Shown in pieces: positions 1 to 51,630 of a DNA stretch of 51,630 bases. The stretch lies in NCBI GenBank assembly GCA_028278675.1, contig JAQAJJ010000025.1, positions 1 to 51,630 on the forward strand. The letters run 5' to 3'. The notes beneath the pieces were generated by a model, which was not told the origin of the DNA, made no database searches, and was given only the letters and a program-made list of their open reading frames with translations. The stretch comes from Candidatus Azophilus lithoversatilis (GTDB lineage Bacteria; Pseudomonadota; Gammaproteobacteria; Pseudomonadales; Azotimanducaceae). The position numbers and the translations under genes are program-made. Every line of letters begins with the position of its first letter. Positions within the stretch are counted from its first letter, which is position 1.

Positions 1-74
1 CCGTAATTCCAACGAATATCCTTTCGTACGGCACCGTTTGAACCTCTACAATCGACCTTCGTGAATAGGTGCGG

Positions 75-665
75 CTAGCCGACGGCTCGCCGGATCGCCT
101 CCAGCAACGATCCGGCGCTGGCGCTGAAGAAGTGGTCGGTGCCGGGAATGACGTGCGCGCAGGCATTCGGCCAGCGGTTTAAGGCTTCCTGATCGACAAA
201 CTCATCGTCGGCGCCTGCGAACAGGTCCAAGGGGCAGGGCGGGCTTGGCATGGGGATGTCCATGACCGCGGTGGGCGGCGCCACCAGCAGCAGCCGGGCG
301 GGCTCGGGCGTGTGCGGCAGCGCTTGGCAGACGACGTGGGCGCCGAAGGAGTAGCCGACCAGCCAGAGGGCGTCGGCGCCCTGTTCTTGGGCCCAGTCGA
401 TGACGGCGAGCAGATCCTGCGCTTCGCCGCTGCCGTTGTCGAATTGACCTGGGCTTTTGCCCACGCCGCGAAAGTTGAATTGCAGGCAATTGACGCCGAC
501 ATCGGCCAAGGCCTGCGCCACCAGGCCCAGCACGGCGTCATGCATGCTGCCGCCGTAAAGGGGGTGCGGATGGCAGAGAATGGCGGTGGAGCCCCCGTTG
601 TCGATGGGCCGTTCAAGCTGGGCTTCGAGGGGGCCGACGGGGCCTTGAATGAACAAATTTTCCAT
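75..665 (-). CDS. Alpha/beta hydrolase, small cytosolic (dienelactone-hydrolase-like)
   Basis: A 196-residue single-domain alpha/beta hydrolase without a signal peptide. The N-terminal third carries the HPHPLYGGSM signature, a short oxyanion loop typical of the small bacterial hydrolases annotated as alpha/beta hydrolase or OsmC-associated esterase. The nucleophile elbow is GYSFGA (Ser about residue 107), an acid is likely in the FAGADDEFV segment, and the catalytic His is in GTDHFF near the C-terminus. The ATG at 665 gives the normal family N-terminus. The gene is divergent from the ABC operon at 816, and the spacer holds a long perfect hairpin. The substrate cannot be told from sequence. 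Confidence 0.85.
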   Translation of the reverse strand: MENLFIQGPVGPLEAQLERPIDNGGSTAILCHPHPLYGGSMHDAVLGLVAQALADVGVNCLQFNFRGVGKSPGQFDNGSGEAQDLLAVIDWAQEQGADALWLVGYSFGAHVVCQALPHTPEPARLLLVAPPTAVMDIPMPSPPCPLDLFAGADDEFVDQEALNRWPNACAHVIPGTDHFFSASAGSLLEAIRRAVG

Positions 666-717
666 CCGATTAGGATACAGGGTTGAAATTTGAGTCCGAA
701 ACCCTATTTTGCGCTAA

Positions 718-761
718 CGTGGGTCCCGTCAAGCATCATGGGACGCTTGACGGGACCCACG
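718..761. repeat. Perfect 17-bp inverted repeat in a divergent promoter region
   Basis: The 17-nt arm at 718-734 (CGTGGGTCCCGTCAAGC) is repeated in exact reverse complement at 745-761, with a 10-nt loop. It lies in the 150-bp spacer between the divergent hydrolase (start 665) and ABC operon (start 816). There is no T-tract on either side, so a simple intrinsic terminator is unlikely. It could be an operator, a leader structure or a repeated palindromic element. Confidence 0.8.
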
Positions 762-815
762 AAGCCGGGAATCCGCCGGCTGATTTGTTGAACTCAGGTC
801 AATTAAGGATGAGGG

Positions 816-1712
816 ATGATTGAAGCGGATCGGCTGACGCGCCGATATGGCGATTTTGTGGCCGTCGATGAGGTGTCGTTTTCCATCGAACCGGGGGAGA
901 TCGTCGGCTTGTTGGGGCCGAACGGGGCCGGCAAGACGACGATCATGAAGATGTTGACCGGCTTTCTTGAGCCGAGCGGTGGCCGGGTGGTGGTCGATGG
1001 GGAGGAGCTTGAGGGCGACCCCCGTGCCGTGCAGCAGCGGCTGGGCTACCTGCCCGAAAGCCTGCCGCTCTACCCGGAGCTGTCGGTCATTGACTACCTG
1101 GCCTACGCGGCCGACTTAAGGGAGGTCGACAACCCGCGCCGGGCAGTGGTCGAGGCCATCGAGGCGACGGAGCTGGGCGACAAGGCGCTGGAGCCGATCG
1201 GCACCCTGTCCCGGGGCTTCAAGCAGCGGGTGGGCGTGGCTCAGGCCATCCTGCACAAGCCCCGCTTCCTGATTCTCGATGAGCCGACCAACGGCCTCGA
1301 CCCGGGGCAGACGCAGCACATGCGCCAGTTGGTGCGGGAGTTGGCGCAATCAGCCACGGTCATCCTCTCAACCCACATCATGCAGGAGGTCAATGCCATC
1401 TGCGACCGCGCCCTGATCCTGCGCAACGGCGCCTTGGTGCTCGATGAGCGGCTCAAGGACCTGCAGCGCAGCAATCTCCTGCGCCTGCGCACGGCACCCG
1501 AGGCGACGGTCGCCGCACCGCCTGGGACGAGCGCTTCGAGCTTGGGCGATGGCTGCTGGCGCCTCGCGGTGGAGGGCGACCTCGACGCCGCCGCCCGCGC
1601 GGTTGCTGAGTCCTTGGTGGGCGACGGTGCCCCGATCTACGAACTCGCGCCCGAACAGCGCGACTTGGAGACGCTGTTTCAGGAAGTGAGCGAAGCCGGG
1701 GAGGTGTCCTGA
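816..1712 (+). CDS. ABC transporter ATP-binding protein (GldA-like)
   Basis: A 298-residue ABC ATPase. Walker A is GPNGAGKTT (about residues 34-42), the signature is LSRGFKQRVG, Walker B is FLILDEPTNGLDP, and the H-loop is STHIM. The extra C-terminal region of about 80 residues is usual in ABC-2/Gld-type ATPases. Its stop overlaps the next start by one base (TGATG at 1710-1714), so it is coupled to the fused permease gene. It should power the GldFG-type membrane partner. Export substrate unknown. Confidence 0.92.
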   Translation: MIEADRLTRRYGDFVAVDEVSFSIEPGEIVGLLGPNGAGKTTIMKMLTGFLEPSGGRVVVDGEELEGDPRAVQQRLGYLPESLPLYPELSVIDYLAYAADLREVDNPRRAVVEAIEATELGDKALEPIGTLSRGFKQRVGVAQAILHKPRFLILDEPTNGLDPGQTQHMRQLVRELAQSATVILSTHIMQEVNAICDRALILRNGALVLDERLKDLQRSNLLRLRTAPEATVAAPPGTSASSLGDGCWRLAVEGDLDAAARAVAESLVGDGAPIYELAPEQRDLETLFQEVSEAGEVS

Positions 1713-4639
1713 TGAACGTCCAAGCCATACGCCGGATCGCGGCCAAGGAACTCACCCTGTTCTTCGCCTCGCCCACCGGCTATCTGTTCCTGGCGGCGTT
1801 TCTGGCCGTCACCCTGTTCGTCTTCTTCTGGGTGGAGGCCTACTTCGCCCGCAACGTGGCCGATGTGCGGCCCATGTTCGAGTGGATGCCAGTGATGCTT
1901 ATCTTCCTCGCATCGGCGTTGACCATGCGTCTTTGGAGCGAAGAGCGGCGCACCGGCACCATGGAATTCGTCTTCACCGTGCCGGCCCGCACTTGGGAAT
2001 TTGTGCTCGGCAAGTTCGGTGCCTGCCTGTGCCTGCTGGGCATCGCCCTGCTGGCGACCCTGCCGCTGCCGATCAGCATCGCCTTCCAAGCTGACCTCGA
2101 CTGGGGGCCGGTGCTCGCGGGCTATGCCGCCGCCTTCCTGCTCGGTGGCGCCTACGTCGCCATTGGCCTGTTCGTCAGCGCCCGCACCGACAGTCAGATC
2201 GTCAGCCTCATCATGGCGAGCTTCGCCTGCGGCGTGTTCTATCTGGTGGGCAGCCCGGTGCTGACCGACCTGGTGTCCGGCGGCGTAGCCGACTTCCTGC
2301 GCGCCTTGGGCGCCGGCGCTCGTTTTGAGTCCATCACCCGGGGCGTGGTGGACCTGCGCGACCTCTACTACTACCTGTCCCTGGGCGGCGTCTTCCTGGC
2401 GCTGAACGTCTATGGCCTGGAGGTGCAGCGTTGGGCCAAGGACGGCGAACGGACCCGGCATCGGGCCTGGATGCTCGGCACGACGCTGCTCGCTGCCAAC
2501 CTGCTCGCCGCCAACCTGTGGCTGGCAAGCTTCTCGGGGCTGCGCATCGACGTCACCGAGGGCCGCATCTACTCCATTTCCGACGCCACCCGAGGCTATC
2601 TCGCGCAGTTGCGCGAGCCGCTGCTGATTCAGGGCTACTTCAGCGCCAAGACCCACCCGCTGCTGGCGCCCTTGGTGCCGCGCATGCGCGACCTGCTCGC
2701 TGAGTACGAGATTGCCGGGGGCGGCAACGTCAAGGTGCGGGTCATCGATCCGGCCGACGATCCGGAGCTTGAGGACGAGGCCAACACCAAGTACGGCATC
2801 CGGCCGGTGCCCTTTCAGGTGGCGGACCGCTACCAATCGAGCTTGGTCAACTCCTACTTCGACGTGCTGGTGAGCTACGGCGATGAATACGAGGTGCTGG
2901 GCTTTCGCGACCTGATTGAAGTCAAGGTGGCGGGTGAGGCGGACCTCGATGTGCAGTTGCGCAATCCCGAGTACGACATCACCCGCAGCATCAAGAAGGT
3001 GCTCTACGGCTTCCAGGGCGGCAGCAGCGTTTTCGCCAACATCCAATCCCCGGTGACCTTCACCGGCTACTTCTCGGCGGATGAGAAGCTGCCCGAAGCG
3101 CTCGTGGGGTTCCGTGGGGTGCTCAGCGGCGTGCTTGACGAGCTGCAGACCGAAAGCGAGGGCAAGCTCAGCGTCGAGGTCATCGACCCCGATGCCAACG
3201 GCGGTGCCGTGGGTGCCGAAATCGCCCAGAGCTACGGCTTTCAGCCGATGGCCACCAGCCTGTTCGACACCAACGCCTTCTATTTCTACCTGACCCTAAG
3301 CGACGATGAGACGCTGGTGCAGGTGCCCTTGCCGGAGGCGCTGTCAGCGGAGGCTGCCAAGCGTGGCATCGAGGAGGGCCTGAAGCGCTTCGCCACCGGG
3401 CTGCTGCGCACGGTGGCCTTGGTGACGCCGCCTGCACCCCCGCCATACATGGCTCAGCAGGGGATGGCGGGCAATCAGTTCAGCCAGCTTCAGGGGTGGC
3501 TCGCCAATGACTTCAACGTCGAGGCCACGGACCTCGCCGGGGGAGTGGCGCCGGAAGCCGCCGATCTTGTGGTTGTGGTGGACCCCAAGGAACTATCGGA
3601 CAAGCAGGTCTTCGCCATCGATCAATTCCTGATGAAGGGTGGCACCGTGGTCGTGGCGGCCAGCGCCTTTGAAGCCAACTTCTCGGCGCAGACCCTAACT
3701 GCCTCGCGGCGCGTCACCGGCCTTGAGGATTGGCTGGACCATCTCGGCGTCGGCATTGGCGCCTCGCTGGTGCTCGACCCCGCCAACGCCGCCTTTCCGG
3801 TGCCGGTGACCCGCAACGTCGGCGGTTTCAGCTTCCAGGAACTGGTGATGCTGGATTACCCCTACTTCCCCGACATCCGCGCCCCCAACCTCAACCCGGA
3901 CTCAATCATGACTGCCGGGCTGCCCCAAGTGACCATGGCTTGGGCATCGCCCATCGAACTTGATGCGGAGCGGAACGCGGAACGGGAGGTCGTTGAGCTG
4001 CTGAGAACCTCGTCTGGCAGTTGGCTGTCCGAGTCCACCGACGTGCTGCCTCGGATCAACGAGCAGGGCTTGAGCGCCTTCGCGCCGGAGGGCGACCAGC
4101 AAAGCCGCTTGGTGGGCGTCCTGCTCAGCGGGCGCTTCGACTCGTTCTTTAAGGGCAAGGCCTCGCCGCTGCTTGAAGATCCGGAGGAAGCGGAGGATGG
4201 GGACGTTGAGAACAATGCGCCGGACGGCGCAGATGCCCAGGACGAGGCGAGTGAGGACGATCTTGGGGTGGTGACCTCGGTGATCGAACGCTCGCCGGAG
4301 TCGGCGCGCTTGTTCGTGTTCGCCTCCAACGGCTTTCTGGCCGACCAGACCCTGCGCATGCTCGGCTCCGCGGATGGCACCATCTACGGGGATTCGGCGC
4401 AGTTGATCGTGAACGTGGCCGATTGGTCCTTGGAGGACCAAACCCTGCTCGGCATTCGCGCCCGGGGCAATTTCAACCGCACGCTGCCGCCCATGGAAGA
4501 GGAACGGCAGGCGCTCGTCGAGTACCTCAACTACGGCTTCGCCTTGGCGGGCATCGGGTTGGTGTTTGCCCTGCAGCGGCGACGCGCGGCCAAGGCCAGG
4601 CAAACCTATAGCGGCTGGTTGGCCGGAGAATCGACATGA
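1712..4639 (+). CDS. Fused GldF-type permease and GldG-type ABC auxiliary protein
   Basis: A 975-residue fusion. Residues 1 to about 240 form an ABC-2 permease with about six hydrophobic helices and the N-terminal KELTLFFASPTGYLFL segment typical of GldF. A linking helix (about 250-275) leads into a long GldG-like extracytoplasmic region, with the starting motif DVTEGRIYSISDATRGYL. An acidic low-complexity stretch lies near residues 825-850, and a single C-terminal helix (FALAGIGLVFALQRRR) is followed by basic residues. In Bacteroidetes GldF and GldG are separate gliding-motility proteins; proteobacterial homologues belong to uncharacterised exporters. It overlaps the next gene by 4 bp (ATGA). 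Confidence 0.88.
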   Translation: MNVQAIRRIAAKELTLFFASPTGYLFLAAFLAVTLFVFFWVEAYFARNVADVRPMFEWMPVMLIFLASALTMRLWSEERRTGTMEFVFTVPARTWEFVLGKFGACLCLLGIALLATLPLPISIAFQADLDWGPVLAGYAAAFLLGGAYVAIGLFVSARTDSQIVSLIMASFACGVFYLVGSPVLTDLVSGGVADFLRALGAGARFESITRGVVDLRDLYYYLSLGGVFLALNVYGLEVQRWAKDGERTRHRAWMLGTTLLAANLLAANLWLASFSGLRIDVTEGRIYSISDATRGYLAQLREPLLIQGYFSAKTHPLLAPLVPRMRDLLAEYEIAGGGNVKVRVIDPADDPELEDEANTKYGIRPVPFQVADRYQSSLVNSYFDVLVSYGDEYEVLGFRDLIEVKVAGEADLDVQLRNPEYDITRSIKKVLYGFQGGSSVFANIQSPVTFTGYFSADEKLPEALVGFRGVLSGVLDELQTESEGKLSVEVIDPDANGGAVGAEIAQSYGFQPMATSLFDTNAFYFYLTLSDDETLVQVPLPEALSAEAAKRGIEEGLKRFATGLLRTVALVTPPAPPPYMAQQGMAGNQFSQLQGWLANDFNVEATDLAGGVAPEAADLVVVVDPKELSDKQVFAIDQFLMKGGTVVVAASAFEANFSAQTLTASRRVTGLEDWLDHLGVGIGASLVLDPANAAFPVPVTRNVGGFSFQELVMLDYPYFPDIRAPNLNPDSIMTAGLPQVTMAWASPIELDAERNAEREVVELLRTSSGSWLSESTDVLPRINEQGLSAFAPEGDQQSRLVGVLLSGRFDSFFKGKASPLLEDPEEAEDGDVENNAPDGADAQDEASEDDLGVVTSVIERSPESARLFVFASNGFLADQTLRMLGSADGTIYGDSAQLIVNVADWSLEDQTLLGIRARGNFNRTLPPMEEERQALVEYLNYGFALAGIGLVFALQRRRAAKARQTYSGWLAGEST

Positions 4640-5646
4640 ATGAAAGGACTAACTTGCTGGGCGGGCTGCTGGCGGCCCAATTGGTCATCATCGCCGGACT
4701 GCTGTTGGCCAGCGGTGTGGGGTCGGATGCCGGTGCATCGCAGTTGCTGGCCTTCGATCCGGCCAGCGTGACCAAGCTCTCGATCTCGGGCGAGGAGAAG
4801 ACGGCCGTTGTGGTCCGGGACGGCGACATCTGGCGCTTGGAAGGTGGCGCGCCGAATGGTCTGCCCGCAGACGGCGGCAAGGTCAGCGAACTGCTCGACA
4901 AGCTGGCCGACCTGGAGGCTCCTTGGCCAGTGGCGACCAGCGACGACGGCGCGGAGCGCTTCGAGGTGACCGACGACAACCACCAGCGGCGGCTGGTCAT
5001 TGAGGATGCGGACGGCCCCATGGCTGACTTGCTGTTGGGGACCTCGCCCGGCTACCGCCGGGTGCATGCTCGCTTGAGCGGCGACAGCGAGGTGTACAGC
5101 ATTGACTTTTCCAACTATGAAGCGCCCACGGACGTTGGCCAGTGGCTCGACAAGGCCTTGCTCGCGGCCAAGGGCGAGGTGTCCAGCGTCGTTCTGCAGG
5201 ACGCTTGGCACTTGGCACGCCAGGACGGCGAGTGGCAAGTCGACGGTGCGCCCGCCGATGGAACGGCGGCCGAAGATCTCGTCCGGCGCTTCACCAGTCT
5301 GCGGGTGCTCGGCATTTCGGAAGGGGCGGATGATCTGGACGGGGATGCCGATGCGGTTGGCGAGCCAGCGGGCGTTTTCGTGGTGACTGACGAGGACGGC
5401 GACCATCGCCTAACGCTGTTCCACGAAGCGGAGGAAGACGACTACGGCATGACGTCGGATCGAGTGGCCGGACGCTTCGAGGTGGCCACCTACATTGCCG
5501 AACAGATGCTCGCCGATCCGGCTGACCTGCAGGCCGAAGATCAGGCGGACGAGGATGCGGATGCTGCGGACGGGGGTGCCGAAGACGCGGCGGGGCCTCA
5601 GGCGGACCAGCTCGAAGAGGAAGCGGCTTCGGATCAGGAAGACTGA
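4636..5646 (+). CDS. DUF4340 domain protein, GldG-operon partner
   Basis: A 336-residue protein with one N-terminal membrane helix (LLGGLLAAQLVIIAGLLLA) and a long extracytoplasmic part containing repeated beta segments of the DUF4340 type (KLSISGEEKTAVVVRDGDIWRLE, then SVVLQDAWHLARQDGEWQVD). DUF4340 genes commonly follow gldG homologues, and the ATGA overlap with the fusion gene supports one complex. The last 45 residues are almost purely acidic and alanine-rich and look disordered. Function beyond association with the exporter is unknown. Confidence 0.8.
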   Translation: MNERTNLLGGLLAAQLVIIAGLLLASGVGSDAGASQLLAFDPASVTKLSISGEEKTAVVVRDGDIWRLEGGAPNGLPADGGKVSELLDKLADLEAPWPVATSDDGAERFEVTDDNHQRRLVIEDADGPMADLLLGTSPGYRRVHARLSGDSEVYSIDFSNYEAPTDVGQWLDKALLAAKGEVSSVVLQDAWHLARQDGEWQVDGAPADGTAAEDLVRRFTSLRVLGISEGADDLDGDADAVGEPAGVFVVTDEDGDHRLTLFHEAEEDDYGMTSDRVAGRFEVATYIAEQMLADPADLQAEDQADEDADAADGGAEDAAGPQADQLEEEAASDQED

Positions 5647-6396
5647 GTGCCGTCCTTTTGGGGTCGGCTCATCGGCTTGGCAGTACTTGCGGCCGTGGCC
5701 GGTTGCGCCTCCTCGCCACAGCACTTGGGAGCCGCCGCGCTTGCCGCTGCCAAATCACCACGAACTTGGGCGCCCTTGGCGGGCGCTGCCTTGCTCTCAG
5801 TGGGCGATCTCGATGAATCGGTGTCGGACTGGGCGGCGGATGAGCGGCCCCTGTTCGGCGGCAGCGCCGAAGGCGCCAGTGACGACTTGCGCAACGCCGC
5901 CGTGGCCGGCTACCTGGTCACGGCCCTCGCCGCCCCGGCCGACGACGTCGGTGGCAGGATGCGACGCATCGGCTGGGGGTTGACTGCCCTGTATGCCCAG
6001 GGCGGCGTCGTGGAGGGCTTGAAGGATGTCGTCGAACGGCAGCGGCCCGACGGCAGCAACAATCGCGGATTCCCCGCCGGCCACCCCGGGCTGGCCTCCA
6101 GCGCCGCCACCTTGGGCCAACGCAACCTGCGTGCCCTGGCCATTGCGCCCGGCTGGCGCCGCGGCGGGTCCATCGCCTTCGACGCGCTGGCCGTGGGCAC
6201 CGCTTGGGCGCGCATGGAGGCCGAGAAGCACCATGCGGCGGATGTGCTGGCGGGCTACGCCGTCGGCCACTTCATCGCCGCCTTCGTATCGGAGGCCTTC
6301 ATCGAGCCGGGCCTGCCCGACACCGAGCTGACCTTCCAGGGCTTGGGCGATGGCGGTGCACTGCGCTTGACTGTCCCGTTGGGCCCCAGCCGATGA
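5647..6396 (+). CDS. PAP2-superfamily phosphatase lipoprotein
   Basis: A 249-residue protein starting with GTG immediately after the previous stop (TGA then GTG). A lipoprotein signal peptide ends at a lipobox AVAGC (Cys 19). The three PAP2/acid-phosphatase motifs are present: K-x6-RP in KDVVERQRP, a PSGH-like PAGH, and R-x5-H-x3-D in ARMEAEKHHAAD, so the active site looks intact. It probably dephosphorylates a lipid or soluble phosphate ester at the periplasmic face. The coupling to the exporter operon and to the downstream phosphatase suggests a joint role in envelope lipid handling, which is inference. Confidence 0.85.
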   Translation: MPSFWGRLIGLAVLAAVAGCASSPQHLGAAALAAAKSPRTWAPLAGAALLSVGDLDESVSDWAADERPLFGGSAEGASDDLRNAAVAGYLVTALAAPADDVGGRMRRIGWGLTALYAQGGVVEGLKDVVERQRPDGSNNRGFPAGHPGLASSAATLGQRNLRALAIAPGWRRGGSIAFDALAVGTAWARMEAEKHHAADVLAGYAVGHFIAAFVSEAFIEPGLPDTELTFQGLGDGGALRLTVPLGPSR

Positions 6397-7139
6397 GGGT
6401 GGCGTTTTCCGACTACCTAGCGGAACTTGGCTCGGTTCCGGCCGGGCCCGGGTCCGCCGCCTGTTTCGATCTCGACCGCACCCTCATCGACGGCTATTCG
6501 GTCAAGGCCTTGGCTTGGGAAGGCATCAAATCTCGCACGGTGCCCCTGAATCGAGTGGCGTACCAGTTTGTCGTGTTCTGCGGATACAGCCTCGGGCGCT
6601 TGGACTACCAGCGTCTGATGGGCGCCACGCTCAAGGACTTGGCGGACCTGCGCGAGGCGGACTTCATGCGCCTCGGCGAGCGGGCCTTCGAGCGCCGGGT
6701 GGCGGCAAAGATATTCGAGGAGGCGCGAACGCTGGTCGCTGCCCATCGGCGCTTGCGCCATCGATTGATCCTCGTCACCTCCGCCACCCGCGCCCAAGCC
6801 GCTCCCGTGGCAGCAACCTTGTCGATCCCAGACTTGCGCTGCACGGAGCTGGAGGTGGCCGACGGTTGCCTGACGGGGGCGTTCAAGCCCTGCTACGGCG
6901 ATGAAAAGCGTCGCGCGGTGCTCGATTGGCTGGCCGAGCAGGGCGTCGATGCATCACGCACCTACTTCTACTCCGACAGCGACGACGACTTGCCGCTGCT
7001 CGAAGCCGTGGGCAAGCCGGTGGCGGTGAACGCCAAGCCGCGCTTGGCCGAGGTGGCCGCTGAGCGGCGCTGGCCGGAGCTTGCGTTTGTCGAAACAGGC
7101 TCGCCAACGGGCCCGCCCCCCAAGTTGGAGGCCGCATGA
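6393..7139 (+). CDS. HAD-superfamily IB hydrolase (SerB/PSPase-like)
   Basis: A 248-residue protein counted from the ATG at 6393, which overlaps the PAP2 stop as ATGA. A longer open frame upstream is out-of-frame coding for the PAP2 gene and is not used. HAD motif I is FDLDRTLIDG (nucleophile Asp, acid Asp two residues on), motif II is VTSATRAQA, and motif III/IV is YFYSDSDDDLPLLEAVG. This is subfamily IB, as in phosphoserine phosphatase and membrane-lipid phosphatases such as CicA. It overlaps the following GST by 4 bp. Confidence 0.85.
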   Translation: MRVAFSDYLAELGSVPAGPGSAACFDLDRTLIDGYSVKALAWEGIKSRTVPLNRVAYQFVVFCGYSLGRLDYQRLMGATLKDLADLREADFMRLGERAFERRVAAKIFEEARTLVAAHRRLRHRLILVTSATRAQAAPVAATLSIPDLRCTELEVADGCLTGAFKPCYGDEKRRAVLDWLAEQGVDASRTYFYSDSDDDLPLLEAVGKPVAVNAKPRLAEVAAERRWPELAFVETGSPTGPPPKLEAA

Positions 7140-7756
7140 TCGACTTGTACACCTGGCCCACGCCCAATGGCCGCAAGGTCTCCATCGCCTTGGAGGAGTT
7201 TGGCCTCGATTACCGCGCCCATCCGGTCAACATCCTCAAGGACGAGCAGTTCGACCCGGAGTTCCTGAAGATCAGCCCCAACAACAAGATTCCGGCAATC
7301 ATCGACCGCGCCGCAAACCGGGCGATGATGGAATCCGGCGCCATCCTGCTGTACTTGGCCGAAACCCACAGCCGTTTCCAGGGTGACGACAAGTGGCAGA
7401 CCTTGGAGTGGCTGATGCTGCAGATGGGCGGCGTCGGCCCGATGCTCGGCCAAGCCCACCACTTCCTGCGCTTCAAGGCCGGCAAGGCGCCCTACGCGGA
7501 GCAGCGCTACGCTGCTGAAGCCAAGCGCCTTTACGCGGTGCTTGATGCGCGCCTCGCCGACCGCGACTACTTAAGCGGCACCTACTCCATCGCCGACATG
7601 GCCACCTGGCCTTGGATATCCCGCTACGAATGGCAAGGCATCGACTGGGCCGACTACCCCAACCTCAAACGCTGGTATCTCACGATTGCCGATCGTCCCG
7701 CCGTCCAACGGGGCTATGACGTGCCCATGCCGGTGAATCCGATTCCGCGGCCTTGA
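7136..7756 (+). CDS. Glutathione S-transferase, YfcG/nu-class-like
   Basis: A 206-residue GST. The thioredoxin-like N-terminal domain (YTWPTPNGRKVSIALEE; cis-Pro in NNKIPAII; ESGAILLYLAE) and the all-alpha C-terminal domain (SIADMATWPW) match the YfcG/YghU disulfide-reductase type, which uses a Thr or Asn near residue 8-11 instead of Tyr/Ser. It is the last gene of the ATGA-coupled series that starts with the ABC exporter. Confidence 0.88.
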   Translation: MIDLYTWPTPNGRKVSIALEEFGLDYRAHPVNILKDEQFDPEFLKISPNNKIPAIIDRAANRAMMESGAILLYLAETHSRFQGDDKWQTLEWLMLQMGGVGPMLGQAHHFLRFKAGKAPYAEQRYAAEAKRLYAVLDARLADRDYLSGTYSIADMATWPWISRYEWQGIDWADYPNLKRWYLTIADRPAVQRGYDVPMPVNPIPRP

Positions 7757-7808
7757 CGGGGTGCATCCTGCTTGGACGGCACCTTCGGAAGGATTCCTTT
7801 ATGACTAC

Positions 7809-7843
7809 CATGTCGTCATTTTTCATGCAAAAATGACGACATG
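7809..7843. promoter_or_regulatory. Palindrome covering the start codon of the AAA_14 ATPase gene
   Basis: A 15-bp inverted repeat (CATGTCGTCATTTTT at 7809-7823, its exact complement at 7829-7843) surrounds a 5-nt centre. The second arm contains the ATG at 7841. No Shine-Dalgarno sequence precedes that ATG. The palindrome could be a DNA operator for autoregulation, or in RNA a hairpin that buries the start codon. Confidence 0.7.
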
Positions 7844-8995
7844 ATTGGCAACTATGAACGTCTGATCGGGGTGCCGCGGCGCAGCTTCTTTCTGTTCGGC
7901 ATGCGTGGCGTGGGCAAGAGCACTTGGGCTCGGGCCACGTTTCCCGGTGCGACCCGCTTTGATCTGCTCGATGAACGCCTCTATCAGGACCTGCTTGCGG
8001 ACCCCTCGCTGTTCGCCCAGTCCATCGGTGGTCTCAAGGCGGGAGATTGGGTGGTGGTGGATGAAGTGCAGCGCCTGCCCGCGCTGCTCAACGAGGTGCA
8101 CAGATTGATTGAAGCGCAAGGCTTGCGCTTTGCCTTGTTAGGGTCGAGCGCCCGCAAGCTCAAGGCAGCCGGCACCAATCTCTTAGCCGGACGGGCGCTC
8201 AAGAAGACGATGTTTCCGCTAACCGCAGCGGAGTTGGGCGCGGACTTTGACCTCGACCGAGTGCTTCGGTACGGGTCTGTGCCCTTGGTGTGGTCCAGCG
8301 ACGAGCCTCGGGAGGTCCTGGAGGCTTATGGACAGCTCTATCTGCGCGAGGAGATTCGAGCCGAAGCCTTGGTGCGGAACTTGTCGGGCTTTGTCCGCTT
8401 CCTGCCCGTTGCGGCCCTATTCAACGGTCAGGCCATCAACGTGTCGGGAATTGCTCGCGATGCGGGCGTCTCTCGAACGACGATTCAGGGGTACTTGGAC
8501 ATTTTGGAGGACACCCTGCTTGCCTACCGGCTGCCAGCCTATGAGACCCGCACCCGTGTGCGCGAACGAAAGCGGCCGAAGCTGTATTGGGTTGACCCGG
8601 GTGTGGTTCGAGCCGTCAAGCGTCAACTCGGCCCGCCGACCGCCGAGGAAAGGGGTTCGCTGCTTGAAAGCTGGGTCGCCACGACTCTGCAAGCCCATGC
8701 CGAAGTGCAGGAACTCTACGACCAGCTCGCCTATTGGGCGCCCCACCAATCCGCAGTGGAAGTGGACTTCCTCCTGCAACGGGGCGCGGAGCTGCTCGCC
8801 ATCGAAGTGAAGGCCGCCGGCCGGTATCACAGCAGCTTGCTGAAGGGCCTGCGGGCGCTTGGTCCCCTGCCCGGGCTGGTGCGCCGGATTCTGGTTTACA
8901 CCGGTGAGCGCTCTTTCAGGTCGAGTGACGGCGTGGAGATTTGGCCTGCCCAGCGCTTTGCGGCGGAGACTGCCAGCGGTACGCTTTGGCCTTGA
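7841..8995 (+). CDS. AAA_14/DUF4143 family ATPase
   Basis: A 384-residue protein. Walker A is GMRGVGKST at residues 20-28, Walker B is WVVVDEVQRLP at about 70-80, and sensor I is FALLGSSARKLK. The C-terminal half is a DUF4143 domain with a winged-helix-like segment and the nuclease-like signature EVDFLL...LLAIEVKA (about residues 306-330). The family is widespread, usually single-gene, and often mobile or defence-associated; its function is not settled. The low-SD start inside a palindrome is unusual. It is transcribed away from the GST operon with its own promoter region. Confidence 0.85.
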   Translation: MIGNYERLIGVPRRSFFLFGMRGVGKSTWARATFPGATRFDLLDERLYQDLLADPSLFAQSIGGLKAGDWVVVDEVQRLPALLNEVHRLIEAQGLRFALLGSSARKLKAAGTNLLAGRALKKTMFPLTAAELGADFDLDRVLRYGSVPLVWSSDEPREVLEAYGQLYLREEIRAEALVRNLSGFVRFLPVAALFNGQAINVSGIARDAGVSRTTIQGYLDILEDTLLAYRLPAYETRTRVRERKRPKLYWVDPGVVRAVKRQLGPPTAEERGSLLESWVATTLQAHAEVQELYDQLAYWAPHQSAVEVDFLLQRGAELLAIEVKAAGRYHSSLLKGLRALGPLPGLVRRILVYTGERSFRSSDGVEIWPAQRFAAETASGTLWP

Positions 8996-9110
8996 TGGGA
9001 GCAGTTAGGACGACAGGATCGGTTCGAGGGACCAGGCGAAGGCCATATCGGCAGGAGCGCGAGCTAGCGTTTACCGCCAGCACCCTTTACGGAACTGAGG
9101 GAGATTTGAC

Positions 9111-9443
9111 ATGAACGCCAGCAACGGAATGAAGCCGGTGCATCCAGGCGAAATCCTGCGCGAGGAGCTTGATGAAGTCGGGCTGTCAGCCAATGCCCTT
9201 TCGAAGGCGCTGGGCGTGCCGGTAAACCGGGTGACGATGATCCTGAACGGCCAAAGGGGCGTGAGCGCGGACACGGCGCTGCGGCTGGCGAGGTACTTCG
9301 GGACGACACCGCAACTCTGGCTGAACTTGCAAAAGACTTGGGAACTTCGCCAGGCGGAAATAGCCGCGGGCCAGAAGATCGCGAAGTGCGTGACGCCTCG
9401 GCAGTTGGCGACTACGGGCGCGGTGGCCGATGCCCGCTTCTGA
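9111..9443 (+). CDS. higA: HigA-family antitoxin, orphan
   Basis: A 110-residue XRE-type HTH protein of the HigA/VapI family. The N-terminal MKPVHPGEILREELDEVGLSANALS and the helix-turn-helix LGVPVNRVTMILNGQRGVSADTALRLARYFG are both typical. A good SD (GAGGGAG) precedes the ATG. No HigB (RelE-fold) toxin can be read in any frame of the 115 bp upstream or in the 240 bp downstream, so the partner is missing or unlinked. Confidence 0.85.
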   Translation: MNASNGMKPVHPGEILREELDEVGLSANALSKALGVPVNRVTMILNGQRGVSADTALRLARYFGTTPQLWLNLQKTWELRQAEIAAGQKIAKCVTPRQLATTGAVADARF

Positions 9444-9563
9444 TTACCTGTCGCTGATACCTTCGGCCTCGTTGGTCCTGCGTGGCTTGGACTAGCAACT
9501 TGGGGGGCACACACTGACTCAGATTCACGATGACGTCGGCTTGATGGCATTTGTGAGACGGAA

Positions 9564-9622
9564 TCTGCGTGTGTCCATGTTGGTTTCTGCGTGTGTCCAT
9601 GTTGGTTGCTTCCATGTTGGTT
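9564..9622. repeat. 22-bp tandem repeat, 2.5 copies
   Basis: The 22-bp unit beginning TCTGCGTGTGTCCATGTTGG occurs at 9564-9585 and 9586-9607. A 12-bp piece of it (TCCATGTTGGTT) recurs at 9611-9622. It lies in the 240-bp gap between the orphan antitoxin and the quinone oxidoreductase, which otherwise holds no gene I can support. Confidence 0.85.
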
Positions 9623-9683
9623 GCCCGAGTTCGGGGGTGTTCCTCCGGCTCGGAGGGGGGCCTGACTTCGTCTTGAAACGCGC

Positions 9684-10700
9684 TTACATCGAATACCCGT
9701 TCATGGTCACCACCGTCTTGCCCACCACCTCGCGGTTCTCGAGCAGGCGCATGGCGTCCACGGCCTGCTCCAGCGGAAAGCCGCGGCAGACGTAGGGGTC
9801 GATCTCGCCGTTGGAGGCCATTTGGTAGAGCGCTTCGGTGTTGGCCCGGCCCTTTTCGGGGTCGCGGCGTCCATACTCTCCGGCGCGCACGCCGATCACG
9901 GCGATCTGCTTGATGAGGATGAGGTTGACCGGCGCTTGCGGCCAGCGTCCGCTGGTGAAGCCGATGGTGAGGATGCGGCCGTTCCAGTTGACGCAGCGCA
10001 TGGATTCGTCAAAGACGTCGCCGCCGACCGGATCGTAGATGACGTCGGCGCCGCGCCCGTCGGTGAGTGCCTTGACCGCCTCCCGGAAACCGCCGAGCCG
10101 GCCATCGTCCAAGGTGTAGTTCAGGACATGGTCGGCGCCGCGGGCCTTGACCACGGCCAGCTTGTCGTCGCGGCCGCCGGTGGCGATGACCGTTGCGCCG
10201 AGGCGCTTGCCCAAGTCCACTGCCGCCATGCCGACGCCGCCGGTGGCGCCATGCACCAGCAGGGTCTCGCCCGGCTTGAGGTCGCCCCGGCGCACCAAGG
10301 CGACGTAGGCGGTGAGGTAGGCGGCTTGGTAGGACGCGGCCTTGGCGTAGGACAGGCGTTCGGGCTTAAGCTGCACGGCGCTGGCGGGGACGTTGACCCT
10401 TTCGCAAAAGCCGCCGTAGCGCATGCCCGTGATGACCGCATCGCCTTCCCGCACCCCCCCGACGTCGTCGCCCACCGCCTCCACATCGCCCGCCGCTTCG
10501 CTGCCGGGCGCGAACGGCAGCGGCGGCTTGAACTGGTACTTGCCCTGGACCATCAGCAGGTCGGTGAAGTTGACTGCGCAGGCCTTGAGCCGCACCCGCA
10601 CTTCGCCGGGCCCAGGCGCAGGCACTTCGACCTCGGTGAGCCGGACGCTGCCGATGTCCTCGGACAGCGCTTCGCAGAGAACCGTTCGCGCTTCGGTCAA
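9684..10700 (-). CDS. NADPH:quinone oxidoreductase, zinc-independent MDR family
   Basis: A 338-residue medium-chain dehydrogenase/reductase. It has an N-terminal GroES-like domain (VNFTDLLMVQGKYQ), the Rossmann motif HGATGGVGMAAVDLGKRLGA for NADPH, and the C-terminal FPLEQAVDAMRLLENREVVGKTVV. No structural-zinc cysteine lobe is present, as in quinone oxidoreductases. The TTG at 10700 is preferred because GGAAGG lies nine bases upstream and the family N-terminus begins there. That SD lies at the edge of an 87-bp repeat copy. It follows coxM on the same strand and may be the last gene of that unit. Confidence 0.85.
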   Translation of the reverse strand: MTEARTVLCEALSEDIGSVRLTEVEVPAPGPGEVRVRLKACAVNFTDLLMVQGKYQFKPPLPFAPGSEAAGDVEAVGDDVGGVREGDAVITGMRYGGFCERVNVPASAVQLKPERLSYAKAASYQAAYLTAYVALVRRGDLKPGETLLVHGATGGVGMAAVDLGKRLGATVIATGGRDDKLAVVKARGADHVLNYTLDDGRLGGFREAVKALTDGRGADVIYDPVGGDVFDESMRCVNWNGRILTIGFTSGRWPQAPVNLILIKQIAVIGVRAGEYGRRDPEKGRANTEALYQMASNGEIDPYVCRGFPLEQAVDAMRLLENREVVGKTVVTMNGYSM

Positions 10701-10710
10701 TTCAGGGCAC

Positions 10711-10800
10711 CTTCCATGGAACAATTGGAGACAGCCCAACGGCTGGCGGGTTGTTCCTTCGCTGTCAACGGCGTGCCGTTCTGGGGCAAGCTGAAGGCTC
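10711..10800 (+). repeat. 87-bp intergenic repeat, copy A (single)
   Basis: One copy of the repeat family starting CTTCCATGGAACAATTGGAG, read on the + strand, fills the gap between the quinone oxidoreductase start and the coxM stop. It keeps the outer dyad GGAACAA ... TTGTTCC. Read as protein from 10716 it gives MEQLETAQRLAGCSFAVNG followed by VPFWGKL, the same peptide as the other copies. Confidence 0.85.
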
Positions 10801-10808
10801 GTTCAATT

Positions 10809-11609
10809 TCACAGGCTGGCCAGGCGGGCGGTAGCCCGCTGCGCCATTACCCGGACCAAGTGGACGCGGTATTCGGCGGAGGCGTGCAGGTCGCTGTTGA
10901 AGTCGATGGCCGGCAGCTCGGCATCGTCGAGGGCGGCCGGGTCGAAGCGGGCGCTCAAGGCCGCCTCAAAGGCGTCGGCGCGGCAGGCGCAGGGGCCGGC
11001 GCCAGTGACGCCGACGCGCACGGTGCCGTTGAAGTCCGCCACCATGACGCCCACAGTGGCGTAGCGGGAGGCGGGGTTGGGGAACTTCTCGTAGGCGGCG
11101 CGGCTGGGGATGGCGAAGTCGACGCGAGTGATGACTTCGTCGGCTTCCAAGGCGGTTTCGAACAGGCCCCGGAAGTAGCCGTCGGCAGGGATTTGCCGTC
11201 GGTCGGTGTGGATGACGGCGTTCAGGGCGAGGACCGCCGCCGGATAGTCCGCCGCCGGGTCGCTGTTGGCCAGCGAGCCGCCGATGGTGCCCCGGTTGCG
11301 CACTTGGGCGTCGCCGATGCCCTCCGCCAACTCGGCCAGGGCGGGCAGGGCGCTTTGCACTTCGGTGGAAGCGGCGACCTCAGCGTGGCGGGTGAAGGCG
11401 CCGATGCTCAAAGTCCCGTTGTCCACGGCGATGCCGATCAGCTCGGTCAGTCCCTCGAGGTCGATCAGATCGCTCGGCGCGGCCAAGCGCTGGGTCATGG
11501 TCGGCAACAGGGTGTGGCCACCCGACAGATAGGCGGGATCTTCGGCACCCTGGTGCAGCGCGACGGCCTCGGCCAAGGTGGATGGCTTATGGTAGTTGAA
11601 TGGATGCAA
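10809..11609 (-). CDS. coxM: CoxM-like FAD-binding medium subunit of a molybdenum hydroxylase
   Basis: A 266-residue flavoprotein subunit of the xanthine-oxidase/CODH family. The FAD-binding segments are [16 protein letters not shown] near residues 27-42 and [26 protein letters not shown] near 102-127. It transfers electrons from the [2Fe-2S] subunit to the acceptor. It is 21 bp downstream of coxL in a coxG-S-L-M arrangement. Confidence 0.92.
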
Positions 11610-11630
11610 TGTCGTTTCCTTGCTTTTGGG

Positions 11631-13966
<2,336 letters not shown>

Positions 13967-13970
<4 letters not shown>

Positions 13971-14464
13971 CGGGATTGCTCCTGCATGGCGTCGCCGGCG
14001 GCCAGCACCGCCTTGACGATGTTGTGGTAGCCGGCGCAGCGGCAGATGTTGCCCTCCAGGCCCTCGCGCACCGTGCGGTTGTCCAAGGTGCCGCCGCTCT
14101 CGACCAGCTCCATGGCGCGCAGGATCATGCCCGGCGTGCAGAAGCCGCACTGCAGGGCGTGGCAGTCGCGAAACGCGGCCTGCATGGGGTGGAGATCGTC
14201 TGGTGAGCCGTTGCGCGTGCCATTCGGCCTACCGATGCCTTCGATGGTGGTCACGGAGCGGCCTTGGGCCTGGGCGGCGAGTACGGTGCAGGCTTTGACG
14301 GCGCAGCCGTCGAGATGCACCGTGCAGGCGCCGCACTGGCTCGTGTCACAGCCGACATGAGTGCCTGTGAGGCGCAGCCGAGTGCGCAGCAGTTCCACCA
14401 GCAGGGTGTTGGCCGGGACGTCCAAACTGTGTTCGGCGCCGTTTACGGTCAGGGTCAGGTTCAT
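13967..14464 (-). CDS. coxS: CoxS-like [2Fe-2S] small subunit
   Basis: A 165-residue protein with a plant-type ferredoxin cluster (Cys 39, 44, 47, 59) and a C-terminal cluster (Cys 106, 109, 141, 143, in QCGFCTPGM and NICRCAGY). All eight ligands are present. It begins 8 bp after coxG ends and overlaps coxL by 4 bp. Confidence 0.95.
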
Positions 14465-14472
14465 GGGGCTTC

Positions 14473-14949
14473 CTATGATGGGTTCGCGGATTGCTGCCGG
14501 TCGGCAGCGGGATCAAGGGCCTCGTGAAGGGCGGAGAAGAAGTCGTCCGCCATCTTGCGGGCAGCGCTGTCGATCAAGCGGGCGCCGATCTGCGCCAACT
14601 TGCCGCCAACCCGCCCGGCAACGCTGTAGCGCAACAGGGTGGTGCCGTCTTCGGCTTCCGCCAAGGCGACTTCGGCCAACCCCTTGCCGAAGCCGGCGGC
14701 CTTGCCCTTGACCTCGACTTGCAGGACGTAGCTTTCCGGAGGGTGGATGTCGGTGAGGGTCAAAGCAACTTCGAAGGTGGCCCGAACCGGGCCGACCCGC
14801 GCCTTGACTGTGGCGGCGAAGCGGTCGTCGGCGAGTTGCTCCATGGACTGGCAGCCGCTGATGCAGCGGGCCAGCACGACAGGGTCGTTCAGCGACCGCC
14901 ACACCGTCGCCCGCTCCACCGGGATTAGATGCTCGCCGGACTGCTCCAT
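14473..14949 (-). CDS. coxG: CoxG-like SRPBCC protein
   Basis: A 158-residue START/SRPBCC-fold protein of the CoxG family (VWRSLNDPVVLARCISGCQSME; YSVAGRVGGKLAQIGARLIDSAA). CoxG genes accompany CODH-type hydroxylases and are linked to membrane recruitment or assembly of the enzyme. It is the first gene of the coxGSLM unit; the promoter should lie in 14950-15070. Confidence 0.88.
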   Translation of the reverse strand: MEQSGEHLIPVERATVWRSLNDPVVLARCISGCQSMEQLADDRFAATVKARVGPVRATFEVALTLTDIHPPESYVLQVEVKGKAAGFGKGLAEVALAEAEDGTTLLRYSVAGRVGGKLAQIGARLIDSAARKMADDFFSALHEALDPAADRQQSANPS

Positions 14950-15070
14950 GCCGTCCCCTTGCCAGTCGTTCGTTTGCAGTGACTTCAGCTTCCGACCGCC
15001 AAATTACAACTTGCGGCCACCCAAGTTCAACCGGCGTGGTCCGAAACTCTCCCAGATCCCGCAAGTTCGG

Positions 15071-15093
15071 ATCGAGGGCGGGACGCCCTCGAT
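15071..15093. repeat. GC-rich 10-bp hairpin upstream of coxG
   Basis: ATCGAGGGCG at 15071-15080 and its exact reverse complement at 15084-15093 enclose GGA. It stands between coxG and the repeat array, with no T-run, and could be a terminator for the nitroreductase transcript or a palindromic repeat. Confidence 0.6.
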
Positions 15094-15108
15094 TGGGAAT
15101 CCGTATCT

Positions 15109-15312
15109 TCCATGGAACAAATGGAGACAGCCCAGCGACTGGCCGGTTGTTCCTTCGGCGTCAGCGGCGTGCCATTCTGGGGCAAGCTAAGGGCTTTCAT
15201 GGAACAAATGGAGACAGTCCAGCGGCTGGCGGGTTATTCCTTCGCTGTCAACGGTGTGCCGTTCTGGGGCAAGCTAGGGGCTTCCATGGAACGAGTGGAG
15301 ACGATCCAGCAA
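15109..15312 (+). repeat. 87-bp tandem repeat array, copies B1, B2 and truncated B3
   Basis: Three units at an exact 87-bp period: their ATGs lie at 15112, 15199 and 15286. B1 and B2 are complete; B3 breaks off near 15312, against the end of the nitroreductase gene. The outer dyad is GGAACAA 15114-15120 with TTGTTCC 15147-15153 in B1; in B2 one arm has a single change (TTATTCC). The array fills the 370-bp gap between coxG and the nitroreductase gene together with the 15071 hairpin. The reading frame is open across the array, but I do not call it a gene. Confidence 0.9.
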
Positions 15313-15319
15313 TTCGAAG

Positions 15320-15985
15320 TCAAGTCTCCAAAGGCGGTCCATCCCATCGTTCGCGCACGGCGAACTCGTCAACCGGCTTGCGCTTTAGTCGGGTGAGCTG
15401 CTTCACGGGCTCTCCTAAGGGCAGCATGGCTGCGAAAGCCATCTGTCGGGGTACGCCGAGCAGGTTCTTGAGCGCCTCCTCCTGGGCACCGACGAAGGGC
15501 GTCAGGGTGCCGCCCAAACCTTCGTTGCGGGCGGCTAGCAGGATGTTCCAAACGAAGGGGTAAATGGAAGCGCCGGAGATGACGCCCACCCGGTCGAGAT
15601 CGTGGTCGAAGGAGGCCACGACGCTCAGATCGACGAATACCAGCAACACAACCGGCGCCTCGGTGACTTGGCTGACCAAGCCCTCCGGCAGCTCCACCGC
15701 CTCGATTTCGGCATCCGTCACCCGAGAAGGGTTGATGGTGTTGTAGGGCGCCTCGCCAGACTGCATTTGGGCCATGTAGCGCTTAAAGGTTGGCTCGATG
15801 AGCGCCGCCAGCCGAGTGCGGGTGGCGGCTTCGCGCACCGCAACCACCTTCCAGCCTTGGCGGTTGCCGCCACTTGGCGCAAAGCGGGCGTTGTCGAGCA
15901 ACTTGCGGACGGTCTGGTCGCTAACGGGCTTGCTGGTGAAGTTTCGGGCCGCAAAAGCAGTGCGCATCGCGTCGGCAAGCTCCAT
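15320..15985 (-). CDS. Nitroreductase-family flavoprotein
   Basis: A 221-residue FMN-dependent nitroreductase fold. The N-terminal FMN contacts are R-N-F (AARNFTSKPV) and PSGGNRQGW near residues 38-46; the second half has GASIYPFVWNILLAARNEGLGGTLTP and LPLGEP. It likely reduces nitro compounds, quinones or flavins with NAD(P)H. It is divergent from the MarR gene at 16166, which may control it. Confidence 0.88.
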   Translation of the reverse strand: MELADAMRTAFAARNFTSKPVSDQTVRKLLDNARFAPSGGNRQGWKVVAVREAATRTRLAALIEPTFKRYMAQMQSGEAPYNTINPSRVTDAEIEAVELPEGLVSQVTEAPVVLLVFVDLSVVASFDHDLDRVGVISGASIYPFVWNILLAARNEGLGGTLTPFVGAQEEALKNLLGVPRQMAFAAMLPLGEPVKQLTRLKRKPVDEFAVRERWDGPPLET

Positions 15986-16165
15986 GGGTTGCTCCTTGAT
16001 TGCCGGGTTGGATTGTGGGATTCTGAAAGCAATCCCCGAGTGTGCAATACTTGTGCGCGTAAAACGACAACTAGGTTATTGCGGCGGGCGGTGGATTTGG
16101 TTTTGGGGATTGATGTTCAGCACTTAGTCTCAGTCGTTCAGCCGTTGCCGTAGCGGGAGCAGCTT

Positions 16166-16675
16166 GTGAAAATCGACCGTGGCGTAGCCGAAGAGAAAGC
16201 TGAGGCCAACCCGGACGGCCTGCTTATATTGGGGCTTCTGCGCGCCTACCGTTGGATGGATGAAAGTCTGCTCAACGGCATGCGGGAAGGCGGCTACACG
16301 CCTCGCACGCGCACCCAGAGGATGATTCTCATCAATTTGTCAAACGGCATCACTCGAGGCGCTTCCTTGGCGCGCGCCTTGGGGGTTTCCCGGCAAGCCA
16401 TTCAACTGCAGATCAATGAACTGCGCAAGGATGGAATTGTCACTCTGATGCCCGACCCGTTTGACCGGCGCGCTAATCGAATCGTCTTCACGGACGAAGG
16501 GCTGAAGATGATGCGCAGAGCGCAGAGCGCCCTGCGCGGCACCGAAGAGATACTGTCCATGCGGCTGGGCCGCCGAGCCATGGGCAATCTTTGGCGGGTG
16601 CTCGACGCCGACTGGGGAACCGTGGTCGGCGGACAGCCTGACACCGCCCGCGCCCGCAGTCTGCCGGTGGAGTGA
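16166..16675 (+). CDS. MarR-family transcriptional regulator
   Basis: A 169-residue winged-helix protein: recognition region LARALGVSRQAIQLQINELRKDGIVTLMPDPFDRRANRIVFTDEG, with the wing Asp-Arg-Arg typical of MarR. The GTG at 16166 is used because of the upstream GGGAG; no better ATG lies before the HTH. It is divergent from the nitroreductase gene, the usual arrangement for a MarR repressor and its target. The 180-bp spacer has a 6-bp inverted pair GGATTG/CAATCC near 16011-16036 but no clear operator. Confidence 0.85.
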   Translation: MKIDRGVAEEKAEANPDGLLILGLLRAYRWMDESLLNGMREGGYTPRTRTQRMILINLSNGITRGASLARALGVSRQAIQLQINELRKDGIVTLMPDPFDRRANRIVFTDEGLKMMRRAQSALRGTEEILSMRLGRRAMGNLWRVLDADWGTVVGGQPDTARARSLPVE

Positions 16676-16677
16676 TT

Positions 16678-16724
16678 GGCTGTTTTTCTTGATCGCGGGG
16701 ACTTGATCGCGGGAAAAGGCAGCC
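16678..16724. terminator. Possible bidirectional terminator between convergent genes
   Basis: GGCTGTTTTTC at 16678-16688 can pair imperfectly with GAAAAGGCAGCC at 16713-16724. Between the arms is a direct repeat CTTGATCGCGGG at 16688-16699 and 16702-16713. The site lies between the MarR gene and pntB, which converge, and has T- and A-rich edges on both sides. Confidence 0.35.
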
Positions 16725-16772
16725 AAACAAGTCAACTTTTGCGCCCACTCGTCGGTCTAAGGCATCGCCTCG

Positions 16773-18134
16773 TTAGCTCTTGAACTCCCCGACCACCGCC
16801 GAGATGGACGCCTTGGCGTCGCCGAACAGCATTCGCGTGTTCTCGCCGAAGAACAGCGGGTTGTCCACGCCGGCGAAGCCTGAGGCCATGGAGCGCTTGA
16901 GCACGAACACCGTGCGGGCCTGGTCCACGTTGATGATCGGCATGCCGTAGATGGGACTGTCCTCATCCTCCCGCGCCGCTGGGTTGACCACGTCGTTGGC
17001 ACCAATCACCACGGCGACGTCGATGTTCTCGATGCGCGGGTTGATGTCGTCCATCTCGATGAGTTGGTCGTACGGGACGTTGGCCTCGGCGAGCAGCACG
17101 TTCATGTGCCCCGGCATTCGCCCGGCGACCGGATGGATGGCGTAGGACACCTCGGCCCCGTTGCCCTCCAGGAGCTCACCCAACTCCCGCACTACGTGCT
17201 GCGCCTGTGCCACGGCCATGCCATAGCCCGGCACGAAGGCCACGGAAGAAGCCGCTTCAAGGATCAGGAAGGCGTCCTCGGCGGCGATTGGCTTGACTTC
17301 GCCCTCCACCTTGCTGGCGGTCTTCACTGCGCCGAATCCTGAGAACAGCACGTTTGCCAAGGAGCGGTTCATCGCCTTGCACATGATGTTGGTGAGGATG
17401 ATCCCGGCGGCGCCGACCAAGGAGCCGGCCACGATGAGGATGTTGTTCTGGATGGCGAAGCCGGCAGCGCATGCGGCCAAGCCGGAGTAGGAGTTGAGCA
17501 GCGAAATCACCACGGGCATGTCCGCCCCGCCGATGGGGATGACCACCATCACGCCAAACAGCAGGCTCAAGGCGACCACCGCGTAGAGGTAGGGCGAGTC
17601 CAGGGCCGGATCCAGGCAGAAGAGCACGCCGCAGGCGACCAGGGCGATCAGGATCAAGGCGTTGACGGCCCGCTGGGCGCCGAACACCAAGGCGCGACTG
17701 GGCATCACTTCGGAGAGCTTGCCCCAGGCGATGATGCTGCCGGAAAAAGTGACGCCGCCGATGAGCACCGACAAGAGGATGGTGATGTAGGTGAAGGTGG
17801 TGTTGCCGGTGTTGTACAGCGCGGCCCAGCCGACCAAGAGGCTGGCCACCCCCCCGGAGCCGTTGAACAGCGCCACCATCTCCGGCATGGCGGTCATCGC
17901 CACCTTCTGCGCCGCCACCGCGCCAATCAGCGCACCCACCGCGGCCGCCGCCAGAATCCACTGGAATTCCAGGATGCCCCTGGAAAAAAGGGTGACCACA
18001 ATGGCAATGAGCATGCCCGTGGCCGAGAGCAGATTGCCACGCACCGCGGTGGCTGGGGAGCCAAGCTGCTTGAGGCCGAAGATGAACAGCGCCGCCGCGA
18101 CGATGTAGCAAACATTAATGAGTTCGGCGCTCAC
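16773..18134 (-). CDS. pntB: NAD(P) transhydrogenase beta subunit
   Basis: A 453-residue subunit. The N-terminal half carries about nine membrane helices; the C-terminal NADP(H)-binding domain III has GYGMAVAQAQHVVRELGELL, HPVAGRMPGHMNVLLAEA, VVIGANDVVNPAA and the terminal DAKASISAVVGEFK. It couples hydride transfer between NADH and NADP+ to proton flow across the inner membrane. It overlaps pntAb by 4 bp. Confidence 0.95.
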   Translation of the reverse strand: MSAELINVCYIVAAALFIFGLKQLGSPATAVRGNLLSATGMLIAIVVTLFSRGILEFQWILAAAAVGALIGAVAAQKVAMTAMPEMVALFNGSGGVASLLVGWAALYNTGNTTFTYITILLSVLIGGVTFSGSIIAWGKLSEVMPSRALVFGAQRAVNALILIALVACGVLFCLDPALDSPYLYAVVALSLLFGVMVVIPIGGADMPVVISLLNSYSGLAACAAGFAIQNNILIVAGSLVGAAGIILTNIMCKAMNRSLANVLFSGFGAVKTASKVEGEVKPIAAEDAFLILEAASSVAFVPGYGMAVAQAQHVVRELGELLEGNGAEVSYAIHPVAGRMPGHMNVLLAEANVPYDQLIEMDDINPRIENIDVAVVIGANDVVNPAAREDEDSPIYGMPIINVDQARTVFVLKRSMASGFAGVDNPLFFGENTRMLFGDAKASISAVVGEFKS

Positions 18135-18448
18135 GCGGATGCTCCCGGCTGGCCTGCCGATTGGGGCGGACCCTCCTTTTTCCTGAACATGCTGAGCATC
18201 CGGTTGGTGACCAGATAGCCGCCGACCACGTTGATGGTGGCGAAGGCCACCGCCGCGGCGCCGAGGATCGTGGCCATCGCCTCAATGCCGGCACCCGCCG
18301 AGGTCAGCGCGCCGACCAGGGTGATGCCGGAGATGGCGTTGGCTCCGGACATCAACGGCGTGTGCAGCGTGGCGGGTACCTTGGAGATGAGTTCGAAGCC
18401 CAGGAAGATGGACAGCATCAACACAAAGGCGAGAAACACCGCTTCCAT
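18131..18448 (-). CDS. pntAb: NAD(P) transhydrogenase subunit alpha part 2
   Basis: A 105-residue membrane subunit with three helices (VFLAFVLMLSIFLGFELI; TPLMSGANAISGITLVGAL; ATILGAAAVAFATINVVGGYLVTNRML). The split alpha subunit is the Rhodospirillum-type three-gene arrangement. It lies 12 bp after pntAa. Confidence 0.93.
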   Translation of the reverse strand: MEAVFLAFVLMLSIFLGFELISKVPATLHTPLMSGANAISGITLVGALTSAGAGIEAMATILGAAAVAFATINVVGGYLVTNRMLSMFRKKEGPPQSAGQPGASA

Positions 18449-18460
18449 AGTCAGGCTCCT

Positions 18461-19600
18461 TCAGACGTTCTCGTAGAGGTTCTTGACGGTCGGATTGACG
18501 ATTCCGCCGCCTTGGGTGATGATGCAGCCAGCAGCAATTTCGTTGCTCGGGTCGAGCTGGAGCGCGGCGTTCTCCGCTTCCCAGAACTCGTCGAGCAGGT
18601 TGACCAGGTTGGCGGCGTACATGTCGCTGGCGTGGCGGCAGACTTCCGAAGGCAGGTTGCCGAGGCCCACGATCTTGATGCCGCCCGCATCGACCACCTC
18701 ATTGGGCAACGAGCCTTCGACGTTGCCGCCGCTGTCCACCGCCATGTCCACCACCACGCTGCCCGGCGCCATGCCGGCGATCATGTCGGCGGTGACGATG
18801 CGCGGCGCGGGACGGCCAAAGACCTGCGCGGTGGTGATCACCACATCGGACTGGGCGATGACCTTTTTCTGGCCCTCGCGCTGCAGGTCGAGCTGCTCGG
18901 CCGTCAGCTCCTTGGCGTAGCCCTGCTCAGTCTGGCCAATCTCGCCCAAGTCGATTTCGACGAACTTGGCGCCCAGGGAGCGCACCTGCTCGGCGACCAC
19001 CGGCCGGGTGTCGAACGCCTCCACGCGGGCGCCGAGCCGCTTGGCGGTCGCAATGGCCTGCAGGCCGGCTACCCCGGCGCCGATGACGAACACCCGGCTC
19101 GGGGCGATGGTGCCCGCCGGCGTCATCATCATTGGGAAGATCTTGCGGCTGTGGGTGGCGGCGAGGATCACGGTGACGTAGCCGGCGAGGCTCGCTTGGG
19201 AGGACAGCGCATCCAGCTTTTGCGCGGTGGTGGTGCGGGGAATCATTTCCATGGAGATGGCGGTGACGCCCTGCGTCGCCAGGCGCTCAACGAGCGCCCG
19301 TTCATTGAACGGATCGAGGAAGCTGATGTGGACCGAGCCGGACTTGAGCAGTGCCACGTCGTCTGCGGCGGGCTTGCGCACCCGCAGCACAATGTCGGAT
19401 GAACCCAATAGGCCGGCCCGGTCCTGGGCCACTGCGGCGCCGGCGGCGGCGTAGTCGGGGTCAAGGTAGCCAGCGGCAGCGCCGATTCCCGCCTCGACGG
19501 TGACGTCAAAGCCGGCGGACTTGAGTTTCCTGACCCCGGCGGGCGTCAACGCGGCGCGCAGCTCGCCCGGCCAGGTTTCCTTGGGTGCGCCGATCTGCAT
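18461..19600 (-). CDS. pntAa: NAD(P) transhydrogenase subunit alpha part 1 (NAD-binding)
   Basis: A 379-residue soluble domain I. The start is placed at the ATG at 19600 (MQIGAPKETWPGELRAALTP), where all relatives begin; the longer frame upstream lacks similarity. It has the alanine-dehydrogenase/PntA N-terminus and the NAD Rossmann motif VIGAGVAGLQAIATAKRLGARVEAFD. First gene of pntAa-Ab-B. Its mRNA leader contains a 7-bp hairpin. Confidence 0.95.
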   Translation of the reverse strand: MQIGAPKETWPGELRAALTPAGVRKLKSAGFDVTVEAGIGAAAGYLDPDYAAAGAAVAQDRAGLLGSSDIVLRVRKPAADDVALLKSGSVHISFLDPFNERALVERLATQGVTAISMEMIPRTTTAQKLDALSSQASLAGYVTVILAATHSRKIFPMMMTPAGTIAPSRVFVIGAGVAGLQAIATAKRLGARVEAFDTRPVVAEQVRSLGAKFVEIDLGEIGQTEQGYAKELTAEQLDLQREGQKKVIAQSDVVITTAQVFGRPAPRIVTADMIAGMAPGSVVVDMAVDSGGNVEGSLPNEVVDAGGIKIVGLGNLPSEVCRHASDMYAANLVNLLDEFWEAENAALQLDPSNEIAAGCIITQGGGIVNPTVKNLYENV

Positions 19601-19991
19601 GATTTGCCCTTGCCTTTGAGTGGTCGTGCAGCCCATGGTGGGGCTGCGGCGAAAAAAGCCATGACTGTACTCGATTTGCCTGCGGTGTGGAAATTCGTGG
19701 CCAAGGGCTTTGGGGGCGGCATACCGAAGATCGGTGCTGACCGCGGGTTGCTTGTTCGTTGTGCTCCTCGCGCTCCCCGGCTGAGGGCTCCGCGGAGCAA
19801 CGCGGCCGGGAGCCGAAACGGCCACGAATAATCACACTTATTTGCGGGACAGGACACTAGGAGACAACCGTAAGCGTTGCGCGTGGCATGTGCGGTATGG
19901 GCAGGACGGCAGTGGCTGCGAGAAGGACGCTATCGACAACCGCGAAGCCTGGCGATTGACAAGGTAGCTATCAGTCGCTACTTTGCGATCC
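19601..19991. other. Intergenic region between pntAa and the toxin-antitoxin pair
   Basis: A 391-bp region without a convincing gene. It contains a hairpin in the pnt leader (GCAGCCC 19628-19634 with GGGCTGC 19641-19647), a GC-rich stretch at 19770-19815, and a 13-mer GACAGGACACTAG at 19848-19860. That 13-mer recurs in reverse complement at 48920-48932 beside another repeat fragment, so it may be a relic mobile-element end. The promoter of the antitoxin gene is at its right edge. Confidence 0.5.
19956..19984 (+). promoter_or_regulatory. Sigma-70-like promoter and operator of the Phd/VapC pair
   Basis: TTGACA at 19956-19961 is followed after 17 bp by TACTTT at 19979-19984. The spacer holds an inverted repeat GTAGC (19964-19968) and GCTAC (19977-19981). 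The ATG at 19992 is so close that the mRNA would have almost no leader. Overlap of a dyad with the promoter is usual for autoregulated antitoxin genes. Confidence 0.55.
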
Positions 19992-20285
19992 ATGCGGTCA
20001 GTCGGAATCAAGGTGCTGAACAGCCGGTTGAGCGAGTATGTCCGACTCGCAGCGTCCGGTGAGATCGTGCTCGTCACGGACCGTGACCGGGTGGTGGCGG
20101 AGTTGGGTCCGCTCAGGGAGACCCGCAGTCCGATTCTCGCCGATGCCTTTTTGGCCGAAGCGGTGCGATCCGGTGTGCTGAGCCCGCCGATATTGGCCGC
20201 TTCGGGGCGGCCGCCGCGGCCAGCGCCAGTCGCCAGCCTGCAGGAGCTTCTCGCCGAACTTGGCGAGCATCGAAGCGAGCGGTGA
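19992..20285 (+). CDS. vapB: Phd/YefM-type antitoxin
   Basis: A 97-residue antitoxin. The N-terminus SVGIKVLNSRLSEYVRLAASGEIVLVTDRDRVVAEL is the Phd/YefM DNA-binding fold; the C-terminal part (SLQELLAELGEHRSER) should wrap the toxin. The ATG at 19992 is preferred over the TTG nine bases upstream. It overlaps the toxin start as GTGA. Confidence 0.88.
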   Translation: MRSVGIKVLNSRLSEYVRLAASGEIVLVTDRDRVVAELGPLRETRSPILADAFLAEAVRSGVLSPPILAASGRPPRPAPVASLQELLAELGEHRSER

Positions 20286-20683
20286 TCTACCTTGATACCT
20301 CCGTGGTTCTCGCGCAGCTGTTGGCCGACGACCGTCGGCCTGCGGACTCGCTCTGGAACGAGACCTTGGTTTCGAGTCGTCTTCTTGAATATGAGCTATG
20401 GACTCCGCTGCACGCGCGTGGGCTTGCCCAGTCCCACGGCGAGGCCGCTCGCTGGCTGATTGGACGCATTGCGCTGCTGGAGCTCGTCCCCGACGTCCTC
20501 GCCCGGGCGCTCGATGCCTTTCCCGGATCAACGCCCTTGCGGACGCTTGATGCGCTGCATCTGGCGTCATGCGCGTACTTGGTCGATCACGGCCAGCAGG
20601 TTGAGCTCGCCAGTTACGACCGGCGCATGATCGCTGTTGCTCAGGCCATGGACATTCCTCTCGTCGAGCTGAACGTGGCTTAA
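20282..20683 (+). CDS. vapC: VapC-like PIN-domain ribonuclease toxin
   Basis: A 133-residue PIN domain. The acidic residues expected for Mg2+ binding are visible: Asp5 (IYLDTS), Glu36 (RLLEYEL), Asp in RTLDALHLA and Asp in SYDRRM. It starts with GTG overlapping the antitoxin stop, so the two are translated together. Confidence 0.9.
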   Translation: MIYLDTSVVLAQLLADDRRPADSLWNETLVSSRLLEYELWTPLHARGLAQSHGEAARWLIGRIALLELVPDVLARALDAFPGSTPLRTLDALHLASCAYLVDHGQQVELASYDRRMIAVAQAMDIPLVELNVA

Positions 20684-20754
20684 TGCGCTGACGCTTGAGG
20701 CTCCGACCAGTCTCTGACCGTCTGAGTCGCCCTGTTTAGGAGGAAGGATACGCA

Positions 20755-21876
20755 ATGAGTGGAAGCCGAATCACCAACACCTCGGCGCTGGTCGCCGTGC
20801 TGGTGGCCTTCCTGGTCGGCGGACTGGTCTCGCTAGCCATCCGGCCTCCGGGGGGCGAGGCGGCCGAGGATCACGCGCAGGCGGCCGATTTGGCGGCGCG
20901 GCGCATTCACTGGCGCCTGCCCTTGTCCTTCCAGACCACCATGCCGGTGTTGGGCGATAACCCCATTTACGTCACCGACATGCTGCGGGCGTCGTCGGCT
21001 GGCGCAGTCGAACTTCGCATCTTCGAGCCTGGCGAGGTGGTGCCGGCCTTGGCCATCACCGAGGCGGTGCGGGAGGGCAAGGTGGAGGCGGGCTACACCT
21101 GGCTCGGCTACGACCAAGGGCGCATTCCCTCAGCGGCGCTGATCGCCGCGGTGCCGTTCGGCATGGAACCCTGGGAGTTCGCCGCTTGGTGGTTCGATGG
21201 CGGTGGCCGCGCGCTCGGCGAGGCGCTCTACGCCAAGCAGAACATCCACGCCATCTTTTGCGGCCTCACCGGCCCGGAGACGGCGGGCTGGTTTCGTGAG
21301 CCGATCGACAGCCTCGACGACGTGCGGGGGCTTAAAATCCGCTTTGCCGGCATCGGCGGCAAGGTGATGGAGCGGGTCGGCGCATCGGTCACCATGCTGC
21401 CCGGCGGCGAGATCTTCCAAGCGCTGGAGAAGGGCGCCATCGATGCCACCGAGTACGCCCTGCCCATCGTCGATCAGTCCTTGGGCTTCAACCGCGTGGC
21501 CTCCTACAACTACTACCCGGGCTGGCACCAGCCGGCCACCTCATCGCACATGGTGGTCAATCTGGACGTCTGGAACCAAACCGCCCCAGCGGACCAAAAA
21601 TTGATCGAAACAGCTTGCACGGCGGGAGTGTTGCGCAATCTCGCCCGCAGCGAGGCCTTGCAGGGGGAAGTCATCGCCGGCTTTCCCGAGGTGGGCGTGG
21701 AGGCCCACACCCTGCCGGATGACGTGCTGCGCGAACTTGAGCGAGTCACCGAGGAGGTGCTCGAAGAGGAGGCGGTCAGCGATGCGGATTTCGCCGCCAT
21801 CTTGGAATCCCAGCAGCGCTTCCGCGCCAACTACGCCCATTGGAAGGCCCGTGCCTACCTGCCGAGGGATTTCTGA
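20755..21876 (+). CDS. dctP: TRAP transporter substrate-binding protein, DctP family
   Basis: A 373-residue protein with an N-terminal hydrophobic segment (ALVAVLVAFLVGGLVSLAI), probably a signal anchor because no clean cleavage site follows. The DctP fold is shown by WRLPLSFQTTMPVLGDNP, DDVRGLKIRFAGIGGKVMERVGAS and GGEIFQALEKGAIDATEYALP. The last of these is close to the subgroup that binds 2-oxo or other small carboxylates. A strong AGGAGGAAGG SD precedes the ATG. Confidence 0.92.
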   Translation: MSGSRITNTSALVAVLVAFLVGGLVSLAIRPPGGEAAEDHAQAADLAARRIHWRLPLSFQTTMPVLGDNPIYVTDMLRASSAGAVELRIFEPGEVVPALAITEAVREGKVEAGYTWLGYDQGRIPSAALIAAVPFGMEPWEFAAWWFDGGGRALGEALYAKQNIHAIFCGLTGPETAGWFREPIDSLDDVRGLKIRFAGIGGKVMERVGASVTMLPGGEIFQALEKGAIDATEYALPIVDQSLGFNRVASYNYYPGWHQPATSSHMVVNLDVWNQTAPADQKLIETACTAGVLRNLARSEALQGEVIAGFPEVGVEAHTLPDDVLRELERVTEEVLEEEAVSDADFAAILESQQRFRANYAHWKARAYLPRDF

Positions 21877-21884
21877 GTCCCTCC

Positions 21885-22457
21885 ATGGAGTTTCCTGCTA
21901 CCCGCTTTTCCCGGTTGGTCGATCCTTGGCTGGAGCGGATCGGCCAGTGGGCTTCGTGGCTTTGGGTGCTGCTGCTGGCCGTCATCGTCACCAACGTGGT
22001 GCTGCGCTACGTCTTCGGCGAGGGGCGAATCGAGTTTGAGGAAGTGCAGTGGCACCTCTACGCCACCGGCTTTTTGCTGGGGCTCGGCTACGCGCTCAAG
22101 GCCGATGCCCACATCCGGGTGGACGTGCTGCACGAGCGTTTTTCGCCGACCTTGACGGCTTGGGTGGAGCTGTACGGCATCCTCCTGCTGTTGCTGCCGT
22201 TCATCGCCGTGGTGCTGATCTTCTCGGTGCCCTTCGTGCGCACCAGCTTTGCCTTCGGCGAGATTTCCTCATCTCCCGGCGGGCTGCCCTACCGCTGGGC
22301 CATTAAGGCGATGCTGCCGTTGGGCTTCGCACTGCTGCTGCTGGCGGCCCTGTCACGTTTGTCGCGGGTCTGGGCTTGGCTGTTCCTCGGCGCTGCCGCT
22401 GCGGACGAGGGGCGTTCCGGGGAAGTTGAGGAAGGAGCAGACCGTGGCGCCCAATGA
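21885..22457 (+). CDS. dctQ: TRAP transporter small membrane subunit
   Basis: A 190-residue protein with four membrane helices. The start is the ATG at 21885, eight bases after dctP ends; the in-frame upstream ATG lies inside dctP. The DctQ signature is in ALKADAHIRVDVLHERFSP. It overlaps dctM by 14 bp. Confidence 0.9.
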   Translation: MEFPATRFSRLVDPWLERIGQWASWLWVLLLAVIVTNVVLRYVFGEGRIEFEEVQWHLYATGFLLGLGYALKADAHIRVDVLHERFSPTLTAWVELYGILLLLLPFIAVVLIFSVPFVRTSFAFGEISSSPGGLPYRWAIKAMLPLGFALLLLAALSRLSRVWAWLFLGAAAADEGRSGEVEEGADRGAQ

Positions 22458-23793
22458 AGCGCTGGCGCTGCTCATGTTCGCCAGCTTCATCGGCTTGGTC
22501 TTCACCGGCTTTCCCGTGGCTTGGATTCTCGGTGGGTTGGCGGTGCTGTTCACCGCGCTCGCCATCGTCCTGAACCTCGACTTCAACTTCCCCTTCGCCA
22601 TCGATTGGAGCTACACCTCGCTGGTGGTGGACCGTTCCTGGAACGTGATGGAGAACTGGGTGATGGTGGCCCTGCCCATGTTCATCTTCATGGGCCTGCT
22701 GCTCGACCGCTCCGGCATCGCCAACCAACTGATGGTGAGCTTCTCGCGCCTGTTCGGCTCTGTGCGCGGGGGGTTGGCCATCGCCGTCACCCTCATCGGC
22801 CTGCTGCTGGCGGCGACCACCGGCATCATCGGCGCATCCGTGGTGCTGCTGGCACTTTTGGGACTGCCGGTGATGCTCAAGCAAGGCTACGACAAGGCGC
22901 TGGCCTCCGGCACGGTGTGCGCCGTCGGTACCTTGGGCATCCTCATTCCGCCGAGCATCATGCTGGTGTTGATGGCCGACCGCATGGCCATGAGCGTCGG
23001 CGACCTGTTTCTCGGCGCCGTTTTCCCCGGCGCCCTGCTCGGTGGCCTCTACGTCGCCTACTTGCTTGGCGTCGGGCTGCTGAAGCCGGAGTCCGCCCCG
23101 GCAGGCGAGCGCGAACCCGTCAACTGGACCACGGTGCGGGATCTGTTCGTCGCCATTCTGCCGCCCGCGTTTCTGATCCTTGCCGTGCTCGGCAGCATAT
23201 TTCTAGGCCTCGCCACCCCGACGGAAGCCGCCGGCGTCGGCGCCGCCGGGGCGCTGCTGCTGGCGGCGCTGAAGCGCCGCCTGGATGGCGCAGTGCTTCG
23301 GGAAGTGCTGCATGAGACCACGCGCACCACCGCCTTCATCTTTGGCGTGCTGCTCGGCGCCACGGCCTTCGCCCTGGTGCTGCGCGGTTTGGGTGGCGAT
23401 GAGCTGATCGAACGCGCCCTGCTCAATCTGCCGTTCAGTCCGGCGGGCATCATCATCACCATCCTGTTCGCGACCTTTCTGCTCGGCTTCTTTCTCGACT
23501 GGATTGAGCTCACGCTCATCATCCTGCCGCTGGTCTCCCCGGTGGTGGTCAACCTCGGCTTCGACCCGGTCTGGTTCACGGTGCTGTTCGCCGTCTGCCT
23601 GCAAACCAGCTTCCTTACCCCGCCGGTGGGCTTCGCCATTTTTTACTTGAAGGGCGTGGCGCCGCCGGGCGTGGAGGTGCGCACCATCTACAGGGGCGTT
23701 GCGCCCTTCATCGTGCTGCAGTTGGTTGGCTTGGTCATCATCTTCAACTGGGATGCCCTGGTCACCTGGCTGCCAGCGCAGGCCTACCGATAG
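22444..23793 (+). CDS. dctM: TRAP transporter large permease
   Basis: A 449-residue permease with about 12 helices, including LLAATTGIIGASVVLLALLGLP, the conserved GTLGILIPPSIMLVLMADRM and the C-terminal LGFFLDWIELTLIILPL. The GTG at 22444 with AAGGAG seven bases upstream is the start; the longer open frame upstream is dctQ read out of frame. With DctP and DctQ it imports an organic anion using the Na+ or H+ gradient. Confidence 0.93.
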   Translation: MAPNEALALLMFASFIGLVFTGFPVAWILGGLAVLFTALAIVLNLDFNFPFAIDWSYTSLVVDRSWNVMENWVMVALPMFIFMGLLLDRSGIANQLMVSFSRLFGSVRGGLAIAVTLIGLLLAATTGIIGASVVLLALLGLPVMLKQGYDKALASGTVCAVGTLGILIPPSIMLVLMADRMAMSVGDLFLGAVFPGALLGGLYVAYLLGVGLLKPESAPAGEREPVNWTTVRDLFVAILPPAFLILAVLGSIFLGLATPTEAAGVGAAGALLLAALKRRLDGAVLREVLHETTRTTAFIFGVLLGATAFALVLRGLGGDELIERALLNLPFSPAGIIITILFATFLLGFFLDWIELTLIILPLVSPVVVNLGFDPVWFTVLFAVCLQTSFLTPPVGFAIFYLKGVAPPGVEVRTIYRGVAPFIVLQLVGLVIIFNWDALVTWLPAQAYR

Positions 23794-23840
23794 GGCTGGA
23801 GCCTTATAGAATGATCGCAAACAACCGATTGGAAGGTGCC

Positions 23841-24614
23841 ATGTCCAGCTACGAGGTCATTGCCCGCAACCACTCCTCCGCCCATGAAAACCGCATTCAC
23901 AGCGATGAGGTGGCCCAGCGTTACGGCTTCAAGGGCGCCTTGGTGCCGGGCGTGGCGGTGTACGGGCATCTCACCCGGCCGCTGGCGGAGCGATTTGGAC
24001 GGGACTTTTTGGGCCGCTGCATCGCGACGCTGAGGTTGATCAAGCCCGCCTACGACGGCGACCGGCTGCGCATCCACCTCAGCGAGGACGATGGCCGGCA
24101 CTTGGCGCAGTGCCACAACCAGGACGGGACCCTGCTGGCCGTACTGCGGGCTCATTTGCCCCAGGAATTGCCACAGCCGGCGACGCCGCTGTCGCTCGGC
24201 AAGCGGGCCAAGCGGCGCGGGCGGGTGGCAATCGAATGGGACGCCGTGCGGGCGGGGGAACCCTATCCGGTCTGGCATTGGGAGATCACGGCGACCGAAA
24301 ATCAGCGCTTTTGCGAGCAGATTGCCGATGATTTGGCACTCTATGGCGCCCATGCGCATCCCCACGCCATTCTGAGCATCGCCAACCAGGCGCTGAACCG
24401 GGAGTTTGTGATGCCAGCCTGGATCCACACGGCCTCGGAAGTGCGCCATCGCCAAGCCCTTCGGGTGGGTGACAGCGTGGCGGTGCGGGCGGTCCCGTTG
24501 GAGAAGTGGCGCCGCAAGGGCCATGAATTCGTGCGCCTGTACATCGACTTGCATCGGGATCAAGCCCTCACCACCGAGATTTTCCACACCGCCATATTCA
24601 AGGTTGCGGCGTGA
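23841..24614 (+). CDS. MaoC-like double-hotdog protein
   Basis: A 257-residue protein. The N-terminal half has the hydratase-like motif HENRIHSDEVAQRYGFKG then ALVPGVAVYGHL; the usual N-x-I-H pattern is present. The C-terminal half is a second hotdog (WIHTASEVRHRQALRVGDSV, GHEFVRLYIDL). The ATG at 23841 is chosen because GGAAGG lies seven bases before it; an in-frame ATG at 23811 lacks an SD. It overlaps the next gene as GTGA. Possibly an enoyl-CoA hydratase or acyl thioester binder; substrate unknown. Confidence 0.75.
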   Translation: MSSYEVIARNHSSAHENRIHSDEVAQRYGFKGALVPGVAVYGHLTRPLAERFGRDFLGRCIATLRLIKPAYDGDRLRIHLSEDDGRHLAQCHNQDGTLLAVLRAHLPQELPQPATPLSLGKRAKRRGRVAIEWDAVRAGEPYPVWHWEITATENQRFCEQIADDLALYGAHAHPHAILSIANQALNREFVMPAWIHTASEVRHRQALRVGDSVAVRAVPLEKWRRKGHEFVRLYIDLHRDQALTTEIFHTAIFKVAA

Positions 24615-25219
24615 CCCGCATCGCCGTGTTGGCTTCCCACGGCGGCTCCATCCTCCAAGCGGTAATGGACGCCGGCGCCAGCGGGGAACTCAGCGCCGAA
24701 GTGGTGGCCGTCATCAGCAACAACAGCGGCTCGATGGCCCTGCGCCGGGCACGGGGAGCGGGCATTGCCACTTGGCACCTCAGCAGCCGCACCCATCCAG
24801 CGCAGGAAACCCTCGATGCCGTCATCTGCACCACGCTGCAGCAGGCCCGGCCCGACTGGGTGCTGCTCGCCGGCTACATGAAAAAACTGGGACCGCGAAC
24901 GCTCGACGCCTTCCAGGGCCGCATTCTCAATGTCCATCCGGCGCTGTTGCCGAAGCACGGCGGGCGAGGCTTTTATGGCCGCAGAGTGCATCAGGCGGTG
25001 GTCGATGCCGGCGATGCGGAGACCGGTGCCACCGTGCATCTGGTGGATGCCGACTACGACACAGGGCCGATTCTTGCCCAGGTTCGGGTGTCGGTGGAAG
25101 CCGGAGACCGGGTTGAGGATGTTGAACAGCGTGTGCAGCGCGCCGAGCGGCGGCTGGTGGTGGACACCCTGTCGGCGATCGTTGACCGGCGCATTGACCC
25201 GGGCAGCGCAGCGGGCTAG
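24611..25219 (+). CDS. PurN-like formyltransferase
   Basis: A 202-residue formyltransferase fold. The catalytic triad expected from GAR transformylase is visible: Asn107 and His109 in LNVHPALLP, and Asp150 in ADYDTGPIL. It could be purN or a paralogue acting on another amine, since it is coupled (GTGA overlap) to a hotdog protein rather than to purM. GTG start. Confidence 0.75.
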   Translation: MTRIAVLASHGGSILQAVMDAGASGELSAEVVAVISNNSGSMALRRARGAGIATWHLSSRTHPAQETLDAVICTTLQQARPDWVLLAGYMKKLGPRTLDAFQGRILNVHPALLPKHGGRGFYGRRVHQAVVDAGDAETGATVHLVDADYDTGPILAQVRVSVEAGDRVEDVEQRVQRAERRLVVDTLSAIVDRRIDPGSAAG

Positions 25220-25268
25220 CCCGGCCGGCGGACCATCAAGGTCAGTCCCATGACTGAGGTCGGGCTAG
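25212..25268. terminator. Possible bidirectional terminator at a convergent junction
   Basis: CTAGCCCG at 25216-25223 pairs with CGGGCTAG at 25261-25268; inside are two small hairpins (GACC/GGTC at 25231-25243 and CAGTC/GACTG). CGGGCTAGCCCG at 25212-25223 is itself a perfect palindrome. The stops of both converging genes lie in the arms. No T-run, so the role is tentative. Confidence 0.35.
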
Positions 25269-26497
25269 GCGACAGCGCAGCTCTCGCGCACGCTGTTGAT
25301 CATGGCCCGCTCCATGATGAAGGACTTGGCCTTGACCGGGTCAGCTGCCTTCTCCATTAAGGTGCGCTGGCGGTTTCGCTGCACGTTTGGATCCGTCGAT
25401 TCCATCAGCGCCTTGTTGGCGATGGTGTGTTGCTGGATGAAGCGCACCGCCAAGCCGCGGCGCTGACGGTCGTAGAGGGCGAGGGCCTGCTGGGGGTCGG
25501 CCCGGCCGCGGAGGATGTCCGTCAGCTTGGCGCCCAGATTGACGGCGTCGTGAATGCCGCCGTTCATGCCCATGCCGCCGAGGGGGTTGTTGATGTGGCA
25601 GGCATCCCCAACGAGTGCCACGCGGCCCTTGCAGTAGGTTTCCGCCACCCGCTGGTGCACGTCGTAGATGCAGCGGTGCCGGATGTCGTAGTCGCCGTTC
25701 CTGTCGTGCAGCCGGCGCAGGCGTTCCTGCAGATGGGCGTCGCTCAGGTAAGCCGACGGATCGGGACAATCCGGATCGGTCGGCCACAGCACCCGCCAGG
25801 CCTTGTCCGTGCGCAGCACGACGCACCACTCCTCAGGGTCGGCGATGTAGTTGACGTAGGAAAGGTTGTCGAAGACCTCTTCCAACGGGAACTCCGTGGA
25901 GGCGACCAGGAACTTCTCCCGGTAGGTGAAGCCCGCGAACTCGATCCCCGCCGCCTTGCGCACCCGGCTTGAGGCGCCGTCGGCCCCGATGAGGTAGCTT
26001 GCCCGAATCTCCTCGGTCCCGCTGGGCGACTCCACCCGCACGGTGACCGCTTGCGAGTCCTGGCGGAACCCCGTCACCTCGTGGGAGTAACGCAGCTCGG
26101 CGTCGGCGTGGCCCTGGAGAACCCGCGCGATGAGCTGCGTGAGTTCGTACTGCTCAAGCTGCAGCCGAAAGGGAAAGAGGGTTTCGTCGGCGATCACGGA
26201 CATGTCGAATTCGGCCACCTCGCCGGTGCGCCTGTCGCGATACTGATAGCGATCGACGATCAGCCCCTTGGCGATCATCGGCGCGGCCACCCCCAAGTCG
26301 TTCAGCATTTCCAGGGTCGGAGGGTGGAACGTCGATGCGCGCAGGTCGATGGGCAGGGCCGGCTCCCGTTCCAGCATCAGCACCGGAGTGCCCTGGTGCG
26401 CCAAATGGAGGGCCAGCACGGCGCCGGCCGGGCCGCAGCCGGCGATGACGACCGGATCCTGAACGGGCACGGCCTTCAATCCTCGTGCTGCCGGCAA
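25265..26497 (-). CDS. FAD-dependent aromatic-type monooxygenase (UbiH/PheA fold)
   Basis: A 410-residue class A flavoprotein monooxygenase. The FAD motif GxGxxG is in VIAGCGPAGAVLALHLA, the DG motif is YLIGADGASSRVRKA near residue 170, and the GD motif is GRVALVGDACHINNPLGGMG near 290. Such enzymes hydroxylate electron-rich rings using NAD(P)H and O2. It is the distal gene of a minus-strand set that includes an amidohydrolase, an acyl-CoA-dehydrogenase-like enzyme and an RCCR-like protein; a role in hydroxylating a pyrrole- or aromatic-derived intermediate is inference. Confidence 0.85.
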   Translation of the reverse strand: MPAARGLKAVPVQDPVVIAGCGPAGAVLALHLAHQGTPVLMLEREPALPIDLRASTFHPPTLEMLNDLGVAAPMIAKGLIVDRYQYRDRRTGEVAEFDMSVIADETLFPFRLQLEQYELTQLIARVLQGHADAELRYSHEVTGFRQDSQAVTVRVESPSGTEEIRASYLIGADGASSRVRKAAGIEFAGFTYREKFLVASTEFPLEEVFDNLSYVNYIADPEEWCVVLRTDKAWRVLWPTDPDCPDPSAYLSDAHLQERLRRLHDRNGDYDIRHRCIYDVHQRVAETYCKGRVALVGDACHINNPLGGMGMNGGIHDAVNLGAKLTDILRGRADPQQALALYDRQRRGLAVRFIQQHTIANKALMESTDPNVQRNRQRTLMEKAADPVKAKSFIMERAMINSVRESCAVA

Positions 26498-26563
26498 GCG
26501 CTGGTCGGACCGGCCGAATCGAAGATGGCGGCTGGCGCCTCGGCGGTCAGCGACATCGGCTGG

Positions 26564-27193
26564 TCAGTCTTGCCGAACTGATTGGCCGCCGCAGCCGTCG
26601 GCGATTCGGGCCAGCAGGCCCTGCACAGCGTCGAGCCCGAGCACGTCGCCGTACTTGGCGTCCATATCGAACAGGTTGGCTTCGTGCGCCGACGGATTGC
26701 GGTCGCCGACCGCTTCCCGGGGCACCACTACCCGATAATCGTGCTGCAGGCCGTCAACGACGGTGGCGCGGACGCAGCCGCTGGTGGTCAGCCCGCTGAC
26801 CACCAGTGAGTCCGCCCCGGCTCGTTCCAGACGGTCGTGCAGGTCGGTGCCGAAAAACGCGCTTGCCCATTGCTTTTCAAGCACGGATTCGCTGGCCAGT
26901 GGCGTCAGCGCCGGGTCCACCTGCACCCATCGGGATTCGGGTTTGAGCAGGTTCAGGGCATTGATCCGGTTTCGAAACACCTTGGCCTGCTGCGGGTTCC
27001 GGTACACCACCGTGGTAAAGAAGACCGACCAGCCGAGATTTCGGAAGGTGCTCAGGAGTTCGGCATTCGCCGCCACCACTGATGGGCAATGGCTGCCCAG
27101 TGCGCAGGCAGGGTCCGTGAAGCCGTTGATCAGATCGACCAGAATCAGCGCCGGTCGTTGGCCGAGGCCTAGGCGATTGCGTTCCAGATTCAT
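26564..27193 (-). CDS. Isochorismatase-family cysteine amidohydrolase (maleamate/N-carbamoylsarcosine amidase-like)
   Basis: A 209-residue cysteine hydrolase. The triad is intact: Asp20 in LILVDLINGF, Lys107 in VLEKQWASAF, Cys140 in LTTSGCVRATVVDG, preceded by the expected cis-peptide. The pattern is closest to the N-carbamoylsarcosine amidase / maleamate amidohydrolase branch. It starts 9 bp after the flavin enzyme gene ends. In this island it may release ammonia from a maleamate-like product, which is inference. Confidence 0.85.
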   Translation of the reverse strand: MNLERNRLGLGQRPALILVDLINGFTDPACALGSHCPSVVAANAELLSTFRNLGWSVFFTTVVYRNPQQAKVFRNRINALNLLKPESRWVQVDPALTPLASESVLEKQWASAFFGTDLHDRLERAGADSLVVSGLTTSGCVRATVVDGLQHDYRVVVPREAVGDRNPSAHEANLFDMDAKYGDVLGLDAVQGLLARIADGCGGQSVRQD

Positions 27194-27202
27194 CGGTGGC
27201 CG

Positions 27203-28477
27203 CTACTTGCGCAATGAGTCGAAGGCGGTCTGGCCGGTGCCTTCCACGAGTAGTTGCGCCGTCTCCAGCCGGCCCCGTTCGGCCGGAAAGGCCTGCACCA
27301 AACCCATCGCCACATCCCGGAGCGCCCGGGAGAACGGCGTGCTGAAGAGGGTGCCGGAAGTTCCCGCCAATTTCAGGGCGTGCTGGGTCACCTTGAAGCT
27401 GTATTCGGCCACTTGACCCTTGCAGGTGCGCCAGAACGGGATCACGTCGTCCTGGGGGACGATGGGCGGCTCGGCGGTCTCGATGTCGATCATGCGGCGC
27501 GCCCACAGGAGCGCGGTGTGCAGGTCGGCGTACATGTCGCCGATGAGCTGCCGCTGGTAGGGCCCGGTGCCGAGCGGCCGCCCGGTGTCCTGGAACTTGC
27601 GCTCGCGCATGTTGCCCAGCGCCGCCTGATAGACGGCGAAGGCGCCGCCCAGGTAGATGCTCGATGCCGCCACCTGGTTGCCCACGAAGCCGGTGCGGCT
27701 TTGGGAGCACATCTTGACGAAGGAGCCGGGGATGGCCATGGCGTCTTCGTCGGCGACAAACACGTTCTCCAGCACCAGTCCCTCGGTGGCAGTGCCGCGC
27801 ATGCCCAGCGCATTCCACTCGATGCGCCCCCGAGTGCCGGTCGCGCCCCGTTTGACCATGAAGGTGCACAGGCCGCTGGCATCGTCCATGCCGTCCAGGC
27901 TGGCGGCTACGAGGTACCGGTCGGCGATGCCAGTGGCGCAACCGAACGACTTGGCGCCGTTGAGCTCCCAGCCGCCGTCAACCCGGCTTGCCTTGGTGGT
28001 GATGGTGATGGCCGCCGCCTCGGATTTCACCGACTCGCTGGCGAAATTGGCGAGCCACTGGCGGTCTCGGCCCATGGTGTGGAGGACTTTCTCGGCAAAT
28101 GCCCGCACCATCGGCTCTTCGCGCGGATCAAAGAGGCCTGCATCGATGGCTTTCAGCGACAGGTTGCCCCGTGATGCCGAGGTGAGGTGAAAGAAGTAGG
28201 CAAGGGCTGTGGATGGGCAGACCGTGCCGATGGCAAAACAGGTGCCCGCCCATTCCCGCAGCCCGCCGCCGAGCCCGCCGTAGCGTTCCGGCACGACCAG
28301 GCCGAGCAGTCCGGCTTCGCTCAACAGCCTGACGTTTTCCGGGTCGAGGTAGCCGTCGCGGTCCATGGCCTGCGAGCGCGCCTTGAGGGTTGGCAGTACC
28401 TCTTCCACCCGTTGCAGGATCGCCTGCTCCTTCGGGGTGCAGTCCTCGATCAGGTGTTCAGCGGTCAGCTTGTTCAT
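27203..28477 (-). CDS. Acyl-CoA-dehydrogenase-superfamily flavoenzyme
   Basis: A 424-residue protein with the ACAD fold: N-terminal helical domain (LLSEAGLLGLVVPERYGGLGG), middle beta domain (GWELNGAKSFGCATGIADRYLVAA), and C-terminal helices (QALKLAGTSGTLFSTPFSRALRDV where isoforms have the FAD and dimer contacts). The usual YEGT glutamate segment is not clear; LVEGTGQTA near the end is a weak match. It may therefore be an acyl-CoA dehydrogenase or an FMNH2-dependent monooxygenase of the DszC/HsaA group. The AGGAG SD is separated from the RCCR-like gene upstream by a repeat array. Confidence 0.75.
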   Translation of the reverse strand: MNKLTAEHLIEDCTPKEQAILQRVEEVLPTLKARSQAMDRDGYLDPENVRLLSEAGLLGLVVPERYGGLGGGLREWAGTCFAIGTVCPSTALAYFFHLTSASRGNLSLKAIDAGLFDPREEPMVRAFAEKVLHTMGRDRQWLANFASESVKSEAAAITITTKASRVDGGWELNGAKSFGCATGIADRYLVAASLDGMDDASGLCTFMVKRGATGTRGRIEWNALGMRGTATEGLVLENVFVADEDAMAIPGSFVKMCSQSRTGFVGNQVAASSIYLGGAFAVYQAALGNMRERKFQDTGRPLGTGPYQRQLIGDMYADLHTALLWARRMIDIETAEPPIVPQDDVIPFWRTCKGQVAEYSFKVTQHALKLAGTSGTLFSTPFSRALRDVAMGLVQAFPAERGRLETAQLLVEGTGQTAFDSLRK

Positions 28478-28495
28478 TGGCTGCCTTCTCCTGCG

Positions 28496-28822
28496 TGGAA
28501 GTCCTTGGCTCGCCCCGGTGCGGCGAGCCGCCGATGCCGAAGGAACATCCGGCCAGCCGACGGGCTGTTTCCATTTGTTCCGTGGAAGCCCTTAGCTTGC
28601 CCCAGAACGCCACGCCGCCGACGCCGAAGGAACAACCCGCCAGCCGCTGGGCTGTCTCCATTTGTTCCATGGAAGCCCTTAGCTTGCCCCGAAGGAACAA
28701 CCCGCCAGCCGCTGGGCTGTCTCCATTTGTTCGATGGAAGCCCTTAGCTTGCCCTAGAACGGCACGCCGCTGACATCGAAGGAACAACCGGCCAGCCGCT
28801 GGGCCGTCTCCATTTGTTCCAT
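28496..28822 (-). repeat. 87-bp tandem repeat array, copies C1 to C4
   Basis: Four units in the orientation opposite to copies A and B: C1 28496-28582, C2 28583-28669, C3 28670-28734, C4 28735-28821/2. C1, C2 and C4 are 87 bp. C3 is 65 bp because 22 bp after AGCTTGCCCC are missing, which breaks the peptide frame. All keep the dyad GGAACA(A) ... (T)TGTTCC around a CCAGC/GCTGG hairpin (weaker in C1). The array fills the 357-bp gap between the acyl-CoA-dehydrogenase-like gene and the RCCR-like gene. Confidence 0.92.
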
Positions 28823-28833
28823 GGAAGCACCCG

Positions 28834-29610
28834 TCACGCATCGACGGCGCGCAGCATCGCGATCTGCCGCTCGGCGGCTTCGTGGCCCACCAAGGGCGTG
28901 ATCTGGTCCCAGACCTTGTCCACGTCCCGGTTGAAAATGATCGCTTTGTTGCGTCGGTCCCGTTCGATCAGCTCGGTGTGGCCGATGCCGTCGAGAGCCT
29001 CTTCCGGCACCCCCTCCTCCACCAATCGAACCCAGTGTGCGAGGTAGTCCTCGACGAGGCCGTCGATGTTGGAAAATGCCTCTCGGGTGGTCCGCTTCGC
29101 CAGCATCCACGGCGACATGATCGCGTTCTGCCGCGGGCTGAGGTGCGCCCTGGAGAAACCCTCCATGGCCTCGCCGCGGTCATAGGCGTCGGTGAGCGGC
29201 GTCAGGCAGCGGTCCATGTAGGCCAGGGAGGCGCCGAGGTCGACCCGCGGAATCAGGTCGAGGTGGAAGGCGTAGTGGTCCCCCGCCTGCACGCAGTCGA
29301 GCGTAAAGTGCGGCACGGCGCTCGCCGAGGGGGTAAAGGCGAACAGCATGTGGGAGTCGAGCTGCATCGCCGGTACGACGATGTTCGTGGTCACCACCTG
29401 AAACAGCGGCCCGCCCCGAAGCAGGCGGGTCTGGCCAATGCGGCCGGTCGCCATCGGCACCTGGCTTAAGAGTGGCAGCCAAGCGTCTCCGTCGTCTCCG
29501 GTCACCTCGTCGAGCCCGAACCGTTCGACGATGCGGTCGAGGGTTTTCCGCCACAGGGTCCGGGGCAGCGAAGGCCCAGCTTCGGGCGGGCGCTCGCCGT
29601 CGGCGTTCAC
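28834..29610 (-). CDS. Red chlorophyll catabolite reductase (RCCR)-like / bilin-reductase-superfamily protein A
   Basis: A 258-residue soluble protein. The GTG at 29610 is the start because it overlaps the upstream stop as GTGA; a TTG further upstream is inside the nitrilase gene. The family pattern is PHFTLDCVQAG (100-110), then HLDLIPRVDLGASLAYMD (116-133), and a C-terminal helix ERDRRNKAIIFNRDVDKVW (216-234) ending in an R-Q-I-A-M-L-R segment. This order resembles plant RCCR, which reduces red chlorophyll catabolite with ferredoxin, and more weakly the ferredoxin-dependent bilin reductases. It shares the D-x-IPR-x-DL-x(6)-YMD block with the protein at 38127. Cofactor-free bilin reductases are cytosolic and take electrons from ferredoxin. 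The assignment is by remembered motif similarity. Confidence 0.65.
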   Translation of the reverse strand: MNADGERPPEAGPSLPRTLWRKTLDRIVERFGLDEVTGDDGDAWLPLLSQVPMATGRIGQTRLLRGGPLFQVVTTNIVVPAMQLDSHMLFAFTPSASAVPHFTLDCVQAGDHYAFHLDLIPRVDLGASLAYMDRCLTPLTDAYDRGEAMEGFSRAHLSPRQNAIMSPWMLAKRTTREAFSNIDGLVEDYLAHWVRLVEEGVPEEALDGIGHTELIERDRRNKAIIFNRDVDKVWDQITPLVGHEAAERQIAMLRAVDA

Positions 29611-31310
29611 GCGCTCACGCCCTGCTGGCCGCAAATTGGATCGAGCAGTTGCCAGGGACGCCCGGCGAGCAGGTCAGTGCCCGGCGACACCACCTTGTTT
29701 CCTGCCCAGCGCGGATGAATCTCGACTGGCGTGATGCCGGGATTGGGCTCGGCCCGGGTCTGTGGCGGATGCGATAGCCAGCCGTCGAATGACCGCTCTT
29801 CCCATTGGGTGCGCAGGGTGAAGTCCTTGGGCAGCGCCGTCGCAAAGCTGACGCCCCATTCCCCGGGCTGCGCCGCGACCAGCAGGTTCACTCGATTCTC
29901 CGCGGACCGTTCCAAGAGGCCCGTGCGCAGTTCCCAGTGCTCCTGGGGCATGGCCGGGACGACGACCGTATCGGCACCGGCCAGGGCGGCCAAACGGAAG
30001 GTCTCGGGCACGCAGGCGTCGTCGGAAGTCAGCACGGCGACGCGGGCGAAGCTCAGGTCGGCCACCTCCACCTGCTCCGACAGGCTTGACCAGGGGTGAC
30101 GTCGACTGGCGTGCAGCTGTCCCTGGCGCAGCACGCTACCGCGGTTGCCGATCAAGACCCCGCACAGTTGGGCAGGATCGCCCGCGACGACGGTGGTCGC
30201 GACGTACTGATCCGCGCCGCACGCATCGGCCAGAGCGTCGATCGCCGAGGCTGAGGCCGCAGCCGCGGCAGCCGGCTCATCGACGGCTTGATTCGGCAGG
30301 AAAAACAGCGGTGGCAAGGCGATCAGTCGCGCACCGTCCCGACATGCGGCACTCACCGCCTCGACCGCGTTCGCCAGCGCCCGCGGACCGGGTTCCGCCA
30401 ACTGGACGAGCGCGCCGCGGACCGATTCCTCGCCCCCTTGGTTCAGCGCCTGACCGGCGGGGTCCTCCGCCAGCGCCGCATACAGGTGTGGTCGGCGCAG
30501 GGCAAAGATGTCGCTGCCGTCGGGCCTTTGCTTGCGGTTGGCCAGCTTGAGATCGATGTCCGCGTAGACGACCCCGGGTTCGTCTCGGGAAGCGATGGCG
30601 AGCACTGTGCCGTCGGGGGCGACCACCTGGCTTTCCCCGGCGCCCATCAGGAAGCGCTCCGGTATCCCCGTGCGGCGGGACACCTCCCTGAGAATGGGCT
30701 CGGGTATCAACGGCCCCACCTTGTTGGCCGCGGCGACGAACACCTTGTTCTCCGCCGCCCGCACCGGCACGTGCAGGCTGCCCTCGTCCTTCGCGAAGGA
30801 GTTGAGGCTGTTGCACAGCAGCTGGGCGCCGCGCAGGGCGAGGCAGCGTGGCGTCTCGTTGATCACCCCGTCCATGCAGGCATAGAGACCGACCCGGCCG
30901 AACGGCGTGTCGAAGATGGGTCCGGGGTGCTGGGCCGGGCTCAGGTGGTCGTTTTCGTGGCCCATCAACACCTGCTTGTCGTTCTCGCCGCGCAAAGCGC
31001 CGGAATTGTCATAGAGCAGGCTGGTGCCGGTGCAGCGGAACTGCGGGCGCCTCAGCGTGCAGTTGATCACCACCCAGATGTCGAGCGCCTTGGCCTGGGC
31101 AGCGATGGCCGCCAGGAAAGGGCCGTCGGGCTCCAGGGCGGCGGCACGGCATTGGCTTGCATTTTCATACCAGGACGGGTGGTTGCAGAACTCCGGCAAC
31201 ACCACCAGATCGGGGCCCACCGCCGCAGCCTCGTTGAGCATGCTCAGGCACGTATCGAGGTTTGCGCCGGGGTCCTCACCGATGCCGAACTGCGCTACCG
31301 CAACGCGCAT
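29607..31310 (-). CDS. Tandem nitrilase/C-N hydrolase, second domain degenerate
   Basis: A protein of about 567 residues made of two nitrilase-superfamily domains. Domain 1 (1 to about 290) has the full triad Glu41 (VLPEFCN), Lys113 (ENDKQVL) and Cys146 (LYACMDGV), numbered from the GTG three bases upstream. Domain 2 (about 305-550) keeps the fold (VVVPAMPQEHWELRTGLLERSAENRVNLLVAAQ) but the Glu site reads LPPLF and the Cys site reads TSDDACVPE with Ser at the expected position, so it is probably inactive. GGAGG precedes both GTG 31313 and ATG 31310. It overlaps the RCCR-like gene. It would hydrolyse an amide, carbamoyl or nitrile substrate; related aliphatic amidase/formamidase functions are possible. 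Confidence 0.8.
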   Translation of the reverse strand: MRVAVAQFGIGEDPGANLDTCLSMLNEAAAVGPDLVVLPEFCNHPSWYENASQCRAAALEPDGPFLAAIAAQAKALDIWVVINCTLRRPQFRCTGTSLLYDNSGALRGENDKQVLMGHENDHLSPAQHPGPIFDTPFGRVGLYACMDGVINETPRCLALRGAQLLCNSLNSFAKDEGSLHVPVRAAENKVFVAAANKVGPLIPEPILREVSRRTGIPERFLMGAGESQVVAPDGTVLAIASRDEPGVVYADIDLKLANRKQRPDGSDIFALRRPHLYAALAEDPAGQALNQGGEESVRGALVQLAEPGPRALANAVEAVSAACRDGARLIALPPLFFLPNQAVDEPAAAAAASASAIDALADACGADQYVATTVVAGDPAQLCGVLIGNRGSVLRQGQLHASRRHPWSSLSEQVEVADLSFARVAVLTSDDACVPETFRLAALAGADTVVVPAMPQEHWELRTGLLERSAENRVNLLVAAQPGEWGVSFATALPKDFTLRTQWEERSFDGWLSHPPQTRAEPNPGITPVEIHPRWAGNKVVSPGTDLLAGRPWQLLDPICGQQGVSA

Positions 31311-31462
31311 CACAAGCGAACCTCCGGCGTCCGGGCAGCCGCCTTGGCCAGGACGTCGCTGTTCCTCGCTTGCTGGTTCTCATCGCTCCGCTGCAGGGAG
31401 CTGATCAGGAGAAGGCTGCCACTCAGGTCGCGCACTGGGCTCCCACTTGGAACAGGCGTCCA

Positions 31463-31492
31463 GGGTAAAGTACTATTACCCTATCTATAGAT
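31463..31492. promoter_or_regulatory. Adjacent palindromes in the divergent promoter region
   Basis: A 19-bp dyad GGGTAAAGTACTATTACCC at 31463-31481 (arms GGGTAA/TTACCC) is followed at 31483-31492 by the perfect palindrome ATCTATAGAT. They lie in the 245-bp spacer between the divergent nitrilase-RCCR-like operon and the membrane protein-MFS operon, in its only AT-rich part. A shared operator or promoter is likely. A direct repeat GCCTCGTGCGG follows near 31500-31526. Confidence 0.5.
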
Positions 31493-31554
31493 CAACATGC
31501 CTCGTGCGGCGCATTGCCTCGTGCGGAGCAATGATGCAGCCACGGGACCACTGC

Positions 31555-32277
31555 ATGGAGGACTACAGTCTCGGCTTGGCCCTGTTCGACTCCCTTCCGG
31601 TGCTCGTCTCCGCGTTCGGCCTCTGCCTGCTCGCGAGCCTTCTTGCCCGGGCGCTGCCGAGATCCCGGACGCTATTGCTGATCGGGGTCGCCCTAGTTGT
31701 CGCCGGAGGCTTGAGCAAGGCCGCTTGGAAGCTGATCTGGGTGCTCGCCCAGGTCAACATCGCCGTGCTCGACTCGCTGCTCTTCATCTGCATGGCGCCG
31801 GGCATGATCTTGCTGGCTTGGCACACGGCGGCCGCCGGCAGCCGTTGGCGAAGCGGCGCCGCAGCCATGGATCCCGGCCGCAACAGCCTGCTGCTCATCG
31901 TTCCGCTGTTGGCGGCGGCCGCTTATCTGGCGATGAGCCAGCCTGAAGGGCGCGCCTGGTTCTTTCTGCTGTTGGGGTCAGCGGCACTGGCCAACATCGT
32001 CATGTCGATCCTGTTGATCCGCCTGAGCTGGGGCTGGCACCAGCGACTGACGGCCGCGGTCTTTCTGGTCAGCATCCTGCTGATCCTATCGCTGAGCGGG
32101 CTGGCCCGCATTTCCGCCGGATCGGCGACGCTGCAGTGGTTCGCGGAGGTGCTCAACCTGTTCGCCACCGGCAGCTTCGCCTTGGCCGTATGGCGGTTGC
32201 GTCCGTTCGTGCCGGCGAGCACCGCGGCGGCACCGGGTTCCGCGGCGCCGGCCGGGCTGGTTGACCTGCGTACATGA
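31555..32277 (+). CDS. Integral membrane protein, unknown function
   Basis: A 240-residue protein with about seven hydrophobic helices (for example LPVLVSAFGLCLLASLLARAL, LLLIGVALVVAGGLSKAAWKLIWVL, AVFLVSILLILSLSGLARI). I do not recognise a family. The ATG at 31555 begins the first amphipathic and hydrophobic segment; the in-frame upstream codons read through the regulatory region. It is the first gene of a plus-strand operon, 10 bp before the MFS gene, which suggests a transport or sensing role for the island substrate. Confidence 0.65.
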   Translation: MEDYSLGLALFDSLPVLVSAFGLCLLASLLARALPRSRTLLLIGVALVVAGGLSKAAWKLIWVLAQVNIAVLDSLLFICMAPGMILLAWHTAAAGSRWRSGAAAMDPGRNSLLLIVPLLAAAAYLAMSQPEGRAWFFLLLGSAALANIVMSILLIRLSWGWHQRLTAAVFLVSILLILSLSGLARISAGSATLQWFAEVLNLFATGSFALAVWRLRPFVPASTAAAPGSAAPAGLVDLRT

Positions 32278-32287
32278 GGCAGCCATC

Positions 32288-33592
32288 GTGAGCGAGCGCA
32301 ACTTCCTGGGCATGAAGCTGGCGGGCGCCACCCGTCCCTTCAACATGTTCACCTTCTACTGGGCAGCGCTGACCGGAATCCTCCTCCAGACCTTCATTCC
32401 GCAGATGCAGCCCTATCTGCTGACCGAGTTCCTGCACATCCCGGAGGGCGAACAGGGCGTGGTCAGCGGCAAGCTCTCCTTTTGGGGCGAGCTGGTCATC
32501 ATCGTCATGGTCGGGGTCTGGGGCACCCTTTCGGACCGCATTGGCCGCCGGCCGGTGATGGCGCTCGGCTACCTGGTCATGTCTGCCGCCGTGTTCCTCT
32601 ACCCCCGGGCCGACAGTTACGAACAACTGCTGCTGGCGCGCCTGGCCTTTGCCGCGGGCGCGGCGGCCTATGCCGTGATGATCGTGACGCTGATCGCGGA
32701 CTACGTCAGCGACGACAGCCGCGGCAAGGCCACCGGCCTTATGGGTTTCTGCAACGGCTTGGGAGCACTGATTACGGTCATGCTCGTTCTGCGCCTGCCG
32801 AAGATGTTCCAGGACGGCGGCCAGACGCCGATCGAGGCGGGCCTCACCACCTACTCGATCATCGGTGGCCTGACGCTGTTCACTGGCCTGCTCATGTGGT
32901 TCGGGCTTCGGGATCTGCCTGTCGAGCGGCGGGAGCGGCACAAGCCCCTGCTCCAGCAAGCCCGGGCCGGGCTGCTCGCGGCCCGGGACCGCGGCATCGC
33001 CCTGGCGTACGGCGCATCCTTCGTGGCGCGGGGCAATCTGGCCATCGTCGGCACCTTCTTCACGCTGTGGCTGGCCAACTACGGCACCTTGGAACTCGGG
33101 CTCAGCCGGGCCGAAGCCATGGCCAGCGCGGGCATGTTCATTGCCATCGCCCAGTCCTCGGCGTTGTTGAGCGCACCCCTCTTCGGCCTGCTCACCGACC
33201 GCATCAACCGCGTTACCGCGCTGAATCTGACCCTGCTGCTCGCCTTTCTCGGCTACGGCGGCACCTGGTTCGTCGAAGACCCGTTTGCCGCGGGCATGAT
33301 CGTCTGCGCGGTGCTCATCGGCATGTCCGAGGTCGGCTGCATCATCACCAGTTCGGTGCTGATCGCCCAGCAGACCCCGGAACGGATCCGCGGCGCCGTG
33401 ATCGGCTTGTTCAACCTGACCGGCGCGGTGGGCATCATGGTGGCGAGCATAGTCGGCGGCATGCTGTTCGACGCTTGGCGGGAAGCCGCGCCATTCATCC
33501 TGTTCGGCCTGTTCGCGCTGGTCGTGCTCATCTGGGGGCTGCTGGTGCGCTCCAAAATCGAGCCCGTACCCGTAGAGGAAAGCGCGCCATGA
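32288..33592 (+). CDS. MFS transporter
   Basis: A 434-residue major facilitator with 12 predicted helices. The loop 2-3 signature is present as GVWGTLSDRIGRRPVMALGYL and the loop 8-9 equivalent as GLLTDRINRVTALNLTLLL. The GTG at 32288 with GAGG upstream is used. It resembles sugar/metabolite carriers rather than multidrug pumps. It sits in the catabolic island and may carry the imported compound across the inner membrane, or export a product. Confidence 0.85.
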   Translation: MSERNFLGMKLAGATRPFNMFTFYWAALTGILLQTFIPQMQPYLLTEFLHIPEGEQGVVSGKLSFWGELVIIVMVGVWGTLSDRIGRRPVMALGYLVMSAAVFLYPRADSYEQLLLARLAFAAGAAAYAVMIVTLIADYVSDDSRGKATGLMGFCNGLGALITVMLVLRLPKMFQDGGQTPIEAGLTTYSIIGGLTLFTGLLMWFGLRDLPVERRERHKPLLQQARAGLLAARDRGIALAYGASFVARGNLAIVGTFFTLWLANYGTLELGLSRAEAMASAGMFIAIAQSSALLSAPLFGLLTDRINRVTALNLTLLLAFLGYGGTWFVEDPFAAGMIVCAVLIGMSEVGCIITSSVLIAQQTPERIRGAVIGLFNLTGAVGIMVASIVGGMLFDAWREAAPFILFGLFALVVLIWGLLVRSKIEPVPVEESAP

Positions 33593-33723
33593 GCCAAGCC
33601 TGCAACGCCATGTTCCATGTGGCCGTCACCAGAAAATACGACGACATCAACCGCATTCCCTCGGAGGCGGCAGTCCGTTGGGGCGCAGCGGTTGCGAAAA
33701 TGGCTGGCGCCGGCGCCCGATGA
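33589..33723 (+). CDS. 44-residue coupled small protein, unknown
   Basis: A small open frame reading MSQACNAMFHVAVTRKYDD, then INRIPSEAAVRWGAAVAKMA and GAGAR. Its ATG overlaps the MFS stop (ATGA at 33589-33592) and its TGA overlaps the GST start (ATGA at 33720-33723). Such double coupling is the same as between the island's real genes and argues that it is translated. It has no membrane segment or signal. It could instead be a remnant of a larger deleted gene. No family recognised. Confidence 0.5.
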   Translation: MSQACNAMFHVAVTRKYDDINRIPSEAAVRWGAAVAKMAGAGAR

Positions 33724-34376
33724 AGCTGATCGGTCTGCCCCATTCCCCGTACTCGGCCCGGGTGCGCATGCAGATCTACGCCAAGGGCATCGACGTGGAA
33801 ATCGCGGCGCCCGAGGAATTCGGCACCGAAGCGTTCAAGCGCTTCAACCCGCTCGGCAAGGTGCCGGTGCTCGATACCGGCGAGCGGATGCTCCCCGAAT
33901 CCACGGTCATCATGGACTACCTTGAAGATACCCACCCGCATCCGCCGATGCGGCCTGCTGACCCCGGCCAGCGGGCCCTGATGAGCCTCTTCTGCCGGTT
34001 TCCCGATGTGTACATACAGCCCGCGCTGTTCCCGCTTTTCCAGCAATTGACCGCCAATCCACGGGATGGGCGCAGTGTGCGGGAGAACCGGGTCAATCTG
34101 TGCGCGCAGCTAACCAACCTCGAGCGGCTGATGTCGCGCTACGACCGCGGGATTCGCGACCGGCTCGACCTCGCCGACTGCGCCCTGGTGCCGATTCTCT
34201 TCTACGCGACCCAGGTGCCGGCCATTCTTGACGGCACCGATGTCCTCACCGACGTCCCGTTGGTGCGGGCCTGGTGGCAGTGGGTGCGGGACGAGGAACC
34301 CGCCGCTCGGGTGCTCCGGGAACTTGATACGAGCCTGCGGACGTTCCTGCAAAGGAGCGGCGGGTCGAACCCATGA
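33720..34376 (+). CDS. Glutathione S-transferase-like protein
   Basis: A 218-residue GST fold. The N-terminal thioredoxin-like domain has HSPYSARVRMQIYAKGID with a Ser/Tyr pair near the GSH thiol site, cis-Pro in LGKVPVLD and the ES(T/S) motif in LPESTVIMDYLED. The C-terminal domain has LDLADCALVPILFYA. The start is the ATG coupled to the small ORF. In this context it could conjugate or isomerise a reactive intermediate, for example a maleyl compound; this is inference. Confidence 0.82.
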   Translation: MKLIGLPHSPYSARVRMQIYAKGIDVEIAAPEEFGTEAFKRFNPLGKVPVLDTGERMLPESTVIMDYLEDTHPHPPMRPADPGQRALMSLFCRFPDVYIQPALFPLFQQLTANPRDGRSVRENRVNLCAQLTNLERLMSRYDRGIRDRLDLADCALVPILFYATQVPAILDGTDVLTDVPLVRAWWQWVRDEEPAARVLRELDTSLRTFLQRSGGSNP

Positions 34377-34390
34377 TCGGCCCTTGTGCA

Positions 34391-34450
34391 TGGGAGCCTT
34401 CAGCTTGCCCCCGAAACCCGCGCCACCGATGGCGAAGGAGACCTTAGTCG
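34391..34450 (-). repeat. Degenerate copy D of the 87-bp repeat
   Basis: TGGGAGCCTTCAGCTTGCCC followed by a GCGCCACCGATGGCGAAGGAG-like stretch is recognisably the C-orientation unit (TGGAAGCCCTTAGCTTGCCC ... GAAGGAAC) with about one change in three to four bases. It occupies the gap between the GST gene and the membrane protein gene, just before the latter's start. Confidence 0.55.
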
Positions 34451-34454
34451 GGCA

Positions 34455-35117
34455 ATGGAAAGCTACCTTCTTCTGAAGTACGCGCACGTCATCGCATTGG
34501 TCTATTGGCTGGGCGGTGACCTCGGCACCTTCTTGGCGAGTCGGCAGGTGGTGCGCCCTGATTTGGGCGTCGAGGCGCGGCGGGCTGCGCTGGAGATCAT
34601 GCTGGCTTGCGATCAGGGCCCGAAGCTCGCCATGCCCGCCAGCTTCACGCTGGGCTATCAAATGGCGGTCTCCCTCGGCCTGCTGGCATCCCCCGGCTGG
34701 CTGACCGCCGCCGTCTGGGTGGTTGGCATCGCCTGGTTTGCCAATGTGCTGGTGCTTTATCGGCATGAAGGCAAACCGTTCGCCGCCCGTCTCGCAGCCG
34801 TCGATTTTCGTTTCCGGATGGTCGTCATGGTCCTGATCGCCGCCGCCGCCGGTTACGGCCTCGCCGGCGCCCCGTACCTGTTGGACGACCGCATCGGCTG
34901 GAAGATGCTGATGTTCGCCGGGCTGATCGGTTGCGGGGTCATGATCCGCTGGCACCTCAAATCGTTCGTGCCGGCGTTCGCGTCCCTGGTCTCCAAAGGC
35001 GCCGACGACGCCGTCAACGATACGCTTAAAGGCTCGCTGGCCCGCTGCCGCCCCTATGTGGGGGCCATCTGGCTGGGGCTTTTCGTCAACGCCGCCGTCG
35101 GCATGCGGCTGTTGTGA
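34455..35117 (+). CDS. HemJ/CopD/DUF2269-like integral membrane protein
   Basis: A 220-residue protein with about five or six helices. Helix 1 reads YLLLKYAHVIALVYWLGGD, with His11, Trp18 and a Gly-Gly, the pattern of the HemJ (protoporphyrinogen oxidase), CopD and DUF2269 groups in which the His may bind haem. The ATG at 34455 follows GGGC only, so the SD is weak; the upstream frame is a repeat fragment. A membrane haem protein in a tetrapyrrole island is suggestive, but the group is broad and the function remains open. Confidence 0.6.
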   Translation: MESYLLLKYAHVIALVYWLGGDLGTFLASRQVVRPDLGVEARRAALEIMLACDQGPKLAMPASFTLGYQMAVSLGLLASPGWLTAAVWVVGIAWFANVLVLYRHEGKPFAARLAAVDFRFRMVVMVLIAAAAGYGLAGAPYLLDDRIGWKMLMFAGLIGCGVMIRWHLKSFVPAFASLVSKGADDAVNDTLKGSLARCRPYVGAIWLGLFVNAAVGMRLL

Positions 35118-35266
35118 ACCTGATGGACGGCTTGGGGCTGATGGCGGCCCAATCTCCCGTCACTTGATTCGATTCTTGAGCCTGACTGGTCGAACGGCGG
35201 CCGGTCGGCAGGTTGTGGCTTGAGTTTGTCAGCCGCGCCGCAACTCGACTTCGTGCGTTGCGAACC

Positions 35267-36043
35267 TCAATGCTCGGCGAGGAGCGAGCCGAAACCGGGC
35301 ATGCGGTCCGGGATGCCGTTGTTGCGCAGGGCGTGCCAGAAGGTGACGGCATTGATCGCCAGCACTGGCTTGCCGAGTTCCCGTTCGAGTTGCGCGGCCA
35401 AGGCCACGAAGTACAGATTGGTTCCCGCCTGCAGGATCAGGTCCACGTCATCGCCGTCAACCTCGCGCACCAGCTCGCGGGTCTTGCCGAACGGCTCCCA
35501 AGCGATCTCCACCGGCCCCGGTGAGCAGTGCCCCTTAATGCGCACCACTTCGTAGCCGATGTCGGACATGAACTTCACCACCATGCGGTCGCCAACCGGC
35601 ATGTAGGGGGTCACCGCAGCAATCTTGCGTACGCCGGGATAGCAGGCCAGGGCGTCCATGATGGCTTGGGCGCCGAAGGTGATGTTGCAGCCGGCCACCT
35701 CCTGGGCGATGTCGTTGTACTTGCTGAATTCCCGGTCGGAGCGCTCCTTGCCGTCCCAAAACGTTTCGGCGGAATAGCCGAAGATGACATGATCGGGCTT
35801 GCAGGTGAGGGCATCGCGCAAGCCCTGTTCCGTGGCGTCGCCGATCGCCTTCACCATGTTGACGAAATCCGTCTCGTTCGCCACCTTGAACGGCGGGATC
35901 ACGCAACCGCGCGTGGCCAGCACGACGCCGGTCGGCTTCATCATCGAATATTCGCACTCAACCGCGGTGTTGGTGCTCGGCACCAGCACCGCGAACTTCC
36001 TTCTATATCCGTAGTAGTCGCCCTTGCAACGCGAGTTGTCCAT
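35267..36043 (-). CDS. Asp/Glu-racemase superfamily protein, catalytic Cys lost
   Basis: A 258-residue protein of the maleate isomerase/arylmalonate decarboxylase group: PSTNTAVECEY (residues 22-32), GYSAETFW (89-96), TPYMPVGDRMV, LQAGTNL (204-210), AINAVTFWHALRNNG. Maleate isomerases need two cysteines; arylmalonate decarboxylase keeps only the second. Here the first site is Ser91 and the second is Ala206, so neither is present. The paralogue at 41035 has the same length and Cys206. It may be non-catalytic, regulatory, or use different chemistry. It is the last gene of the minus-strand operon from the RCCR-like gene. Confidence 0.75.
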   Translation of the reverse strand: MDNSRCKGDYYGYRRKFAVLVPSTNTAVECEYSMMKPTGVVLATRGCVIPPFKVANETDFVNMVKAIGDATEQGLRDALTCKPDHVIFGYSAETFWDGKERSDREFSKYNDIAQEVAGCNITFGAQAIMDALACYPGVRKIAAVTPYMPVGDRMVVKFMSDIGYEVVRIKGHCSPGPVEIAWEPFGKTRELVREVDGDDVDLILQAGTNLYFVALAAQLERELGKPVLAINAVTFWHALRNNGIPDRMPGFGSLLAEH

Positions 36044-36138
36044 AGTGGGTCTCAGGAAGTGCAGCTCTCAGCAATCATGGGTCCCGGCAATGGCGGCGGC
36101 AGCCCTGACTGCGCCGTTTGCTCGATCGGTGCCGCCGC

Positions 36139-37101
36139 TCACAGGAATTTCGGCCCCAGGACCTCGCTGCCGGGCTGCCATCGCAACAGGCCGTGGGTGG
36201 TGTACCTGCGCCGCTGGGAGTGGAAGTAGTTCCAGTTGACCACCAGCGTGTAGTCCCGGTCGATGAGGGTCTCCCGAGTCTCGATGCGGGCAGCCTTGCC
36301 GTAGGCGTGCATGACGCTGTAGAGATAGCGTCCGTAGGCGATGCCGTTGCCGAACAGGTCGGGGCCGTGGTATTGGTGATGGTTGTGGTCGCGGGTGCGC
36401 TCGAAGGTCGCATCGCCGTCGATCACGCCGCTGGTCCTGATGCGCACCTCCGCCCGGGTGAGATTGATCGGCCGGTAGTCCATTGCCACCCGGTTGGTGC
36501 CGACGCGCTGCTGATCCTCCGTGTACACCTCCAGTTCCCCCTCCCAGGAGCCTGCGTGCTTCGGCGGCAGCACGAAGGGCCGCTTGCCCTCCAGGCGCTC
36601 GCGCTCCAGCCAGTCGGCGACCTTCTGCTGCGTCGCCGGGTTGTCCGGGTAGTCCTGGGTGACAATGTAGAGGCCGTTGAACGTCGCGATCAAGGTGGCG
36701 CCTTCAAAGAGCAGCGAAGAATAGACCTGCATTTCCAGTTCCGGCACCACGTGATTGACGGTGCGCAGGTGGCTGTTCCAGGCCGGCGAGAAATACTCGG
36801 AATCCACCAGTGAGCCGTAGGGGCTGCCCGAGCCGATCAGGTCCGGGCCGGTGTAGATGCGGTCATTGTCGGAGTCGATGACGCCGAAGTCGAAGCGTCC
36901 GATCTCGAAGCGATTGCGCAGATGCCCCACCGCATCGAAATCGGTTTCCATCCAGTAGCGGGTTCTGCCGTCCCTGTGTTCGCTGGCGCGGGAGACGATG
37001 TTATGGCCCACGTAGGTGCCGTCGGGTTCGTACACTGAGGGTGCGCCGTGCCACTCGCCGGAGATCAGCTTCTGCCAGTTGCTCGGTTGTTTGTCGGTCA
37101 T
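36139..37101 (-). CDS. Internally duplicated 320-residue protein, unknown (lipocalin-like repeat suspected)
   Basis: The protein contains two similar halves. GEWHG at 15-19 matches GSWEG at 184-188, and YTGPDLIGSG at 83-92 matches YHGPDLFGNG at 244-253, with comparable spacing and many alternating beta-type residues. G-x-W-x-G near the start of a beta domain recalls lipocalin/calycin proteins, including CpcS/DUF3598-type proteins that bind tetrapyrroles, but this is a loose resemblance. A histidine-rich stretch (H239, H241, H242, H245) could bind metal. No signal peptide. It lies 23 bp after the chlorophyllase-like gene. Candidate tetrapyrrole carrier or Mg-removing enzyme; both are speculative. 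Confidence 0.6.
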   Translation of the reverse strand: MTDKQPSNWQKLISGEWHGAPSVYEPDGTYVGHNIVSRASEHRDGRTRYWMETDFDAVGHLRNRFEIGRFDFGVIDSDNDRIYTGPDLIGSGSPYGSLVDSEYFSPAWNSHLRTVNHVVPELEMQVYSSLLFEGATLIATFNGLYIVTQDYPDNPATQQKVADWLERERLEGKRPFVLPPKHAGSWEGELEVYTEDQQRVGTNRVAMDYRPINLTRAEVRIRTSGVIDGDATFERTRDHNHHQYHGPDLFGNGIAYGRYLYSVMHAYGKAARIETRETLIDRDYTLVVNWNYFHSQRRRYTTHGLLRWQPGSEVLGPKFL

Positions 37102-37124
37102 GGTTCAGTCCCTGTTGATTGCCC

Positions 37125-38120
37125 CTATTTCGTTTCTGCAACCGCGGCCAGCGGGTGCTGGGGATGGCACAATTGCGACAGGGCCCCTGCGGCCTCACTG
37201 TCGCCCTTGCCGATGCTCCGGCAGAAAGTGACGACCACTTCCGCCAGATAGCTGCGGATCTGTTGTTCGCTGCCCCGGGAGGTCCAGTCGAGATAGGGCC
37301 GTCCGGTGGACGAGTCCTTGGGCCAGACGAAGGCGAAGTGGTTGGCGCCCTCGACAATGAGCAGGTGCCTGCCGCCGCCGTTGCCTCGAATGCCTTCGTG
37401 AAAGGTTCGCTGGACGGTGTCGGACACAGGCTTTCCCCCGCCATCCCGGTAACGATGGCCGCTCGCCGCGATCACGCCATCACGGGTGCCGCCCATGATC
37501 AGAAGCGGCGTTTCCGGGGCCAGCGGCATGATGCTGTCCGCTGGCCACCCCAGCTTCAGGTTGCCGGCGCTGTGCGCGGCGTAGGAGAAGGCGCCGCAAA
37601 GGCCTGGAAACCAGTTGCGATTGGCGTTGATGAGCGCCATGGTCCCACCGGCCGAATGGCCGCCGAGGATCAGGTGGTCGAGATCGAGCAGTCCGGCCAG
37701 CAAGCTGTCCGAGTGCACCCGCCGCAGCTCGTCGAGCAGGGCGGGCAGCGCCGGACAGGAAGGTTCCTTGCCGTACCGGCTGCGCATCAGGGGTTCAAAC
37801 GCCACCCCGGGACTGGCGCTGACCCGATCGCCGATTTCCACGGTTATCCAGCTGTAGGTCACGGCGGCAAACCCGGCGTTGGCCAAGGCCTTGGCGATCC
37901 AGCCATAGGCCTCCAGGGAGATGTTCACCCCGGGCATCAGGATCACGACCGGAAAGGGCGCACGGGTCGCATCCGGCGGCACGAACCCGGTGTCCCGCTC
38001 CTCGAAGCTGTTCCCGTAGGCGCACGGGTAGTGGATCTTCAACGTGACGTTGTCGTAAGGCGGTTCGCGCCCCTCCACCCTCGCGGCGCGGTACACCGCT
38101 CTGACTGGGATGCGCTTCAT
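37125..38120 (-). CDS. Chlorophyllase-like alpha/beta hydrolase
   Basis: A 331-residue serine hydrolase. The oxyanion region is PFPVVILMPGVNISLEAYGW (55-74) then IAKALANAGFAAVTYSW, as in the chlorophyllase/PAF-acetylhydrolase-like group. The nucleophile elbow is GGHSAGG with Ser156, followed by a likely Asp214 (GTRDG) and His261 (GANHFAF). Plant chlorophyllase has GHSRGG in the same setting and cleaves the phytyl ester; pheophytinase does the same after Mg loss. It starts 6 bp after the RCCR-like gene, so one mRNA is expected. An esterase acting on the phytyl or methyl ester of a chlorophyll derivative is the contextual hypothesis; a general esterase is the alternative. Confidence 0.65.
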   Translation of the reverse strand: MKRIPVRAVYRAARVEGREPPYDNVTLKIHYPCAYGNSFEERDTGFVPPDATRAPFPVVILMPGVNISLEAYGWIAKALANAGFAAVTYSWITVEIGDRVSASPGVAFEPLMRSRYGKEPSCPALPALLDELRRVHSDSLLAGLLDLDHLILGGHSAGGTMALINANRNWFPGLCGAFSYAAHSAGNLKLGWPADSIMPLAPETPLLIMGGTRDGVIAASGHRYRDGGGKPVSDTVQRTFHEGIRGNGGGRHLLIVEGANHFAFVWPKDSSTGRPYLDWTSRGSEQQIRSYLAEVVVTFCRSIGKGDSEAAGALSQLCHPQHPLAAVAETK

Positions 38121-38126
38121 GGCCGG

Positions 38127-38933
38127 CTATTGCGGCCTGGGCAATACCCGCCCGCCGCCCCATAGCGCATCGGCCAGCTTCATCGTGAGCTGCTTCCCGT
38201 ACATCCCCTCGACCATCGCGTTCATGGGGTCACGCAGCGCGATCTGGCGCCGGACGTGCTCGTCCCTGGCCGCTTGGGCCGGGCGTTCGTCTTCCGGGAC
38301 GATTGCGGATTTCTCCACGTTGGCAAGCCATTGGTCAACGAGCTTTTGCGACGTATCCCGCAGTGTGCGCATGTTTTCGGGATTGTCCGGCGCCGTAAAG
38401 CAGAGGCTGGCGGCGGTCTGGGTGACGCGCATGTAGAGACTGCGGCTGATGAAGCTGGTGAGATTCGAATCGTCCTGCAGACGCAGGTGCTCCTCGTTCA
38501 ATTCATGGTAGTACTTGTCCATGTACTGGGGGTTGGCGGCCAAGTCCTTGCGCGGTATGAAGTCCATGTACCAGAACAGATCCGGAGCAGTACCGAAGGC
38601 GAGACCGAGGTTGGGGGCATCGAATTTGGCCGACAGGCTCACCGTCAGGTGCATGTTGCTGAAACCGGCCTTGGGATTGCCCACCCAGGAGAACACCAGC
38701 CAGTCGATCTCGGGGCCTGCGAAGGTGCTCAGGCTGCCGCCGGCGCCACTGCCGTCGATGGATTGGTAGGGCTGCAGATCAGCCGTGGACGGGTCCGCCT
38801 GCAGTTCGAAACGGGCCGAGACTTTCTCGAAGAGTTCACGGAGAACGCCCCACAGCGTGTCGAAGGTTGCCCGGTTGTCGATCGCGGGACGAGCTTCCAT
38901 CTCATCGATCAGCGACCGGGTGGATTTGGGCAT
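38127..38933 (-). CDS. Red chlorophyll catabolite reductase (RCCR)-like protein B
   Basis: A 268-residue soluble protein, near the length of mature plant RCCR. The central block PDLFWYMDFIPRKDLAANPQ then YMDKYYHELNEEHLRLQ (117-152), followed by FISRSLYMRVTQTAASLCF (161-179), closely follows the plant RCCR pattern (LLPRKDL, PxYxxKYY, SSSLYxR, SPTAxSV). A long C-terminal helical part ends in ARDEHVRRQIALRDPMN. Plant RCCR reduces the C15/C16 bond of red chlorophyll catabolite, the product of pheophorbide a oxygenase, using ferredoxin. The start ATG at 38933 is the first in the usable region; no strong SD is seen. It heads an operon with the chlorophyllase-like hydrolase and is divergent from the Rieske oxygenase, 64 bp apart. 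Confidence 0.75.
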   Translation of the reverse strand: MPKSTRSLIDEMEARPAIDNRATFDTLWGVLRELFEKVSARFELQADPSTADLQPYQSIDGSGAGGSLSTFAGPEIDWLVFSWVGNPKAGFSNMHLTVSLSAKFDAPNLGLAFGTAPDLFWYMDFIPRKDLAANPQYMDKYYHELNEEHLRLQDDSNLTSFISRSLYMRVTQTAASLCFTAPDNPENMRTLRDTSQKLVDQWLANVEKSAIVPEDERPAQAARDEHVRRQIALRDPMNAMVEGMYGKQLTMKLADALWGGGRVLPRPQ

Positions 38934-38997
38934 TTGAATTGAACCAGCTCGCTCTATTGATATATCTTTATGTAAAACCGAGCGGGATGCAACAACC
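38934..38997. promoter_or_regulatory. Divergent promoter region of the RCCR-like and Rieske operons
   Basis: A 64-bp spacer, AT-rich against the GC-rich surroundings. It contains the palindrome GATATATC (38960-38967) inside CTATTGATATATCTTTATG and is flanked by an imperfect CGCTC/GAGCG pair (38950s and 38980s). Both flanking genes must be controlled from here, so coregulation is likely. Confidence 0.5.
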
Positions 38998-40155
38998 ATG
39001 TTGATCAACCTTTGGTACGTCGCGGAGTGGTCCGAGAAGGTCACGGACAAGCCCGTTCGGGTTCGCCTGCTGGGACAGGATTTCGTGCTGTTCCGGGACA
39101 GCTCCAACAAGGTCCATTGCTTGCACGATGTGTGCCTGCACCGCGGCGGCTCCCTCTCCGGCGGCTGGACCCGGGGTGACTGCATCGCCTGCCCCTATCA
39201 CGGCTGGCGTTACGACGGCGAAGGCCGGGTGACGCTGGTGCCCTCCGAGGGGGCCGAGTTTCAGCCGCCCCAGCGGGCCCGGATCGATGCCTACCCAACC
39301 GCCGAGCGCTACGGCATGATCTGGGTGTTTCTGGGGGATGCGCCGGAAGAGGAGCGCTTTCCGCTGCCCGAGTTCCCCGAGTACGACGACCCCAGCTGGA
39401 AGCGGCTCAACGACAACTGGCAGTGGAAGGCGGATGCGGCGCGCATCGTCGAGAACGGCATCGACATCGCCCACACCTCCTTCGTGCATCCGTCGTTCGG
39501 CATGGAGGCGACCGCCCGGGAAAACCAGATCCTGTCGGTGGAGAACAACGAGTACTGGGGCAAATCGGAGAACGTCCAATACCCGCCCCAGTTCAAGGAC
39601 AATTGGCTGCGCCGCCGCATGCGCAAGGAGCGCCAGCCCACCGTCACGACCCCGGAGTGGTTCCTCAACGGCCTGGTCGCCCGCATCCGCGTGGACATCA
39701 ACGACCGCATGTCGATCATCATGTTCGATTGCAATACGCCCATTGACGAGAACAACACCCGCACGTTCGCGATCCAGTTGCGCAACTTCTTCAAGCACGA
39801 TTTCTTCGACAGGGGTTCGCGCAAGCGCCTGCTGAAGATCTTTGCCGAGGACACGGCCATCCTGGAACGGGTGGCGCCCGTCCATTTGGCCTCGGACTTA
39901 AGCAACGAGCTTTCGGTCAAGGACGACCGCTTCATGAGCAGCTTTCGCAACGCCCGCCGGGCGCTGATCGAACGCAAGGGCTGGCGCATCGACGTCGGCC
40001 ACATGGCGCAACTGCGCGGCGAGAAGGTTCTGGCCATTCCCTCGCCGCAGCGGCGCCTGCATCCGGACATCCAGTGGGTCATGGACAGTGTGCCCCTAAT
40101 TGCGCCCACCGGCCGCGCGGTCGAGGAACCGCTCGCGGATGGCGAGGTTGCCTGA
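38998..40155 (+). CDS. Rieske non-haem-iron oxygenase, candidate macrocycle-opening enzyme (PAO-like role)
   Basis: A 385-residue oxygenase alpha subunit. The Rieske [2Fe-2S] ligands are Cys46-x-His48 and Cys65-x2-His68 (CLHRGG, CPYHGW). The mononuclear iron site is D156-IA-H159-TSFV-H164. It is of the single-component, VanA/PAO-type size and needs an external reductase. Plant pheophorbide a oxygenase has in addition a C-terminal CxxC motif and membrane helix, which I do not see here. No reductase gene is adjacent. The position, divergent to an RCCR-like gene and upstream of a chlorophyll b reductase-like SDR, is what points to a tetrapyrrole substrate; another aromatic substrate is possible. 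Confidence 0.85.
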   Translation: MLINLWYVAEWSEKVTDKPVRVRLLGQDFVLFRDSSNKVHCLHDVCLHRGGSLSGGWTRGDCIACPYHGWRYDGEGRVTLVPSEGAEFQPPQRARIDAYPTAERYGMIWVFLGDAPEEERFPLPEFPEYDDPSWKRLNDNWQWKADAARIVENGIDIAHTSFVHPSFGMEATARENQILSVENNEYWGKSENVQYPPQFKDNWLRRRMRKERQPTVTTPEWFLNGLVARIRVDINDRMSIIMFDCNTPIDENNTRTFAIQLRNFFKHDFFDRGSRKRLLKIFAEDTAILERVAPVHLASDLSNELSVKDDRFMSSFRNARRALIERKGWRIDVGHMAQLRGEKVLAIPSPQRRLHPDIQWVMDSVPLIAPTGRAVEEPLADGEVA

Positions 40156-40201
40156 TTCGCGTCACGCAGGTGAACGCCCTGCAGAAAACGGAGGAAGCCC
40201 G

Positions 40202-41011
40202 ATGCCGGACAGCAGGACCGTCGTCGTCACCGGCAGCACCCGAGGCATAGGGCTGGGGCTCGCGGAGCAGTTTCTGCGGCGCGGCTGCCGGGTGGTGGTC
40301 AGCGGAAGGTCCCCGGAGGTGGTCAGCCGCGTGGCCGACCGGTTGAGCGCCGGCGCCGATGCGCCCCGGGTTGCCGGATGCGCCTGCGACATCACCAGCG
40401 CATTGGACCTGCAGGTGCTTTGGGACTTCGCCATCGACAGGTTCGGCCGAGTCGATGTCTGGATCAACAACGCCGGCATCAGCATCACCAGGGCCCCGCT
40501 TTGGGAACAGCCGGTGGCCGATATCCAAGCCATCGTCAAGACCAATCTCACCGGTGCGCTGCTGGCCGGCAAGGTGGTCATGGCGGGCATGAAGGAGCAG
40601 GGCGGCGGCCAGATCTGGAACATGGAAGGCTTCGGCAGCAATGGCATGACCAGCCCAGGGCTCGCCGCCTACGGCGCAACCAAGCGCGCCGTCAACTATC
40701 TCCACAAGGCACTGCGCAAGGATGCCGCCGGAACCGGCATCCGGATCGGCACCCTCAGCCCCGGCATCGTGGTCACCGACCTCCTGATCGGCGACTACGA
40801 CACCGCCACCGAGGAGTGGCGCAAGGCCAAAAGGCTGTTCAACATTCTCGGCGATACCGTGGAGACCGTGACACCCTTCCTGGTCGATGGTGTGCTCAAC
40901 GCGACAAGGGACGGCGCGAGGGTCGCCTGGCTGACCGGCGGCAAGGCATTGCGCCGGTTTCTGACCGCACGGTTCAACAAGCGCGACCTGTTCGCGGACC
41001 TTGGCATCTGA
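40202..41011 (+). CDS. Chlorophyll b reductase (NOL/NYC1)-like short-chain dehydrogenase
   Basis: A 269-residue SDR. NADPH motif TGSTRGIG (10-17), NNAG (89-92), Ser146 in NMEGFGSNG, Tyr157 and Lys161 in AYGATKRAV, so the catalytic set is complete. Beyond general SDR features it follows plant NOL/NYC1: SRSPE after the second strand, ACDI, VWINNAG, NMEGFGS against plant NMDGAGS, LSPGIVVTDLLI against LSPGMVTTDLLM, and the C-terminal pattern RLFNILGD, then ETV, FLV and a basic-aromatic end. Plant NOL and NYC1 reduce the C7 formyl group of chlorophyll b to 7-hydroxymethyl chlorophyll a. GGAGG precedes the ATG. It is 46 bp after the Rieske gene. Confidence 0.75.
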   Translation: MPDSRTVVVTGSTRGIGLGLAEQFLRRGCRVVVSGRSPEVVSRVADRLSAGADAPRVAGCACDITSALDLQVLWDFAIDRFGRVDVWINNAGISITRAPLWEQPVADIQAIVKTNLTGALLAGKVVMAGMKEQGGGQIWNMEGFGSNGMTSPGLAAYGATKRAVNYLHKALRKDAAGTGIRIGTLSPGIVVTDLLIGDYDTATEEWRKAKRLFNILGDTVETVTPFLVDGVLNATRDGARVAWLTGGKALRRFLTARFNKRDLFADLGI

Positions 41012-41034
41012 GGCTTCCCGCGCAGGACACTGGG

Positions 41035-41811
41035 ATGGACAACTACCAACTCGCCCGCCGGGCTCGTATCGGCGTGCTCATCCCGTCCACCAACACCGGC
41101 GTGGAGTACGATCTGCAGAAGTTTGCGCTCGACGGCGTGACCTGGCATCCGTCGCGGTTCTGGATCGAACTCAGGAACTGGGCCGACGAAAACACCCGCA
41201 CCGGCGAGGGGATGGACAGCGTGTTTGAGCGCTTCCTGGAACTGATGCGCAAAGAGCTGCCCGGTGCCATCGAACGCGTGGTCAGCGCCGACATCACCCA
41301 CCTGATGCTGGGCATGTCGGCGGAGACCTTCTGGGGAGGCCTGGCCGGCAATGCCGAGTTCGAGCAGGGCATCCGCGACCAGATCGGCGATCTCGGCCTG
41401 AGCACCGGCGCCGGCGCCACTCGCGACTCCCTCAACGCGTTTGGCGCCCGATCGATCGCGGTGATCACCCCCTATCCGCCGGTGGGCGACGACAACGTGC
41501 GCCGTTTCTTCGGCGAGATCGGCTTTGCCGTCAAGGGCATCGCCGGGCTCTGCCGGCCTTCGGCCACCGCCATCGCCGAGACGACCATTGAAGACGTGAT
41601 GGATGCGGTTCGGCGGGTGGACGCCGACGATGTCGATGCGATCGTGCAATGCGGCACCAATCTGTCCGCGGTGGACATCTTCCCCACCTTGGAACTGTGG
41701 CTGCGCAAGCCGCTGATCCCCATCAACGTCGCCTGCATCTGGCACGCGCTTCGAGCCTGCGGCGTGAACGATCGGATCACCGGCAAGGGCAGGCTGCTGG
41801 AAGAGTTCTGA
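41035..41811 (+). CDS. Asp/Glu-racemase superfamily enzyme, single-Cys (arylmalonate-decarboxylase-like)
   Basis: A 258-residue protein with PSTNTGVEY (17-25), LGMSAETFW (92-100), TPYPPVGDDNV and VQCGTNLS with Cys206. The first catalytic position is Ser95, not Cys, as in arylmalonate decarboxylase (GTS ... CGG), whereas maleate isomerases carry two cysteines. It is therefore more likely a decarboxylase or other single-base enzyme than a maleate isomerase. It lies 23 bp after the SDR gene. The paralogue at 35267 sits at the end of the opposite operon with Ala206. Confidence 0.78.
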   Translation: MDNYQLARRARIGVLIPSTNTGVEYDLQKFALDGVTWHPSRFWIELRNWADENTRTGEGMDSVFERFLELMRKELPGAIERVVSADITHLMLGMSAETFWGGLAGNAEFEQGIRDQIGDLGLSTGAGATRDSLNAFGARSIAVITPYPPVGDDNVRRFFGEIGFAVKGIAGLCRPSATAIAETTIEDVMDAVRRVDADDVDAIVQCGTNLSAVDIFPTLELWLRKPLIPINVACIWHALRACGVNDRITGKGRLLEEF

Positions 41812-41828
41812 GCGCCAGGTCCAAGGCT

Positions 41829-44456
41829 CTAAAAGCTGTAGTTTACGGTCAGGCCGATGGTGCGTGGCGTGCCCAGTCCGACGATGTAGCGGGTAAAGGA
41901 AGGCAGCACGAAGCTGTTGGCCACATACTCCTTGTCGAAGATGTTACGGCCCCAAATCGTTACGCGCCAATCGTTGCCGCTCAGGCTGATGTTGGCGTTC
42001 GACAGGGTGCGGCCGCCGTTGTGCGCCAGGTTGAGGGGCGTGGCGTACATGCGGCTGCGGTAGTTGAAGTCGATGCGGGCATCGAGTCGCCAGTCGCCGC
42101 CGAGGCTGCCCGTGTAATTGAGACCCGCGCCGTACTGCCACTTTGAGGTGCGCTCCACCCGGTTGCCCTTCACCTGCCCGTCGGCGCGGCAGACCGTGTT
42201 GTTGCAACCCCATGAGGAAAGGGGGCCGGCGACGGAACTCTGGTAAACCGAATCCCGGTACTCCGCATCGCTGTAGGCCAGCTGGTAGTCGAAGTAAAAG
42301 TTGTCGGTGGCCACCAGCAGCCCGTCAACCTCCAAGCCCACCACCTTGGCATCGCCGATGTTGCCGACCACGTCGACAGTCCAGGCATCGAGGCTGCTTG
42401 CCGCCTCGGTGCCCTGGACGTTCTTCCAGTCGATGACGTAGGCCGCCCCGTTCAAAGTAAGCCGGTCGTTCATGAAGAGGTTCTTCGAACCGACTTCGAA
42501 AGTCCAGTTGCTCTCTGCGTCAAAGACCGCCTGATCCGGATTCGCGGTCGGGTCCACGGCATTGAAGCCGCCGGTCTTGACGCCCTTGGCAACCAGGCCG
42601 TAGAGCATGTTGTCTTGGGTGGGCTGCCACTCCAGAATGACCCGGGGCGTGAAGAAGGTGAATTTCTTGTCGTCGGTCGAAGCCACGTTGCCGGGGAGCG
42701 GCGCCCCTAAGGTGGTGGAGAACTGCTCGAAGTTCTTCTTCTCCCAAGTGTAGCGCGCCTCCAGGGCCATCGTGAACTGCTCGGTGACCTGCCACTCCAG
42801 GTCGCCGAACAGCGCCGTGACCTTGTCCTCCAAGGCGGTGTGATTGCCCAGCAGCCCATGGCCCGTGTCGTAAAAGTGGGGGATGCCGACATGCACCACA
42901 TTCGGAACGACCTGGACGACCGCCAGGTACCGGTCGGCGAGGGGGTTGCTGCCCTGGGGCACGTGCGTGCCGCAGTTCGCTTCGCTATCGCAGGGGGTCA
43001 GGAAGTAGAAGGTGTTGCCGTCTTCATCGTCGTTTTCCGAATAGTAGAAACCCATGCGCATCGTCAGGTTCTCGCCGCTCCGGGTCAGGCGGAACTCGTG
43101 GCTGGTCGCTTCCAGCTTCTCGGACGGATTGGCGTAGAAGCTGGACGCATGGGCAATGGCTCCCATCGATCCGGGCGGGCCGAGTTGAGTCAGGAAGGGC
43201 GGGAAGGGCGTCGCCTGCACCGGCGCATAGGGGACCGAGGAGCCCACTAGGCTGCCGCGCCCCTCCAATACCCCGAAGGTATCGGCCTCATGGTCCACCC
43301 GGCCGAACTGATAGTTCAGCGAAAGGGTTTCGGTCATGTCGTAGTTCAGGTTGAAGCGGGCGATCTTCGAATTGGAATCGAGCGCCATCGAGCGCGGGTC
43401 GATGATGACACGGCCGGAAGTGCCACCGAAACCCGCGGCCTGCAGCTTGGGATCGGGAAGTTCGGGCACCGAACTCGGCAACTTGCCGCACCAAGCATGG
43501 GGCCCTGCGGCCGGGAATGGCGCCCGGTTGCTGAACGTCACCGTGTTCAGGCAATTGGCCCCCAGCGGCGCCAGGAAACGGAACGTCGGCGGACCCGCGA
43601 ATTCGGCCGTGTCATAGGCGTAGCGCGCGCCATTGAGGTCGTAGAATGCCTGAGGTTCGCGAATCGACTTGGTCTGGAAGTAGCTGGCGCCGATTTCCAG
43701 TTCGTTGGTCGGGGTCCAGCGCAGCGCTGCGGTGTTGAACTCGTCATCCCAGCCGCCGACTCGGTCATCGGTGCTCTTGGAATCGCCGGGTCCGCTGTCG
43801 GCAAAGGGGTGATGGTTCTTCGTGTGTCCATCGTATTCGGAGATGCCGCCCGCAAGCCGCAGGAACATCCTGCCCTCGACCAGCGGGATCGATGCGCTGG
43901 CGCGCAGGTCGAGGCGGTTGCCGTCGCCATAGGTCGCCGTGGCATTGCCGGACAGCTCATCCGACGGCTTCTTGGTGATGTAGTGCACCACGCCCGCAAA
44001 GGCATTGCGGCCGAACTGGGAATTCTGGGGCCCCTTGACCACTTCGACCCGCTCCAGTTCCATCAACCCGGGATTGACCATCGACTGGCGTTGCAGGTAA
44101 ATGCCATCGAGAAACACCGCGGTGTTCTGCACCCGGGCCGTGGTGAAGGTTTGGCCCATGCTGCGGATGACCGCCGCGGTGGAAAGGCCTGCCGTGGCGT
44201 AATTCTCGTAGATCAGCCCCGAGGTCTCCTGGGCAATGTCCTGCAGATCCCGGAATTGCCGCTGCTGCATTTGCTCGTCGGCAAATGCGGTCACCGACAG
44301 CGGTACATCCTGCAGGTTGTCGTCCCGCTTGCGGGCGGTGACGATGATCTCCTCAATGATGTTGGCGCCGCCGCTCTGGGCTGCGGCCAGAGGCGCCAGC
44401 CCCCCATAGGCCCCTGCCGCGATGGCGACACAAAGCAATATACGAAAAACCCTCAT
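41829..44456 (-). CDS. TonB-dependent outer-membrane receptor
   Basis: An 875-residue receptor with a signal peptide (MRVFRILLCVAIAAGAYGGL, cleavage near APLAAAQ), a plug domain starting IEEIIVTARKRDDNLQDVPL, the conserved VEVVKGPQNSQFGRNAFAGVV, and a beta-barrel ending in ...GLTVNYSF with terminal Phe. The ATG at 44456 has GAGGGA just upstream and is preferred to the TTG at 44471. Four cysteines in extracellular loops (CLNTV, WCGK, CDSEANCG, CNNTVC) may form disulfides. It converges on the racemase-family gene with 17 bp between. Substrate unknown; a large hydrophobic tetrapyrrole would need such a receptor. Confidence 0.92.
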   Translation of the reverse strand: MRVFRILLCVAIAAGAYGGLAPLAAAQSGGANIIEEIIVTARKRDDNLQDVPLSVTAFADEQMQQRQFRDLQDIAQETSGLIYENYATAGLSTAAVIRSMGQTFTTARVQNTAVFLDGIYLQRQSMVNPGLMELERVEVVKGPQNSQFGRNAFAGVVHYITKKPSDELSGNATATYGDGNRLDLRASASIPLVEGRMFLRLAGGISEYDGHTKNHHPFADSGPGDSKSTDDRVGGWDDEFNTAALRWTPTNELEIGASYFQTKSIREPQAFYDLNGARYAYDTAEFAGPPTFRFLAPLGANCLNTVTFSNRAPFPAAGPHAWCGKLPSSVPELPDPKLQAAGFGGTSGRVIIDPRSMALDSNSKIARFNLNYDMTETLSLNYQFGRVDHEADTFGVLEGRGSLVGSSVPYAPVQATPFPPFLTQLGPPGSMGAIAHASSFYANPSEKLEATSHEFRLTRSGENLTMRMGFYYSENDDEDGNTFYFLTPCDSEANCGTHVPQGSNPLADRYLAVVQVVPNVVHVGIPHFYDTGHGLLGNHTALEDKVTALFGDLEWQVTEQFTMALEARYTWEKKNFEQFSTTLGAPLPGNVASTDDKKFTFFTPRVILEWQPTQDNMLYGLVAKGVKTGGFNAVDPTANPDQAVFDAESNWTFEVGSKNLFMNDRLTLNGAAYVIDWKNVQGTEAASSLDAWTVDVVGNIGDAKVVGLEVDGLLVATDNFYFDYQLAYSDAEYRDSVYQSSVAGPLSSWGCNNTVCRADGQVKGNRVERTSKWQYGAGLNYTGSLGGDWRLDARIDFNYRSRMYATPLNLAHNGGRTLSNANISLSGNDWRVTIWGRNIFDKEYVANSFVLPSFTRYIVGLGTPRTIGLTVNYSF

Positions 44457-44560
44457 GATTCCCTCGTCCAACTATCCGTTCTGTCCATAATCCAATGCGG
44501 CCTACTGCATTCACCGCACTGGCCCGTTGTCCTTCAAGCCTCGCCGACGCCAGGTTTCAG

Positions 44561-44766
44561 TCAGCCAAAACGCTCACGCAGCCTCTGTGCGGCCTGGCAC
44601 ATTGCCGCAAGCGTCCGTGAGGCGAATTCCCCTCCGGAAACCACATCCCGCTGTCCGGCACCAAGCTGAGGCCCTCCTTGGGCACCGTTTGCAGGGCGTC
44701 CTCAACGCGGGCGACGATCGCATCAACTGCCTCGATCTCTCCTTCGGGTCCAAGTTCAACTCGCCC
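44561..44766 (-). pseudogene. Remnant of a MetE-like (cobalamin-independent methionine synthase C-terminal) protein
   Basis: In one minus-strand frame the DNA reads VELGPEGEIEAVDAIVARVE then DALQTVPKEGLSLVPDSGMW, and after a frameshift near 44625 it continues EFASRTLAAMCQAAQRLRER then FG-stop. Together this matches the C-terminal end of MetE-like proteins (E..E.I..R...AL..VP...L...PD.GM, then a helix to the stop). There is no start and no N-terminal domain, so this is a fragment. Confidence 0.5.
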
Positions 44767-44870
44767 ATCAACCCTTCGACCAGCCTGATGCGATCGGCGG
44801 GGGCCAGTGCAACCGGGTCGTTTTGCAGCCCATCCCGGGGTGCCAGGTTGTTGACGATCACCTTGCCCAT
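44757..44870 (-). pseudogene. N-terminal remnant of an HMG-CoA lyase-like gene
   Basis: From an ATG at 44870, 15 bp after the CoA-transferase stop, the frame reads MGKVIVNNLAPRDGLQNDPV then ALAPADRIRLVEGLMGEL. The APRDGLQN motif is the HMG-CoA lyase/citramalyl-CoA lyase N-terminal active-site strand. Similarity stops after about 38 residues, where the MetE-like remnant begins in another frame. A deletion joined the two. CoA-transferase plus lyase pairs are common in dicarboxylate catabolism, so the operon has probably lost its second step here. Confidence 0.6.
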
Positions 44871-44884
44871 GGCGTCAGTTGCCC

Positions 44885-46150
44885 TCAAGCCGTTGAGGCC
44901 ATGTTCCGCAGGGCCGGCTCCGGACCCTCGGCCTGCTGCAGCACACCCTCGGCAACTCCGCGGGCGATGTGCGCCGGGGTCATTCCCGCCCACTCTTCCA
45001 GAACCTCCGCGGTATTGGCGCCGAGCAGCGGCGGCGGCGTCATCGACTCATCGTTGTTCAGTGACAGCTTGACGGGATTGCCGGGCACGCGCGCGCGGCC
45101 GCCCAAGGGATGCTCGAGATCCACGAACATGTTGCGGTGCAGCACCTGCGGGTCGCTGAGCGCCTGGGCGAAGTTGTTGATCCGGGCGCAGGGAACGCGC
45201 ACCGCCGCCAATGCCTCCAGCCACTCCTGGGCCGGCCTTGTGCGCAGCCGTTCGCCGATCAACCTTTCGATGAACGGCTTTTGCTTCAGCCGCTCGGCGG
45301 CCGTGTCGAAGCGCGGATCGCGCAGCGCATCGACATCGACCACGTCCAGCAGCGGTGGCCAGAAGGTGTCGCCGATGACGGCGATGACGATCATGTCGTC
45401 AAGCGTTGCGAAGGTGTTGTAGGGGGTGTGGACGAAGTGGCTGTTGCCGATGGGCCCCGGAATGTCCCCCGACATGGCGTACATGGTCGCCATGTAGTTC
45501 AACAGGCTGATCTGCACGTCGAGCATGGAGATGTCCACGTGCTGGCCGATGCCGGTCCGTTGCCGGGCGAGCAGGGCGGCCTGGATGCCCATGACCGCGA
45601 ACATGCCCCCGCCTAGGTCGCCGATCGGGATGCCCGCCCGCACCGGCTCCCCGGCCTGCTTGCCAGTGATTGACATGCCGCCGCCAAGTCCCTGCACGAT
45701 CTGGTCGAAGGCCGGCCGCCGAAAGTCCGGCCCGTCCTCGCCAAAGCCGGTGATCGTGCAGGTGATGATGGCCGGGTTGTACTCGATCAGCGTCTCGTGA
45801 TCGATCTTCAGTCGCTTGGTCACACCGGCTGAAAAATTGTCCAGCACCACATCGGCGTGACGAACCAGTTCGTAGATGAACTCAAGCCCGGACGCCGACT
45901 TCAGATCGATGGCGACCGACCGCTTGTTGCGGTTCAAGGTGAAAAAGTAGGCGCCCATGCCCCGGATCGAGTGATTCGGGTCGTTTTCCAGCAGCCGCCG
46001 CGTGCCCTCACCACGGCCCGGCGGTTCCACCTTCACCGTGTCGCAGCCGAGATCGGCGAGAATCATTCCCGCATAGGGACCGGACAGCATGTGGGTCAGG
46101 TCGATGACCCGGATGCCGGACAATGGCTTGTTGGGCGCGGGTGTGGACAT
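44885..46150 (-). CDS. Family III CoA-transferase (CaiB/BaiF type)
   Basis: A 421-residue CoA-transferase. N-terminal LSGIRVIDLTHMLSGPYAGM, then ILADLGCDTVKVEPPGRGE, with the catalytic Asp expected in IGQHVDISMLD (about 175-180). Later segments (FVHTPYNTF, RVPCARINNFAQALSDPQV) are normal. It moves CoA between carboxylic acids, probably succinyl-CoA and an acid formed in the island. The ATG at 46150 is used; the open frame runs further upstream without similarity. A 12-bp palindrome 31 bp upstream is a likely GntR operator. Confidence 0.88.
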   Translation of the reverse strand: MSTPAPNKPLSGIRVIDLTHMLSGPYAGMILADLGCDTVKVEPPGRGEGTRRLLENDPNHSIRGMGAYFFTLNRNKRSVAIDLKSASGLEFIYELVRHADVVLDNFSAGVTKRLKIDHETLIEYNPAIITCTITGFGEDGPDFRRPAFDQIVQGLGGGMSITGKQAGEPVRAGIPIGDLGGGMFAVMGIQAALLARQRTGIGQHVDISMLDVQISLLNYMATMYAMSGDIPGPIGNSHFVHTPYNTFATLDDMIVIAVIGDTFWPPLLDVVDVDALRDPRFDTAAERLKQKPFIERLIGERLRTRPAQEWLEALAAVRVPCARINNFAQALSDPQVLHRNMFVDLEHPLGGRARVPGNPVKLSLNNDESMTPPPLLGANTAEVLEEWAGMTPAHIARGVAEGVLQQAEGPEPALRNMASTA

Positions 46151-46180
46151 CGTAGAGCGCCAAGGCCAATCAGGTGACGG

Positions 46181-46192
46181 ATTGTATACAAT
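46181..46192. promoter_or_regulatory. Predicted GntR/FadR-type operator of the CoA-transferase gene
   Basis: ATTGTATACAAT is a perfect 12-bp palindrome, 31 bp upstream of the CoA-transferase ATG. The pattern TTGTATACAA is typical of FCD-type GntR sites. A near-identical site lies upstream of the GntR gene at 47152. Confidence 0.7.
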
Positions 46193-46425
46193 TGACGGCA
46201 AAACAACATCCGTTTGCCATCGGTCTCCACCACGGCTTCCGCGACCCGCCCGTAGCGCAACTCCACGACCCGATGAGCCGCGGTGACGCGTTGCGCGCCA
46301 TCCCGTCACCCCGTTGGGCCGCTGCGCGGCGGGATCTCCCAAGCCGTCGCAATCGCCTGCCGAACCGCCAAGCTGCCGCGCCGGACGCCCGGCTGGAAGT
46401 CCCCCTCCTCGGCGCCGCCGGCCAC

Positions 46426-47112
46426 TCAGGGTGAAGTGGCGTTGGCATGTTGCCGGACAAATACCAGTGCCGCCCGGATGTGGCCGCGCATCACCGCTTC
46501 CGCCCAGAGCGGGTCGCGGTTGGCCATCGCCTCGACAAGATCGCGATGGTGTTGATGGGACTGCGCGATTCGGTCCATGGTGAATTGGTGCGCAGTGCGC
46601 ACGACCAAGGCCTGCTCGATGAGGCGTCCGAGCAGGTTTTCCAAGCGCTCGCTGCCCGCCGCTTTCCAAATTGCTTCGTGCAATTGGCCGTTGAGGCGCA
46701 GGAAGGTCTCGGTCTTTTGTTCATTGCTGGCAGGGCTTCTGAAGACGGCTTCCATCTCCTGGACATTGCCCTTGAGCAATTGCAATCCGGCGCTGTCGAT
46801 GAACTGCGCCGCCCGAGCCGCCGCATGCCCTTCCAGGAGGGCCCGCAGTTCGAAGAGGTCTGCCATGTCGGCATCGCTCCAGGTCTTGACCTGGGCGCCC
46901 TGGTTGCGGGTGACAATGACGTAGTCTTCCGCTGCCAGCCGGCCAAGCGCCTCGCGCACCGGGGTGCGGCTCACCCCGCAGACGCGGACCAGCTCCTCTT
47001 CCCTGAGCCGACTGGCCGGAGCGAATTCCCCGCTCAGAATGCCAGCTCGAATTCGTTCGTAGGCGCGGTCGGCCGCGAGCGACATCTTGCGGCCCTCCGG
47101 TTGATCGCTCAT
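46426..47112 (-). CDS. GntR-family regulator with FCD effector domain
   Basis: A 228-residue regulator. The winged helix is RLREEELVRVCGVSRTPVRE then ALGRLAAEDYVIV (about 30-65); the rest is the all-helical FCD domain with the metal-ligand His/Asp pattern (LFELRALLEGHAAARAA, LNGQLHEAIWKAAG, HQHHRDLVEAM). The ATG at 47112, just after AGGGGA, is preferred to an upstream in-frame ATG at 47214. It is divergent from the VOC gene, and two matching palindromes mark its likely targets: itself or the VOC gene, and the CoA-transferase gene. The 275-bp gap before the CoA-transferase gene holds no gene I can support. Confidence 0.88.
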   Translation of the reverse strand: MSDQPEGRKMSLAADRAYERIRAGILSGEFAPASRLREEELVRVCGVSRTPVREALGRLAAEDYVIVTRNQGAQVKTWSDADMADLFELRALLEGHAAARAAQFIDSAGLQLLKGNVQEMEAVFRSPASNEQKTETFLRLNGQLHEAIWKAAGSERLENLLGRLIEQALVVRTAHQFTMDRIAQSHQHHRDLVEAMANRDPLWAEAVMRGHIRAALVFVRQHANATSP

Positions 47113-47151
47113 TTCCCCTTGGCAGTCTCTTTGGCAGTTAAAGCGCTCGAT

Positions 47152-47163
47152 ATTGTATGCAAT
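47152..47163. promoter_or_regulatory. Predicted GntR operator in the gntR-VOC divergent region
   Basis: ATTGTATGCAAT differs from the site at 46181 by one base of twelve. It lies 40 bp upstream of the gntR start and 77 bp upstream of the VOC start, suited to control both. Confidence 0.65.
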
Positions 47164-47239
47164 TTGATCTCGACCGGGTATAGTCCCAAGCGACGTTCGG
47201 GAGGCCGAATTCAAACTTCACGCAGCGGAGGAAACCAGT

Positions 47240-48127
47240 TTGCATTTGCTCAGAGCCGGCACAATTTCAGTCAGTGACCTGGCGCGCAGCCGCCAACTCT
47301 ATGAACGGTGGCTGGATTACGAAACTTTGGAAGCTGGCGAGATCGACGCCTCGCTGGCGGCAAGCTGGGGCGCGCCCGGCGTGGCCGGTGCCCGGTACGC
47401 CGTTCTCCGGCCCGCATCGCGGACAAACATCTACCTGCGGTTGATCGAGGCTCCCCCGGTGCCGGGATTCGTGCCGCTGGTCACCTACGGGTGGGCGGCT
47501 CTCGAGTTCTGCGTGCGCGATGTGCTCGCGGTCAACGAACGCATGCTCGATTCGCCATTCGAGATTATCGGCCCGCCGCGCCGAATCGCGGGCCTGGATG
47601 CCATCTACCCCATGCAGGTGCAAGGTCCCGACGGCGAAGTCTGCTACTTCACGCAGATCAACAGCGACCTGCCGGAATTCAAGTTGCCCAGGGCGAAGAG
47701 CTTCATCGACCACCTGTTCATCAACGTTCTGGCCACCAGCGATATGCGCGCCACCCAGCGATGGATGGTGGACCACCTCGGCTTCGGCATTGGCCGGGAA
47801 GCGATGGAGATCGTCTATACCATGCTGGCCAAGGCATTCGGCACCGCCATGGAGGAACTGCATACCATATCGACCATGGTGCATGGCAAGGACGTGTTCC
47901 TGGAGGTGGACCAGATGCCGGATGCCGCCAAGCCGCGGCCGAGGCATGCGGGGTGGCTGCCGCCGGGCGTGGCGATGACGACCTTCCAGGTGGCGGACCT
48001 CGATGCGGTGGCCGCACCGCCGATTGCCGCTCCGAGAGTGCGTGAAAGCGCACTGTACCACGGCCGCCGCAGCATGACGGTCGCTGACCCCGATGGCGCT
48101 CTCTTCGAACTCGTGGAGTTGGGCTGA
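47240..48127 (+). CDS. VOC-superfamily (glyoxalase/extradiol-dioxygenase fold) protein
   Basis: A 295-residue protein with two VOC modules (TISVSDLARSRQLYERWLDY near 8-27; HLFINVLATSDMRATQRWMV then DHLGFGIGRE near 155-185) and the terminal MTVADPDGALFELVELG. Metal ligands cannot be assigned with certainty: His155 and the terminal Glu are candidates. The TTG start follows GCGGAGGA at the right spacing. Divergent from gntR. It could be a ring-cleaving enzyme, an isomerase or a lyase. Confidence 0.75.
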   Translation: MHLLRAGTISVSDLARSRQLYERWLDYETLEAGEIDASLAASWGAPGVAGARYAVLRPASRTNIYLRLIEAPPVPGFVPLVTYGWAALEFCVRDVLAVNERMLDSPFEIIGPPRRIAGLDAIYPMQVQGPDGEVCYFTQINSDLPEFKLPRAKSFIDHLFINVLATSDMRATQRWMVDHLGFGIGREAMEIVYTMLAKAFGTAMEELHTISTMVHGKDVFLEVDQMPDAAKPRPRHAGWLPPGVAMTTFQVADLDAVAAPPIAAPRVRESALYHGRRSMTVADPDGALFELVELG

Positions 48128-48279
48128 GGGGACCGAGGCGGTCCGCCTGCTGAGGTTCGTCTCGGTCACCAAGCGCCGCGGGGGTTCCTTGTCGGGGAGT
48201 CAAGGACCGTTCCCAGCGCGTCGACGGCGCAGGGAAAGCGAAGTTATGATTCAAGCCCCTTTCATTTCGGAGTTCCACT

Positions 48280-48663
48280 ATGTCCCGCGACGTCATCGTT
48301 CCTGATGAGGACCGCGCCGCCTACGACAACTTTCACTTTGCGCCGGCAGTGCGCACGGGCAATTTGGTGCTCCTGTCCGGCCAGATTGGCGCCACCGGCG
48401 GCGGTGTGCCCGACAGCGTGGAGGAGGAGTTCCGCCTCGCGTGGCAGGGCGTGGGCAGAGTCCTTGCCGCAGCGGGTCTGAGTTTCGAGGACGTCGTCGA
48501 GATCACCACCTACCATGTCAACCTCCAGCAGCACCTCGGCACGTTCATGAAGGTGAAGGACGAATTCGTCAGCGAACCGTGGCCCGCCTGGACCGCGATC
48601 GGGATTACCGAGTTGGCCATCCCGGGCGCCCGAGTGGAAATTCGGGTCACCGCTGGCAGTTAG
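48280..48663 (+). CDS. RidA/YjgF-family protein
   Basis: A 127-residue protein of the RidA fold (GNLVLLSGQIGATGGGVPDS; FEDVVEITTYHVNLQQHLGTF; PAWTAIGITELAIPGARVEIRVTA). The Arg that binds the substrate carboxylate in imine deaminases (usually ..R.CV.V..LP) corresponds to the GARVEI region, where a nearby Arg is present. Members hydrolyse enamine/imine intermediates or act in catabolism of aminated carboxylates. It follows the VOC gene on the same strand after 152 bp. Confidence 0.85.
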   Translation: MSRDVIVPDEDRAAYDNFHFAPAVRTGNLVLLSGQIGATGGGVPDSVEEEFRLAWQGVGRVLAAAGLSFEDVVEITTYHVNLQQHLGTFMKVKDEFVSEPWPAWTAIGITELAIPGARVEIRVTAGS

Positions 48664-48914
48664 AACCAGTCCCGCCCCAGAACATCTTGTTCGCTTCCTG
48701 GGGCATCCCCCAGCATTCGATCGATGTGATCGGGAAGCGACGAAACGAACTCGCGACCAACAACCAGTATCGAAAGTGCTGCGGGGCGAGTGATGCGTGC
48801 GATCTCAAGGAGCGCGAGGGACATGTCGAGTGAATACTGGACAACTGTGGGGAAGCGGTTTGCCCGGTTCTGGCGGTTCGATCCAATTTCGGAGCAGGCA
48901 ATTGCCAACACGTT
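48660..48914 (-). pseudogene. Possible remnant of a SAM-dependent (DNA) methyltransferase
   Basis: An 84-codon minus-strand frame with no start reads IACSEIGSNRQNRANRFPTV, then YSLDMSLALLEIARITRPAA then LSILVVGREFVSSLPDHIDR to a TAA. The pattern (D-M-x3-L-x-EIAR-x2-RP-x5-I-x-VVG) resembles the motif region of adenine/cytosine DNA methylases and related methyltransferases. It ends on the upstream side at the 13-mer CTAGTGTCCTGTC, as if cut by an insertion. The 434-bp gap between the RidA and MATE genes holds only this and a repeat fragment. Confidence 0.3.
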
Positions 48915-48919
48915 GTAGG

Positions 48920-48985
48920 CTAGTGTCCTGTCTCCATTTGCTTCATTGAAGTTCCGGCCCAGGCGCGCCGGGGCGCTGACGTACA
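48920..48985 (-). repeat. Degenerate copy E of the 87-bp repeat with a shared 13-mer
   Basis: CTGTCTCCATTTGCTTCATT then GAAGTTCC resembles the junction of two C-orientation units (CTGTCTCCATTTGTTCCATG then GAAGCCC). Immediately before it, CTAGTGTCCTGTC (48920-48932) is the exact reverse complement of 19848-19860. Confidence 0.45.
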
Positions 48986-49097
48986 GGGAACTGCTCCATG
49001 TTCCCAATGGAGCGAGGCAAGTGCCGTGCCGGTTCCCGCCGCCGCGGATGCCTCGGTTGACGCCGGTTTTGGGGAAAGCTCGCGTAAAGTAGCGCCC

Positions 49098-50441
49098 ATG
49101 GCGCAGCACGATCTGACCCAAGGCTCCGTACGCCTCTCGCTCTATCGGCTCACGGCGCCGATGATCCTGGGCGTCGCCTCCAGCATTCTGGTGCAGACGC
49201 TGGAGATGGGCTTCATCGGCCAGCTTTCCACCGAGCACGTGGCGGCGGTGACCTTCACCTTCCCGATCACCATGATTCTGACCAGCATCGCGCTCGGCGT
49301 CAGCATCGGCACCTCGTCGGTGATCGCCCGCAGTGCCGGCGCGGGCAACCGTCGCGATATGCGGCGCCTGGGCGTTCACGCCATCATACTCATCGGTGGC
49401 CTGATGGCGCTGCTGTCGCTGGTCGGCTGGGCCGCCATCGATCCGGTCTTCACCGCCTTGGGCGCCCGCCCGGAAATGCTGCCGCTGATCCACAGCTATC
49501 TGGACATCTACTATCCCGGCACGGTTTTGTTCACCATCACCATGATCGCCGGCAGCATCCTGCGGGCGTCCGGCAACGCCAGCACACCGGGGCTGGCGAT
49601 GACGGCCGGGGCCTTGTTCAACCTCGCCCTCGACCCCATTTTGATCTTCGGCTGGTTCGGTTTTCCGCGCATGGAGTTGGCTGGCGCGGCGACCGCCATG
49701 ACAGTCACCCGGGTGCTGACTGCGGCCTGGCTGCTGCACCGTGTGCGCCGGGATGGACTCATCAAGACCCGTGCCCCGTTGGCCGGCTTCAAGGTGTCCG
49801 CCGCCCGCATCCTGCGCATCGGCATCCCGGCAGCCGCCACCCAGTTGATCGGCCCCCTCTCCGGAGCCATGATCATCCGCTTGATCGCCAGCCACGGCGA
49901 GACCGTCGTTGCCGGCTTCGGCGTCGCTTCCCGCATCGAAGCCGTCGCGGCGATGACGCTGTTCGCCCTCTCCGGCAGCATCGGACCTTTCGTCGGGCAG
50001 AACGCCGGCGCCAAAAACATGGCCCGGGTCCGCGCCGGCATGCGCGCCGCCTGCCAGTTCAGCCTGCTGTGGGGATTGGCTGCCGCGCTGCTGATGGCAC
50101 TGTGGGGCGGTCAGTTCGCGACTTGGCTCAACGACGATGCCGGGGTGGTGGCTACCGCGGCGCTCTATTTGCTGATCGTGCCGCTGAGCTACGGCCCTTG
50201 GGGTGTGCTAATGATGGCGTCGGCTTCCTTCAATTCACTCGGCAGGCCGCTGCCGTCCACCGTGCTGTCCTTCGTCCGCATGTTCGCGGTGTACGTTCCG
50301 CTGGCGATGGCGCTGAACGAATTCTACGGCTACGGTGGCATCTTCGCCGCCACCGCGGCCAGCAACGTCCTGATGGGGTTGGCTGGGTACTGGTGGTTTC
50401 AGCGGACCTTTTTCCGCGACCATGAAGCGCAGGCGGCGTAG
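49098..50441 (+). CDS. MATE-family efflux transporter
   Basis: A 447-residue transporter with about 12 helices in two similar halves (LSLYRLTAPMILGVASSILV ... and AARILRIGIPAAATQLIGPL ...). The start is the ATG at 49098 (MAQHDLTQGSVRLSLYRLTA), where the family N-terminus begins; the frame is open 24 codons further upstream. It exports cationic or amphipathic compounds using H+ or Na+. Transcribed alone; the 230 bp after it hold no gene I can support. Confidence 0.9.
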   Translation: MAQHDLTQGSVRLSLYRLTAPMILGVASSILVQTLEMGFIGQLSTEHVAAVTFTFPITMILTSIALGVSIGTSSVIARSAGAGNRRDMRRLGVHAIILIGGLMALLSLVGWAAIDPVFTALGARPEMLPLIHSYLDIYYPGTVLFTITMIAGSILRASGNASTPGLAMTAGALFNLALDPILIFGWFGFPRMELAGAATAMTVTRVLTAAWLLHRVRRDGLIKTRAPLAGFKVSAARILRIGIPAAATQLIGPLSGAMIIRLIASHGETVVAGFGVASRIEAVAAMTLFALSGSIGPFVGQNAGAKNMARVRAGMRAACQFSLLWGLAAALLMALWGGQFATWLNDDAGVVATAALYLLIVPLSYGPWGVLMMASASFNSLGRPLPSTVLSFVRMFAVYVPLAMALNEFYGYGGIFAATAASNVLMGLAGYWWFQRTFFRDHEAQAA

Positions 50442-50670
50442 AGTCCGGAAACGACTTGGGAGCGGGGAATCGCACCGTTGCCAACGAGGTGATTCTCGGC
50501 AAGAGCCGGGACGACGAGGGGTTGCTGATTCAGCCCCTGGCGTCTGCGGGCGGGCTGGTGGCGAGCAGCAAGTCAGGAATCGTGTGAAGCCCGTCTTCAA
50601 CTGCGCACTTGGCTTGTTCGGACAAGCTGAGTTTGGCGCCAGCCAACCCCAATCGAACCGAAGGTCCGCC

Positions 50671-51453
50671 TCAACGACCCACGAAGTTGCCCGGTCGGCG
50701 CTCGGCCACCGCCCGCACGCCCTCCTTGTGATCCTCGGTTTGCTGTAGGCGGTGCTGCTCCACAAACTCGTGGTCGGTTTGCCGCTTCGCCGCCTCGGCG
50801 ATGCCTTGGCGCATGGTGGCTCGCACCGAGAGCAGGGCTAGGGGCGCGTTTTCGGCGATCTCCTCCGCCAGCTTAAGGGCCCGGGTGCGCAGATCGTCCC
50901 GCTCGACGAGGGCATCAGCCAAGCCCCACTCGTAGGCCGTGGCGCCGTCGATGCGCCGGCCGGTCAGAAACATGAGGTTGGCCTTCTGTTGACCGATCAG
51001 CTGGGGCAGGGTGTGGGTCAGCCCAAAGCCGGGGTGGAAGCCGAGCTTCACGAAATTGGCGGTGAACCGGGCTTCCGGGCAGACCACCCGGAAGTCGGGC
51101 ATTACCGCCAGCCCGAAGCCACCGCCCACCGCGGCGCCCTGAATGGCGGCGATGACGGGTTTCTTGCAGGCGAACAGCCGCACTGCAGCGCTATACAGCG
51201 GATTGCCGTCCTGCTCCCGCCGGGCGGCGCGTTCGGCCCGCTGGCTGCGGTCGCCGAAGTTGGCCCCGGCGCAAAAGTGCTTGCCTTGGGCGGCGAGCAC
51301 CAGAGTGCGCACGTTGGGGTCGGCGTCAAGCGCCTCGAAGGCGTCGCCCAAGGCGTCGATGAGGCGCACGTCAAAGAAATTGTTGGGTGGACGCTGGATT
51401 TCCACCAGCGCCACATGGCCAGTGCAGGTCACTTGCAAGTCTTCAAACTGCAA
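50671..51453 (-). CDS. Crotonase-family protein lacking both hydratase glutamates
   Basis: A 260-residue enoyl-CoA hydratase/isomerase fold: oxyanion-hole segments GKHFCAGANF and IQGAAVGGGFGLAVMPDFRV. In enoyl-CoA hydratase the two catalytic glutamates lie in the PE-x-x-LG and A-x-E-M segments. Here these read ANFVKLGFHPG and ANLMFLTG, so both are absent. The protein is more likely an isomerase, thioesterase or other crotonase-fold enzyme than a hydratase. Confidence 0.85.
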   Translation of the reverse strand: MQFEDLQVTCTGHVALVEIQRPPNNFFDVRLIDALGDAFEALDADPNVRTLVLAAQGKHFCAGANFGDRSQRAERAARREQDGNPLYSAAVRLFACKKPVIAAIQGAAVGGGFGLAVMPDFRVVCPEARFTANFVKLGFHPGFGLTHTLPQLIGQQKANLMFLTGRRIDGATAYEWGLADALVERDDLRTRALKLAEEIAENAPLALLSVRATMRQGIAEAAKRQTDHEFVEQHRLQQTEDHKEGVRAVAERRPGNFVGR

Positions 51454-51555
51454 AGCGGTTCACTCCCTCGGTTCAGCAGGGCATCGAATGGCCTCTAACA
51501 TTGGCGAGCCATGTTAGCCGAGATCGGATGAGTTGGCGCAGCAACTTGAACGTTT

Positions 51556-51625
51556 CGCCGAAGGCGGCGCGCCCGCCCCGGGTTTTGCGCGGGCGAAACT
51601 CGATCACGCCGCCGAAGGCGGCGCC
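51556..51625. repeat. Two GC-rich palindromic repeats at the window end
   Basis: CGCCGAAGGCGGCGC at 51556-51570 recurs within CGCCGCCGAAGGCGGCGCC at 51607-51625. Each can form a GCCG(C)C-GAA-GGCGGC hairpin. They follow the crotonase gene's promoter side; the function is unknown. Confidence 0.6.
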
Positions 51626-51630
51626 CCCGC

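Follow-up and report, generated by a model that had tools for sequence, protein, structure and literature searches.

Does the DNA of Candidatus Azophilus lithoversatilis analysed here (51,630 nucleotides, hereafter the window) encode a bacterial counterpart of the chlorophyll breakdown pathway of plants? Enormous quantities of chlorophyll are synthesised and degraded every year. Plants break it down by the PAO/phyllobilin pathway, which consists of NYC1/NOL, pheophytinase/chlorophyllase, PAO and RCCR, and they stop at phyllobilins. To our knowledge, there are no bacterial enzymes known to mineralise chlorophyll or the phyllobilins left by plants. The original prediction recognized four families of this one plant pathway in the window, and it knew of no described bacterial cluster of this kind; our search of the open-licence literature likewise found no description.

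Gene organization of the locus

The four genes first named lie in two divergent operons, and their coordinates and strands were confirmed. The minus-strand unit contains the genes for an alpha/beta hydrolase with Ser-Asp-His (37125..38120) and for RCCR1, an RCC-reductase family protein of 268 aa (38127..38933). The ORF finder prolonged the latter ORF to 39185, and the orthologue alignment begins at the ATG at 38933. After a gap of 64 bp, the plus-strand unit encodes a Rieske non-haem-iron oxygenase of the VanA/KshA class (38998..40155) and a short-chain dehydrogenase/reductase (SDR; 40202..41011). Three further members of the conserved set adjoin these genes. AmdB (41035..41811, plus strand) is a protein of the AMDase/maleate-isomerase superfamily with a single AMDase-type Cys (Amdase 1.6e-15; maleate cis-trans isomerase 1.3e-10), and AmdA (35267..36043, minus strand) is its paralogue without this Cys (EutA 8e-13; Amdase 1e-5, with a score of 25.8 bits just under the cut-off of 25.9). 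The 36139 protein (36139..37101, minus strand) had no sequence match in Pfam, NCBIfam or PDB; its predicted structure (pLDDT 91.4) is a tandem-lipocalin/beta-barrel, and the fold matches were BFA1 and a DUF3598 protein.

The gene set spans about 25265 to 46150, beyond the four genes first named. The minus strand encodes an FAD-dependent monooxygenase (FAD_binding_3, 25265..26497; PF01494, 2e-62), an isochorismatase-family amidohydrolase (26564..27193; PF00857, 1.2e-37), an acyl-CoA-dehydrogenase-fold protein, probably a flavin monooxygenase (27203..28477; Acyl-CoA_dh domains), whose nearest solved chain is DnmZ (6e-20), RCCR2, a divergent protein of the RCCR/FDBR superfamily with 266 aa (28834..29634), and a nitrilase-superfamily amidase with two CN_hydrolase stretches (29607..31313; PF00795, 1.4e-48). 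Membership is likely for an MFS transporter (32261..33592, plus strand), since the three relatives G001, G044 and L011 have genes of 73–77% identity in the vicinity of their clusters. A TonB-dependent receptor (41829..44471, minus strand) is a possible importer; in G001 and G006, proteins 62–63% identical to it are encoded close to the cluster. Membership is uncertain for a family III (CaiB) CoA-transferase (44885..46150, minus strand; PF02515, 9e-118), which shares only 31% identity with CaiB of other clusters, and for a glutathione-S-transferase-like protein (33678-34376, plus strand) and a protein without Pfam family (34386-35117, plus strand), both with homologues near the cluster in only G001 of three relatives examined. 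Scanning the window for Rfam families and tRNAs yielded no match, and no ferredoxin or electron-transfer gene was noticed in the cluster among ORFs above 90–100 aa.

The amidases, maleate-isomerase-like proteins and CoA-transferase in the set point to catabolism. Tailoring steps are often catalysed by Rieske and SDR enzymes, and the lipocalin-like protein could, by its predicted fold, carry a pigment; nevertheless, we regard biosynthesis or tailoring of a bilin-type pigment or natural product by this gene set as very unlikely, since the amidases, CoA-transferase, HMG-CoA-lyase-type lyase, aldehyde dehydrogenase, solute-binding protein and TonB/MFS transporters linked to it fit uptake and catabolism.

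RCCR1 and RCCR2

The prediction that 38127 encodes an RCCR-like protein was borne out. RCCR1 matched RCC_reductase (PF06405) at 1.3e-17 with 64.4 bits, above the curated cut-off of 24.9. The sequence match to AtRCCR was 3e-11, and profile comparison, by which the protein is assigned to the RCCR/FDBR superfamily and its fold, gave 2e-21 for AtRCCR, 5e-10 for GtPEBB and 5e-7 for HY2. Judged from its sequence, RCCR1 is a true relative of the plant red chlorophyll catabolite reductase (RCCR).

The acidic pair of AtRCCR, which we take to be Glu154 and Asp290/291, was compared among these proteins. In 38127 the second column holds Asp and the first Ala. The second Asp is kept in 32/32 RCCR1 sequences (many of them near relatives), and the first column holds Glu in four and lacks the acid in 28 of the 32; the plant reaction is therefore not a must for RCCR1. 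The missing acid counts for an unlikely explanation, in which the substrate is a different N-heterocycle or aromatic compound to which RCCR-fold proteins were recruited, and the Rieske oxygenase, flavin monooxygenases, isochorismatase-family amidase and maleate-isomerase-like proteins do resemble nicotinate/maleamate-type pathways. However, two members of the superfamily, RCCR1 and RCCR2, are retained together in 19 of 38 loci with largely conserved acid columns, and the superfamily members known to us act on tetrapyrroles, which the solved relatives found by Foldseek fit.

RCCR2 scored 14.2 bits against PF06405 (E 0.026), below the cut-off. Alignment to the RCCR1 family by hhalign gave prob 98 and E 1.8e-13, and the AlphaFold2 model (pLDDT 90.7) had RCCR, PebA and PcyA as its best Foldseek matches; RCCR, PebA, PcyA, PebB and HY2 were each matched with prob 1.00, and the fold is thus shared. 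Both 38127, by profile, and 28834, by structure, are therefore matched to RCCR, as had been anticipated. Its predicted fold places RCCR2 in the RCCR/bilin-reductase superfamily as a second and divergent member, which probably represents a subfamily. An acid is present in the first column in 26/26 sequences and Asp in the second in 24/26 (many rows being near relatives), and the active site is likely complete.

This acid pair, which is that of bilin reductases, and the fold matches to PebA, PcyA and PebB also fit a somewhat unlikely explanation, in which an external heme- or phycobilisome-derived bilin (biliverdin, bilirubin, urobilins, phycobilins) is the substrate, and the Rieske oxygenase and hydrolase trim side chains without opening a chlorin. 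It overlaps with the broad form of the tetrapyrrole explanation, and the two are not exclusive. The tree counts against it: RCCR1 grouped with AtRCCR, apart from two FDBR sequences (SH-aLRT 76, UFBoot 97; one plant sequence, partial FDBRs). The bacterial RCCR1 clade had a UFBoot value of 81, and RCCR2 as one clade only 66. After removal of identical sequences, 58 of the 62 RCCRs, several near-identical, entered the tree and the residue counts together with three references; loci L057-L068, fetched later, lie outside them.

Rieske oxygenase, hydrolase and SDR

The Rieske oxygenase, proposed as the PAO counterpart, has a Rieske domain (6e-22) with its ligands kept, and is of the VanA_C type (7e-19). 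The cluster ligands were present in 24/24 orthologues and the iron ligands in 23/24, with one gap. The PaO domain (PF08417) gave no match in 38998 at E<=1, and the 213 columns over which 38998 shares 30% identity with a PaO-domain protein of Nostoc lie mostly in the Rieske part. The nearest solved relatives were SxtDIOX/SxtT, NdmA and a 3-ketosteroid hydroxylase. Elsewhere, PaO-domain matches were obtained in four of 27 genomes, two of which are cyanobacteria; the other 23 had none at E 0.001, which speaks for an external bilin as the substrate.

The hydrolase weakly matched Abhydrolase, PETase (E 0.02) and Chlorophyllase (E 0.19), all below the cut-off, and its designation as chlorophyllase-like was not sustained. 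Among its orthologues, Ser and Asp were conserved in 24/25 and His in 25/25. The literal PAO pathway was thus rejected for the Rieske oxygenase and the hydrolase, and the notion of four families of one plant pathway found no support; what stands of the plant-pathway reading is a true RCCR together with a second protein of RCCR/FDBR fold. The SDR matched general SDR models among the matches listed (adh_short, 9e-40), with the catalytic Tyr and Lys in 15/15 orthologues, and no chlorophyll b reductase was among the best 60 of its 193 PDB matches. A search for Staygreen (Mg-dechelatase) found 0/27 genomes, but the controls gave no match either, so that it was uninformative.

Conservation and distribution of the gene set

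Parts of the set recur in Gammaproteobacteria, Chloroflexi and actinobacteria, with up to eight genes consecutively, and the linkage is therefore probably functional. Its recurrence in three phyla, with identities of roughly 30–88%, led us to reject chance or misread ORFs as the explanation. The earlier argument that the clustering exceeds chance thus holds, by the RCCR match and the conserved linkage, as an argument from conservation. Family assignment used BLAST at set thresholds of 28% identity and of 55% coverage or a contig edge, which miss divergent copies, and loci cut by contig ends were counted as absences. L062 repeats L027 (one contig counted twice), L030 is located in G590, and L012-L014 were excluded as copies of G006, G001 and G044.

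Among 33 RCCR1 loci, a Rieske oxygenase of the same type was found in 24 and a hydrolase of the same type in 23. The nine without the Rieske gene were five cyanobacterial loci, two of the gammaproteobacterium G461, L026, and L040, which is truncated by the contig end. Both genes are linked to RCCR1 in three phyla, and this argues against the external-bilin explanation. The record of Microtetraspora glauca carries the operon. In five large genomes related to this species, retrieved by RCCR2 alone, RCCR1, Rieske, SDR, Amd and nitrilase genes adjoin it in 5/5. Conversely, RCCR1 also occurs outside the set, as in the nine loci above, and five (L064-L068) of seven RCCR2 loci retrieved from small actinobacterial genomes have neither RCCR1 nor the Rieske oxygenase; both observations speak against a tetrapyrrole pathway. 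In G001 the SDR and AmdB genes are ~8 kb away from the Rieske gene, and the SDR of L011, divided between two frames, was left uncounted.

Active-site residues are conserved in the amidases as well: Glu, Lys and Cys in 13/14 nitrilase orthologues, with one gap, and Asp, Lys and Cys in 9/9 isochorismatase-family orthologues. Relatives of the FAD monooxygenase (39–49%) occur in 8/37 other loci. The Chloroflexi loci L029 and L022 continue into a flavin reductase-HMG-CoA-lyase fusion, a LeuC/LeuD-DmdB-type hydratase and a CoA-transferase. L029 additionally encodes a hydantoinase-like cyclic-amide hydrolase, 70% identical in the gammaproteobacterium G338 and not found in the genome of the window's own organism at E 1e-20. 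Another contig of that genome, C83, carries HMGL, CaiB, LeuC-like, aldehyde-dehydrogenase-like and isochorismatase genes within ~15 kb; HMGL and CaiB are commonly paired in other pathways. Searches of 72,556 plasmid records by tblastn of RCCR1 and RCCR2 at E 1e-3 gave no match, and no relative was found in viral contigs with a single RCCR1 sequence, a query that reaches close relatives only.

Proposed pathway

The gene set is real and conserved, and looks like one for breakdown of chlorophyll-like or bile-pigment-like molecules. It is best explained as an aerobic pathway, spread by horizontal transfer, for the catabolism of tetrapyrroles, be they opened chlorophyll or other bilins. From family membership, fold, conserved active-site residues and conserved linkage, all of which are observed, we infer the substrate, the step order and every reaction as follows. 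A tetrapyrrole, most likely chlorophyll-derived or else an already open bilin, would be imported, the hydrolase would remove its ester groups, and the Rieske oxygenase would open or hydroxylate it. RCCR1 and RCCR2 may then reduce the linear tetrapyrrole at two positions with ferredoxin as the electron source, and the flavin monooxygenases may cleave it to one-ring units. The nitrilase and isochorismatase-family amidases would open these units and remove nitrogen, and the pyrrole units would be degraded via maleamate/maleate-type acids. The AMDase/maleate-isomerase-like proteins and the CoA-transferase would route the substituted maleate skeletons to central metabolism, presumably joined by an aconitase-type hydratase and an HMG-CoA-lyase-type lyase encoded elsewhere in such genomes.

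We consider a tetrapyrrole substrate quite probable, and a tetrapyrrole catabolic cluster from 25265 to ~46150 with these steps somewhat less so, though still probable. Chlorophyll itself as the substrate is possible, at rather less than an even chance. More tentative still is a complete, horizontally spread bacterial mineralisation of chlorophyll. Here the chlorin would be opened by a Rieske oxygenase recruited independently, the red linear product would be reduced by two enzymes of the RCCR/bilin-reductase type, and the fragments would reach central metabolites through maleimide/maleamate/maleate-type acids. If this were true, the actinobacteria that have five RCCR2 copies in genomes of 1.4-1.7 Mb would be specialists living on tetrapyrroles, and the RCCR of plants would belong to an ancient bacterial family as one of its branches. 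The gene set offers named, testable candidate enzymes and a bacterial setting in which the origin of plant RCCR can be considered, and RCCR1, RCCR2 and the 36139 family can serve as marker genes for environmental surveys.

Comparison with known systems

In common with the plant PAO pathway, the cluster has a protein of the RCC_reductase family, with a Rieske oxygenase, a hydrolase and an SDR encoded beside it; unlike in the plant pathway, the Rieske oxygenase lacks the PaO domain, the hydrolase is no chlorophyllase by profile, and the set further includes a second reductase, amidases and isomerase-like proteins. The isochorismatase-type amidase, maleate-isomerase-like protein and FAD monooxygenase, and the LeuD/DmdB-type hydratase subunit of the Chloroflexi locus L029, are shared with the nicotinate/maleamate (Nic) and dimethylmaleate pathways. 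We know of no RCCR-fold reductases in those pathways, and the AMDase-type Cys is kept in only 12/25 Amd proteins here and missing in the rest.

The superfamily, the fold and the occurrence in heterotrophic bacteria are shared with ferredoxin-dependent bilin reductases and pre-PcyA clusters (PMC10151467). Genes for heme oxygenase, V4R, Fe-S and globin proteins are typical of pre-1 and pre-3 clusters (PMC10151467), whereas the neighbours here are catabolic enzymes, and heme oxygenase was found in one of 12 genomes that carry the cluster or RCCR1 (two <90% complete, five of unstated completeness) and not in the genome of the window's own organism. A heme-oxygenase-fed bilin pathway is less likely given this count.

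RCCR homologues were already known in Nostoc and Anabaena (PMC2716323) and share the RCCR1 family with the present cluster. Unlike here, none of the five cyanobacterial loci has the Rieske oxygenase, RCCR2 or SDR of the set beside RCCR1. The loci L019-L021 contain two RCCR1 copies each, with a nitrilase gene after the second (Pfam check in L019 only).

Two RCCR-type proteins in one gene set

The chlorophyllase-like hydrolase (37125-38120, minus strand), the RCCR-like protein (RCCR1; 38127-38933, minus), the Rieske oxygenase (38998-40155, plus) and the SDR (40202-41011, plus) named in the original prediction were all found at their positions. Short gaps separate them from close neighbours, i.e., the tandem-lipocalin gene 36139 and AmdA (35267-36043) on the minus strand, and AmdB (41035-41811) on the plus strand. 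The set is real, is common in part to three phyla, and is centred on two enzymes of the RCCR/bilin-reductase superfamily, RCCR1 and RCCR2 (28834-29634, minus). RCCR1 is a true member of the Pfam RCC_reductase family (64.4 bits against a cut-off of 24.9), and its sequence matches in the PDB were entries of Arabidopsis RCCR only. A profile built from 25 RCCR1-type proteins reached AtRCCR (2e-21) and the bilin reductases GtPEBB (5e-10) and tomato HY2 (5e-7). RCCR2 scored under the Pfam cut-off (E 0.026), and the profile of its family reached AtRCCR at E 0.12 only. Its relation to the RCCR1 family was detected by hhalign (probability 98, E 1.8e-13), and its predicted model (pLDDT 90.7) matched the structures of RCCR, PebA, PcyA, PebB and HY2 with a probability of 1.00 each. 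The proposed kinship with RCCR and bilin reductases was borne out for both proteins, by profile for RCCR1 and by hhalign and model fold for RCCR2. In a maximum-likelihood tree rooted on two partial FDBRs, AtRCCR and RCCR1 grouped together (SH-aLRT 76, UFBoot 97) and RCCR2 stood apart.

Residue columns were read from one joint alignment of RCCR1, RCCR2, AtRCCR and FDBRs, with AtRCCR numbers from the F218V entry. Two acid columns were considered, both catalytic in the known RCCR and bilin reductase enzymes; among residues picked for mutagenesis, PDB titles name D105 in PcyA and both D105 and D206 in PebS. The first column, in which the Asp of the GtPEBB LGLDLV motif is aligned with AtRCCR Glu154, was acidic in 26/26 RCCR2 and in 4/32 RCCR1, all four from cyanobacterial loci; RCCR1 of the window has Ala. 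The second column, Asp290 in AtRCCR with Asp291 adjoining, was Asp in 32/32 RCCR1 and 24/26 RCCR2. From this pattern, RCCR2 looks like an enzyme with a complete bilin-reductase site, and the reaction of RCCR1 probably differs a little from that of plant RCCR.

An excerpt of PMC2716323 reports RCCR homologues in Nostoc and Anabaena, with a pair side by side in N. punctiforme. In the excerpted part of PMC10151467, on pre-PcyA clusters of heterotrophic bacteria, RCCRs and related sequences form the outgroup, and an excerpt of PMC13193486 notes the shared fold. Among the matches listed from open-licence papers, no bacterial cluster of this kind was described.

Other proteins of the window

The Rieske protein belongs to the Rieske family as predicted and keeps its ligands, but it is of the VanA_C type and has no PaO domain; its closest solved chains are SxtDIOX/SxtT and NdmA. 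The hydrolase retains Ser-Asp-His, but no confident family could be assigned to support the chlorophyllase label. Gene 36139 encodes two beta-barrels, whose nearest structures are BFA1 and a Nostoc DUF3598 protein. For AmdB, the matches were to maleate isomerase and AMDase; 12 of 25 Amd proteins have the AMDase-type Cys. In the second operon (25265-31313), which also encodes an FAD monooxygenase, the catalytic triads are kept in the nitrilase and isochorismatase-family proteins, and DnmZ (a flavin monooxygenase) and other FAD-dependent oxidoreductases rank above acyl-CoA dehydrogenases as solved-chain matches of the acyl-CoA-dehydrogenase-fold protein. A repeat with a unit of ~87 nt occurs at 28450-28828, 15107-15310 and 10711-10799, one array lying between the acyl-CoA-dehydrogenase-fold gene and RCCR2. 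A xanthine-dehydrogenase/CO-dehydrogenase-like gene pair and a TRAP-type transporter (9684-14150 and 20755-23793), identified from translations alone, were unmatched in the cluster loci of the relatives compared.

Distribution and linkage

RCCR1 is rare, being detected in 4/97 relatives by the Pfam model and in 4/369 sampled genomes of the class by the RCCR1 profile, the window's own genome included in each count. Its neighbours often recur wherever it occurs. Four other Pseudomonadales genomes (three from the 97-relative search, and that of locus L011 from the contig scan) retain RCCR1 along with the hydrolase, the Rieske gene, 36139 and Amd, with identities of 63-88%; the SDR of L011 (427-1034) is split between reading frames into two pieces that overlap, as if by a frameshift. 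A single scan of genome contigs yielded 21 loci from Gammaproteobacteria, Anaerolineae/Chloroflexi, cyanobacteria and actinobacteria. The gene set recurs in part in three phyla among the 38 loci examined, of which 33 carry RCCR1. These 33 contain Rieske (24), hydrolase (23), RCCR2 (19), 36139-family (18), Amd (18), SDR (15), acyl-CoA-dehydrogenase-fold (13), nitrilase (12), isochorismatase (9) and FAD monooxygenase (6) genes. Because of this recurring linkage, operon 25265-31313 is tied to the genes of the original prediction.

Eight genes are consecutive in Microtetraspora glauca (L024): nitrilase, RCCR1, hydrolase, Rieske, RCCR2, 36139, SDR and Amd. A search of its relatives with RCCR2 only gave 9/149 positives. 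RCCR1, Rieske, SDR, Amd and nitrilase genes adjoin RCCR2 in 5/5 of the other large genomes (8.2-9.6 Mb), and RCCR2 is multicopy in three genomes of 1.4-1.7 Mb, two of which have five copies each; seven loci fetched from these small genomes include two with RCCR1 and Rieske and five with neither. The two actinobacteria with five RCCR2-type genes, G563 (L062, L064, L066, L067) and G590 (L063, L065), have them spread over several contigs, some of them next to copies of the nitrilase, FAD monooxygenase or hydrolase gene. G338 and G433, from a second genus of Gammaproteobacteria, carry nitrilase, RCCR2, acyl-CoA-dehydrogenase-fold, Amd, RCCR1 and hydrolase genes; the Rieske gene was seen in G433 only.

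All five cyanobacterial RCCR1 loci lack Rieske, RCCR2 and SDR; the hydrolase is present in one, and a nitrilase lies downstream of an RCCR1 in Nostoc. The Nostoc/Desmonostoc loci L019-L021 have two RCCR1 copies each, one with the plant-like Glu and one without; in L019 an NmrA-like gene stands between the copies and the nitrilase follows the second. The gammaproteobacterium G461 (L038, L039) has two stand-alone RCCR1 homologues, with no other set member found within ~10 kb. Genes for a luciferase-like monooxygenase and a peptide-type ABC importer lie near RCCR1 of Nonomuraea corallina (L026, 10001-10780), as in M. glauca, and the rest of the set was not found within ~10 kb.

Proposed pathway

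A catabolic tetrapyrrole pathway, stated in full, is the best reading of the gene set, and we regard it as fairly probable. Heme oxygenase (PF01126) was found in only 1/12 genomes with the cluster or RCCR1, some of which are incomplete, and therefore the macrocycle would be opened by another enzyme or the substrate would already be open. The linked Rieske protein would be the natural candidate for the opening. Chlorophyll is a plausible, if somewhat doubtful, identity for the tetrapyrrole, favoured by the scarcity of heme oxygenase and by the relationship of RCCR1 to plant RCCR. A step-for-step copy of the plant route is disfavoured, given that a PAO-type enzyme and the acid at the Glu154 position are both lacking.

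The maleimide and dimethylmaleate pathways are known and serve as the model for the lower part. By analogy, a maleimide would be converted through maleamate and maleate to a CoA ester, followed by retro-aldol cleavage, and the lower-pathway genes are those that such a route would want. In the Chloroflexi loci L029 (families scanned) and L022 (assigned by BLAST clustering), the operon runs on into genes for a flavin reductase fused to an HMG-CoA lyase, for hydratase subunits of the LeuC and LeuD/DmdB types and for a CoA-transferase. The best models for the M. glauca CoA-transferase are succinate-glutarate, formyl-CoA and mesaconate CoA-transferase, each under its cut-off. L029 additionally has an aldehyde dehydrogenase and a hydantoinase/allantoinase-like hydrolase, the latter with 70% identity to its counterpart in G338 and 65% to that in the L015 genome, and unmatched at E 1e-20 in the window's genome. 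Contig C83 of the window's genome carries HMG-CoA-lyase-type, CoA-transferase, LeuC-like, aldehyde-dehydrogenase-like, isochorismatase and nitrilase genes within ~15 kb. Its LeuC-like hydratase scores under the leuC equivalog cut-off, and its CoA-transferase is 52% identical to that of L029.
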